A stretch of DNA of 38,236 nt from a virus, in IMG/VR virus record IMGVR_UViG_3300009124_000038, positions 1 to 38,236 of that record. The stretch is one strand, 5' to 3'. The notes beneath the pieces were generated by a model that was not told the DNA's origin, made no database searches, and saw only the letters and a program-made list of their open reading frames with translations. Every line of letters begins with the position of its first letter. Positions within the stretch are counted from its first letter, which is position 1. The translations under genes were made by a program, and so were the position numbers. Below are positions 1 to 38,236 of this stretch, piece by piece.

Positions 1-11
1 ATGAGGTAGTT

Positions 12-311
12 ATGGATCGGCAGAAAGATTTTGAAGTTGCAGTGCAGGTAATGGCGGAGGCTGGCGAGGCTTTCAAGGATTACGTTTACCGAGTAGGTGA
101 TGCAACGTCACAGCTTGCTAATGTGACTCTGTTGTTTGGCATGAACCCAAATGAGTCAATTAGTAGCCGCTCATATCGACTGCGAGCTAACCCAGTTTGG
201 AACTCTGCGCGGGTCACGATTGATCTGCTGTTTAGGCTGGCTGAGAAAGAGCATTGCAAGTCGGCGTATCTGCGTGACCTGAAACGTGCGAGCGAGATGA
301 TTAGCCAATGA
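12..311 (+). CDS. Conserved phage protein of unknown function beside holin (left copy)
   Basis: This is a 99-residue soluble protein with no signal peptide or membrane segment. It looks mostly helical, and the C-terminal half has a Trp and Arg followed by a run of hydrophobic and charged residues (NPVWNSARVTIDLLFRLAEK). I do not recognise a catalytic motif. The start is the ATG directly after the stop of the coiled-coil/TM gene; that gene is visible only in the right-hand copy, where the same ATG is at 36537. The stop overlaps the holin start. Its position between the coiled-coil/TM gene and the holin suggests it belongs to the lysis transcript, but that is inference from position only. The right-hand copy differs by Phe to Leu in the LLFGMN segment. 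Confidence 0.8.
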   Translation: MDRQKDFEVAVQVMAEAGEAFKDYVYRVGDATSQLANVTLLFGMNPNESISSRSYRLRANPVWNSARVTIDLLFRLAEKEHCKSAYLRDLKRASEMISQ

Positions 312-709
312 TGGGCGTCATGGAATTAATCGCCGGGGTGTTTAAGCCTGCGGCAGAATTAATTGACGAGCTTCACACATCTGACGAAGAGCGACTGAAA
401 GCCAAGGGACACCTGCTCGACGTTCAAGCGGCGGCGATGCAACGAGTATTCGATTACGAGTCTGAGACGCTACAAGCGAAGGCTGGGATTGTTCAGGCAG
501 AGGCGAAGTCTGAGCATTGGATTACGGCAACGTGGCGTCCAATTACCATGCTGACATTTTTGGCTTTGGCAGTCGGTGACTCGTTAGGCTGGTTACCAAA
601 CCCTCTGAGAGATGAGGCATGGACGTTACTGCAAATTGGACTGGGCGGATATGTTGTCGCTCGATCTGGCGAAAAGATTGTCACGCAGGTTAGAAAAACT
701 CAGCAGTGA
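308..709 (+). CDS. Holin, GTA-type three-TM family
   Basis: This 133-aa protein probably forms the inner-membrane lesion that lets the endolysin reach the cell wall. The N-terminal 75 residues are amphipathic and charged. The C-terminal half carries hydrophobic stretches around TWRPITMLTFLALAVGD and TLLQIGLGGYVVARSGEK. The SEHWITATWRPITML segment is the hallmark I associate with the Pfam GTA_holin_3TM family, and the length fits. It overlaps the previous gene (ATGA-type junction) and the next gene (GTGA), so the three are probably translationally coupled. A second ATG at 311 is an alternative start. The duplicate at 36833 encodes the identical protein. Confidence 0.82.
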   Translation: MMGVMELIAGVFKPAAELIDELHTSDEERLKAKGHLLDVQAAAMQRVFDYESETLQAKAGIVQAEAKSEHWITATWRPITMLTFLALAVGDSLGWLPNPLRDEAWTLLQIGLGGYVVARSGEKIVTQVRKTQQ

Positions 710-1065
710 ATTATTTTTCAGAAGATGAACTGCGCTGTAAGTGCGGGTGTGGTGTCTATAAGTTTGACCCTGACGTACTCGCCAAGCTGAACCGAATAAG
801 AGTGTCATACGGAGAGCCGCTGATCGTCACTAGCGGATACCGTTGTCTTGATCACCCCGCCGAGAGGCACAAGGGAAACATAGGTGCGCATACCTTTGGC
901 ATGGCGGTTGATCTTGCCGTGTCGCATGAGAAAGCGCACAAGCTATTAAAAGTAGCAATGTACTATGACGTTCCCCGCATAGGTATAAACCAGAGAGGTG
1001 AAGGCAGGTTCATTCATCTCGACTGGTGTGATGAGTTACCTAGCCCCGCCATCTGGTCATACTGA
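706..1065 (+). CDS. Endolysin, M15-type metallopeptidase
   Basis: A 119-aa single-domain peptidase of the M15A / D-Ala-D-Ala carboxypeptidase-like fold, expected to cut peptidoglycan cross-bridges. The N-terminus has a Cys-rich patch (CKCGCG) common in this family. The zinc site is visible: SGYRC followed by H62 and D69 in AHTFGMAVD, and H104 in FIHLDW. It starts at GTG 706, overlapping the holin stop in GTGA. There is no signal peptide, so export must depend on the holin. An identical copy lies at 37231-37590. Although small, it has the complete catalytic core, which is usual for phage M15 enzymes. Confidence 0.9.
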   Translation: MNYFSEDELRCKCGCGVYKFDPDVLAKLNRIRVSYGEPLIVTSGYRCLDHPAERHKGNIGAHTFGMAVDLAVSHEKAHKLLKVAMYYDVPRIGINQRGEGRFIHLDWCDELPSPAIWSY

Positions 1066-1087
1066 AACCCTAGCAAACAGAAGGGTT
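1066..1087. other. Inverted repeat overlapping the early -35 box
   Basis: AACCCT (1066-1071) and AGGGTT (1082-1087) form a perfect 6-bp inverted repeat with a 10-base spacer. It lies just after the endolysin stop, and its right arm runs into the TTGACA at 1086. No T-tract follows on the + strand, so it is a weak terminator candidate. It could be an operator on the early promoter. The same element is repeated at 37591-37612. Confidence 0.4.
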
Positions 1088-1115
1088 GACATCAAAAATG
1101 TAGTCGTGCTAAACT
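1086..1115 (+). promoter_or_regulatory. Sigma70-like early promoter
   Basis: A perfect TTGACA (1086-1091) is followed after 18 bases by TAAACT (1110-1115). It lies in the only intergenic gap between the lysis genes and the early block. It faces a long run of early genes with no obvious terminator for about 2.4 kb. The expected transcript start is near 1122. A second promoter of the same layout is at 8357-8385, and an exact copy of this one is at 37611-37640. Confidence 0.65.
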
Positions 1116-1161
1116 TTATCCCGTGAGCTGATAAATGGCTCTGCCCTGTAGGAGGGATAAA
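1115..1161 (+). promoter_or_regulatory. Early leader with 8-bp inverted repeat enclosing the ribosome site
   Basis: TTTATCCC (1115-1122) is the perfect reverse complement of GGGATAAA (1154-1161). The right arm overlaps the AGGAGGG ribosome site and ends just before the ATG at 1163. A smaller GAGC/GCTC pair (1125-1128 with 1138-1141) lies inside. The leader at 8385-8432 has the same plan with different paired bases. It may be an RNA fold around the ribosome site or a DNA operator; the left arm abuts the -10 box, which favours DNA unless transcription starts further upstream. Confidence 0.55.
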
Positions 1162-1162
1162 T

Positions 1163-1384
1163 ATGACAAGCACACTCAAGCCAAAGTTCTTTTGGACTTA
1201 TCGCAAGGTTATCAATCGGGGCTTTCAGCCCTGCTGGTTTCATGGCGACTACGGTTCAGTAGTTGCATGGATAGAGAAGCGCGGACGCAAGTGGATGCAC
1301 GTCAGGTTTGCTACTGGCGAGCGCAAGCGTATGCCTCTCAGTCAAGAGCGGTACTTCACACCATTCAAATCTAGAAGAGGATAA
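1163..1384 (+). CDS. Small basic early protein, unknown function
   Basis: A 73-residue protein, strongly basic and rich in aromatic residues (FFWTYR, PCWFHGDYG, WIEKRGRKW), with no family I recognise. The ATG at 1163 is chosen because a near-perfect AGGAGGG ribosome site sits 6-10 bases upstream; a longer overlapping frame starting at 1135 lacks this. It is the first gene after the early promoter, so it is probably expressed immediately on infection. That position is typical for host-takeover or anti-defence proteins, but no motif supports a specific role. The right-hand copy differs by His to Tyr and Arg to Lys. Confidence 0.75.
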   Translation: MTSTLKPKFFWTYRKVINRGFQPCWFHGDYGSVVAWIEKRGRKWMHVRFATGERKRMPLSQERYFTPFKSRRG

Positions 1385-1389
1385 AACTC

Positions 1390-1644
1390 ATGGATAACAT
1401 TTCTATCAAAACTCCAATCGTTGCTGTTCCAGAGGAACCACGCAAGAAGCGCAAGTACACCAAGTCAAAAGACGGCAAGCCGAAGACGCTTGGGCCGTTT
1501 GTAGACCCAGAGTTGCTTGAAAAGTTTAATCAGGAGTTAGGCGCCATGAACAGGTCTGACCACTATCCCTTCACAATGAATCACAAGCAGTTCCTTCTGC
1601 ACCTGTTGAAGGTGAACGCCAAGTGGCACAGGAGGATTAACTAA
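1390..1644 (+). CDS. Small early protein, allele A, unknown function
   Basis: An 84-aa protein with an N-terminus identical to its counterpart at 37915 (MDNISIKTPIVA), then a basic patch (RKKRKYTK), then a predicted helical C-terminal half containing DHYPF and HLLKVNAKW. I do not recognise the family. It is separated from the previous gene by five bases and ends in a TAATG overlap with the next. The allele at the other end of the window has exactly the same length, but only about 60% of its residues match (51 of 84 by eye). The flanking genes are nearly identical. Conserved length with divergent surface residues suggests an interaction protein under diversifying pressure, or simple mosaic exchange. 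Confidence 0.75.
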   Translation: MDNISIKTPIVAVPEEPRKKRKYTKSKDGKPKTLGPFVDPELLEKFNQELGAMNRSDHYPFTMNHKQFLLHLLKVNAKWHRRIN

Positions 1645-1838
1645 TGGAGCCGGGGTTCCATCGCAAGGTGTATGAAGAGGTTATCGACAACCTGAATGAC
1701 ATAGGGCAGTTGGTTGACGATTTGTATTCAACTAAAGACAGGGAGGCGCGGGCGCTGTTAGCCCGCCACACCTGCCGCAAGCTGGCGTATGTCCGAGCTA
1801 ACGTCTGGACGATTCAACCAGAGGGGGAAAGCAAATGA
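1644..1838 (+). CDS. Small early protein, unknown function
   Basis: A 64-aa mostly helical protein (acidic first half, RHTCRKLAYVRANVW in the second) that I cannot assign. The ATG overlaps the stop of the preceding gene (TAATG), and GGAGG lies 12 bases upstream. Its stop overlaps the next start, so it is part of a tightly coupled early operon. The first 68 bases recur at 38169-38236 with two base differences before the window ends. Confidence 0.7.
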   Translation: MEPGFHRKVYEEVIDNLNDIGQLVDDLYSTKDREARALLARHTCRKLAYVRANVWTIQPEGESK

Positions 1839-2071
1839 TGTATGACTCAAGAGAGGAGGCGATAAAGGAGGCGCTAGCGGTGCTAACTACCGCGATTGAA
1901 ATCATGGAGGAGGGCGTTGATGAGTCGCGAGAGATTGTTAACGCAACTGAGGATACTGAGTTTACTCAGCCATTCCATTACGGTGTCGCGGCAGGCCGCA
2001 AGTTTGGGATAGACCATTTAAACACCGTCCGGTCAATACTTGCTAAGGAGATGCTAAATGAACAAGTATGA
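1835..2071 (+). CDS. Small acidic early protein, unknown function
   Basis: A 78-residue acidic protein, predicted helical at both ends (SREEAIKEALAVLTTAIEIMEE and GIDHLNTVRSILAKEML). It has no membrane segment, Cys cluster or catalytic motif that I recognise. The ATG at 1835 overlaps the upstream stop and is preceded by GAGGGGGAAAG, a good ribosome site. A second ATG follows immediately. Its end overlaps the next gene by 14 bases. Only its place in the early operon can be stated. Confidence 0.7.
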   Translation: MMYDSREEAIKEALAVLTTAIEIMEEGVDESREIVNATEDTEFTQPFHYGVAAGRKFGIDHLNTVRSILAKEMLNEQV

Positions 2072-2444
2072 TTTGATTGATTTGTTGGATTTAAAGTCAG
2101 AGGTGTGGGATTCACAGGACGGTGTAATCAAGACTGTGATGTTCCGGGAGTTAGATGACTGGCTCAAGGCAGAGATCGTCATAGACTTTGTGAAGAGTGA
2201 TCCAGAGTGGCTGGATGACATTAGCCTGCCAGTGGACGATAAATGCAACTTGCAGTGGGTGCAGGAGGTGTTCAACGAGAAGGAGGATGGGAAGTTGTAT
2301 CGCATGACGCGGGCAATCATTGGCGACTACATAGGTCATCCTGCGCTGGCGAAGCTGGCTAGATTGAAGCAACGCCGAAAGGATGAGGAGTATTGGGATC
2401 AGAGGTCGAATGGCAACGTAAGCCATTTAAGGAGCGTCCAGTGA
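2058..2444 (+). CDS. Early protein, unknown function
   Basis: A 128-aa protein with an acidic N-terminal two thirds (many Asp, Glu and Trp) and a basic C-terminal tail (LARLKQRRKDEEYWDQR). I see no known motif. The start is the ATG at 2058 with AAGGAG eight bases upstream, inside the end of the previous gene. Its last codons overlap the GTG start of the next gene. Its location directly ahead of the recombination and SSB-type genes hints at DNA metabolism, but that is positional inference only. Confidence 0.7.
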   Translation: MNKYDLIDLLDLKSEVWDSQDGVIKTVMFRELDDWLKAEIVIDFVKSDPEWLDDISLPVDDKCNLQWVQEVFNEKEDGKLYRMTRAIIGDYIGHPALAKLARLKQRRKDEEYWDQRSNGNVSHLRSVQ

Positions 2445-3094
2445 TTAGCGACAAACTAAAACAGCTACTGGTTGATGTAGGTGAAGACCCCAGAGACGCT
2501 TGCTGGCAAGTGAGGCAGGGAACCTACGCCATCAAACACAAGGCGCTAGAGCGTATCGCTACTGAGTTAGGGATCACATTCGATGAGCCTAAACCGCTAG
2601 AGGTTGGGCCTGAATTTGTGGCAGTCTGCGTCACCGGACATTTAGGTGATGTTAGCGAGTGGTCTATTGGTGAGGCGTCATCCGCCACTAGCCACAACAA
2701 ATACTTTTGCGCGATGGCAGAGAAGCGGGCAAAGGATCGGGTGATTTTGAAGCTGATTGGGGTTCATGGCGACACCTACAGCGAAGAGGAGGCAGACAGT
2801 TTTAAGGCTGAGGCTGGTCGCATTGAGGAGTTAACAAGGGCGGGCAAGGCGCTTATGGCGCACGTTGAGTTTGTCCGCAACAACTGGAAGGCTGTTGTAG
2901 AGTTAAAAACGGCGATAGAAGGAGATGATGTTACTTACGCCAATCAGCTACATGAAGAGTTTAGTAACGAAGAAAAGGTGCTTCTGTTTGGATTAGCAAC
3001 AACCAAGGGAGGCATTTTCACCACTGCTGAGAGGCAGTATTTTAGAACCAACGAAAGTAACCAAGCTAGAAAGGAGATCAACCGTGGCAAATGA
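2441..3094 (+). CDS. Probable DNA recombination/annealing-associated protein
   Basis: A 217-aa protein. I place the start at GTG 2441, overlapping the upstream stop in GTGA with AAGGAG seven bases before; an upstream TTG in the same frame at 2393 lacks such context. Residues about 60-110 contain WSIGEASSATS followed by YFCAMAEKRAKDRVILKLIG and an EEEAD run. I recognise this pattern from phage proteins encoded next to recombination and single-strand-binding genes (Erf/Rad52-like neighbourhoods). The rest is helical. The following gene looks like an SSB, which supports a role in recombination or replication of phage DNA. The exact family is uncertain and no catalytic residues are claimed. Confidence 0.55.
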   Translation: MISDKLKQLLVDVGEDPRDACWQVRQGTYAIKHKALERIATELGITFDEPKPLEVGPEFVAVCVTGHLGDVSEWSIGEASSATSHNKYFCAMAEKRAKDRVILKLIGVHGDTYSEEEADSFKAEAGRIEELTRAGKALMAHVEFVRNNWKAVVELKTAIEGDDVTYANQLHEEFSNEEKVLLFGLATTKGGIFTTAERQYFRTNESNQARKEINRGK

Positions 3095-3344
3095 TTACCA
3101 GCACAAAGAGAGCAAAGGCGCACTGCACCGCAACCAGTATAAAGAGCAGGAAAAGCACCCTGACTACAGGGGCGGCTTTTGCTGGAAGGGACAGCAACTA
3201 GAATTGTCAGCGTGGCTGAACGAGGACAAGAATGGGAAGAAGTATCTTGGCCTTGAAATTCAGGAGCCGTACAAAAAAAGCGATGCTCCGGAGCCGCAAG
3301 TGCAACAGTCAATCGTAACTGATGAAGAGGATATTCCGTTTTGA
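3084..3344 (+). CDS. Small SSB-like protein
   Basis: An 86-residue protein ending in DEEDIPF. This acidic tip with a terminal Pro-Phe is the hallmark by which bacterial and phage single-strand DNA-binding proteins recruit partners. The middle (FCWKGQQLELSAWLNEDKNG, then KYLGLEIQEP) reads like a short run of beta strands compatible with a minimal OB fold. The length is about half that of host SSB. The start is GTG 3084, with AAGGAGA upstream, inside the end of the preceding gene. Its position between the recombination-type protein and the replication genes fits coating of phage single-stranded DNA. Fold assignment is inference from the tail and context. Confidence 0.6.
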   Translation: MANDYQHKESKGALHRNQYKEQEKHPDYRGGFCWKGQQLELSAWLNEDKNGKKYLGLEIQEPYKKSDAPEPQVQQSIVTDEEDIPF

Positions 3345-3538
3345 TTAATGCAGGTACGCTTTTGAAAGAGGCACAAGAGAGCAGGGGAGTAACCTCTGCT
3401 GAACTGGCGAGGCGTTTGGAGAAAGCGCCTCAACAGATTCACAGGTGGCGGATGCAGGATGACCTGAAGCTGACCACTGTGGTTAGGGCTTGCGAAGCAA
3501 TGGATATGAAAGTATCTGAGTTTATGCGCGAGGAATAA
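3341..3538 (+). CDS. Small XRE-type helix-turn-helix protein
   Basis: A 65-aa protein consisting of essentially one helix-turn-helix domain: GVTSAELARRLEKAPQQIHRWR matches the helix 2-turn-helix 3 layout of the Cro/CI-XRE family, followed by two more helices (TTVVRACEAMDMKVSEFMREE). There is no dimerisation or peptidase extension, so it resembles Cro more than CI. The only plausible start is TTG 3341, overlapping the SSB-like stop as TTGA; this would give coupled, low-level translation. It may repress early transcription, possibly at the paired promoters at 1086 and 8357. That target is a guess from the absence of any other small Cro-like regulator in the window. Confidence 0.65.
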   Translation: MINAGTLLKEAQESRGVTSAELARRLEKAPQQIHRWRMQDDLKLTTVVRACEAMDMKVSEFMREE

Positions 3539-3560
3539 AAAAAGCCCAGCGTTACTGGGC
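3537..3560 (-). terminator. Hairpin with T-tract on the - strand
   Basis: GCCCAG (3544-3549) pairs with CTGGGC (3555-3560) around a 5-base loop. Seven A residues (3537-3543) precede it on the + strand, so only the - strand reads as stem then T-run. It sits just after the HTH gene stop. On the + strand it has no T-tract and would be a plain hairpin. No - strand gene exists to be terminated, apart from a TATAAT on the - strand at 3592-3587. Confidence 0.5.
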
Positions 3561-3604
3561 AAGGACTCATGGGGAGTTCCCTTGCCATTATACAGGAGGA
3601 TTCA

Positions 3605-4027
3605 ATGGCGGCACAGGACTTGCTTGATAGGTTAGAAAAATACAAGCAACTGGGGGAGGGAAAATGGATTGCGGTTTGCCCTGCACACAATGATCTCAGT
3701 CCATCACTGGCGGTAGATGAAATGCCAGACGGGAAGGTGCTATTAAAGTGCTGGTCTGGTTGCTCCGCCCTAGACGTTATCACGGCTGTCGGGCTTGACT
3801 GGTCGACGCTATTTCCAGAGACATCACAGCACTATCCAGCGCCCCTCAGAAGGGCGGGGAGAGGGTCTGTGGACGATTTTATCGTTGAGCTTGGGGAGTA
3901 TGCTAGGGAGTCGGGAAAACGCCTGACAGAGGCCGACAAGAAGGCGTATGCTGACGCGCTCAAAAGAGGCGGCAAGCGCAACGGTTTTGTCGACAAAGTG
4001 AAGCAAGAGTCTGGGGGTTTAGAGTGA
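3605..4027 (+). CDS. Stand-alone primase zinc-ribbon protein
   Basis: A 140-aa protein carrying a primase CHC2-type zinc ribbon: C25 and H28 in CPAH, then C49 and C53 in CWSGC. The linker DLSPSLAVDEMPDGKVLLK is typical of phage primase N-termini. In full primases this domain recognises the priming site and is followed by a TOPRIM catalytic domain. Here the chain ends in a charged helical tail with no TOPRIM, and no other TOPRIM protein is seen in the window. I place the start at ATG 3605 because AGGAGG lies five bases upstream; an in-frame ATG at 3569 lacks this. The loader-like gene follows with a GTGA overlap. It may help host primase (DnaG) load on phage DNA. Confidence 0.7.
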   Translation: MAAQDLLDRLEKYKQLGEGKWIAVCPAHNDLSPSLAVDEMPDGKVLLKCWSGCSALDVITAVGLDWSTLFPETSQHYPAPLRRAGRGSVDDFIVELGEYARESGKRLTEADKKAYADALKRGGKRNGFVDKVKQESGGLE

Positions 4028-4638
4028 AGTGGTTCAAGCACGATTCAAACGCAAGCATTGATGCAAAGCTGAAGCGGTTGCGTCTCAAGTATGGGATGGA
4101 GGGTTACGGCGTCTACTGGTATTTGCTGGAGTGTGTGGCAAGAACAGTAGAGCCGCACAATCTGACATTTGAGCTTGAAGAAGACGCGGAGCTTATCGCG
4201 GCAGAGGTGAATATTCACCGTGACGTTATCGAAGAGATGATGAGGTTCATGTGCGAGTTAGGTCTTTTTGAGAACGCGGAGGGCAGGGTAACTTGCTTAA
4301 AAATGGCAGGCCGCTCAGATGAGTACACTCTGAAGTTAATGCGCAACGCGAATAGTGTCCCGACAAACTCCGGACACAATCCGGAGAAAGTCCCTCCTAT
4401 AAGAATAGAAAAGAAGAGAATAGAACAGAAAGGGATGAAAAAGCCCACGCTAGAACAGGTGAAGGCTAGGTGTCGGGAGATGAATTACCCCGGCAGATTG
4501 GCGGCACGTTTCCACAACTATTACGAGTCGAACGGCTGGAAGGTTGGCAAGAATCCGATGAAGTCTTGGCAGGCCGCGTTAGCGAATTGGAATAGCAAAG
4601 ATCAGGGCCAGTCCGGTAACGAGGAGTATGTGCGATGA
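4024..4638 (+). CDS. Replication initiator / helicase-loader-like protein
   Basis: A 204-aa protein. The first 100 residues (MKWFKHDSNASIDAKLKRLRLKYG, then GYGVYWYLLE) match the Lin1244/Lin1753-like (DUF4373-type) N-terminal domain found in phage replication proteins, which has a winged-helix character. A variable basic linker follows. The C-terminus (NYPGRLAARFHNYYESNGW, then MKSWQAALANW) is the DnaD/DnaT-like tail that contacts the helicase or DNA. It starts at GTG 4024, overlapping the primase ribbon gene, and its ATGA end overlaps the helicase gene. The gene order initiator-helicase resembles lambda O-P or phage DnaD-DnaB pairs, so it likely binds the origin and loads the helicase at 4635. 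Confidence 0.72.
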   Translation: MKWFKHDSNASIDAKLKRLRLKYGMEGYGVYWYLLECVARTVEPHNLTFELEEDAELIAAEVNIHRDVIEEMMRFMCELGLFENAEGRVTCLKMAGRSDEYTLKLMRNANSVPTNSGHNPEKVPPIRIEKKRIEQKGMKKPTLEQVKARCREMNYPGRLAARFHNYYESNGWKVGKNPMKSWQAALANWNSKDQGQSGNEEYVR

Positions 4639-5612
4639 ATCAGATACCAAGGCGTGAGGTAGAGGATTTTACCGACAAAGACTTGCAAGAGATTTACGCG
4701 CAGGTCGAGGATGTCGACGTTGTAGGCATCGACGCATTTAAGGATGAGTTTCTGCAATCAATTGAAGAGTCGCAAGAGGCTCATGGCATACCACTACCAT
4801 TTCCAAACACTGAAGACTTGGTGCGCCTCCGCAAGTCGGAGGTAACGGTGCTGGCGGGGATCAACGGACACAAAAAGTCGACGCTGTTATCTCAGGTGCT
4901 GGTGCATTGCGCGAAGGAACACAAGGTGGGCTTGGCATCATTTGAGATGCGGCTGACCGAGACAGCGAAGCTAATGTGCAAGCAGGCGGCGGCAGTCGAC
5001 ACGGTTGCGCGTGACTTTGCTGAAGACTTTGCTGAATGGGCGAGAGATCGGATTTGGTGGTACAGGGCAATAGGCTCAGTCCGCCCGATACAGGCACTAG
5101 GGTGTATCGCCGCGATGGCTAAACGTGGCTGTGATGTTGTTGCTTTAGACAACTTGCAGTTTATGTCGGTCACTGAAGACACTGAAAAGGAGCGGTTATT
5201 TTTTAACCAGCTTATCGCTCTGGCTGATGCGCTCAAGATTCACATTATCGTGGTGCATCATGTCCGCAAGCCGCAACACGGCGGCGATGAATATGTGCCG
5301 ACACGCTTTGATGTTAGGGGCGGGTCAACAATCACCGATCAGGCACACCTGCTGTTGATAGCGTGGCACAACAAGCTGAGGGTGAGGGCAAAGAAAAAGA
5401 TAGAGGAGTCTATACCGCTCACTGACAGAGAGAACAGCGAGATAGAAAAGGGCTTTGATTTTAAGTTGATCGTAGCGAAGCAAAGACACCATTCATTCGA
5501 GGGTACGCTTTCGCTGTTTGAGGGGCCGGGGCAAACTTTTAAAAGAAAAGAAAACGCGATGAGCATCAAGGTAGATATACCGAGGAGGCGTCATGCTGAT
5601 AAAGTTGTCTAA
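4635..5612 (+). CDS. Replicative DNA helicase, SF4 (DnaB/gp4-like)
   Basis: A 325-aa RecA-fold helicase that would unwind phage DNA at the fork. Motifs in order: Walker A region G75-INGHKKS-T83, Walker B-type VVALDNLQF, an H-motif IIVVHHVRK, GGSTITDQA near motif H4, and IVAKQRHH, the usual arginine-finger strand. The N-terminal 60 residues are too short for a full DnaB N-domain. In the Walker A the usual Gly before the catalytic Lys is itself Lys (HKKS instead of the HGKS seen in phage relatives). The gene overlaps the loader-like gene by ATGA and overlaps the next gene by 20 bases. Assignment to SF4 is firm; whether the altered P-loop is active is not visible. Confidence 0.85.
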   Translation: MNQIPRREVEDFTDKDLQEIYAQVEDVDVVGIDAFKDEFLQSIEESQEAHGIPLPFPNTEDLVRLRKSEVTVLAGINGHKKSTLLSQVLVHCAKEHKVGLASFEMRLTETAKLMCKQAAAVDTVARDFAEDFAEWARDRIWWYRAIGSVRPIQALGCIAAMAKRGCDVVALDNLQFMSVTEDTEKERLFFNQLIALADALKIHIIVVHHVRKPQHGGDEYVPTRFDVRGGSTITDQAHLLLIAWHNKLRVRAKKKIEESIPLTDRENSEIEKGFDFKLIVAKQRHHSFEGTLSLFEGPGQTFKRKENAMSIKVDIPRRRHADKVV

Positions 5613-6120
5613 ACAGGATGTTCATTCCTCTGAGTTGATGGGGGCCGACACGGTAAAGCTATGCGAAATGCAGGGCTTCCCTCCTCGCCTAGAAAATGAA
5701 AGGCAAAGCCGAGTTGAAGCAAACGTGTTTGGATTTAAAGCAGAGTTTGCCGTGGCAAGATTATTTAATACAAACCTACCAGTTGTGAACGTGTTAACAG
5801 ACGGGGGCATCGACTTGTGGTTTTGCGGTATTAGCATTGATGTGAAGTTCACAAACAAAGAGGTTGGCCCGCTCATTTTCGACAACATGGAAAAATTCAA
5901 AGCAGACGCGGCTGTGTTGGTAGGCAGAACAAAAGACGATGATGTTATGAGGATCAATGGCTGTGTGAGCAGAAAAGTGTTCGGGGAAGAGTCTTACGCG
6001 CACGACTTTGGCTACGGCACTAGGCTGGTCATGGACGTTGGTCAATTACGCCCCGTAGAGTGGCTCTGGCGTAACGCAATGGAATACAAATTCAGTCAGG
6101 GGGTCAGTAGCCGTGGGTGA
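5593..6120 (+). CDS. PD-(D/E)XK-fold nuclease-like protein
   Basis: A 175-residue protein with a recognisable PD-(D/E)XK core: E51 in GFKAEFAVARLF, D74 in DGGIDLWF, and D83-x-K85 in ISIDVKFT. This is the arrangement of restriction-endonuclease-fold phage nucleases and Holliday-junction resolvase-like proteins. The C-terminal part (YAHDFGYGTRLVMDVGQLRPV) resembles the cap that follows the core in several phage members. The ATG at 5593 has GAGGAGG upstream, within the helicase 3' end. Together with the neighbouring NinB-like gene it suggests recombination or resolution of replication intermediates. Substrate specificity cannot be read from sequence. Confidence 0.68.
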   Translation: MLIKLSKQDVHSSELMGADTVKLCEMQGFPPRLENERQSRVEANVFGFKAEFAVARLFNTNLPVVNVLTDGGIDLWFCGISIDVKFTNKEVGPLIFDNMEKFKADAAVLVGRTKDDDVMRINGCVSRKVFGEESYAHDFGYGTRLVMDVGQLRPVEWLWRNAMEYKFSQGVSSRG

Positions 6121-6547
6121 GTTCTGGATAGTCAGGGATAAAGATCAACTACGTCAGAGGCTGGAGTATTTTGCTGACTACCTAGAGAGCGAGTGGAATT
6201 GGGAACACCCTGTAGAGTGGAAAGTAAAACGATATGTTGACCGCCGCTCTCTTTCTCAAAACGCGCTGTTTCACGTTTGGTGCAGGGAGATGGCAGAACA
6301 CTTTGCATCTCGCGGCGCTGACATCACAGAAGCAAAAATGAAGGAGCTACTAAAGTACAAGTTTTTAGGCACAGAAAATAGGATAATAGGCAAGACTGTA
6401 ATCCCTGACCAAGTGCGAGAGACAAGCGGGCTGGATCGGGGTGAGATGATGGACTTTATGGATCAGGTTATGGCGTGGGGCTTGGATCATGGATGCAAGC
6501 TGTCATGTCCACAAGAATCGGAGTATATGCAATTAAAGGGGGGCTAA
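6113..6547 (+). CDS. NinB-like recombination protein
   Basis: A 144-aa protein whose centre, RRSLSQNALFHVWCREMA (residues about 44-61), matches the RSxxQN...W motif of the lambda NinB (Orf) family, which binds single-stranded DNA and assists recombination-dependent replication. The length is close to NinB. It begins at GTG 6113, overlapping the PD-(D/E)XK gene by eight bases, and is followed two bases later by the next gene. A NinG-like HNH protein lies 1.4 kb downstream, so the pair recalls the lambdoid nin region. Overall similarity beyond the central motif is modest. Confidence 0.65.
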   Translation: MGEFWIVRDKDQLRQRLEYFADYLESEWNWEHPVEWKVKRYVDRRSLSQNALFHVWCREMAEHFASRGADITEAKMKELLKYKFLGTENRIIGKTVIPDQVRETSGLDRGEMMDFMDQVMAWGLDHGCKLSCPQESEYMQLKGG

Positions 6548-6548
6548 A

Positions 6549-7709
6549 GTGGATAAAATATTGTTACAGTTTTGCTCAACAGAAAAACAGAACGCGGTGC
6601 TATCTCTTCATTTAGTTGAAGGGCTTTCTCAATATGAGATAGCTCGCCGCTTGAATATGTCGCGAAGCGCGGTGCGGGATCATATTAAAGCCGTTAAAGA
6701 CAAAGCGGCCCGACAAGGATATAGCCCGGATCATGACTGGCATCGTCCGGTTCCAGACGGTCACAAAATCAAGGGCGTATCGACGTTTTATGATGAAGAC
6801 GGGAGGGCAGTGCGGCAATGGGTCAAGTCGCAGACTGACGAACAGCGACAGTTTGAAATCCTAGTAGAGCGGCTAGAGTCTGCGCAAGAAGACCTTACAA
6901 GGTTCAAGCCAACCCCGCCGCCAAAGTCATGCGATGACAATCTGCTGTCACTGCTAACGATCACCGACTTTCACTTAGGTATGTACGCCTATGAAGCGGA
7001 GACGGGCGATGACTGGGATGTTGGTATAGCCAGAGATGTTTTTCTTAACTCAATTAATGACATGATCAAGTCAGCCCCGAAAGCTAAGACCGGGGTGCTT
7101 TGCCAATTAGGTGACTTCCTGCATTGGGACGGTATTCTTAGCGTCACGCCGCAGTCCGGTCACATATTGGACGCGGACACCCGCTACGGAAAGCTGGTAG
7201 AAATGGCAATGTCTGTGATGACTGAGGCAGTGACGATGATGCTCCGCAAGTTTGAGCAGGTGATTGTTGTATCGGCAGAGGGCAACCATGACATCTCAGG
7301 GAGCATTTGGTTGCGTAAGCACATTAAGCATATGTTTGGTGATGAGCCTCGACTGCAAGTGATCGATAACGATTTCCCGTATTACGCTTATCTTCATGGC
7401 GAGACGATGCTGGGGTTTCATCATGGTCATAAGGTGAAGCTGGCGCAGTTGCATAAGTTGTTTGCGAGTGAGCCGCGCTTCAGGGAGATGTGGGGCAAAG
7501 CGAACTACACTTACATTCACACCGGGCATTATCACCATGAAAGATTAATCGAAGACGGTGGAGCGATTGCAGAGATGCACCCGACATTGAGCGGGAGAGA
7601 TGCTTACGCCGCGAGGGGAGGCTGGGTGTCCCGAAGAGGGGCAAAGGTAATTACCTATGACAAAACTGCTGGCGAAGTTGCCAGAGTCACCGTGAGGCCA
7701 AGAACATGA
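6549..7709 (+). CDS. HTH-metallophosphoesterase fusion protein
   Basis: A 386-aa protein with two parts. Residues about 22-50 form a sigma-factor/LuxR-like helix-turn-helix (GLSQYEIARRLNMSRSAVRDH). Residues 138-330 form a calcineurin-type metallophosphoesterase: D140-x-H142, GD 188-189, GNHD 245-248, HHGH 291-294 and GHYH 326-329. All five metal-site motifs are intact, so it should hydrolyse phosphodiesters or phosphomonoesters; the closest functional class is Mre11/SbcD-like nucleases or phage phosphoesterases. No SbcC/Rad50 partner is present. The GTG start at 6549 has a GGGGGG ribosome site. The HTH suggests the enzyme is brought to specific DNA. The ATGA junction with the next gene implies coupling. 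Confidence 0.82.
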   Translation: MDKILLQFCSTEKQNAVLSLHLVEGLSQYEIARRLNMSRSAVRDHIKAVKDKAARQGYSPDHDWHRPVPDGHKIKGVSTFYDEDGRAVRQWVKSQTDEQRQFEILVERLESAQEDLTRFKPTPPPKSCDDNLLSLLTITDFHLGMYAYEAETGDDWDVGIARDVFLNSINDMIKSAPKAKTGVLCQLGDFLHWDGILSVTPQSGHILDADTRYGKLVEMAMSVMTEAVTMMLRKFEQVIVVSAEGNHDISGSIWLRKHIKHMFGDEPRLQVIDNDFPYYAYLHGETMLGFHHGHKVKLAQLHKLFASEPRFREMWGKANYTYIHTGHYHHERLIEDGGAIAEMHPTLSGRDAYAARGGWVSRRGAKVITYDKTAGEVARVTVRPRT

Positions 7710-7957
7710 TTCCTGTTTTTAAAGTTGATTTACCAAAAGGCGAGGCGCTGTTGCTGACGGCAACAATCGGGGGCGCGACCACAAACCCGACTAACCCAAA
7801 TCAGACAGACGTTTACACCGACACCTTTCCCGAAGGCTTGACAATCAAGATGCCGATAGATGAGTTTTTTGATTTATGGATGACTTGCTACAACACAGAG
7901 TTGGAAGAGATCAATGCGATTGTTTTTACTCCGGACAAGGATTTGGATTTTCACTGA
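7706..7957 (+). CDS. Small protein of unknown function
   Basis: An 83-aa acidic protein, probably beta-rich at the N-terminus (FKVDLPKGEALLLTATIGG) and helical at the C-terminus. It has no recognised motif. It overlaps the upstream phosphoesterase gene (ATGA) and the downstream HNH gene (TGATG), so it is firmly part of the early operon. No function can be proposed beyond association with the recombination genes around it. Confidence 0.65.
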   Translation: MIPVFKVDLPKGEALLLTATIGGATTNPTNPNQTDVYTDTFPEGLTIKMPIDEFFDLWMTCYNTELEEINAIVFTPDKDLDFH

Positions 7958-8340
7958 TGGCAGTTAAAAGAGATACGGCAGACATTTGGTTCAGCAAAGC
8001 GGTGCGAGCCAGAGACGGCAGGTGTCTGCATACGGGGAGAGAGGATGTTTTAGAGTGCGCCCACATTTATGGGCGCCGAGCAAAAATTCTAAGGTGGAGT
8101 TTGGATAATGCAGTGACACTCACCCATGCGAGCCATCGTTACTTCACAGAAAATCCGATTGCGTTTCATGACTGGCTGGAGTCGACGCTGGGCGAGGGAC
8201 ACATGGCAATCCTCAGAGAAAAGTCGCAGGGCATCATGAAGACAACAGACGCACTGCGTAAAGAAATAGCCAAACACTACCGTGAGGAGCTAAAAAAATT
8301 CCACGATGACCCCGAATACCGCATGGTTTCTTGGAATTAG
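7957..8340 (+). CDS. NinG/Rap-like HNH protein with degraded zinc knuckle
   Basis: A 127-aa protein. I start it at ATG 7957, which overlaps the previous stop, rather than at the longer in-frame 7876. The core ECAHIYGRR...RWSLDNAVTLTHASHRYFTENPIAFHDW aligns by eye with the HNH fold of phage NinG/Rap and related recombination endonucleases (AH, N and H in the right order). In typical members a CxxC lies ahead of this core and a CxxCH ends it. Here these read CLHT and THASH, so three of the four structural zinc cysteines are gone. It may use a zinc-free variant fold or be catalytically altered. It is the last gene before the second early promoter. Confidence 0.62.
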   Translation: MAVKRDTADIWFSKAVRARDGRCLHTGREDVLECAHIYGRRAKILRWSLDNAVTLTHASHRYFTENPIAFHDWLESTLGEGHMAILREKSQGIMKTTDALRKEIAKHYREELKKFHDDPEYRMVSWN

Positions 8341-8356
8341 CAGGTAAACAAAAGTG

Positions 8357-8385
8357 TTGACGTTAGCCTAATAAGAGCGTATCTT
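8357..8385 (+). promoter_or_regulatory. Sigma70-like promoter upstream of ardC-type gene
   Basis: TTGACG (8357-8362), a 17-base spacer and TATCTT (8380-8385) lie in a 93-base gap between the HNH gene and the antirestriction gene. The layout, the following ATCCC block and the ribosome-site sequence match the promoter at 1086. The two were probably regulated together. Confidence 0.62.
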
Positions 8386-8432
8386 TGATCCCATCGCTGG
8401 CGCTGTTGCCAGTTTCCTGTAGGAGGGATCAA
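8385..8432 (+). promoter_or_regulatory. ardC-type leader with 8-bp inverted repeat and inner hairpin
   Basis: TTGATCCC (8385-8392) is the exact reverse complement of GGGATCAA (8425-8432), which overlaps the CTGTAGGAGGGAT ribosome site and ends at the ATG. Inside, CTGGC (8397-8401) pairs with GCCAG (8408-8412) over a 6-base loop. Compared with the 1115-1161 leader, the outer stem keeps pairing although the second and third base pairs from the end have changed on both arms. Spacers are 31 and 32 bases. Either a ribosome-site-masking RNA fold or a two-site DNA operator would give this. Confidence 0.58.
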
Positions 8433-8433
8433 C

Positions 8434-9297
8434 ATGAAAAAGAAAGCTGACGCTTACGAAGCCATCACTAACCACGTTATCGCTCAGTTGGAGTCTGTTG
8501 ACTTAGGTAGCTGGGAAAAGCCGTGGATCAACCTTGGCGGCGCTCGCCCAGTATCAATGTCTACTGGCAAGCACTACAACGGGATTAACCGTTTTATCCT
8601 GATGACTCAGCCTTACTGCGATAGCCGCTGGGGTACTTACAACGCTTGGAAGAAAGAAGGCGGTCAGGTACGCAAGGGTGAGAAGGGTACGCCGATCATT
8701 CTGTTTAACTTCATCGAAGAGAAAGATGAGAAGACTGGCAAGATTAAAACCATCCCCTTCAGCAGACTGTGGTGGGTTTTCAATGCCGAGCAGGTAGATG
8801 GCGTTGAGGCGCAGGTAGAAGCGGAGCCTCTCGCGCTTGCGGAGCGACTCGCTAACGCCGAAGAGTTTATCGGTAACACTGGCGCTCACATTCAGCATGG
8901 CGGTGACCGCGCTTGCTACAGTCCTGCGCTTGATCACATCCAGCTTCCCCCGGTAGAGGCTTTCAAATCTACTCAGGCATATTACGGGACTGCGCTTCAT
9001 GAGTTGGGCCACTGGACTGGTCACAAGTCACGGTGCGAGCGCGACTTGTCAGGTGGCTTTGGTTCAGAAAGCTACGCCTTTGAAGAGTTGGTTGCTGAGT
9101 TGACCGCTACGTTCCTCTGCGCCGATCTGAGTATTGAGAACCTGCCCCGCAAGGATCACGCTCAGTACATCAAGGCTTGGCTGAAGGCGCTCAAGAATGA
9201 CAAGCGAGCTATCTACAAGGCGGCGAAGCTGGCCCAGCAGGCATCTGACTTCTTGGGTGACCTGCAAGCCCCAGAAAGCGAGGCAGAAGCGGCTTGA
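8434..9297 (+). CDS. ardC: ArdC-type antirestriction protein
   Basis: A 287-residue protein with the two-domain ArdC architecture. The N-terminal part (residues about 5-120: ITNHVIAQLESVDLGSWEKPW, NGINRFIL, KGEKGTPIILFNF) is the ArdC ssDNA-binding domain. The C-terminal part is a zincin-like domain with H189-ELG-H193 in ALHELGHWTGH, and a downstream YAFEELVAELTATFLCADL helix that supplies the third ligand in this family. The length is typical. ArdC proteins protect incoming DNA from host restriction. It has its own promoter and an optimal ribosome site, consistent with strong, very early expression. Codon choice here looks more host-optimised (few rare codons) than in neighbouring small genes. 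Confidence 0.9.
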   Translation: MKKKADAYEAITNHVIAQLESVDLGSWEKPWINLGGARPVSMSTGKHYNGINRFILMTQPYCDSRWGTYNAWKKEGGQVRKGEKGTPIILFNFIEEKDEKTGKIKTIPFSRLWWVFNAEQVDGVEAQVEAEPLALAERLANAEEFIGNTGAHIQHGGDRACYSPALDHIQLPPVEAFKSTQAYYGTALHELGHWTGHKSRCERDLSGGFGSESYAFEELVAELTATFLCADLSIENLPRKDHAQYIKAWLKALKNDKRAIYKAAKLAQQASDFLGDLQAPESEAEAA

Positions 9298-9500
9298 TGA
9301 CTGGCGCTAGGCTTGCTGGCAAGAAATTTGCCTTGAGCAAAAAGGAGGTAGCAAAAGCCCTTGAGCTTGCTGAGGAGGGCCATTACTGGTGGCAAATCGC
9401 AGTGATGCTTGGGGTGGCTAGTTCAACGCTGATGCGGTACGTTAGAGGCGCAGAGCGTTACGGTTATTCGTTTTGGTCTGAGAATCCAAGGGAGGATTAA
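9297..9500 (+). CDS. Small helix-turn-helix protein
   Basis: A 67-aa basic protein. The segment LSKKEVAKALELAEEGHYWWQIAVMLGVASSTLMRYVRG is a clear resolvase/Hin-type helix-turn-helix (recognition helix ASSTLMRYVRG), with nothing else attached. I use ATG 9297, which overlaps the ardC-type stop in ATGA. It may be a small DNA-binding regulator of the second early unit, or a DNA-structure factor. No target is visible. Confidence 0.65.
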   Translation: MTGARLAGKKFALSKKEVAKALELAEEGHYWWQIAVMLGVASSTLMRYVRGAERYGYSFWSENPRED

Positions 9501-9668
9501 ATGCAACTGACTACCGGGGAAGTGATTGAAAAAGATGAGACGCTCATCAAAGACTTAAAGTCAGCGCAAAACCGCGCTTACGGCGACGATGATGAATGGG
9601 GCAAATTCCAAGACCTGATTGAGGAGGCGGAGAAGCGCATCCAGTTTTTCCGCACCTTCAGTGACTGA
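9501..9668 (+). CDS. Small acidic protein, unknown function
   Basis: A 55-aa ORF read directly from the sequence: it begins MQLTTGEVIEKDETL and ends FFRTFSD. It is acidic and almost wholly helical, probably a short coiled coil. The ATG at 9501 follows the previous stop immediately (TAAATG), with GGAGG eight bases upstream, an excellent ribosome site. Its last eight bases overlap the GTG start of the next ORF (GTGACTGA). No family is recognised. Confidence 0.65.
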   Translation: MQLTTGEVIEKDETLIKDLKSAQNRAYGDDDEWGKFQDLIEEAEKRIQFFRTFSD

Positions 9669-9858
9669 GGCGCAACACTATCGGGCAAAGACCGCGATGT
9701 ATCGCGCCATCTGCCGCAGTATGATCATCAGGTTAGAGGATGATGAGTCTGTGATGAGAGACTTGGTGCAAAAGTTTTGGGAAGCGGAAAGCAGTCCGGA
9801 GTACAATAGCCCAAAGTGGCAGGAGATCAACGGGATACCATTTGATGGAACCAATTGA
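9661..9858 (+). CDS. Small protein, unknown function
   Basis: A 65-aa protein (MTEAQHYRAKTAMYRA...) with a helical, mixed-charge sequence. I choose GTG 9661, which overlaps the upstream stop, over an in-frame TTG at 9619 that would lie inside the previous gene. The ribosome site is weak, so translation may rely on coupling. The end overlaps the next gene. No function can be assigned. Confidence 0.55.
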   Translation: MTEAQHYRAKTAMYRAICRSMIIRLEDDESVMRDLVQKFWEAESSPEYNSPKWQEINGIPFDGTN

Positions 9859-10060
9859 CGATGAAATGCTGGATTCGTTTGTTGACCAGAGATATCACTG
9901 GAAGACGCTGACCCCAGTAAACCAAATGAAAATTGCAGTTGAGCTAAAAAAGTTGAGATACATAAACAACAAAATGTACGGCTTTATCGCTGAGACGCTG
10001 GATGACAAAGCAGTGTGCCGCGAGTATCGGAGATTGCTAATTGAGGGAGACAAAGATTGA
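9845..10060 (+). CDS. Small protein, unknown function
   Basis: A 71-aa protein starting at ATG 9845 inside the tail of the previous gene. It is helical, acidic at the N-terminus (MEPIDDEMLDSFVDQ) and basic in the centre (VELKKLRYINNKMYGF). I see no motif to assign. It is one of a chain of overlapping small ORFs between the antirestriction gene and the terminase genes, a region phages often use for host-interaction proteins. Confidence 0.6.
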   Translation: MEPIDDEMLDSFVDQRYHWKTLTPVNQMKIAVELKKLRYINNKMYGFIAETLDDKAVCREYRRLLIEGDKD

Positions 10061-10073
10061 ATACATAGGCTTT

Positions 10074-10247
10074 ATGGTTTTGATCTGCCTTCTCTTTCTT
10101 GGGTTGGTAGGCGGCGAAGACTTAGAAGAAGAAATTCGATCCGCAGAAACATATTGCACTATGGTAAAATTGCACCGGGAGTCATCCGGAGAGAATGGGT
10201 GGCCTGCTTTCCGAGGAGAGGAACAGTGCTTAGAGACAAGCCCCTAA
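10074..10247 (+). CDS. Small single-TM membrane protein
   Basis: A 57-aa protein with one N-terminal membrane segment (MVLICLLFLGLVGG) and an acidic, Cys-containing C-terminal part (AETYCTMVKLHRESSGENGWPAFRGEEQC). The YCxMV...GWPxFxGxxxC spacing recurs in small phage proteins I have seen beside early genes, but no function is established. The start is uncertain: ATG 10074 is the first ATG. Upstream in the same frame are a TTG at 10041 and an ATT at 10056 that has GAGGGAG seven bases before it and would overlap the previous stop. The two Cys suggest a periplasmic disulfide if the C-terminus is outside. Confidence 0.55.
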   Translation: MVLICLLFLGLVGGEDLEEEIRSAETYCTMVKLHRESSGENGWPAFRGEEQCLETSP

Positions 10248-10386
10248 CCTCCTACGGCGAGCCGTGGCGTCGACAGAGTACAGGTGCGGGGGCAATGGCG
10301 GCGCAGAGAACTCGCCTTCAAGCGATAGTATTGTGTGGTGCGCTTCCAGATCATTTGGTGTCTGTACTCAACCACGGCACTTTATC
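10248..10386. other. Non-coding gap between early and packaging genes
   Basis: This 139-base stretch has no convincing start codon with a ribosome site in any frame, although open frames run through it. It contains the inverted repeat ACGGC-GA-GCCGT (10254-10265) and a G-rich run. TGGTAAAAT, an extended -10-like element, lies 80 bases upstream (10159-10167). It is the largest untranslated gap in the window and sits just ahead of the packaging genes. It is a candidate place for a regulatory leader or a packaging site, but nothing in it is diagnostic. Confidence 0.4.
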
Positions 10387-10596
10387 ATGAACCAAACCGT
10401 GAGCATTGATTGGTTTCCAGTAGCGTATGGCGAGATGCCGCGTGAAGAGGGGACTTATTTGGTCGCCTTTAGTGACAATACTGTTGAGTCTTTTCCGATT
10501 GAACAACGCGACATCCAAGATGGTGAAATTAGGGTGGGTTCTATTTACGGTCAGTATTGGGCTAGAGGTATTCCACATCCTGATGATGTTGAGTAG
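10387..10596 (+). CDS. Small DUF551-like protein
   Basis: A 69-aa acidic protein (MNQTVSIDWFPVAYGEMPREEGTYLVAFSDN...). The opening W-x-PV...MPxEEGxYLVAF pattern resembles the DUF551 family of small phage and prophage proteins, in which IPVSERLPEEGEYLV-type sequences recur; their role is unknown. I use ATG 10387 because residues before it read as junk and the homology-like region begins there. The ribosome site is weak. It is the last gene before the terminase block and is separated from it by a promoter-like element. Confidence 0.55.
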   Translation: MNQTVSIDWFPVAYGEMPREEGTYLVAFSDNTVESFPIEQRDIQDGEIRVGSIYGQYWARGIPHPDDVE

Positions 10597-10605
10597 TGCT
10601 AGAAT
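10597..10605 (+). promoter_or_regulatory. Extended -10 promoter candidate before terminase genes
   Basis: TGC-TAGAAT (10597-10605) is an extended -10 element located 35 bases before the small terminase start. No good -35 box is visible, as allowed for extended -10 promoters. A transcript would start near 10612 and read the packaging genes. Confidence 0.4.
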
Positions 10606-10639
10606 AGTCGTGGCGTAACAAATACTTGGGCATAAAGTA

Positions 10640-10954
10640 ATGGCTAGGACAAAAGGCGCAGTTAATCGAAACAAGCAGTTCCTGCTGACGCGCTTGCAGG
10701 ATATGTACGGTGAGGACTTTCATCCGATTATGCGCATGGCAGAGCAGGCCGTAAGGCTTCATGACTTAGCGCAGTCAGGTGACGCTTCCGACATCAAGCA
10801 AAGCATAGACGCTTGGGACAAAATCGCGCAGTACACTGAGCCTAAGCTGAAGGCCACCGAAGTTGATCTGTTGAGTAGCGATGGCAGTATGTCTCCGACA
10901 GTGATTGAACTAATCCCGCGACTGCCAGAAAACAATGACGATAGCTACGATTGA
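10640..10954 (+). CDS. terS: Terminase small subunit
   Basis: A 104-aa protein directly upstream of, and overlapping, the large terminase. The basic N-terminus (ARTKGAVNRNKQFLLTRLQDMYG, then DFHPIMRMAEQ) and the helical centre match short TerS-type proteins of SU10-like and marine podoviruses; the acidic tail may contact TerL. TerS recognises the packaging site on phage DNA and stimulates TerL. Its start is ATG 10640, with only weak Shine-Dalgarno complementarity (GGGC). The 20-base overlap with the next gene fits co-translation. Identification rests on pattern recall plus position, so moderately sure. Confidence 0.72.
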   Translation: MARTKGAVNRNKQFLLTRLQDMYGEDFHPIMRMAEQAVRLHDLAQSGDASDIKQSIDAWDKIAQYTEPKLKATEVDLLSSDGSMSPTVIELIPRLPENNDDSYD

Positions 10955-12212
10955 GCTTCCGCCAAAGCTAGTCGATCTCTTTGCGGGCGAGGCTCGCTGG
11001 AGGTGCGCTTACGGCGGCAGAGGATCAGGCAAAAGCCGTAGCTTTGCGATCATGGCGGCAGTCAGAGGTTACGTCTGGGGCAACGCAGGCAGAAGCGGGC
11101 AGATACTCTGCGCCCGTGAGTTTATGAACTCGCTGAAGGATTCATCATTTAATGAGGTGGCAGGCGCTATCGCATCGTATGACTGGCTCGCTGATTACTA
11201 TGAGGTGGGCGATACGTTTATCCGGAGTAAGGATGGCAACGTAGAGTTTACGTTCGCTGGCCTGCGCAGGAACCTAGACAGCATCAAGTCAAAGGCGCGT
11301 ATCTTGCTGTGCTGGGTTGATGAGGCAGAGTCAGTAAGTCGCATGGCTTGGGATAAGCTGGAGCCTACAGTGCGAGAGGATGGCTCTGAGGTGTGGGTAT
11401 CGTGGAACCCAGAGAGCAACCTGTCAGAGACTCACAAGCGGTTCAGGGCTGACCCGCCAGACGCCGCTAAGGTTGTCGAGATCAACTGGCGTGACAATCC
11501 ATACTTCCCTAACGTGCTGGATCAGGTACGTCTCAATGACTTTGAGAAGCGCCCTGAGACTTACGATCACATTTGGGAAGGCTCATTCCTCACCCACCAT
11601 GAGGGCGCGTATTACTCGCTAGAGATGCGTGACGCTAACGCGCAGGGCAGGATCACCGCAGTGCCGTATGAAACGGCATCGCCAGTGGTCACGGCTTGGG
11701 ACTTGGGCATAGGTGATACAACAGCGATTTGGTTTGCGCAGAGGATAGGCCCAGAGACGCGGCTGATAGATCACTATGAGACATCTGGTGTCGGCCTTGA
11801 TCACTACGTTCGGGTGCTACAGGAAAAGGGCTACGTTTACGGTCAGCACATCCTGCCGCATGACGTTCGGGTGAGGGAGCTAGGATCGGGTAAGTCACGG
11901 CTAGAGACTTTGCACTCGCTAGGCTTGCAGAATATCCAGATTGCGCCCCAGTTAAATGTAGACGATGGGATACAGGCGTCACGCTCTCTGCTGGCAACGT
12001 GCTGGTTTGATGCTGAGAAATGTAGCCACGGCATTGAGGCACTGCGGGCGTATCACCGTGAGTATGATGACAACAACATGGTGTGGAAAGGCAGGCCAGC
12101 GCATGACTGGTCGAGTCACTCAGCAGATGCGTTCCGTTACCTAGCGGTTGGATACCGTCAGACATCAGACTGGGGCGAACCGATTCGCCGTAACCTGCAA
12201 GGCATTGTCTGA
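10935..12212 (+). CDS. terL: Terminase large subunit
   Basis: A 425-aa packaging motor and nuclease. The ATPase part has Walker A GGRGSGKS at residues 27-34 and Walker B ILLCWVDEAE with D129-E130, followed by the coupling-type segment VWVSWNPES. The RNase H-like nuclease part has D256 in AWDLGIGDTT, a middle acidic segment ILPHDVRVRE and the late DWSSHSADAFRYLA. These match Terminase_3 (PBSX/P22-like branch, Pfam Terminase_3 and 3C). It is full length and intact. It moves DNA into the prohead through the portal and cuts concatemers. The headful branch affiliation is consistent with a circularly permuted map, which this window suggests. Confidence 0.95.
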   Translation: MTIATIELPPKLVDLFAGEARWRCAYGGRGSGKSRSFAIMAAVRGYVWGNAGRSGQILCAREFMNSLKDSSFNEVAGAIASYDWLADYYEVGDTFIRSKDGNVEFTFAGLRRNLDSIKSKARILLCWVDEAESVSRMAWDKLEPTVREDGSEVWVSWNPESNLSETHKRFRADPPDAAKVVEINWRDNPYFPNVLDQVRLNDFEKRPETYDHIWEGSFLTHHEGAYYSLEMRDANAQGRITAVPYETASPVVTAWDLGIGDTTAIWFAQRIGPETRLIDHYETSGVGLDHYVRVLQEKGYVYGQHILPHDVRVRELGSGKSRLETLHSLGLQNIQIAPQLNVDDGIQASRSLLATCWFDAEKCSHGIEALRAYHREYDDNNMVWKGRPAHDWSSHSADAFRYLAVGYRQTSDWGEPIRRNLQGIV

Positions 12213-12221
12213 TGGTATAAT
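12213..12221 (+). promoter_or_regulatory. Extended -10 element TGG-TATAAT
   Basis: TGG-TATAAT at 12213-12221 lies one base after the terL stop. The ATG of the next gene is five bases further on, so a transcript starting at the usual distance would begin at or just inside that ATG, giving a leaderless message. The same octamer GGTATAAT recurs at 14704, 22344 and 25433. Confidence 0.45.
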
Positions 12222-12226
12222 GGGCG

Positions 12227-13594
12227 ATGGCTACTGCTCCCCAACTTCTGCCCTATCAACCGGGCATTGTCGATAGCGCAAGAGACACCATTGCCGAGGG
12301 GCTGTTGTCGCTTGGCCTGTACAAGGACAATCCCTACCGCGCATATCGCATGGCGGAGAATCTCTCTGGTCTGATGGACTTCATCCCAGTCATTGGTGAT
12401 GTGAAGGGCGGCGCTGAGGCCGCTGATGCGTTCTCTGAGGGTGACTACGCTACTGGCACTGGCCTTGGCCTTCTAACGGCTCTGGGCGCGATCCCCGGTG
12501 CTGGTGATGTCGCGGCAGGCGCACTCAAGTCTATGTTTGTCTCCCCTGCTCGCGTTGCTACGTTTAAGCACACGATGGGCGATGAGATGGGTTTGGAGCG
12601 GGCAAAAGACTTAGAGCAGATAAAAGCGCCACCCGCTGAGATTTTTGAGAAGACCGCATGGTTTAGGGGCGCGGATGGTCAATGGCGCACTGAATTGCCG
12701 GATGTCGGCGTCGACTTCACAGATGATGCGTTTTATCGCTACCACGATGATGGCGGACAAAAGTACGGGATGGGCGATGAGTTGTTTAACTTGTTCAAGC
12801 ATCCTGCTTTGCAGGAAACGCTACCCGAGCTAGGCCATGTCAGGCTAGAAATGACGCCAGCAGGCGCTGGTGACTATGCGGGTATGTATTACGATCAGGC
12901 ACATGGATTAATCAAGCACATTGAAGACCCGGACAGCTTCCCAGCAGTGCCGAAAATTGTAATGGGCGTAGACCCATTAGATGCTTTTGGTGACCTGCGT
13001 GAGGGTCAGCGCACGATGATTCATGAGATACAACACGCAGTCCAAGACTTGCAGGGGCTGAACCGTGGAAGCAACGAGGGGATAGCTAGACACCAAGCTA
13101 TAGACGCTTACGATGCTGAACACGCTTTCTTGGAAGGAGAGATGAGGCATGGGGATAAAGATTATGATCCGCTGGACTTGTCTTGGTTGCGGCGGCAGTC
13201 AGCAGACATCATGACGCCGTATAAAAACTACAGGCTCAGTGCTGGTGAGCAGGAGGCTTTCTTGACTGATCGGCTTCTTGGCTACACTGACTTGGATAGG
13301 CTTGAGTTTGGTTTGCCAGCAGGACGCAGGGGTGTCGCTCCTTACTTCACTCAGCACGTTTACGGTGGTGTAAGAAACCCGCCAGAGTATTTGCTTAACA
13401 ATCCTTGGGGGGAAGGTGACTTAACGCCAAGCCCCAGACTCGATTACAACCTTGAGAACATCGGTAGCAGGTTTGCAAATCAAGACCCGACTGGATTGCT
13501 GGAGGGCGTTACAACGCCAGAGGAGGCGCAGAAGGTGTTCATGAAGATATTGCGCAGTAAGCCAATCAGTGGCTACGGGGGGATGTACGAGTAA
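12227..13594 (+). CDS. Putative virion-associated zincin metalloprotease
   Basis: A 455-aa protein. Residues about 40-110 form Gly/Ala-rich hydrophobic segments (FIPVIGDVKGG, GLGLLTALGAIPGAGDVAAG), a pattern common ahead of toxin or injected-enzyme domains in polymorphic toxins and phage polyvalent proteins. The middle carries a zincin signature H266-EIQ-H270 in MIHEIQHAVQDLQGLNRG, preceded by an extended domain (FKHPALQETLPELGHVRLEM) typical of the large-polyvalent-protein-associated metallopeptidase type. The rest is unassigned. There is no ribosome site before ATG 12227, but a -10-like box is. It overlaps the next gene in ATG/TAA style. Being among virion genes, it is likely packaged and ejected into the host, or a maturation protease; that is inference. 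Confidence 0.6.
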   Translation: MATAPQLLPYQPGIVDSARDTIAEGLLSLGLYKDNPYRAYRMAENLSGLMDFIPVIGDVKGGAEAADAFSEGDYATGTGLGLLTALGAIPGAGDVAAGALKSMFVSPARVATFKHTMGDEMGLERAKDLEQIKAPPAEIFEKTAWFRGADGQWRTELPDVGVDFTDDAFYRYHDDGGQKYGMGDELFNLFKHPALQETLPELGHVRLEMTPAGAGDYAGMYYDQAHGLIKHIEDPDSFPAVPKIVMGVDPLDAFGDLREGQRTMIHEIQHAVQDLQGLNRGSNEGIARHQAIDAYDAEHAFLEGEMRHGDKDYDPLDLSWLRRQSADIMTPYKNYRLSAGEQEAFLTDRLLGYTDLDRLEFGLPAGRRGVAPYFTQHVYGGVRNPPEYLLNNPWGEGDLTPSPRLDYNLENIGSRFANQDPTGLLEGVTTPEEAQKVFMKILRSKPISGYGGMYE

Positions 13595-14703
13595 TGCCAA
13601 GAATAGTTTCTAGTGTCTTAGGTCAAGTGCCTAAGAAAAATATGGCTGAGATGGCTGATCTGTCGCAGGTTCCTAATGTGCCGCAGTTCCCGCTTGAGCG
13701 GTACGATCCGCCTAGAGGGATGCCGAAGGGTTTGGTGGACATCCTGACACCGGACACTGCCAAGCGGCTGACTGAGTATGCGAAGCGAGGCGAGCAGGGC
13801 GGCAGAGAGTGGTACAACCTTGAGCCACTGCGTCTAGCTTTTGAGGAGACGCTGGGCGCTGATGAGGGTCTGGCGGCGTTCAATCGGTATGTCGACATCG
13901 TGGCGGCAACGTCACCGCGATCCAGAGTAGATCAGAACATACGCCGATCTTCATACCTGTATGGCAGAGATCGGCAGGGGCAGAACATCGCAGGCATGAC
14001 TAACCCAGATTTCCCGAAGGGTTACGGTCACCTTGCGCACAACACTCAGGATGCACTGCTCAAGGACTTGCAGGCTGGCGGCACGTTTGAGGCACTCAAC
14101 CGCCCGAAGACATCCAGCTTTGCCCATAACCTGAAGGGCAACCAAGCGCCAATGACAATGGACACCCACAACTTTGCCGCCGTCACGGGCAACGTGAAGA
14201 ACAAGGTGTCACCGTCTAACACTCAGTATCGCTACGTTGAAGACTTTCAGGGTGAGATTGCAGATAAGCTGGACATGACCCCGGCGCAGTATCAGGCGTC
14301 TGTCTGGATGGGTGGCGATACAGGTGTCGCTGACTCGCGCCCCTTCATGGAGGTTTTTGATGATGTGCTAACTCGTACAGCAGAGATGGAAGGAAAGGAT
14401 AGGCGTGATGTACTCACCGACTTTATTAGAGGAGATGGGCGTCTGTTTAGCATGGGCGCTCCTGCTGGTTTGCTGGCTGACCATGAGCGGTTTGTGGCTG
14501 ATCGGGTTGGCACTTTCAGAGATCCTAACTATGAGTACAGTTGGGTCATGCCGTATAAGAAAAATCTTCAGACGGGAGAAAATGAATTAGATATTCCGTT
14601 TGGTGAGCCTATTCGCGGACTGCTAGAGACTTTGGTGCGCATTGGGGCAACGCCACAGACGGGAGTGTATGAGCCGACAGCACTGCTAGATTTGGTGCTG
14701 TAA
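13594..14703 (+). CDS. Unknown protein, partner of the zincin-motif gene
   Basis: A 369-aa soluble protein. Residues about 70-125 (REWYNLEPLRLAFEETLG, then VDIVAATSPRSRVDQNIR) and the later KTSSFAHNLKGN and MTMDTHNFAAVTG form a pattern I have seen in uncharacterised phage proteins. The order 'ATSPR...N...K..SFA.NL.G......DTH' is reminiscent of helix-hairpin-helix DNA glycosylases, where a Lys and a later Asp are catalytic, but I would not call it one on this evidence. It starts at the last base of the preceding stop codon, so the two are co-translated. Its terminal stretch is unassigned. Together with the zincin-motif gene it forms a 2.5-kb cassette between the terminase and the structural genes. 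Confidence 0.6.
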   Translation: MPRIVSSVLGQVPKKNMAEMADLSQVPNVPQFPLERYDPPRGMPKGLVDILTPDTAKRLTEYAKRGEQGGREWYNLEPLRLAFEETLGADEGLAAFNRYVDIVAATSPRSRVDQNIRRSSYLYGRDRQGQNIAGMTNPDFPKGYGHLAHNTQDALLKDLQAGGTFEALNRPKTSSFAHNLKGNQAPMTMDTHNFAAVTGNVKNKVSPSNTQYRYVEDFQGEIADKLDMTPAQYQASVWMGGDTGVADSRPFMEVFDDVLTRTAEMEGKDRRDVLTDFIRGDGRLFSMGAPAGLLADHERFVADRVGTFRDPNYEYSWVMPYKKNLQTGENELDIPFGEPIRGLLETLVRIGATPQTGVYEPTALLDLVL

Positions 14704-14711
14704 GGTATAAT
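14704..14711 (+). promoter_or_regulatory. -10 element GGTATAAT before small basic genes
   Basis: GG-TATAAT at 14704-14711 overlaps the stop codon region of the preceding gene. A start near 14718 would give a leader of about 11 bases containing TTGGAG, the ribosome site of the gene at 14729. No -35 box is visible. Confidence 0.42.
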
Positions 14712-14728
14712 ACTGCGTTGGAGTTTGC

Positions 14729-14962
14729 ATGAAGCCAAGCAAGGGAAAAGCGAGAGTAAAGCGCACCGCATCTGGCAAGAAAGTCAGCTACGGGCAGAAG
14801 GGCGCGAAGGTAAAACCCGGCACAAAAAAGGGCGACTCCTACTGCGCACGATCCGCTGGGCAGATGAAAAGCCACACTAAGGCGGCGAAAGACCCTAACT
14901 CACCGTTGCGGTTATCCCGTAAGCGGTGGAAGTGCTCAGGCACTAAGTCGAGGAGAAAGTAA
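14729..14962 (+). CDS. Small basic protein, phage virion-type
   Basis: A 77-aa, extremely basic protein (about one third Lys/Arg). The C-terminal part with GDSYCARSAGQMKSH and PNSPLRLSRKRWKCSG shows a Cys...Cys arrangement that recurs in short proteins of cyanophages and other marine phages (the 'SYCARS...NSP..LSR..W.C' pattern, a DUF6321-like family by memory). It starts at ATG 14729 with TTGGAG upstream. Two more tiny lysine-rich genes follow in overlap. The function is unknown; nucleic-acid binding inside the head or neutralisation of packaged DNA is plausible from charge alone. Confidence 0.68.
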   Translation: MKPSKGKARVKRTASGKKVSYGQKGAKVKPGTKKGDSYCARSAGQMKSHTKAAKDPNSPLRLSRKRWKCSGTKSRRK

Positions 14963-15066
14963 TGCCAAAGGTAGGCGGGAAGAAGTACCCATACACTAAG
15001 GCAGGCTACAAAGCCGCCGCCAAAGCAAAGGCTAAGGCGAAAAAGGGGAAGAAGCGTGGCAAGTAA
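14962..15066 (+). CDS. Tiny lysine-rich protein (34 aa)
   Basis: A 34-residue ORF (MPKVGGKKYPYTKAGYKAA followed by a Lys/Ala run). About 40% of residues are Lys or Arg. The ATG overlaps the preceding stop (TAATG), with GAGGAGAAAG just upstream, a good ribosome site. Its end overlaps the next gene. The opening VGGKKYPYTKAG is a pattern found in many marine phage micro-proteins near head-tail genes. The function is unknown. Confidence 0.62.
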   Translation: MPKVGGKKYPYTKAGYKAAAKAKAKAKKGKKRGK

Positions 15067-15217
15067 AAAGGGTTTGTACGCGAACATCCACGCCAAGCGC
15101 AAGCGCATCAAGGCTGGCTCTGGCGAAAAGATGCGGAAGCCGGGAGACAAAGGCGCTCCTACTGCCAAGGCGTTCAAGCAATCAGCTAAGACTGCAAAGA
15201 AGCGGAAGAAAAAGTAA
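15056..15217 (+). CDS. Tiny lysine-rich protein (53 aa)
   Basis: A 53-residue ORF starting at GTG 15056 inside the end of the 34-aa gene. It opens MASKKGLYANIHAKRKRIK and continues with AGSGEKMRKPGDKGAPTA and a Lys-rich tail. The 'KGLYANIHAKRKRI..GSGEKMRKPG..GAPTA.AF' pattern is widely conserved in phage small proteins of unknown role, which argues that this is a real gene despite its size. AAGGGG and GAAG lie upstream. The stop abuts the ATG of the head-tail adaptor. It was probably translated with the adaptor and packaged or used in head assembly. Confidence 0.7.
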   Translation: MASKKGLYANIHAKRKRIKAGSGEKMRKPGDKGAPTAKAFKQSAKTAKKRKKK

Positions 15218-15841
15218 ATGGCACTGACGAATTTTACAGAGTTGAAGGCGTCTATCGCGGACTTTCTGAACCGCGATGACCTGACCACGGTGATACCTGA
15301 CTTCATTACGATGGCAGAGGCGTCTATCAACCGTGAGATTCGCCACTACGAAATGGAGAACAGGGCAACGGCTGAACTCTCCGGACAGTATTTGGATCGG
15401 CCTAGCGATTGGATGGAGACAATCCGGTTTCATGTTACTGGGTCAGGCACTACCAACCTGAAGTTGCTCTCTGCGGCGGCTATGGCGGACAAGCGGCAGG
15501 GCGCTGAGGATACGACTGGTCACCCTAAGTATTACTGCCATGTCGAGCGGGCATTTGAGGTTTACCCGACTGCTGACGCCACCTACGAGGTGGAGCTTTA
15601 CTATTACCAGAAGGTTCCCGCGTTGTCGGCAAGTAACGCGACAAACTGGTTGCTGACTGATCACCCAGATGTATACCTGTACGGCTCCCTGTTGCATTCA
15701 GCGCCGTACCTTGCTGAAGATGAGCGCGTTGGAGTGTGGGCGCAACTGTACTCCGCCGCAGTCAAGCGCGTTAACGAATCTGGCGAGGACGCCATTAACT
15801 CAGGTTCTGGACTTACTTTGAAGGTTAGAGGATTAGGATGA
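15218..15841 (+). CDS. Head-tail adaptor protein, SU10-like
   Basis: A 207-aa protein. The N-terminus (LTNFTELKASIADFLNRDDLTTVIPDFITMAEASINREIR) is characteristic of the adaptor family of podoviruses with SU10-like capsids, which forms a ring beneath the portal. The rest (RPSDWMETIRFHV, YPTADATYEVELYYYQKVPAL) is also typical. It follows the small basic gene with no gap and overlaps the next gene. The partner set (P22-type portal, SU10-type capsid protein) is present in the window. Confidence is high for the family. Confidence 0.82.
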   Translation: MALTNFTELKASIADFLNRDDLTTVIPDFITMAEASINREIRHYEMENRATAELSGQYLDRPSDWMETIRFHVTGSGTTNLKLLSAAAMADKRQGAEDTTGHPKYYCHVERAFEVYPTADATYEVELYYYQKVPALSASNATNWLLTDHPDVYLYGSLLHSAPYLAEDERVGVWAQLYSAAVKRVNESGEDAINSGSGLTLKVRGLG

Positions 15842-16251
15842 GCTTTTCAGACTACTTAGAAGACAAGGTGCTTGACCATGTATTTGGCGGCACTGCTTAC
15901 ACTGCACCGTCGACGCTGTATGTCGGCGTGTTCACATCTGCGTCCAGTGATTCATCTGCTGGCACTGAGGTATCTGGCAACGGGTATGCCCGACAGTCGG
16001 TAGCGTTTACCGTCTCTGGCACATCACCCACCACGGCGGCATCAAGCGCCGCTGTAGAGTTTCCAGAAGCCACAGGCTCTTGGGGTACTGTGACCTATGC
16101 GGGGGTATTTGATGCGTTATCTGGCGGCAATATGCTGGCCCATGCGCAACTGACAGACCCTGCTGACTTTACTACCGCACTGCCGAAAACGATTGGCACT
16201 GGCGACATTCTCCGCATCTCTGCGGGCAACCTAAAGGTAACGCTTGACTGA
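15838..16251 (+). CDS. Tail fiber/tip-associated structural protein
   Basis: A 137-residue beta-rich protein (MSFSDYLEDKVLDHVFGGTAYTAPSTLYVGVF...GYARQSVAF...WGTVTYAGVFDA...GDILRISAGNLKVTL). This pattern defines a widespread family of short phage proteins next to fiber genes, thought to be virion or baseplate/fiber components. It is full length. It overlaps the adaptor by ATGA and meets the next start in TGATGG. The exact position in the virion is not determined. Confidence 0.7.
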   Translation: MSFSDYLEDKVLDHVFGGTAYTAPSTLYVGVFTSASSDSSAGTEVSGNGYARQSVAFTVSGTSPTTAASSAAVEFPEATGSWGTVTYAGVFDALSGGNMLAHAQLTDPADFTTALPKTIGTGDILRISAGNLKVTLD

Positions 16252-16904
16252 TGGCTACTCTAGTCACAAGGGTAACAACGCAGACTGACGGGACAACCGC
16301 CAAGGGTTCTGCGCTCACCCACGCTGAGGTAGACGCCAACTTCATCAACCTGAATGACGATAAGGTTGAAGTGTCAGGCGCTATTGTTTTTGCCGCCAAG
16401 GCCGCCGAGGCTTTATCTAAAGGTGACGCGGTATATGTATCAGGCGTGTCAGGCAACACCCCAGAGGTGTCAAAAGCTGACGCTGATGACGCGAGTAAGA
16501 TGGCGGCGTTTGGCTTGGCGGAGGATGATGCGAGCCTAAACACGGCGGTTAACATCGTGACGTTTGGTACACTCTACGATCTGGATACCTCTGCGTTTAG
16601 CGCAGGCGATACGGTGTATGTTGACACCACGGCTGGCGGGCTAACTAACACCGCCCCTACTGGTGAATCGTCTCTTATTCAAAACATCGGCAAGGTCATA
16701 CGCTCTCACGCCTCAGCGGGGTCTATTAAGGTTGGTGGCGCAGGCCGTACTAATGCCACGCCCAACCTAGACGATGGCAATGTATTCATCGGCAACGCGA
16801 GTAACCAGTCTGTGGCTCGCGCTCTTACAACATCAGATATTGGCGGTATATCGAACTACGCAACAGTTGATGACGCAACCGCACTAGCAATCGCACTAGG
16901 ATAA
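16251..16904 (+). CDS. Virion protein, fiber-type
   Basis: A 217-aa Ala/Thr/Asp-rich protein. The N-terminus KGSALTHAEVDANFINLNDDK is the attachment motif found at the head of many podovirus fiber proteins, and the remainder (GDAVYVSGVSGNTPEVSKAD, GLAEDDAS, VTFGTLYDLDTSAFSAGDTVY) is a beta-sandwich-like decoration domain seen in other phage structural proteins. It has no C-terminal receptor-binding or chaperone module. It likely links the tail to the fibers that follow. Confidence 0.68.
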   Translation: MATLVTRVTTQTDGTTAKGSALTHAEVDANFINLNDDKVEVSGAIVFAAKAAEALSKGDAVYVSGVSGNTPEVSKADADDASKMAAFGLAEDDASLNTAVNIVTFGTLYDLDTSAFSAGDTVYVDTTAGGLTNTAPTGESSLIQNIGKVIRSHASAGSIKVGGAGRTNATPNLDDGNVFIGNASNQSVARALTTSDIGGISNYATVDDATALAIALG

Positions 16905-16907
16905 GTT

Positions 16908-17240
16908 ATGGCTAACACATTCAAAAATGCGGCTCTGTCGGATGTCAACAACGCCGCTTATGACACGCTCTATACGGCCCCTGCAAGCACGACTACGGTT
17001 GTCCTTGGTTTGGCTGTAGCTAACAAGACAACGCAGGCTGTAGACGTACAGGTGCAGTTCTCAGACTCCTCTGGTGGCACTACGCATCAGTTGCTGGAGA
17101 ACGTCAGCATCCCCGGTCAGACAACGCTAGAAACCCTGTCAGGCCAGAAGTACATCTTGGAAACGGGTGACGCTCTAAAGGTTCAGTCTGGAACAGCATC
17201 GGCTCTTGATGTTGTCCTTGGTGTAATGGAGATTACCTAA
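16908..17240 (+). CDS. Small virion protein
   Basis: A 110-aa beta-rich protein (MANTFKNAALSDVNNAAYDTLYTAPASTTTVVLGLAVANKT..., later QKYILETGDALKVQSG). This pattern is common among short phage structural proteins near fiber genes. It carries no signal peptide or membrane segment. It is spaced three bases after the previous gene and overlaps the fiber gene at 17240. It could be a tail or head decoration protein. Confidence 0.65.
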   Translation: MANTFKNAALSDVNNAAYDTLYTAPASTTTVVLGLAVANKTTQAVDVQVQFSDSSGGTTHQLLENVSIPGQTTLETLSGQKYILETGDALKVQSGTASALDVVLGVMEIT

Positions 17241-18433
17241 TGCCGTTTCTTGGTAAGACACCTGCACAGATTGTAGACCCAGAAGTAGACATTGATGGCG
17301 GCTCTATTGATGGGGCAACCATTGGTGCTACGTCTGCGTCTACCGCCACGGTAACTACGTTTACGTCTACTGGCATTGATGATAATGCTACGTCAACGGC
17401 GATTACGATTGATAGTTCTCAGAACGTAGGTATTGGTGGCTCTCCAACTGGCAGTTCAAGTTACAGGACGCTAAACATCATTGGTGGCGCTGATGTGGGT
17501 GGCGCTTTACGTCTCTCCACCACAGCAAATGAGAACGGTCATATATTTCAGTACAACGATGGCGTTTATCTTTCTGGCGATGAGGTTACGTTTATCTCAA
17601 CGGGCGATCCCTTAGTTAACGGCGATGTAAAAACTGCGTATCGAGTTGATAGGACTGCCCAGCTACATAGGTGGTTTAATCCTGTAGACGGCTCAACTGA
17701 GGCCATGAGGATCAATAACGCGGGGCAACTTCTTGTTGGCACAAGTAGTAACGCCTTAGATGGAAACATCAGCGGCGTTGGCACATCTTCCGACTTCACT
17801 GTTAGCGGTAGCGTTGGCAAGTTTCAGGTTGCTAACACAGGCAACCTAATTGCGTTCTCAAGAAATTCCGCAAACTACATTTCAGCGACTGGAAGCGCGT
17901 CCTCTTTAATTCTTGATACGCCAAAAACTTTAATCCGGTCTGAGTCGGGTTCAGAGTACGCAAGATTTGATGCTGACGGTCTTAAATTCAACGGCGACAC
18001 AGCCGCCGCTAATGCACTAGACGATTACGAAGAAGGGAGTTGGCTTCCAACGCCAAAAGACAATTCTGACAACGCGGCTACTTTTACGACAAGAGTAGGT
18101 TACTACGTCAAGATTGGGCGGCTTGTTTATGTGACCGTTGATCTAGTAAACATAAACACAACAGGATGCACCGCGTCTGATCCAGTGTTAATTAAAGGCT
18201 TGCCGTTCACTCCAATTACAGGGGCCGGTAATACCTATCACACAGGTGTTGCGGCTGTTAACGCAATGAGCCTGACTTCTGACATGATCGGCTGTCGCAT
18301 TACGGAAAACGTGGACTACATTGTTCTTAGTCAAGGCAGTTACGGCCTCATGGGGAGTTTGGTTGATTTCAATAATTTAACGTCTGGGTCTGCCGACATC
18401 AGGCTCAGCATCAGCTATTACACAGCCGCATAA
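17240..18433 (+). CDS. Tail fiber protein, candidate receptor-binding (no S74)
   Basis: A 397-aa Ser/Thr/Gly-rich fiber. The N-terminal anchor MPFLGKTPAQIVDPEVDIDGG is followed by TFTSTGIDDNATSTAITIDSSQNVGIGGSPTG, the beta-rich 'NVGIG' repeat typical of phage fibers, with another at LLVGTSSNALDGN. The C-terminal domain (LDDYEEGSWLPTPKDN...RVGYYVKIGRLVYVTVDL) is a globular tip found in many marine phage fibers. Unlike the two following fibers it lacks an S74 chaperone end. It is one of three fiber genes in a row, so the phage may carry alternative or combined receptor-binding proteins. Confidence 0.78.
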   Translation: MPFLGKTPAQIVDPEVDIDGGSIDGATIGATSASTATVTTFTSTGIDDNATSTAITIDSSQNVGIGGSPTGSSSYRTLNIIGGADVGGALRLSTTANENGHIFQYNDGVYLSGDEVTFISTGDPLVNGDVKTAYRVDRTAQLHRWFNPVDGSTEAMRINNAGQLLVGTSSNALDGNISGVGTSSDFTVSGSVGKFQVANTGNLIAFSRNSANYISATGSASSLILDTPKTLIRSESGSEYARFDADGLKFNGDTAAANALDDYEEGSWLPTPKDNSDNAATFTTRVGYYVKIGRLVYVTVDLVNINTTGCTASDPVLIKGLPFTPITGAGNTYHTGVAAVNAMSLTSDMIGCRITENVDYIVLSQGSYGLMGSLVDFNNLTSGSADIRLSISYYTAA

Positions 18434-18462
18434 AACTTGCGTTAAGTAGAAAGGAGATAAAC

Positions 18463-18720
18463 ATGGCGCTTACAGAAGCAGTAGAAATTGACAAGGTAGA
18501 AATCGTAGGCCCGTACAAGGCAGTGCAAGTTCGCACAGCTACGGTCATCTACAGAGACAATGAGGAAATCTCACGCTCATTCCATCGGCACGTTGTATCT
18601 GCTGGCGATGACTACAGCAACGAAGACCCTGAAGTGCAGGCCATCTGCGCCGCAGTTCATACGGATGCTGTTGTAGCCGCGAAGCAAGCCGCAGACGTTT
18701 CCGATCTTCCACAGGAGTAA
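18463..18720 (+). CDS. Small protein between fiber genes
   Basis: An 85-aa protein (VEIDKVEIVGPYKAVQVRTATVIYRDNEEISRSFHRHVVSAGDDYSNEDPEVQAICAAVHT). This pattern is common in phage short proteins located among tail-fiber genes, with unknown role. The ATG has AAGGAGA upstream, a strong site. It sits in a 30-base gap after the first fiber and is followed by the second fiber. It may be a fiber-assembly or fiber-attachment accessory. Confidence 0.65.
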   Translation: MALTEAVEIDKVEIVGPYKAVQVRTATVIYRDNEEISRSFHRHVVSAGDDYSNEDPEVQAICAAVHTDAVVAAKQAADVSDLPQE

Positions 18721-18723
18721 GCC

Positions 18724-20136
18724 ATGCCGTTCATCGGTAAACAGCCAAAGGTAGGCGCATATCAGCTAATCGACAGCATCACTACGTCAGCTACTGCTAC
18801 CTATGCGCTGACGGTGGACGGATCGGCGTACTTCCCTGCATCTGCTAGAAACCTCATTGTGTCTCTCAATGGTGTCACTCAGGCTCCTGAGTCTGCCTAT
18901 ACCGTGTCTGGATCAAACATTGTCTTTGACTCCGCACTGACCGCTAGTGATGTGATTGATTACATCATGGTGATCGGTGATGCGGTAGATATTGGTACGC
19001 CTTCTGATAATACGGTGGGCAACGCACAGCTTAAATCTGATCTGGATTTTTCTGGCAAGACTTTGACCTTTTCCGCAGACCAAATTTCTGGTGATGCGAT
19101 TGATGGCGGGACAGCCACGCTAGATGGTCTGACGGTTGATACGACAACGCTTGTTGTTGACTCTACGAATAATCGGGTTGGCATTGGTGAGGGGAGTCCA
19201 TCTTATCTGCTTGACTTGAAGGGCGGCACTAACGATTCAATCCGCTTAAATGCCCTTAGTGGCGGCTTTATTTTTGCCAACGGATCAGGAGTAGATAAGG
19301 GCAGTTTAAGCATGAGCGGCGGCAACATGAATATTGCCGCTGATGCTGGAATTGACTTTTATTCTGGCGGTAGCCCTTTATCTGGCGATCCGCAGGTTAC
19401 GCTAGACTCCAGCGGCAACGTGGGGATTGGTGACTCAACACCAGATGCAGGATTAACAGTTCACAACAACGCTGGCGCAGTAATCGCAACCAGTAACATC
19501 GGGCGACAAACATACACTGGTGTTGGAAATTTGCAAGTATCTACTGCTAATTCCGGCGGCATTTTAATCCACACAGAAAACACCGCATCAAGCGGTTTTT
19601 TAGGGTTTGGTGATGGGCAGGTTGCTGGAAGAATAGAATACCAGCATAGCGTCGACAACATGACATTTATGACTGGCGCAAACACGCGTATGACGCTAGA
19701 CGCCAGCGGCAGTCTAATTGTCCCAGACATATACAATAGAGCATTAACTAACGTCAGAGATTGCTATGTCAATGTAGGAGGAAGGCTTGGCTATCTTTCA
19801 TCTACAAGAGAAAGCAAAGCCAACATAGAGCCTTTAAGTGATGTTTCATGGCTTTATGACCTTAACACTGTCTCATTTAACTATCGCACTAAAGATGATG
19901 AAACAAACGCTTACACAGACGAAGTTATACAAGAGACAGAATACGGATTAATCGCCGACGAAGTAGAACAAGTAAATGCTGACCTTTGTTTCTACGATGA
20001 AGACGAAGAAGGCAATCAAACGCTCGCTGGCGTCTCGTATCGAAAGCTGATTCCTGTACTAACCAAAGCCATCCAAGAACAACAAACCATCATCGAAGAC
20101 CTACAAACCCGACTATATGAGTTGGAGGCTAACTAA
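18724..20136 (+). CDS. Tail fiber with S74-type chaperone end (variant catalytic motif)
   Basis: A 470-aa fiber. The N-terminal anchor MPFIGKQPKVGAYQLID resembles the preceding fiber's. The middle has repeated beta segments ending in RVGIGEGSPSYLLDL and NVGIGDSTPDAGL. From about residue 360 it is an S74 intramolecular chaperone domain with YGLIADEVEQ, YRKLIPVLTKAIQEQQ and a coiled-coil end. In S74 proteins a Ser and a Lys five residues later (SDxRLK) drive self-cleavage. Here the motif reads STRESK: Ser and Lys are kept but the Asp, Arg and Leu are changed. The chaperone may still assist trimer folding without efficient release. It shares DNA segments with the next gene. Confidence 0.8.
   Translation: MPFIGKQPKVGAYQLIDSITTSATATYALTVDGSAYFPASARNLIVSLNGVTQAPESAYTVSGSNIVFDSALTASDVIDYIMVIGDAVDIGTPSDNTVGNAQLKSDLDFSGKTLTFSADQISGDAIDGGTATLDGLTVDTTTLVVDSTNNRVGIGEGSPSYLLDLKGGTNDSIRLNALSGGFIFANGSGVDKGSLSMSGGNMNIAADAGIDFYSGGSPLSGDPQVTLDSSGNVGIGDSTPDAGLTVHNNAGAVIATSNIGRQTYTGVGNLQVSTANSGGILIHTENTASSGFLGFGDGQVAGRIEYQHSVDNMTFMTGANTRMTLDASGSLIVPDIYNRALTNVRDCYVNVGGRLGYLSSTRESKANIEPLSDVSWLYDLNTVSFNYRTKDDETNAYTDEVIQETEYGLIADEVEQVNADLCFYDEDEEGNQTLAGVSYRKLIPVLTKAIQEQQTIIEDLQTRLYELEAN
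19153..19181 (+). repeat. Fiber-gene direct repeat A, copy 1
   Basis: This 29-base segment, coding VVDSTNNRVG, is identical to 20259-20287 in the next fiber gene. With repeat B it brackets the variable parts of both fibers and could seed homologous exchange. Confidence 0.8.
20062..20085 (+). repeat. Fiber-gene direct repeat B, copy 1
   Basis: This 24-base segment, coding TKAIQEQQ in the terminal coiled coil, is identical to 21450-21473 in the next fiber gene. Confidence 0.8.
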
Positions 20137-21527
20137 TGGCTATCACTAAACTCAACAGCCTAGCGATTCCACCAGACACGGTAGTGGAGTCAGACATTTC
20201 GTTTCCGCTGGATAGCGCGAGCTTTACTGGCGACTTGACGGTTGATACCGATACGCTGGTTGTTGACTCTACGAATAATCGGGTTGGGATTGGTAGTTCA
20301 GATCCAGCAGAAATTTTAGAAATTGCGGCTGAAGATCCAGTTATAAGAATCAAGCAAACAGATTCTTCTTTAACAAGCGATCAAGTGCTGGGGGGTCTTG
20401 AGTTTGAATCAACCGATGGCTCTGGTTCTGGCGTTGGTGTTGCTTGTTCAATTAAAGCTGTATCTAAATCCACTGTTGGTGGGCGTTACGGGTTTGATTT
20501 TGGTGTGGCATCTGCCACTTCGTTAAACCACATTGCCATGAGAATTGATCCTGACGGCAATTTGGGGGTAGGTAGTCTTCCTGCTCCTGACAAGGGCAGG
20601 ATTACTGTTGTTGGTGCTGGCTCTGCGGCAACCAATACGCCTACAGGAACAACAGACTCACACCTGTACTTGCAAGATTCATCTTCCCCGTCAGGAACAT
20701 CTACCAACATTGATTTTGGTTATGACAACAGAACCTCTAGTACGGCCCGAATCGGGGCTATACAAAATACTGCCGTTGGGACGGATATGTTTTTTAGCAC
20801 ATCGAATAACTATGGAGCGATGTGTGTAGAACGCATGAGGCTAGACCGAAACGGCAACTTGCTGGTTGGCACGACAACTGCCAATCAACGCTTAACAGTA
20901 GAAGGCGCTAATTCTAGCGAAGGAATAAGTGTTAAAAACACATCAACTGTCACTAACTTTAATCAGGCTTTAATTTCGTTGGAATATGGCACATCAAGAG
21001 CAGGTGCAGGCTGTTATAAAAACTCTAATAACACAAATCCAGCAGGATATATTCAACTCTCAGATGGGAATAGCAGTAATTTTTTCTTTTATCATAGTGC
21101 TGGGGTATGGAGAACGTCACAAACCGCTGGATATATTGGAACCACCACCGGAACAGTGGTAGGCAGTCAAACCTCAGATGAGCGCATAAAAACGATTGAA
21201 TCGGGATTTGAATATGGTCTTGATTCAGTTATGGCCCTTACTCCGATTGCGTATTCGTTTAATGACGAGCAAGAACGGAGGCTGGGTTTTGGCGCTCAAA
21301 CCACTCAGGCGGTTGTGCCTGAAGCTGTTTATGACACAGGCGAGTGTATTGATGGCTATGATTCATGCGAAGAAAATCAAATGGTTCAAACAGCCAGATC
21401 GTCTAATACAAAGTTGGCTATGGAGTACGTCCAACTAATCCCAGTCTTGACCAAAGCCATCCAAGAACAACAAGCAATGATCGAAACACTACAGGCGCAA
21501 GTCGCTGAATTACAGGGAGCAAACTAA
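20136..21527 (+). CDS. Tail fiber with canonical S74 chaperone end
   Basis: A 463-aa fiber. The N-terminus (LNSLAIPPDTVVESDISFP) is a fiber anchor, followed by beta repeats including TNNRVGIGSSDPAEIL and LLVGTTTANQRL. The C-terminal 117 residues from about 347 form an S74 intramolecular chaperone with an intact SDERIK motif (Ser and Lys at the self-cleavage spacing), a conserved hydrophobic core and the coiled coil LIPVLTKAIQEQQ. The mature fiber should therefore be released by cleavage at that Ser. It overlaps the second fiber's stop by one base (TAATGG). Its C-terminal domain also has a CIDGYDSCEE insert, possibly disulfide-linked. Presumed receptor-binding protein. Confidence 0.82.
   Translation: MAITKLNSLAIPPDTVVESDISFPLDSASFTGDLTVDTDTLVVDSTNNRVGIGSSDPAEILEIAAEDPVIRIKQTDSSLTSDQVLGGLEFESTDGSGSGVGVACSIKAVSKSTVGGRYGFDFGVASATSLNHIAMRIDPDGNLGVGSLPAPDKGRITVVGAGSAATNTPTGTTDSHLYLQDSSSPSGTSTNIDFGYDNRTSSTARIGAIQNTAVGTDMFFSTSNNYGAMCVERMRLDRNGNLLVGTTTANQRLTVEGANSSEGISVKNTSTVTNFNQALISLEYGTSRAGAGCYKNSNNTNPAGYIQLSDGNSSNFFFYHSAGVWRTSQTAGYIGTTTGTVVGSQTSDERIKTIESGFEYGLDSVMALTPIAYSFNDEQERRLGFGAQTTQAVVPEAVYDTGECIDGYDSCEENQMVQTARSSNTKLAMEYVQLIPVLTKAIQEQQAMIETLQAQVAELQGAN
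20259..20287 (+). repeat. Fiber-gene direct repeat A, copy 2
   Basis: Identical over 29 bases to 19153-19181 in the preceding fiber gene; the copies are 1,106 bases apart and in the same reading frame. Confidence 0.8.
21450..21473 (+). repeat. Fiber-gene direct repeat B, copy 2
   Basis: Identical over 24 bases to 20062-20085 in the preceding fiber gene; both encode the end of the S74 coiled coil. Confidence 0.8.
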
Positions 21528-21865
21528 TGTCATACCAATGGAAAGTAGCGGCGCTGGCCTACGCCGTATCACAAGACGGTCTATCTAACGTAGTGACAAT
21601 GGTTCACTGGACTTGTTCTAAAGAGGACGAGAACGGTAACACCGGTTACTCATACGGCACTCACGCCTTGTCTGCGCCTGATCCTGCTAATTTCACTGCA
21701 TGGGATGACCTCGACGAGTTTACTGTCCTGTCGTGGATGACAGCCAACATGGTTGCTCAGGTTGAAGAAGGCGAAGAAAGCGAAGTAGACCGCATTCAAA
21801 ACTCTGTAGACGCACAGATTGCAGAGAAGGCTAACCCGACTCATGGCACAGGTGTACCGTGGTGA
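21527..21865 (+). CDS. Fiber-associated protein, DUF7936-type
   Basis: A 112-aa acidic protein (MSYQWKVAALAYAVSQDG...VVTMVHWTCSKEDENGN...YSYGTHALSAPDPANFTAWDDLDEFTVLSWMTANM...NPTHGTGVPW). The W..W core and the terminal Pro-Trp are a common signature of a short phage protein found directly after tail fiber genes in many podo- and siphoviruses, probably a fiber assembly factor or tip component. It overlaps the next start (GTGA). Its position matches its relatives. Confidence 0.7.
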   Translation: MSYQWKVAALAYAVSQDGLSNVVTMVHWTCSKEDENGNTGYSYGTHALSAPDPANFTAWDDLDEFTVLSWMTANMVAQVEEGEESEVDRIQNSVDAQIAEKANPTHGTGVPW

Positions 21866-22014
21866 TTACGCTGGAGCTAGAGCAAAACGAAGTCGAGGCG
21901 ATCATCACGGTATTGGGTGATTTGCCTACCAAGTCAAACGCATGGCCTCTGGTGGTTAAGATACAACAGCAGGCCGCTCCGCAGATTCCCCAAGAGGATG
22001 CTGAGGAGCAGTAG
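21862..22014 (+). CDS. Small protein following fiber-associated gene
   Basis: A 50-aa ORF starting at GTG 21862 in the GTGA overlap. It begins MITLELEQNEVEAIITVLGD and continues LPTKSNAWPLVVKI, ending in an acidic tail. This short 'ITLELxxxEVxxIxxxLgxLPtksna.pL..kI' protein is frequent in phages next to fiber genes and is probably real. The function is unknown. The stop overlaps the GTG of the next gene. Confidence 0.68.
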   Translation: MITLELEQNEVEAIITVLGDLPTKSNAWPLVVKIQQQAAPQIPQEDAEEQ

Positions 22015-22472
22015 TGGCATATTATGTAGAGCCTGATTACTGGTTAGAAGGGTACGCTGAGGGCGATGCCAAGCTAACTGGTGCTCAGGTAGTTGCCCAG
22101 TCGGCATTGCTGGCGGCTACAAGCCGTAGCGAAGTTGAAATAGGCATCAAGGCAGATGCGCAGTCTGCCATGTTGTTTGGGGCAAACAGGGTGGCCTTGA
22201 TCGGCCTGTCGGCAGACGGTCAATCTACCGTCAATGTCGGGATGGCTATCACGGTCAGTCAGGCAATGCTCTCAGAGGCGCTGTCGGCTAGCATTGGCGG
22301 TGTGAGCGTAACCCGCACAACTGCATTAAGAGCAGACGCGAATGGTATAATGCAGTCTGCATTTAGATTGAAGTGGGAAGACGAAGAGGAGCCATCAGAT
22401 GGGTGGACAAACTCTAGCGAACCCTCTGATCTTTGGACTGACGTAACAGAGCCGACAGACGGCTGGAGCTAA
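22014..22472 (+). CDS. Virion protein with Trp-acidic C-terminal repeats
   Basis: A 152-aa protein starting at GTG 22014. The N-terminal part (MAYYVEPDYWLEGYAEGDAK) is a pattern seen in phage virion proteins. The central part is Ala/Ser-rich beta sequence, and the C-terminus carries three imperfect repeats PSDGWT / PSDLWT / PTDGWS separated by acidic spacers. Such WT-acidic tails are typical of short structural proteins of marine podoviruses. An unusual feature is a TGG-TATAAT element inside the gene (22343-22351). Confidence 0.6.
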   Translation: MAYYVEPDYWLEGYAEGDAKLTGAQVVAQSALLAATSRSEVEIGIKADAQSAMLFGANRVALIGLSADGQSTVNVGMAITVSQAMLSEALSASIGGVSVTRTTALRADANGIMQSAFRLKWEDEEEPSDGWTNSSEPSDLWTDVTEPTDGWS

Positions 22473-22473
22473 G

Positions 22474-22998
22474 ATGAGCACAGAATACAACTTTACGTTG
22501 CCAACCGTTGGGGGAAGCGCCAACACTTGGGGAACGTCTCTTAACGCAAACTGGACGTTGCTCGCATCTATTTTGGATGGCTCTCACGCCACGCTGGTAG
22601 TTAACATCGACAACTACACGGCGGATGGCTTGACCATTACCAATAATAATGCCTCCACTGATCCGACTACGATCACCTGCGAGACAATTACGTTTCAGGG
22701 CGCAGTAGCTGAGAAGGTTCATGGGCTTGGGACTAGCGGCACTCAGACCGTTGACCCAGACAACGGCACGATTCAAACAATCGCTATGACAGGTAGTGTC
22801 ACTATTGGTGACGGTTTAAGTAACGGAGAGTTTACCACCCTGCGCATTACATCAGTCGGTACGGACTCTGTTACATGGCCCACAATGGAGTGGATTGGCG
22901 GTGCAGAGCCTACGTTAAGTGCCGCCAGCACAAACTGGATTCACCTGTGGAAGGTAGGCGGTCAGCTTTACGGTTCATACATTGGGGCGTCTTCTTAA
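22474..22998 (+). CDS. Fiber/tail structural protein
   Basis: A 174-aa beta-rich protein. The start STEYNFTLPTVGGSANTWGTSLNANWTLLASIL is the 'LPTVGGSxNTWGTxLNxNW' motif characteristic of phage fiber and tail-tip proteins. The rest is a Thr/Ser/Ile-rich beta domain ending in WIHLWKVGGQLYGSYIG. It lies one base after the previous stop and overlaps the next start. It is likely part of the fiber or tail assembly; no enzymatic residues are visible. Confidence 0.68.
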   Translation: MSTEYNFTLPTVGGSANTWGTSLNANWTLLASILDGSHATLVVNIDNYTADGLTITNNNASTDPTTITCETITFQGAVAEKVHGLGTSGTQTVDPDNGTIQTIAMTGSVTIGDGLSNGEFTTLRITSVGTDSVTWPTMEWIGGAEPTLSAASTNWIHLWKVGGQLYGSYIGASS

Positions 22999-23636
22999 TG
23001 CGGCACAATATGCTTATTTCTGGCTCTGGGGGAGGCTCACCTGTCTACTTCCAGCAAGACCTAAGTAGCACAGAGCGTGACGTTGCCAACTGGGATGGCC
23101 CCCGCACCTATTTTGGTGTTCTAACATCTTCAATCTCTGCGGCTCCTCGCACGACAGGCTCTAACACTGGTATTGCTTTTGGCTGTATGCAGTCTGACAG
23201 CTACACAGGTGGCGGCACATCAGGGTTAAGATTAACCAGAACAATATTAGACACGCCGCAAACGCCATTTAGGGCTGGAGATGTTTTTAATGTTACGGGC
23301 GGATTGTATTGGGACGATGATAGAACCGCCTTTGGTAATAGGCTTGACGCATATATGTACTTTAGAGTTTTCCTCTTGGATACAGAGCAAAGTACGGATG
23401 ATTTTGGGTTTAGTGATCCTGCTGGCGGCGCAAACTTGGCGGTAGATTTAATAACTAGTGAAAATACCTATTCTGAAGTTGGTTCGATTGATGAAGACTT
23501 TACCATACCATCAGGGCAAGACTATGGGGTGCATATACAGGCGTGGTATCGAACCCGCGAGACGCCAAGTGACCCCGGCAGTTATAGGGGTGTAGTTATT
23601 AGCGATATGACCTTAACCAAGGTGTCATCTTTGTAA
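22998..23636 (+). CDS. Structural protein, unknown fold
   Basis: A 212-aa protein. I start it at ATG 22998, which overlaps the upstream stop (TAATG), instead of the longer frame at 22875 that lies within the previous gene. It is Gly/Asp/aromatic-rich and beta-like (GGSPVYFQQDLSSTERDVANW..., AYMYFRVFLLD, YGVHIQAWYRTRE), which suggests a tail or fiber domain. I do not recognise the family. Confidence 0.58.
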   Translation: MRHNMLISGSGGGSPVYFQQDLSSTERDVANWDGPRTYFGVLTSSISAAPRTTGSNTGIAFGCMQSDSYTGGGTSGLRLTRTILDTPQTPFRAGDVFNVTGGLYWDDDRTAFGNRLDAYMYFRVFLLDTEQSTDDFGFSDPAGGANLAVDLITSENTYSEVGSIDEDFTIPSGQDYGVHIQAWYRTRETPSDPGSYRGVVISDMTLTKVSSL

Positions 23637-25138
23637 TGGACGCGATAACTCTTAACATTCCCCCCGGTGTCGTTGATCACGGCACTGATTCTAGGGCAGA
23701 AGGCAGATGGCATGACGCCAGCTTTGTGCGCTGGACTAATGGTGTACTGCACCCGATAGGCGGCTGGGATGAGCTACAGAATGTTTCAGTAGACCAAGCT
23801 ACAACAAGAATCGCTCGCGGCGCTCACTCTTGGTATGACAACGGCGGCATCCCAAGGATTGCTACTGGCACATTTGACAAGCTGTACGCTTGGGCAGGCG
23901 ATCCCGCGACTAGCTTTGTCGATATTACGCCATCTGGATTTACCGCAGGAAACTTGAACGCAGATGAAAACCTTGGCTATGGCGGAAAAGATTATGGCGA
24001 GGGTACATACGGAACAGCTAGACAGTCTGACGGTCAAACAGTGCCTGCAACCAACTGGATACTGGATAACTATGGCGAAGATTTGGTGGCCCTTGCTACT
24101 ACTGACGGCACTATTTATCAGTGGGACAGATCGGGGCTTGCCACAACCATTACGGCATCATCCGGATCAGTACCTTCCACTAATAAGGCGATTATTGTAA
24201 CGGCAGAAAGATTCCTTTTTGCTTTGGGCGCAGGCGGTGACCCGAGAAAGGTGCAGTGGTGCGACAGGGAAGATATAACCGCGTGGAGTCCACAGCCAAC
24301 TAATGAAGCTGGTGATATCATTCTCCAGACAAACGGGAACATTGTTTGCGCAGAGAAAGTTAGGGGCAGGACTCTCATACTAACGACTTTGGATGCCCAC
24401 GTTGCGACATACCAAGGCCCGCCGACTGTTTATGGATTCCAGCGGCTCGCCTCTGGTTGCGGTATTGCAGGCCCGTTGCTCTCTGGCTCTATTTCAGGAA
24501 TGGCGTTTTGGATGGGCGACAGCCAATTCTTTATGTACAACGGCTCAACCGTTCAGCCAGTTCAGTGTGACGTTCATGACCATGTATTCAAGAACATTAA
24601 CAAGCAAGAGTTGGGTTCTGCGTTCTGCGTTGTGAACCAGCAGTTTAATGAGGTGTGGTGGTTTTATCCTTCCGGATCATCTCTGGAAAACGATAAGTAC
24701 GTTGCCTATGACTACCTTGAGAATCACTGGTCTGTTGGCGACTTAGCCCGCTCTGCTGGAACAGACTCTGGCGTGTTCACCTACCCTCACTGGATTGAGC
24801 AGACGGGCGAAGTGTATGAGCATGAAAAAGGTTTTAATCATGGCGACTCAAAAGCATTCGCAGAATCTGGGCCAGTAAGACTTAATCAAGGCAACAAGGT
24901 TGTAAAAGTTAACAGCTTGATTCCAGAAGAAGACACGCAGGGCAATGTGGATATTACATTCAAAACTCGCTTCTATCCCAACGACACCGAAACAACCCAC
25001 GGGCCGTACTCTCCCGCAAACCCTACTGACGTTAGGTTTACGGGGCGTCAGCTAAGGTTGAGGGTAGATGGTGACGTTGGCGCTGACTGGAGGTTTGGGC
25101 CTTTGCGGATGCGCGGCAGAGAGGGCGGATATAGATGA
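23636..25138 (+). CDS. Tail nozzle / DNA-stabilisation protein, P22 gp10-like
   Basis: A 500-aa protein. The N-terminus (NIPPGVVDHGTDSRAEGRWHDASFVRWTNGVLHPIGGWDEL) and repeated blade-like segments (ARGAHSWYDNGGIPRIATGTFDKLYAW, GQWCDREDITAW-type, RTLILTTLDAHVATYQGPP, GMAFWMGDSQFFMYNGSTVQPV) match the beta-propeller nozzle/tail needle-platform proteins of P22 and SU10-type podoviruses. It would close the tail channel and hold packaged DNA. It begins at the stop of the previous gene and overlaps the next gene. Together with the adaptor and portal it completes a short-tail set. It is intact. Confidence 0.78.
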   Translation: MDAITLNIPPGVVDHGTDSRAEGRWHDASFVRWTNGVLHPIGGWDELQNVSVDQATTRIARGAHSWYDNGGIPRIATGTFDKLYAWAGDPATSFVDITPSGFTAGNLNADENLGYGGKDYGEGTYGTARQSDGQTVPATNWILDNYGEDLVALATTDGTIYQWDRSGLATTITASSGSVPSTNKAIIVTAERFLFALGAGGDPRKVQWCDREDITAWSPQPTNEAGDIILQTNGNIVCAEKVRGRTLILTTLDAHVATYQGPPTVYGFQRLASGCGIAGPLLSGSISGMAFWMGDSQFFMYNGSTVQPVQCDVHDHVFKNINKQELGSAFCVVNQQFNEVWWFYPSGSSLENDKYVAYDYLENHWSVGDLARSAGTDSGVFTYPHWIEQTGEVYEHEKGFNHGDSKAFAESGPVRLNQGNKVVKVNSLIPEEDTQGNVDITFKTRFYPNDTETTHGPYSPANPTDVRFTGRQLRLRVDGDVGADWRFGPLRMRGREGGYR

Positions 25139-25428
25139 GCGGCGAAACTCCTCCCCCCTACTCAGGCGACAATCAATCTTGGGCTGAAGACTTGGCTGAC
25201 TACCTGATGAGGGTAAAGCCCAAAATTAATTTCAAAACGCAGTACGATGCGGCAAATGAGGATGGCAGATTTGTTTGGGATTCGTCATCTGCTGTGCCAG
25301 TGGTGACCAAGAGCAATGAGTTTGTGAAAGTGGTGCTGGCTAAGGGAAATACCTTGCCAACTAGCGCCGCAGGGCTGTCTTCTGGCGACTTATATGTTGA
25401 CAGCGGGTTCCTAAAAGTAGTCCCGTAG
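25135..25428 (+). CDS. Small virion protein
   Basis: A 97-aa protein (SGETPPPYSGDNQSWAEDLADYLMRVKPKINFKTQYDAANEDGRF..., GLSSGDLYVDSGFLKVVP). The Ser-Gly-Asp-Leu-Tyr-Val-Asp end is common in short tail proteins. It overlaps the nozzle gene by ATGA. No enzymatic motif. Probably a tail component, unconfirmed. Confidence 0.6.
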   Translation: MSGETPPPYSGDNQSWAEDLADYLMRVKPKINFKTQYDAANEDGRFVWDSSSAVPVVTKSNEFVKVVLAKGNTLPTSAAGLSSGDLYVDSGFLKVVP

Positions 25429-25431
25429 CGG

Positions 25432-25440
25432 TGGTATAAT
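25432..25440 (+). promoter_or_regulatory. Extended -10 element TGG-TATAAT
   Basis: TGG-TATAAT at 25432-25440 abuts the ATG at 25441, with no ribosome site between. A transcript from it would start inside the annotated gene, near 25447, so the functional start of that gene may be the in-frame ATG at 25462. It matches the octamer at 12214. Confidence 0.42.
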
Positions 25441-25809
25441 ATGGAGGGTTTACGCGAAGAGATGGAGCGTTGCCGTGAGTGGATAGAGGCGGCTCTAGAA
25501 CACGGCGGAGGAACCCATGATTTTGACGATATTTACGAGGCCGTATCGTCTGGATATATGCAGTTTTGGCCTGCCAATGATGCGTGTGCGGTGACAGAAG
25601 TTATCACCTATCCTAAGAAAAAGGTACTGCACGTTTTTTTGGCTGGGGGGAACAAGGACACGATTGTAGATATGAATGAGTCTGCAAGCGAGTTTGCAAA
25701 ACAATTGGGGTGTGACGGCATGACGATATGTGGTCGCGCAGGCTGGGCTAGAGAACTTAAAAGCCACGGCTGGAAAGAACAGTACAGATCATTAGTGAGA
25801 GATATTTAA
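25441..25809 (+). CDS. Small conserved phage protein, possible GNAT-like fold
   Basis: A 122-aa protein (or 115 aa from ATG 25462, which has GGAGGG 14 bases upstream; the first ATG has no ribosome site). The body (DIYEAVSSGYMQFWPANDACAVTEVITYPKKKVLHVFLAGG, CDGMTICGRAGWARELKSHGWK) resembles the beta-strand and 'GR.GW.r.L...G' pattern of small acetyltransferase-like phage proteins encoded beside tail and ejection genes; a P22 gp14-like role is conceivable. I would not claim enzyme activity. It is followed by ejection-type genes. Confidence 0.55.
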   Translation: MEGLREEMERCREWIEAALEHGGGTHDFDDIYEAVSSGYMQFWPANDACAVTEVITYPKKKVLHVFLAGGNKDTIVDMNESASEFAKQLGCDGMTICGRAGWARELKSHGWKEQYRSLVRDI

Positions 25810-25810
25810 T

Positions 25811-26422
25811 ATGTCAAGCGGAAAAGGCGGCTCACAGAGCAGTAAGGTGGATTTGTTCCCCGGTCAGGCTGAAGACATTGCAATGGTAAGGGATGCGATT
25901 ACGACTGTGGCGGGTATGCCATATGCTCCTTACGCAGGCCCAAAAGTTGCGGCGTTTACCCCAATGCAAGAGGCGGCAATGACATCAGCGGCAAGGGGTG
26001 CGGAAGCCTACGGATTGATAGCCCCCGGCTCTGCTAACGAATTGGTTTCTGCTGGGATGGTCACGCCAGATTACATTCAAGAGGACGGCTTGCGCGGGCA
26101 TACTGGGATGGAAACTTTTCAGCGTAGCCTTGCGGCTCTTGAGCAACTAGCGCCAAATTACATGGAGACTTATCGCTCTCTTTTCCCTGTAAGTGAAAGC
26201 CAGTTGGCTGGCGGAGATAAGCCTTTGCCGTACTACTACCCACAAATGGAATATATGCCTGAAGATATGAGGGAAAATTATTTCATTACTGAAGGGCCGC
26301 TAGAGGGTGAATATATAGGCGAACGATATACGACTGTTCCTTACAAAACTCCAGACCCGTTCGACTACTTTAATGACATGGACTACAGGCGATATTTGCC
26401 GCGTGGAGGATTTTTCGGATGA
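25811..26422 (+). CDS. Putative virion/ejection-associated protein
   Basis: A 203-residue protein. The N-terminal half (MSSGKGGSQSSKVDLFPGQAEDIAMVRDAITTVAG..., PMQEAAMTSAARGAEAYGL) resembles the N-termini of internal virion proteins of podoviruses, and the C-terminus is rich in Tyr, Pro and Asp. There is no signal peptide. It overlaps the next gene in ATGA. The three genes from here to 28046 form an ATGA-linked cluster, followed two bases later by 28048. Ejection-related function is inferred from position between tail and portal. Confidence 0.55.
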   Translation: MSSGKGGSQSSKVDLFPGQAEDIAMVRDAITTVAGMPYAPYAGPKVAAFTPMQEAAMTSAARGAEAYGLIAPGSANELVSAGMVTPDYIQEDGLRGHTGMETFQRSLAALEQLAPNYMETYRSLFPVSESQLAGGDKPLPYYYPQMEYMPEDMRENYFITEGPLEGEYIGERYTTVPYKTPDPFDYFNDMDYRRYLPRGGFFG

Positions 26423-26694
26423 TGGGCGGAAAAGGCGGCGGAGTGCCGCAAAGTTTTAATCCTCAAATCGGTCAGGCTATGCAAATGCAAACGCCTTACA
26501 ACGTGATGCCAATGCAAAATATGCAAATGCCGGGTATGCAGATGGGTGGCCCGCCATCCATGATGCTCCCACCAACAAATCCAGAAATTCAACTGCCTCA
26601 GTTTCCTCAAGTGCCTCAAGGAGGCTCCCCGCGAGGAATTTACCGTAGGCCAGCGCCCGCGTTACCAATGGGGTTAATGAGGTTTATACGATGA
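26419..26694 (+). CDS. Met/Pro/Gln-rich low-complexity protein
   Basis: A 91-aa protein, extremely rich in Met, Pro, Gln and Gly (MQMQTPYNVMPMQNMQMPGMQMGG...). It contains no predicted fold. It overlaps both neighbours (ATGA at each end), so it is co-translated with the ejection-type proteins. The composition is unusual for a phage structural protein and may mark a disordered virion component. The function is unknown. Confidence 0.55.
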   Translation: MMGGKGGGVPQSFNPQIGQAMQMQTPYNVMPMQNMQMPGMQMGGPPSMMLPPTNPEIQLPQFPQVPQGGSPRGIYRRPAPALPMGLMRFIR

Positions 26695-28046
26695 GCGGGC
26701 CAGCGATGGGGCTGTATCAGCCTTTCGATTACGGGAAAGGCGGAATCTTTGGTGCGTCAGCAAATGCGTTGCAGGCCGCTGGGCAGGGCACTGGTCAGTA
26801 TCTTGGCTATCAGCCAATGATGGTAAAACAGAATTTTAATGCTCCGCAGGTGCAAGCGTTTAACACGGCGAATATGCCCCAAATAAAAGCCAGATATTTG
26901 AGGCCGTACCGCTACACCCCGATGACTGTTTCTGGTGAGGGGTATGACGCGGCGCAGTTGGCGGGTACAGACCTGTCGCCATACATGAATCCTTATGAAA
27001 ACCAAGTTATCGGCAACGTCACCCGCGATCTTGGCGAGGCACAGCAGATGCAACAGAATCTTGCCTCTGCGCAAGCTGGAGCGGCAGGTGCTTTTGGCGG
27101 CTCGCGTCATGCCCTTATGGAAGCGCAGACAGTAAAAGATTATATGCGGAATGTTGGGGATGTGACATCGCAACTGAGACAGCAAGGATTCCAGAACGCA
27201 CAGCAGGCGGCATTGGCAGACATCGCCGCATTGAACCGCGCTGGGGAGTTTGGCGCGGCTCAAAACCTGCAAGCGCAATTAGCAAATCAGCAAGCGCAGG
27301 CGCAAGCAAAGCAGTTTTACGGGCAACAGAGACTTGCTATAAATGAGCAAGATATGCAGGCTCAATTGGCAAACCAAAGGGCGTTCCTGCAAGGCGGCCA
27401 GCTTTCTCAGCAAGGCGCATTAGCAAATCAAGCCGCTATGCTTCAAGCAATGGGGATGGGCCAGAAGGGCCAGCTTGCAAACCAGCAGGCACAACTAGCA
27501 GGCGCGGGTCTTGGACTCAGCGCGGCACAGCAGTTGGCTAACATATCTAACCTTGGCTTTGGTCAGGGTCAGACGTTGCAGGGCGGACTGGCGCAAATGG
27601 GCGCACAACAGCAAGCGCAACAACAGGGAATTATGAACGCCGCTCAAGGTCTATTCCAAGGATTCACTAACAGGCCAAATGAAATTCTTGGCCTGCTTGG
27701 CGGAATAAGTGGAATGTACCCCGGCGTTACTGGACAGACAACAACAAAAAGTCCGGGGCTTTTTGACTGGCTTGGTATGGCGGCTGGCTTGGCTGGAACT
27801 GCTGGTAACCTTGGGTGGGCGCCATTTTCCGATTACAGGTTGAAGGAAGATATTAAATTCGCTGGAAAAACGGCGTCTGGAATAAACCTATATACATGGA
27901 AATGGAATGATGAGGCCAAGCGAATCGGCGCAACGGTTCACCCAACCTATGGCGTTATAGCGCAGGAGCTAGAAAAGACAATACCAAGCGCGGTGATGCG
28001 AGGCCGTGACGGATATCTCCGCGTAGACTACAGCAAGGTGTTTTAA
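26691..28046 (+). CDS. Gln/Ala-rich ejection-type protein with S74-like C-terminus
   Basis: A 451-aa protein. Residues about 115-330 are Gln/Ala/Leu-rich helix with repeated QLANQQAQ-type units, resembling internal ejection proteins that form helical tubes or transmembrane assemblies. From about 380 the chain ends in SDYRLKEDIKF...YTWKWNDEAKR..., YGVIAQELEK, GYLRVDYSKVF, a short S74-type chaperone/self-cleaving module with Ser and Lys at the catalytic spacing. So this virion protein may be matured by removal of its tail, not just the fibers. A hydrophobic Gly-rich stretch (GLLGGISGMYPGV) precedes it. Position and composition support ejection; the exact role is unknown. Confidence 0.62.
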   Translation: MSGPAMGLYQPFDYGKGGIFGASANALQAAGQGTGQYLGYQPMMVKQNFNAPQVQAFNTANMPQIKARYLRPYRYTPMTVSGEGYDAAQLAGTDLSPYMNPYENQVIGNVTRDLGEAQQMQQNLASAQAGAAGAFGGSRHALMEAQTVKDYMRNVGDVTSQLRQQGFQNAQQAALADIAALNRAGEFGAAQNLQAQLANQQAQAQAKQFYGQQRLAINEQDMQAQLANQRAFLQGGQLSQQGALANQAAMLQAMGMGQKGQLANQQAQLAGAGLGLSAAQQLANISNLGFGQGQTLQGGLAQMGAQQQAQQQGIMNAAQGLFQGFTNRPNEILGLLGGISGMYPGVTGQTTTKSPGLFDWLGMAAGLAGTAGNLGWAPFSDYRLKEDIKFAGKTASGINLYTWKWNDEAKRIGATVHPTYGVIAQELEKTIPSAVMRGRDGYLRVDYSKVF

Positions 28047-28047
28047 G

Positions 28048-29334
28048 ATGATGGGATTTCCTAAATACCCCGGCTTGCTTGGAATGGGCATGAACCCAAT
28101 GGCTCCTGCTCCCGCTGGCGTACCGGGGGCCGCAATGGGGTCGGCAGTTCGGCCTAGAATGACGCCTGCGCCTATCTCAACGGCTACCCCTGCTTACATT
28201 GCCCCAGAACAATCTCCTGCTTACGTTACCCCAGAGCCATCTCGCTCTCGCGGACTGCTGGATGTATTAGGCGGGGCCATGTCAGACCCTCAATCATTTG
28301 CCGATATTATGAACACCCTCGCGGTAGGATTTAGCGGAATGACACTAAACGGGCAAGGCCCGATGACTCAACTGGCTATGGCTAACCTTGCGGAGTCTAG
28401 GAAGCGCAGGCAGTCAGGTCGAGAGACAAAGCAGTATGTTGATTACCTAGTAGGTCAGGGGGTAATTGACGAATCTCAGGCCGCGCAACTTATCAAGTCC
28501 CCGCGACTTGCCGCCGCTCTGACTCAGGGCGCTATTGGTGCGCAGTTTAGAGCGCCACAAAAACCTTCTGCTTTCATGGAGAAGGTACTGCTTCTTAGAG
28601 GAGCTAATCCAAATCTTTCAATGGAAGAGGCCGTAGACCGCGTTCTGTCTTCTGGCGGGACAACCATTGACCTTGGCGACAAGGGTAAGTCAGCGATGTA
28701 CGGTGCGGCAGGCAAGCTGTTTGCAGAGCAAGACTACAAGCAAATACAAGCCGCCCAAAAAGCTGTCGGAAGCATTAAAGACTTGGATGAGGTGTACCGA
28801 GTGCTGGATTCGGGACAGCCTATCACTGGTATGTTCGATCAGTTTAGGTTGCAGATGGCTCGCGCTATGGACTTCTTTGGTAATGACCAAAAAGCCGCAC
28901 AGCAGGCAACAGATACTCAGCTTCTCAACGCGCTTTTGGGTTCAGATGTGTTCGACGCTATCGCCGCACTGGGCATTGGCGCAAGAGGCTTGGATACGCC
29001 AGCAGAGCGAGAGTTCTTGCGATCAGTTATGACTGGTACAACCGCCATGACGCCCGAGGCAATCCGCCAGTTGACTGACATTAGACGGAAGGCGCTTGTA
29101 AGGGCGATTGATCAGTACAACACAAATCTAGGGGCGGGCAATTACAGCTACCTTGAGAATATGGGACTGCGAAACTTTGAGCCAGTAGAGGCTCCGGTTT
29201 ACACCAAGCCGCAAGCAAAGCAGGCTACGGTTAGCGGTAATACAGTTACCTTGCCTAACGGCGAGCAGAAAATTCTTCCAAGCCCAGACGCGGCACAACA
29301 GTACGCTGACAGGTTTAACAGCAGAGCAAGATAA
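28048..29334 (+). CDS. Putative internal virion / DNA-ejection protein
   Basis: A 428-aa protein. The first 65 residues are Pro/Ala-rich and disordered (MNPMAPAPAGVPGAA...), followed by helical domains (SFADIMNTLAVGFSGMTLN, YVDYLVGQGVIDESQAAQLI, VRRIDQYN-type). No enzymatic motif. It lies between the S74-tailed protein and another virion-type gene upstream of the portal, where P22-like phages carry their ejection proteins (gp7, gp20, gp16). I infer an ejection role; sequence alone does not prove it. Confidence 0.55.
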   Translation: MMGFPKYPGLLGMGMNPMAPAPAGVPGAAMGSAVRPRMTPAPISTATPAYIAPEQSPAYVTPEPSRSRGLLDVLGGAMSDPQSFADIMNTLAVGFSGMTLNGQGPMTQLAMANLAESRKRRQSGRETKQYVDYLVGQGVIDESQAAQLIKSPRLAAALTQGAIGAQFRAPQKPSAFMEKVLLLRGANPNLSMEEAVDRVLSSGGTTIDLGDKGKSAMYGAAGKLFAEQDYKQIQAAQKAVGSIKDLDEVYRVLDSGQPITGMFDQFRLQMARAMDFFGNDQKAAQQATDTQLLNALLGSDVFDAIAALGIGARGLDTPAEREFLRSVMTGTTAMTPEAIRQLTDIRRKALVRAIDQYNTNLGAGNYSYLENMGLRNFEPVEAPVYTKPQAKQATVSGNTVTLPNGEQKILPSPDAAQQYADRFNSRAR

Positions 29335-30707
29335 TGACTGAAGCTGAATTTATCGCCCAGCTTGACCAAGAGTTTGGTGTAGAGTTTATACCCAAAACAA
29401 ACTTGGCAATTACTACGCCGAGGGAGCAGTACTCTGCTGAGGGCGCTATGGCGAACATAGGCCCGTCTGCCGCACAGTATGGCTTAGACCTAATGGCATT
29501 CACAGACCCTCAACTTATGGTCGAAGGCGTCAAGCTAATGTTTACCGGAGAAGGGCTTGATGCGCTTAAAGGGTTTTACGATGAGCGATACGGTAGCCCC
29601 TACAGCGCATTGAGAACTGCGTATACTGACCCGGTTGGATTTCTTAGCGATGTCTCTCTTGTCGGCCTGCCAGTGAACGTCTTGGGAAAGCTTACCAAGC
29701 TGGCGGCTACTAGCGCAAAAATGCCGAGCATTGTGCAAGCCGGTGAAGTTGTTAGAAAAATTGGCGATGTGGCTGAGGGTCTTGACCCAGTATCAGCGGC
29801 AGTGACCGGGGGATTAGGTGCGCTTTCTAACATCCCCGGAATCCGGTCATTCCCAGAGTCTGAGTATGAAACGGGCCTGAAGATGGGAACGTCTCCCCAC
29901 ACAAGGATGGGTGACCGCCGCGTAAGGTCAGAGGTTATCGACACGCTTTTGCAGGAGCAAGTTCCGCTGACTCCTGAAGGGCTGGTTAAGTTAACCAAGG
30001 TCATTGACACAAACACTGATGAGTTAGAGCGTCTGGTAAATGTTGCAGAGCAGTCTGGCAAGATGATCCCCATTAACGATGTCCTGATTCCGCTAAAGGC
30101 ACTACACAAGCAGTTGAGTGACCCTAAAACGAATCCCTTGGCAACTGATCATGCCGCAGTTATTGAAGACTACGCGATGAGTTGGTTAAGTGATCTTGGC
30201 CCAGTCAGGGAGCTTACGCCAAACCAAGTACTGGAGCTTAGAAGAAACTTAGATAAGCAAATTAACTGGAACAGCGTACCGACTGTTGAGCCTCCGATTG
30301 CAAAACAAATCACAGAGGAGGTTGCCTCTGGTGCGCGTGAGGCGCTGAGAGAAACCGTTGATGATTACGCTCCGACTGGTAGAAACATCTCTAAGCTGTT
30401 GACTGCCGAAGAAGCGTTGACCCGCGCTGTTAATAGGCTGAGTCAAAACCAAACAATAGGTTTAAAACAAACAATAGGAGCGGCGGCAGGTGCGGGCGTT
30501 GCATTAACCGGAGAGTCGATTGAGCAACTGGCTGGCTTGCTAATTGCTGGGGGGTCACTGCTTGCTAGTCCCGCTAACAAGCAAAGGGTAGCTCGCCTTA
30601 TTTACCAGCACCGTGGGCTTACTAATGATCAGAAAAGAACCCTGCTAGGTATTGTGGCATCTCAAGCAGGCCCAACAGCACAAAGAATTGAAGAGGGTCG
30701 TGAGTAA
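29334..30707 (+). CDS. Putative internal virion protein with C-terminal hydrophobic region
   Basis: A 457-residue protein, mostly helical and acidic, with a Gly/Ala-rich hydrophobic stretch near the end (TIGAAAGAGVALTG and LAGLLIAGGSLLAS, residues about 385-425) that could insert into the host membrane during ejection. It begins at the final base of the previous stop codon and overlaps the portal start. It is the last of four co-oriented, tightly packed genes before the portal, in the place used by ejection proteins of P22-type podoviruses. No recognisable enzymatic residues are present. Confidence 0.55.
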   Translation: MTEAEFIAQLDQEFGVEFIPKTNLAITTPREQYSAEGAMANIGPSAAQYGLDLMAFTDPQLMVEGVKLMFTGEGLDALKGFYDERYGSPYSALRTAYTDPVGFLSDVSLVGLPVNVLGKLTKLAATSAKMPSIVQAGEVVRKIGDVAEGLDPVSAAVTGGLGALSNIPGIRSFPESEYETGLKMGTSPHTRMGDRRVRSEVIDTLLQEQVPLTPEGLVKLTKVIDTNTDELERLVNVAEQSGKMIPINDVLIPLKALHKQLSDPKTNPLATDHAAVIEDYAMSWLSDLGPVRELTPNQVLELRRNLDKQINWNSVPTVEPPIAKQITEEVASGAREALRETVDDYAPTGRNISKLLTAEEALTRAVNRLSQNQTIGLKQTIGAAAGAGVALTGESIEQLAGLLIAGGSLLASPANKQRVARLIYQHRGLTNDQKRTLLGIVASQAGPTAQRIEEGRE

Positions 30708-32797
30708 TGCTCAAGCCGATGACTGAGTTAGAGATTGAATCCATCGCCCGCGATGCAGTGTCGGATGCGGTAGATTTTGTCGAGTCAGAGATTGCCGAAG
30801 ACCGGATCAAGGCCCAGCGGTATTTTGACGGTGAGGTTGATATTGGCGAAGAGGAAGGCCGATCCAAGGTGGTCGCTACAAAGGTACGCGATACCGTCCG
30901 CGCCATCAAGCCCTCTCTGATGCGGGTGTTCCTGTCTACCGACAAGCCAGTTGAGTATGTGCCTCGCGGCCCAGAGGATGTGTCTCTGGCGGAGCAGGCC
31001 ACCGAGTATATGCACTATGTCTTCAATGAGCATAACGGATACCGCGTACTTAATGACTGCTTCCACGATGCGATGGTCAAGAAGGTCGGCATTGCTAAGG
31101 TGTACTGGGACACCTACGAGGAGCAAGAGGTTTACGATTTCCAAAACGTGAGCGAGATGGAAATCAGCATCATCCTGCAAGATGACAACATTGAGATCAT
31201 TGAGCAGGAGATGGTTGTTGAGGCTCAGTTAGACCCCATGAGCGGGCTAGAGGTTGAGCCAGCTTCATACAACCTAAAGGTGGCAAAGACCCGCGAAGAG
31301 GGCAAGCTGTGCATTGAGTCAGTACCCCCAGAAGAATTTTTTGTAGACCGAAACGCCCGCAGTCTGGAAGAGGCGTACTGTGTTGCGCACCGCACCGATA
31401 TGCGAATTGGTGAGCTTATTGAGATGGGCTTTGACTATGAAGAGGTTAAAGACCTGTCTGGTCTTCAGCACTCTGACACATTCTCCGAAGTAGAGGAGTT
31501 TGAGCGCAGGGGCTACGAAGAAGACTATCAAGAGGAAGATATTAAAGACCCCTCAATGCGGCTTGTTGCTGTCACTGAGGTGTACATGGATATAGATGTT
31601 AACGGCACTGGTATTCCACAGCCTCACAGAGTCTTGATGGGCGGCAACCGCTACAAGCTACTTTCATATGAGCCATGCGGACACATTCCGTTTGCGGTAT
31701 TTGAAGTAGACCCAGAGCCGCATACCTTCTACGGGCGGTCAGTTGCTGATCTGATTATTAATGATCAGGATGCTTCTACCGCGATGCTCCGAGGGGTACT
31801 CGACAATGTAGCCCTTACCAATTCGCCGCGTCTGGAAGTCTTAGATTCGGCGGTCAATATCCAAGACCTTTTGAATAATGAGATTGGTGGCATCATCCGC
31901 GTTAAACAGACAGGAGCCGTAGTCCCACAGGCTGTTCCGTTTGTCGCTGGGCAGACGCTGACGGCACTTCAGTACATGGATCAAGAGATCGAAGGCAAGA
32001 CGGGCGTCACCAAGGCGTCTAGTGGCCTTTCTCCTGACGCGCTTCAGTCGACTACAGCGGCGGCAGTTAACGCCACCGTACAAGCGCAGGCTGGTCAGAT
32101 TGAAGTCATGGCCCGCAACCTAGCGGAAGGCGGTATGCGTCAGATGTTCAAGCTGATGCTGAAGGTTATGGTAGAGAACGTAGAAGAGGAACAGATGATG
32201 CGCCTCTCCGGTCAAAACTATCAGCCTATTGACCCGCGCTCTTGGAACACGAGCATGGACGTTACTGTAAACGTAGGGCTAGGTACTGGTCGTGAGGAGC
32301 AAAAGCAAGCGGCCTTGGCTTCAGCGTTCCAAATTCAAACGCAGATCATTCAGAACTTTGGCTTGTCGAATGGCATGGTGTCGTTAACGCAAATTAGAAA
32401 CACCCTATCCGATATGTTGGCCCTTAACGGTATTAGAAATGCTAACCGCTACTTTATGCCGATGGATCAGCAGACAGAGCAAATGCTTGTACAGCAAGCT
32501 CAACAGGCACAGCAACAGCAGGGACAGCCGCAAGACGCGCAGGCGCAGGCATACCTTCAGGCCGAGGCAATGAAGACTCAGGCTAAGACGCAAACTGACA
32601 TGGCTAAGATTCAGGCCCAACAGCAAAAAGATCAGTTTAAGTTGCAGTTAGACGCTACTAGGGCGGCGGCAGATGATGATCTAGCTAGGGACAAGATGGA
32701 TCAAGACCTACTCGTTAGTGCCGCAGAGATTATTGGTAAGTACGGCACTTCAGTAGATGTCGAGCGCATTAAGCAGATGCAGAACGCGCCTAGATGA
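30707..32797 (+). CDS. Portal protein, P22-like podovirus type
   Basis: A 696-aa portal that forms the dodecameric channel for DNA entry and exit. The N-terminal part (RSKVVATKVRDTVRAIKPSLMRVF, EYVPRGPEDVSLAEQATEYMHYVFNEHNGYRVLNDCFHDAMVKKVGIAKVYWD) matches the core of large podovirus portals. Later FEVDPEPHTFYGRSVADLI and the long Gln/Ala helical barrel at the C-terminus (QAQQAQQQQGQPQDAQAQAY) are typical. Length and order (portal, small ORF, scaffold, capsid) fit. The neighbouring scaffold and capsid genes complete the procapsid set. Confidence 0.85.
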   Translation: MLKPMTELEIESIARDAVSDAVDFVESEIAEDRIKAQRYFDGEVDIGEEEGRSKVVATKVRDTVRAIKPSLMRVFLSTDKPVEYVPRGPEDVSLAEQATEYMHYVFNEHNGYRVLNDCFHDAMVKKVGIAKVYWDTYEEQEVYDFQNVSEMEISIILQDDNIEIIEQEMVVEAQLDPMSGLEVEPASYNLKVAKTREEGKLCIESVPPEEFFVDRNARSLEEAYCVAHRTDMRIGELIEMGFDYEEVKDLSGLQHSDTFSEVEEFERRGYEEDYQEEDIKDPSMRLVAVTEVYMDIDVNGTGIPQPHRVLMGGNRYKLLSYEPCGHIPFAVFEVDPEPHTFYGRSVADLIINDQDASTAMLRGVLDNVALTNSPRLEVLDSAVNIQDLLNNEIGGIIRVKQTGAVVPQAVPFVAGQTLTALQYMDQEIEGKTGVTKASSGLSPDALQSTTAAAVNATVQAQAGQIEVMARNLAEGGMRQMFKLMLKVMVENVEEEQMMRLSGQNYQPIDPRSWNTSMDVTVNVGLGTGREEQKQAALASAFQIQTQIIQNFGLSNGMVSLTQIRNTLSDMLALNGIRNANRYFMPMDQQTEQMLVQQAQQAQQQQGQPQDAQAQAYLQAEAMKTQAKTQTDMAKIQAQQQKDQFKLQLDATRAAADDDLARDKMDQDLLVSAAEIIGKYGTSVDVERIKQMQNAPR

Positions 32798-33060
32798 ACA
32801 TAAAAGACAAAGCCGCAGGGATTAGACGCTTGCGGGACGATGAGACATTCAAAGGTCTTGTTGAAGATGTTAGGGGAGAGCAGGTAACTGTCTTCCTTAA
32901 TCCGCACTCCTCAGAAGAGGAACGGATGGAAGCGCACCATATCGTTTGTGCGCTGGAGAAGATCGAAGATCGGATGTCCACCATTCTTTCAGATGAGGCG
33001 ATTTTTGATAAGCAACAAGAGAGAGGTTTAGCACCGTGGAAACGACTGACCAAGAAGTGA
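32794..33060 (+). CDS. Small conserved protein between portal and scaffold
   Basis: An 88-aa protein, acidic and helical (NIKDKAAGIRRLRDDETFKGLVEDVRGEQVTVFLNPHSSEEERMEAHHIVCALEKIEDRM). I know similar unnamed short proteins in this position in marine podoviruses, but no function is established. The start overlaps the portal stop (ATGA) and its end overlaps the scaffold start. It probably assists head assembly. Confidence 0.65.
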   Translation: MNIKDKAAGIRRLRDDETFKGLVEDVRGEQVTVFLNPHSSEEERMEAHHIVCALEKIEDRMSTILSDEAIFDKQQERGLAPWKRLTKK

Positions 33061-34007
33061 CATTCGATGGGACTATAGAATCTGCACTGACCGGATTACT
33101 AAGACCAGAGGAGCCAGAGGTAGAAGAGGCCGCCGCTGAGGCAGACGCCGAAGAAGCCGAAGAGGAATCTGAAGTTGAAGAAGTCGAGGCTAGTGATGAT
33201 AGTGAAGAAGACGTAGAAGAGGAATACGAAGACGCTGAAGAAGCGGAGGACGAAGCCCCTGAATTATTCACCGTCAAAGTTGACGGAACGGAAGAGCAGG
33301 TAAGCATAGAAGACCTCAAGCGAGGATACAGCGGTCAGAAGTATGTCCAGAAGGGTATGCAGGATGCGGCCCAGCTTAAAAAGCAGGCCGAAGAAGTCTT
33401 TCATGCCCTAATGGGTGAGCGTCAAAAAATAGCGGAAGCGTACCAGATGGCTGTCTCTGACAGCGGACTGCCGCGCCCGCCAAGGGAACCAAATCGAGAG
33501 CAGTTTGAGTCTGACCCAATAGGTTTTATGGAAGCCAAGCTGAAGTACGATGAGGACAAAGCTGAATACGATGGCAAGATGACAGAGTTTCAGCAGTTGG
33601 CACAGCAACAGTCGCAGGCGACTATGCAAGCCCAACACGCTTATTTAGAGCGAGAGATGGAGACGCTGAAGACTCTAGTTCCTGAGTTTGCTGATCCGGA
33701 AAAAGCCTCTCAAGCCCGTGACCGTCTAGTGACGATGGGTCAAGAGATTTACGGCTATGAACCGGGAGAGATTTCGTCTGTTATGGATCACCGGGCAATC
33801 CGAGTCCTGCATGACGCGATCAAGTATCAGGAATTAAAGTCTGGCAAACAGCAAGCAGAGCGAAAAGCAAAGCCAAAGGCGAAGCGAGTAGTGAAGGCTG
33901 GGGCCAAGAAAACAGCATCCAATTCTCAAGCAACTAAGCAAACTAGATCGAAACTGAGGCGCTCCGGAAGGGTAGAGGATGCGCTTGATTTAATCCTTAA
34001 ACAATGA
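33036..34007 (+). CDS. Capsid scaffolding protein
   Basis: A 323-aa protein with a very acidic stretch at residues about 25-75 (dozens of Glu and Asp), a long helical middle with QQLAQQQSQ-type coiled coil, and a very basic C-terminus (KAKPKAKRVVKAGAKKTASN then KQTRSKLRRSGR) before a short hydrophobic end. This acidic-helical-basic plan just upstream of the capsid gene is that of SU10/P22-type scaffolding proteins, whose basic tail binds the capsid protein. The start is GTG 33036 with GAGAGG upstream. Eleven bases separate it from the capsid start. Confidence 0.72.
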   Translation: METTDQEVTFDGTIESALTGLLRPEEPEVEEAAAEADAEEAEEESEVEEVEASDDSEEDVEEEYEDAEEAEDEAPELFTVKVDGTEEQVSIEDLKRGYSGQKYVQKGMQDAAQLKKQAEEVFHALMGERQKIAEAYQMAVSDSGLPRPPREPNREQFESDPIGFMEAKLKYDEDKAEYDGKMTEFQQLAQQQSQATMQAQHAYLEREMETLKTLVPEFADPEKASQARDRLVTMGQEIYGYEPGEISSVMDHRAIRVLHDAIKYQELKSGKQQAERKAKPKAKRVVKAGAKKTASNSQATKQTRSKLRRSGRVEDALDLILKQ

Positions 34008-34018
34008 GGTAACTAGAC

Positions 34019-34966
34019 ATGGCACAGGCCACTAACACTTTTGACAGCTATGATGCTGTTGGTATCCGAGAGGACTTGGAGGACGTAATCTATGATGTGT
34101 CCCCCGAAGAAACTCCTTTCTATTCAAAGTGCGGCAAAGTAAAGGCCGCTAACACTCTGCATGAGTGGCAAACGGACGCACTGCGCTCCTCAACCACCAA
34201 TGCGCACATCGAAGGCGATGCGACATCTGCTGATGCCCGTACCGCTACGACTCGCTTGGGCAACTACACCCAGATTTTCAAGAACGCAGTGGTCATTCCT
34301 GACACTGATGAAGGTTTGGTAAAAGCGGGCCGAGCGAAGGAAATCGCTTACCAAGTCCTGAAGACTGCAAAAGAGCAGAAGCTGGACATCGAAAAGGCAC
34401 TGTTTGACAACAATGCCCGTGTAGCTGGTAGCTCCTCTGCGGCCCGCGAGTTGGCAGGCGCTCCTTCTTGGATCATAACCAACATTGATGAGGCTAGTGA
34501 CGCTACTGCCGCTACTGGCGATGGTACTGACGCTCGCACTGACGGTACTGCGGCGGCGTTCTCTCAAGCTCGCTTTGATAACGTCATGCAGTCAATCTGG
34601 GAGTCAGGCGGCAACCCTGATTCTGTTTATCTGTCAGCCTTCCAGATGAACGTGGCACTGGGTTTCACTGGTAACAACAACCAGCGAAGCACTATCCGCG
34701 CTGAAGATGAGCGTGTTATCAAGCACATGGACGTTTACGTTACTCCTTGGGGTACTGTTGAGTTTGTACCTTCACGCGAGAACCGTGGCAAAGATGTGTT
34801 TGTCATGCAGGATGATATGTGGGCAGTTGGCGTTCTGCGCCCCACCAAGAACGTGGCTCTTGCCAAAACTGGCGATGCAACCACCCGACAGGTGACCACA
34901 GAACTGACGCTTATCTGCAAAAATGAAAAGGCGTCTGGCGCTGTGTTTGATTGCACCACCTCCTAA
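34019..34966 (+). CDS. Major capsid protein, SU10-like (DUF5309 family)
   Basis: A 315-aa HK97-fold capsid subunit. The N-terminus (NTFDSYDAVGIREDLEDVIYDVSPEETPFYSKCGK) is the signature of the SU10-like / DUF5309 capsid family. Later segments (FKNAVVIPDTDEGLVKAG, AREIAYQVL-type, ALFDNNARVAGSSSAARELAGAPSWI, DNVMQSIWESGGNPDSVYLSAFQ, DVYVTPWGTVEFVPSREN) match along the length. Codons look highly favoured, as expected for a very abundant protein. A strong terminator follows 8 bases after the stop, as is usual for capsid genes. It is intact. Confidence 0.92.
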   Translation: MAQATNTFDSYDAVGIREDLEDVIYDVSPEETPFYSKCGKVKAANTLHEWQTDALRSSTTNAHIEGDATSADARTATTRLGNYTQIFKNAVVIPDTDEGLVKAGRAKEIAYQVLKTAKEQKLDIEKALFDNNARVAGSSSAARELAGAPSWIITNIDEASDATAATGDGTDARTDGTAAAFSQARFDNVMQSIWESGGNPDSVYLSAFQMNVALGFTGNNNQRSTIRAEDERVIKHMDVYVTPWGTVEFVPSRENRGKDVFVMQDDMWAVGVLRPTKNVALAKTGDATTRQVTTELTLICKNEKASGAVFDCTTS

Positions 34967-34974
34967 GTAAGACA

Positions 34975-34997
34975 GGGGGCTACGGCCCCCTTTTCTT
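34975..34997 (+). terminator. Rho-independent terminator after capsid gene
   Basis: GGGGGC (34975-34980), loop TACG, GCCCCC (34985-34990), then TTTTCTT. It ends the capsid transcript eight bases after the stop codon. It is the clearest terminator in the window. Confidence 0.88.
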
Positions 34998-35006
34998 GAG
35001 GCTACG

Positions 35007-35294
35007 ATGAAGACAAAAGAAAAGTTTGTTGACCTTGACGGGACAAAGTTTGGAATCTTGAAAGAGTACGACAACAGCGCGTACCTTGAGAGAAATCAAG
35101 CACTGCGATCTCAGGGTCTTGGAAAGACCAATGACTCTTGGTGTGTTGGCTCAATACCAATGCACGTTTTGTCCCAATGGATGAAAGAAGAGGGTATTTC
35201 TTGGGATGATGCAGAGGGCCGCAAGAAGCTAATCCTAAAAAAACTGAATGATCCCGACTTTAAAAAGTTACGGATTGTCGAGGGCAGAATCTGA
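35007..35294 (+). CDS. Small protein after capsid terminator
   Basis: A 95-aa protein (MKTKEKFVDLDGTKFGILKEYDNSAYLERNQALRSQGLGKTNDSW..., WMKEEGISWDDAEGRKKLILKKLNDPDFKKLRI). It resembles short phage proteins found downstream of capsid genes, but I know no function. There is no membrane or signal segment. It must be read through the terminator or from a promoter I cannot see. Its stop overlaps the next ATG. Confidence 0.65.
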   Translation: MKTKEKFVDLDGTKFGILKEYDNSAYLERNQALRSQGLGKTNDSWCVGSIPMHVLSQWMKEEGISWDDAEGRKKLILKKLNDPDFKKLRIVEGRI

Positions 35295-35422
35295 TGCCAG
35301 TGTCTAAGGCTCCTAATGGGAAGTACCGAATAGGTGGCGGTAGGGCTATGTATAAAAGCCGCACTGCCGCAATGCGGGCATACAAAGCGTATTTAGCAAA
35401 ACAGCGTGGGGGTAAAAAATGA
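35294..35422 (+). CDS. Tiny basic protein (42 aa)
   Basis: A 42-aa ORF read directly: it begins MPVSKAPNGKYRIGGGRAMY and ends AYLAKQRGGKK, with a Lys/Arg-rich helix between. The ATG overlaps the preceding stop, and the stop (ATGA) overlaps the lipoprotein start, which supports it being real. Short proteins of the form 'AP.GKYRIG.G.a.Y.sr..A..AY.AYLAK' are common in marine phage genomes near head genes. The role is unknown; basic charge suggests nucleic-acid contact. Confidence 0.66.
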   Translation: MPVSKAPNGKYRIGGGRAMYKSRTAAMRAYKAYLAKQRGGKK

Positions 35423-36240
35423 AAGCTATCTTGAGTATTTTATGTGCGGTGTTGGTTGCGGGTTGCGCATCAAGCACCACGCAGTATTACGAAGCGGTAC
35501 AAAAAGCGGCAGAAGCTAACTCCGCCGCCGCACAATCTAAGTTCGATGCGCTGTCAAAGATTGCCGCTAGTGGCGATGGTCAGGCCGCGAGCGCCGCTGT
35601 CATGGCGTTGGCTTTGACACAGACATCTACGGTTCAGCCGATACCCCAGCAGTCAGAGGCAATTCAGTGGGCGTCAGTTTTGGCATCGCCCGTAACGTCT
35701 CTGGGTATGATGTGGATGCAAGCTGACTCAGCTAAGACGATGGCGCGTTACAACAGCAAGGCTGAACTGGCGAGAGTAGCCGCAGAGTCTAGAGACAATC
35801 AGGCGCTGTACGGTGCATTTGTAGACACGGCTTCCGCTGGCTACTCGGCACTGGGCAACGTGGACTACACTCCATTTGTTGATGGGATGGTCACACTGGG
35901 TACTGCTGGTATCGACGGCGCAGTTGATCTAGGAACGGCAGGCTTTGATTCTAACGTCACACTGGGTACGGCTGGCATTAACGGTGTTGTCGACATGGGA
36001 ACTGTCGGAGTTAATGGCGTAGTGGATATGGGTCTGGCTGGAATTGAGGGGGTAGCCGATGTCAGCACCGTGGGGTTTGGAACTTTGCTGTCACTGGACG
36101 ATGGGAACAACGCTCTTTTGGATGGTGTATGGAGTGAGTACACTGCCGCCATCGCTGAGATTATGGCAAATGTCCCGCAAGTGATTTGTGATGTAACAAC
36201 AAACGCTGACGGCTCTGCATCTGTAAATTGCTCACCATAA
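35419..36240 (+). CDS. Lipoprotein with 11-residue tandem repeat
   Basis: A 273-aa secreted lipoprotein: the N-terminus MKAILSILCAVLVAGCASS has the signal peptide and lipobox (LVAGC, Cys 16). Residues about 20-155 are Ala/Ser-rich helix. Residues about 158-223 contain six 11-residue repeats (VTLGTAGIDGA, VDLGTAGFDSN, VTLGTAGINGV, VDMGTVGVNGV, VDMGLAGIEGV, ADVSTVGFGTL), a solenoid-like pattern. The C-terminus has two Cys, and one in CDVTTNADGSASVNC may form a disulfide. It was most likely anchored in the outer membrane, where it could block superinfection or aid release; position between head and lysis genes fits either. No homologue is recognised. Confidence 0.78.
   Translation: MKAILSILCAVLVAGCASSTTQYYEAVQKAAEANSAAAQSKFDALSKIAASGDGQAASAAVMALALTQTSTVQPIPQQSEAIQWASVLASPVTSLGMMWMQADSAKTMARYNSKAELARVAAESRDNQALYGAFVDTASAGYSALGNVDYTPFVDGMVTLGTAGIDGAVDLGTAGFDSNVTLGTAGINGVVDMGTVGVNGVVDMGLAGIEGVADVSTVGFGTLLSLDDGNNALLDGVWSEYTAAIAEIMANVPQVICDVTTNADGSASVNCSP
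35890..36087 (+). repeat. Six 33-bp tandem units in the lipoprotein gene
   Basis: Six in-frame units of 33 bases each encode the 11-residue repeats. Unit 1 and unit 3 are the most similar; units 4 and 5 share GTVGVNGV/GLAGIEGV-type cores, and unit 6 is the most drifted. The G at position 4 of each repeat is constant in the first five units. Confidence 0.85.
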
Positions 36241-36252
36241 GAGGTAAAGGTG

Positions 36253-36534
36253 ATGGCACAGGAAGAGGTATTCCTGACGCGGTTAGATCGGCTTGAGGTA
36301 AAGTTAGACAAGCTGACGGAGGCGGTAAGCGCCATCGCAAGGGTAGAAGAGAAGGTTTATTCATCTAACAAGCGGGTTGACCGTCTTGAGTACAGGATGG
36401 ATTTGATTGAGACTGACGTTGATAAGGCGAAGGAAACGATCAACAAAAATGCCCAGACCGTTAAAGCTACGGAACGATTTTTTTGGGTTGCGATTTCCGC
36501 GATTGTTTCTATCGCCGTTTACATGATGAGGTAG
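36253..36534 (+). CDS. Coiled-coil protein with C-terminal TM segment (XhlA-like)
   Basis: A 93-aa protein. The first 70 residues are heptad-like coiled coil (FLTRLDRLEVKLDKLTEAVSAIARVEEKVYSSNKRVDRLEYRMDLIETDVDKAKETI), and the last 20 form one membrane segment (FFWVAISAIVSIAVYMM). This is the layout of XhlA-type lysis accessory proteins. I use ATG 36253 with GAGG eight bases upstream; an in-frame GTG at 36250 is possible. It lies directly before the 99-aa gene and holin, so it belongs to the lysis cassette. Its left-hand copy is cut off by the start of the window. Confidence 0.7.
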   Translation: MAQEEVFLTRLDRLEVKLDKLTEAVSAIARVEEKVYSSNKRVDRLEYRMDLIETDVDKAKETINKNAQTVKATERFFWVAISAIVSIAVYMMR

Positions 36535-36536
36535 TT

Positions 36537-36836
36537 ATGGATCGGCAGAAAGATTTTGAAGTTGCAGTGCAAGTAATGGCGGAGGCTGGCGAGGCTTTTA
36601 AGGATTACGTTTACCGAGTAGGTGATGCAACGTCACAGCTTGCTAATGTGACTCTGTTGCTTGGCATGAACCCAAATGAGTCAATTAGTAGCCGCTCATA
36701 TCGATTGCGAGCTAACCCAGTTTGGAACTCTGCGCGGGTCACGATTGATCTGCTGTTTAGGCTGGCTGAGAAAGAGCATTGCAAGTCGGCGTATCTGCGT
36801 GACCTGAAACGTGCGAGCGAGATGATTAGCCAATGA
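36537..36836 (+). CDS. Conserved phage protein of unknown function beside holin (right copy)
   Basis: The right-hand copy of the 99-aa protein at 12-311. Only one residue differs by eye (LLLGMN here, LLFGMN at left). A longer frame from 36483 would run through the end of the XhlA-like gene, so ATG 36537 is the proper start, three bases after that gene's stop. Confidence 0.8.
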   Translation: MDRQKDFEVAVQVMAEAGEAFKDYVYRVGDATSQLANVTLLLGMNPNESISSRSYRLRANPVWNSARVTIDLLFRLAEKEHCKSAYLRDLKRASEMISQ

Positions 36837-37234
36837 TGGGCGTCATGGAATTAATCGCCGGGGTGTTTAAGCCTGCGGCAGAATTAATTGACGAGCTTCA
36901 CACATCTGACGAAGAGCGACTGAAAGCCAAGGGACACCTGCTCGACGTTCAAGCGGCGGCGATGCAACGAGTATTCGATTACGAGTCTGAGACGCTACAA
37001 GCGAAGGCTGGGATTGTTCAGGCAGAGGCGAAGTCTGAGCATTGGATTACGGCAACGTGGCGTCCAATTACCATGCTGACATTTTTGGCTTTGGCAGTCG
37101 GTGACTCGTTAGGCTGGTTACCAAACCCTCTGAGAGATGAGGCATGGACGTTACTGCAAATTGGACTGGGCGGATATGTTGTCGCTCGATCTGGCGAAAA
37201 GATTGTCACGCAGGTTAGAAAAACTCAGCAGTGA
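36833..37234 (+). CDS. Holin, GTA-type three-TM family (right copy)
   Basis: The right-hand copy of the gene at 308-709, with an identical 133-aa product. See that entry for domains. Here the upstream context is complete, confirming the order XhlA-like, 99-aa protein, holin, endolysin. Confidence 0.82.
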   Translation: MMGVMELIAGVFKPAAELIDELHTSDEERLKAKGHLLDVQAAAMQRVFDYESETLQAKAGIVQAEAKSEHWITATWRPITMLTFLALAVGDSLGWLPNPLRDEAWTLLQIGLGGYVVARSGEKIVTQVRKTQQ

Positions 37235-37590
37235 ATTATTTTTCAGAAGATGAACTGCGCTGTAAGTGCGGGTGTGGTGTCTATAAGTTTGACCCTGACG
37301 TACTCGCCAAGCTGAACCGAATAAGAGTGTCATACGGAGAGCCGCTGATCGTCACTAGCGGATACCGTTGTCTTGATCACCCCGCCGAGAGGCACAAGGG
37401 AAACATAGGTGCGCATACCTTTGGCATGGCGGTTGATCTTGCCGTGTCGCATGAGAAAGCGCACAAGCTATTAAAAGTAGCAATGTACTATGACGTTCCC
37501 CGCATAGGTATAAACCAGAGAGGTGAAGGCAGGTTCATTCATCTCGACTGGTGTGATGAGTTACCTAGCCCCGCCATCTGGTCATACTGA
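37231..37590 (+). CDS. Endolysin, M15-type metallopeptidase (right copy)
   Basis: The right-hand copy of the gene at 706-1065, with an identical 119-aa product. Zinc ligands H62, D69 and H104 are unchanged. It is the last gene before the repeated early promoter. Confidence 0.9.
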   Translation: MNYFSEDELRCKCGCGVYKFDPDVLAKLNRIRVSYGEPLIVTSGYRCLDHPAERHKGNIGAHTFGMAVDLAVSHEKAHKLLKVAMYYDVPRIGINQRGEGRFIHLDWCDELPSPAIWSY

Positions 37591-37610
37591 AACCCTAGCA
37601 AACAGAAGGG

Positions 37611-37686
37611 TTGACATCAAAAATGTAGTCGTGCTAAACTTTATCCCGTGAGCTGATAAATGGCTCTGCCCTGTAGGAGGGATAAA
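37611..37686 (+). promoter_or_regulatory. Early promoter and leader, right copy
   Basis: Copy of 1086-1161: TTGACA at 37611-37616, TAAACT at 37635-37640, and the 8-bp arms TTTATCCC (37640-37647) and GGGATAAA (37679-37686). All are unchanged although the neighbouring gene two positions downstream has diverged. Confidence 0.65.
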
Positions 37687-37687
37687 T

Positions 37688-37909
37688 ATGACAAGCACAC
37701 TCAAGCCAAAGTTCTTTTGGACTTATCGCAAGGTTATCAATCGGGGCTTTCAGCCCTGCTGGTTTCATGGCGACTACGGTTCAGTAGTTGCATGGATAGA
37801 AAAGCGCGGACGCAAGTGGATGTACGTCAGGTTTGCTACTGGCGAGCGCAAGCGTATGCCTCTCAGTCAAGAGCGGTACTTCACACCATTCAAATCAAAA
37901 AGAGGATAA
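37688..37909 (+). CDS. Small basic early protein, unknown function (right copy)
   Basis: The right-hand copy of 1163-1384 (73 aa). It differs by two residues: Tyr for His in KWMYV and Lys for Arg near the C-terminus (FKSKRG). A different overlapping frame becomes open in this copy because a TAG is lost; that is a by-product of two base changes. Confidence 0.75.
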   Translation: MTSTLKPKFFWTYRKVINRGFQPCWFHGDYGSVVAWIEKRGRKWMYVRFATGERKRMPLSQERYFTPFKSKRG

Positions 37910-37914
37910 AACTC

Positions 37915-38169
37915 ATGGATAACATTTCTATCAAAACCCCAATCGTTGCTCCTGCGGAGCTACCTCGCAAGAAGCGCAAGTACACTAAGGCAGAAGATGG
38001 CAGGCCGCAGACTGTTGGCCCGTACCGAGACGCTGACTTGCTTGCTGAGTTCAATCGTCAGCTAGAGGAGCTTAACGCCTCTGATGTTTACCCCTTTGAC
38101 GTAAAGCAGAAGGAGTTCATCTATCACCTGCTGAGAGTCAACGCGAAGCATATGCGGAGGGTCATCTAA
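37915..38169 (+). CDS. Small early protein, allele B, unknown function
   Basis: An 84-aa protein that is the divergent counterpart of 1390-1644. The N-terminal 12 residues are identical; thereafter the two share the RKKRKYTK patch, the spacing of YPF, the HLL-V-NAK segment and the overall length, but differ at 33 of 84 residues by eye. The start ATG is 37915; a frame open from 37660 is not real. The function is unknown, as for allele A. Confidence 0.74.
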   Translation: MDNISIKTPIVAPAELPRKKRKYTKAEDGRPQTVGPYRDADLLAEFNRQLEELNASDVYPFDVKQKEFIYHLLRVNAKHMRRVI

Positions 38170-38236
38170 TGGAGCCGGGGTTCCATCGCAAGGTGTATGA
38201 AGAGGTTATCGACAACCTGAATGACATTGGTCAGTT
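38169..38236 (+). CDS. Small early protein, partial (window end)
   Basis: The first 22 codons of the copy of the gene at 1644-1838, cut off by the end of the window. The visible residues match the left copy; two bases differ near the end. The gene is partial only because the window stops. Confidence 0.68.
   Translation, partial: MEPGFHRKVYEEVIDNLNDIGQ

Follow-up and report, generated by a model that had tools for sequence, protein, structure and literature searches.

In the transposons IS10 and IS50, RNA that reads through from outside the element forms a fold that conceals the transposase start, whereas transcripts begun at the element's own promoter have a free start. The leaders that we describe here do not belong to transposons, and their closest described counterparts are in phage T4, where the genes e (lysozyme), soc and 49 carry translation-blocking hairpins with an internal late promoter: long transcripts hide the Shine-Dalgarno (SD) sequence and AUG, and the gene's own promoter, lying within the DNA of the 5' arm, makes an mRNA without that arm (PMC3014915). 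Similarly, hairpins at the homing endonuclease genes I-TevI, I-TevII, I-TevIII and segB of T4 and mobE of Aeh1 sequester the ribosome-binding site in upstream transcripts, whereas transcripts begun at the late promoter next to the gene leave the site free (PMC2988022).

We analysed a 38,236-nucleotide stretch of viral DNA (the window, meaning the whole of that stretch) in which two leaders have much in common with the gene e type. In both, a predicted stem pairs the SD in RNA arriving from upstream, and the leader's own promoter is placed so that, from the predicted start, the mRNA would lose the 5' arm. The differences lie in the genes and promoters involved. The T4 genes are late genes, silenced on early and middle read-through, whereas the window leaders have host-type sigma70 early promoters, one at a late-to-early junction and the other before ardC, and in the clade of related phages the lock recurs in many leaders. 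The window leaders do not have a T4 late promoter (TATAAATA) on a late gene; they have sigma70-like promoters before early-type genes, so the arrangement would work like that of T4 e but not as a T4-type late switch. We infer that the T4 timing would be reversed, with early genes kept silent on the transcripts of others. The I-TevI group differs in serving mobile endonucleases from late promoters, and its sequences are unrelated to those of the window leaders.

Inverted repeats in the two leaders

Leader 1 contains the 8-bp inverted repeat TTTATCCC/GGGATAAA with a spacer of 31 nucleotides and leader 2 the 8-bp repeat TTGATCCC/GGGATCAA with a spacer of 32, both exactly where the original prediction had placed them (Table 1). 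It was also correct that the left arm touches the -10 box in each leader, as the first base of the arm is the last T of the hexamer; the right arms overlap the end of AGGAGG. The prediction had further counted two compensated pairs between the leaders, which was one too many: only a single pair differs (T-A in TTTATCCC vs G-C in TTGATCCC), so that covariation inside the window amounts to one event. Since both leaders contain AAACA-AAG-GTTGAC, ATCCC and CCTGTAGGAGGGAT (and also TTnATCCC), their sequences suggest that they are probably copies of one cassette. After shuffling, an 8-bp repeat reaching the SD-AUG block appeared in 0.3% of leader 1 sequences and 0.8% of leader 2 sequences, two values that, given the shared ancestry, are not independent and should not simply be multiplied. 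Nor is the third exact copy of the leader 1 repeat independent of leader 1, because it lies within the end overlap of the window, where positions 1-1400 are ~99% identical to 36526-37925 and divergence sets in after about 1413. The overlap as a whole (1-1711 and 36526-38236) resembles that of a circularly permuted genome; being near-identical to ~1400 and clearly divergent from there on, it looks as if two population variants had been joined.

The gene before leader 1 encodes an M15 peptidase that is probably for lysis, and we read this site as a late-to-early junction. Leader 2 stands in front of ardC, the product of which should be required immediately on entry. Elsewhere, the window encodes a 386-aa protein (6549-7709) with a sigma70 region-4-like HTH at its start (Pfam E 1.9e-07).

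Table 1. Positions in the window of the genes and leader features discussed in the text.
Feature	Coordinates	Strand	Basis
First gene past the junction, 73 aa, relatives in 5 viral contigs	1163..1384	+	
ArdC-like anti-restriction protein, 287 aa	8434..9297	+	PHROG 7245 E 8.3e-85; Pfam ArdcN, MPTase-PolyVal
Leader 1, -35 box TTGACA	1086..1091	+	promoter call
Leader 1, -10 box TAAACT, TG before it (extended -10)	1110..1115	+	promoter call
Leader 1, left arm TTTATCCC, between -10 box and predicted start	1115..1122	+	
Leader 1, predicted transcription start G	1123..1123	+	inferred from distance to -10 box
Leader 1, small hairpin within mRNA	1125..1141	+	RNA folding
Leader 1, Shine-Dalgarno AGGAGG	1150..1155	+	
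Leader 1, right arm GGGATAAA	1154..1161	+	
Leader 2, -35 box TTGACG	8357..8362	+	promoter call
Leader 2, -10 box TATCTT	8380..8385	+	promoter call
Leader 2, left arm TTGATCCC	8385..8392	+	
Leader 2, predicted transcription start A	8393..8393	+	inferred from distance to -10 box
Leader 2, hairpin within mRNA	8396..8413	+	RNA folding
Leader 2, Shine-Dalgarno AGGAGG	8421..8426	+	
Leader 2, right arm GGGATCAA	8425..8432	+	
Leader 1 copy in end overlap, not independent	37640..37686	+	

Promoter geometry and predicted RNA folding

Both promoters are of host type, TTGACA-18-TAAACT in leader 1 and TTGACG-17-TATCTT in leader 2; these are consensus calls, sigma70-like with -35 boxes. Each left arm takes in the final base of the -10 box and stops just short of a purine (G1123, A8393) that stands where a start would usually lie. 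The left arm is thus upstream of the predicted start, and a transcript from the local promoter would not contain it. On this model the stem over the SD is one that can form in read-through RNA only and not in the promoter's own mRNA.

When the left arm was present, RNA folding predicted a three-way junction with the SD paired in both leaders, the 8-bp stems covering the SD in the predicted read-through RNA. The predicted cost of opening the SD was 8.5 kcal/mol in read-through RNA and 5.6 kcal/mol from the local start for leader 1, and 9.2 and 3.6 kcal/mol, respectively, for leader 2; loss of the left arm lowered the cost in 6/6 variants (the 2 window leaders and the leaders of four relatives). 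The proposed masking of the ribosome site by an RNA fold is supported, with the restriction that the left arm is the -10/discriminator region, which limits the fold to read-through RNA. Hairpins like those between start and SD (1125-1141 and 8396-8413) are present in most clade leaders, where they may serve to stabilise mRNA 5' ends. No terminator-like sites were found on the + strand of 1-12000.

We think it likely that each window leader is a read-through lock built into the promoter, in which the SD/AUG region has its reverse complement in the DNA that reaches from the -10 box as far as the last base ahead of the start. RNA entering from upstream genes would contain both arms, its SD would be paired and its translation blocked, while RNA begun at the local promoter would start just past the left arm, lack the stem and be translated. 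With read-through RNA locked and local RNA free, synthesis of the gene product would require firing of the gene's own promoter. Leader 1 would in this way silence the first early gene on late transcripts running past the lysis gene, and leader 2 would make ArdC synthesis depend on the early promoter of ardC itself. Start sites, read-through and translational effect are all proposed here; the purpose, we infer, would be to keep early genes silent on transcripts that are not their own.

If transcription truly started further upstream, the main mRNA would have both arms and the three-way junction would be a regulatory or protective RNA, such as a thermosensor or a ligand or protein site. Inner hairpins in both leaders would suit this, as would the folding of leader 2, which in the presence of its left arm is better than that of shuffled sequences (z -2.55). 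For leader 1 plus left arm there is no such gain over shuffles (z -0.19), a point against the lock. Yet a good -35/-10 pair puts the start past the left arm, the -10 box improves to TAATAT in a near relative (L162), the pairing signal in the clade ends at the predicted start (see below), and Rfam 15 covariance models gave no match at gathering score in 1-12000. We consider an upstream start improbable.

Single-arm changes in near relatives

One or both leaders are present in a few contigs that belong to the window's species or lie very close to it. In L162, the left arm of leader 1 is TTTGTCCC, which pairs with GGGATAAA through a G-U pair (duplex -14.7 kcal/mol), and the new, improved -10 box lengthens the stem to 11 pairs. 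The stem is also kept in L163, with left arm GGGATAAG (-10.8 kcal/mol), and in leader 2 of L006/L007, where GGGATTCAA leaves a one-base bulge (-9.3 kcal/mol). Arms varying independently in relatives had been named as evidence against a paired element; single-arm changes do occur, but the RNA stem still forms, by G-U pairing or around a bulge. Such changes break the DNA symmetry and retain the RNA stem.

A third copy of the leader cassette precedes a 283-aa gene after ardC (L083:3375, L086:3342) and has a weak, degrading lock. This third leader of the window's species is weak, and in L086 its pairing is lost. A search of 2.9 million viral contigs for the leader motif ATCCC..GTAGGAGGGAT found it as a leader in this species only; other matches appear to be chance. 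Megablast against annotated phages gave no close relative.

Pairing across the clade

To ask whether leaders of related phages pair with themselves better than with one another, we selected leaders blind to complementarity: genes with an SD had to follow a gap of 60-350 nt, and the best sigma70 promoter within it was used. We then paired each leader's own SD-AUG block with the 14 nt reaching from its -10 box to the start, and compared the result with that for segments swapped in from other leaders. Arms were paired directly, because aligning the leaders with MAFFT put the left arms in the wrong place and made the pair count on that alignment unusable.

Own pairing beat swapped pairing in 20 leaders (-7.09 vs -5.12 kcal/mol; 0/5000 permutations as good), and control segments from the same leaders, in the -35/-10 spacer or the 14 nt past the start, gave no signal. 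With 26 clade leaders the difference had a z of -4.3. It held when the window's species was left out (n=22, p 0.002; p 0.0003 to 0.005 across the tests without this species), and the held-out tests were weaker once leaders were clustered at 65% (p 0.03-0.11). A replication set, gathered later through the M15 peptidase gene rather than through leaders, gave p 0.0006 (n=19), with control windows at p 0.69 and 0.11. In the combined set of 51 non-redundant promoter-leaders, z was 6.0 with G-U pairs credited and 4.7 without, and 5.4 (p 0.0002 or lower) minus the window's species. As G-U credit strengthens the signal, it favours RNA over a DNA operator or DNA symmetry. Sliding windows peaked at -6..+8, counted from the end of the -10 box (z 5.4, or 4.4 with the window's species left out), and showed no signal ahead of that box or past the start. 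Restricting swaps to orthologous leaders in four families gave p 0.0015, or p 0.013 without the window's family; family F1 alone was not significant. A base-composition effect was rejected by the swapped partners and control windows. By this measure T4 gene e, which has AATACCT/AGGTATT at its late promoter in the same geometry, scored -11.9.

The check originally suggested, covariation in related leaders, thus came out in favour of pairing: judged by sequence comparison, the pairing is maintained in related phages with changed letters. The computations give the pairing, its position, its upkeep in relatives and the predicted change in SD accessibility. A whole-fold measure of locking across all leaders was not significant (p 0.16), because many leaders, likely false promoters among them, show no lock, and in phages related more distantly a number of strong promoters (L120, L121, L161, L250 and L280) had none.

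That the pairing might be a functionless by-product, two copies of one promoter-SD cassette having a discriminator that complements the SD by accident, would agree with the upstream and SD sequence common to both leaders, the single compensated pair in the window, the one-arm changes in relatives and the leaders from which pairing is absent. It fits poorly with the own-versus-swapped signal in the clade, in held-out leaders and in the replication set, located exactly at -10 to start, and we regard it as unlikely, though not negligible.

Arms with new letters in the same geometry

In individual leaders, the arms had no sequence in common and the geometry was the same: TAAAGTTCACTC/GAGTGAGTTTTA in L316, AGTCTCC/GGGAGATT in L364, TTACTCCC/GGGAGTAA in L343, TATGGTCG/CGACCATG in L153, ACCTC/GAGGT in L102 and TCGCCTC/GAGGCGA in L303. 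CATACT pairs with AGTATG plus the SD in L244, AATCATTCGTTCTG pairs with CGGAGGGAATGACT in L164, and L275 also has new arms in the geometry of the window leaders. Leaders at the M15 junction are alike upstream and mid-leader, yet both arms differ (ATCTGC/GCAGAT in L332, ACTCCCC/GGGGAGT in L347).

Some leaders had further features. At ~1900-1990 of L356, the left arm of an 8-bp pair (CCCTGTTG/CAACAGGG) lies over the -35 rather than the -10 box, still outside the local transcript. The distant relatives L149, L153 and L157 have several copies per genome of a promoter-leader cassette (TTGACA-16-TATGGT ... GGGAGAGAC ATG), with the lock in some copies and absent from others. L302 and the post-M15 leaders (L332, L333, L338, L341, L343, L347, L356, L357 and L364) have a palindrome, TGTTCCACGTGGAAC or TTCCATGTGGAA, near the predicted mRNA 5' end. 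It resembles the ParB-binding parS site, TGTTNCACGTGNAACA, and could be a decoy, a ParB-type operator or merely a 5' hairpin.

We considered the suggestion that the arms are a two-half-site operator, bound by a phage repressor that blocks the promoter. The left arms do contact the -10 box and the start, TTnATCCC is common to both window leaders, and a Cro/C1-type HTH protein, the suggested candidate, is encoded at 3341-3538. However, an operator should keep one half-site and a fixed spacing, and in relatives neither holds: arm sequences are wholly different among related leaders, at spacings of about 10 to 45 nt. In addition, the signal rises with G-U credit (z 4.7 to 6.0), one-arm changes in near relatives break the DNA symmetry, and the arm motif is absent near the Cro-like gene, matches to TT[GT]ATCCC in the window being confined to the leaders and to coding sequence at 4857, 6135 and 13152. 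The operator idea, with its Cro-like candidate, is unsupported, and we give it little credence.

Unrelated phages and wider meaning

In unrelated phages the effect peaked at the same position but was weaker (z 1.9, p 0.034 for long leaders; z 3.6 for all), and by the duplex energy measure z was -0.2 to -1.8. The weaker effect at the same peak suggests that the design is enriched in the clade rather than unique to it. Of two annotated phages with distantly related terminases, the isolate Paracoccus phage KLEP18-1 had no clear lock, and Sulfitobacter phage pCB2047-A had none save for one borderline leader (p 0.048).

With considerable reserve, we put forward a general rule for small, terminator-poor phage genomes: in an early promoter, the -10/start region may evolve to be reverse complementary to the SD and start codon, as in CATACT/AGTATG, TATGGT/ACCATG and TAAAGTTCACTC/GAGTGAGTTTTA. 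If the rule is true, each early gene would be insulated from read-through and translated from its own promoter only. A lock known from a handful of T4 late genes would recur, in fast-evolving form, in the early promoters of an uncultured aquatic phage clade, and perhaps more widely, given the weaker signal at the same peak in unrelated phages. As a sequence signature, the lock would also allow real promoters and start sites to be recognised in raw phage DNA, and it suggests how compact, terminator-free genomes may separate their genes in time.
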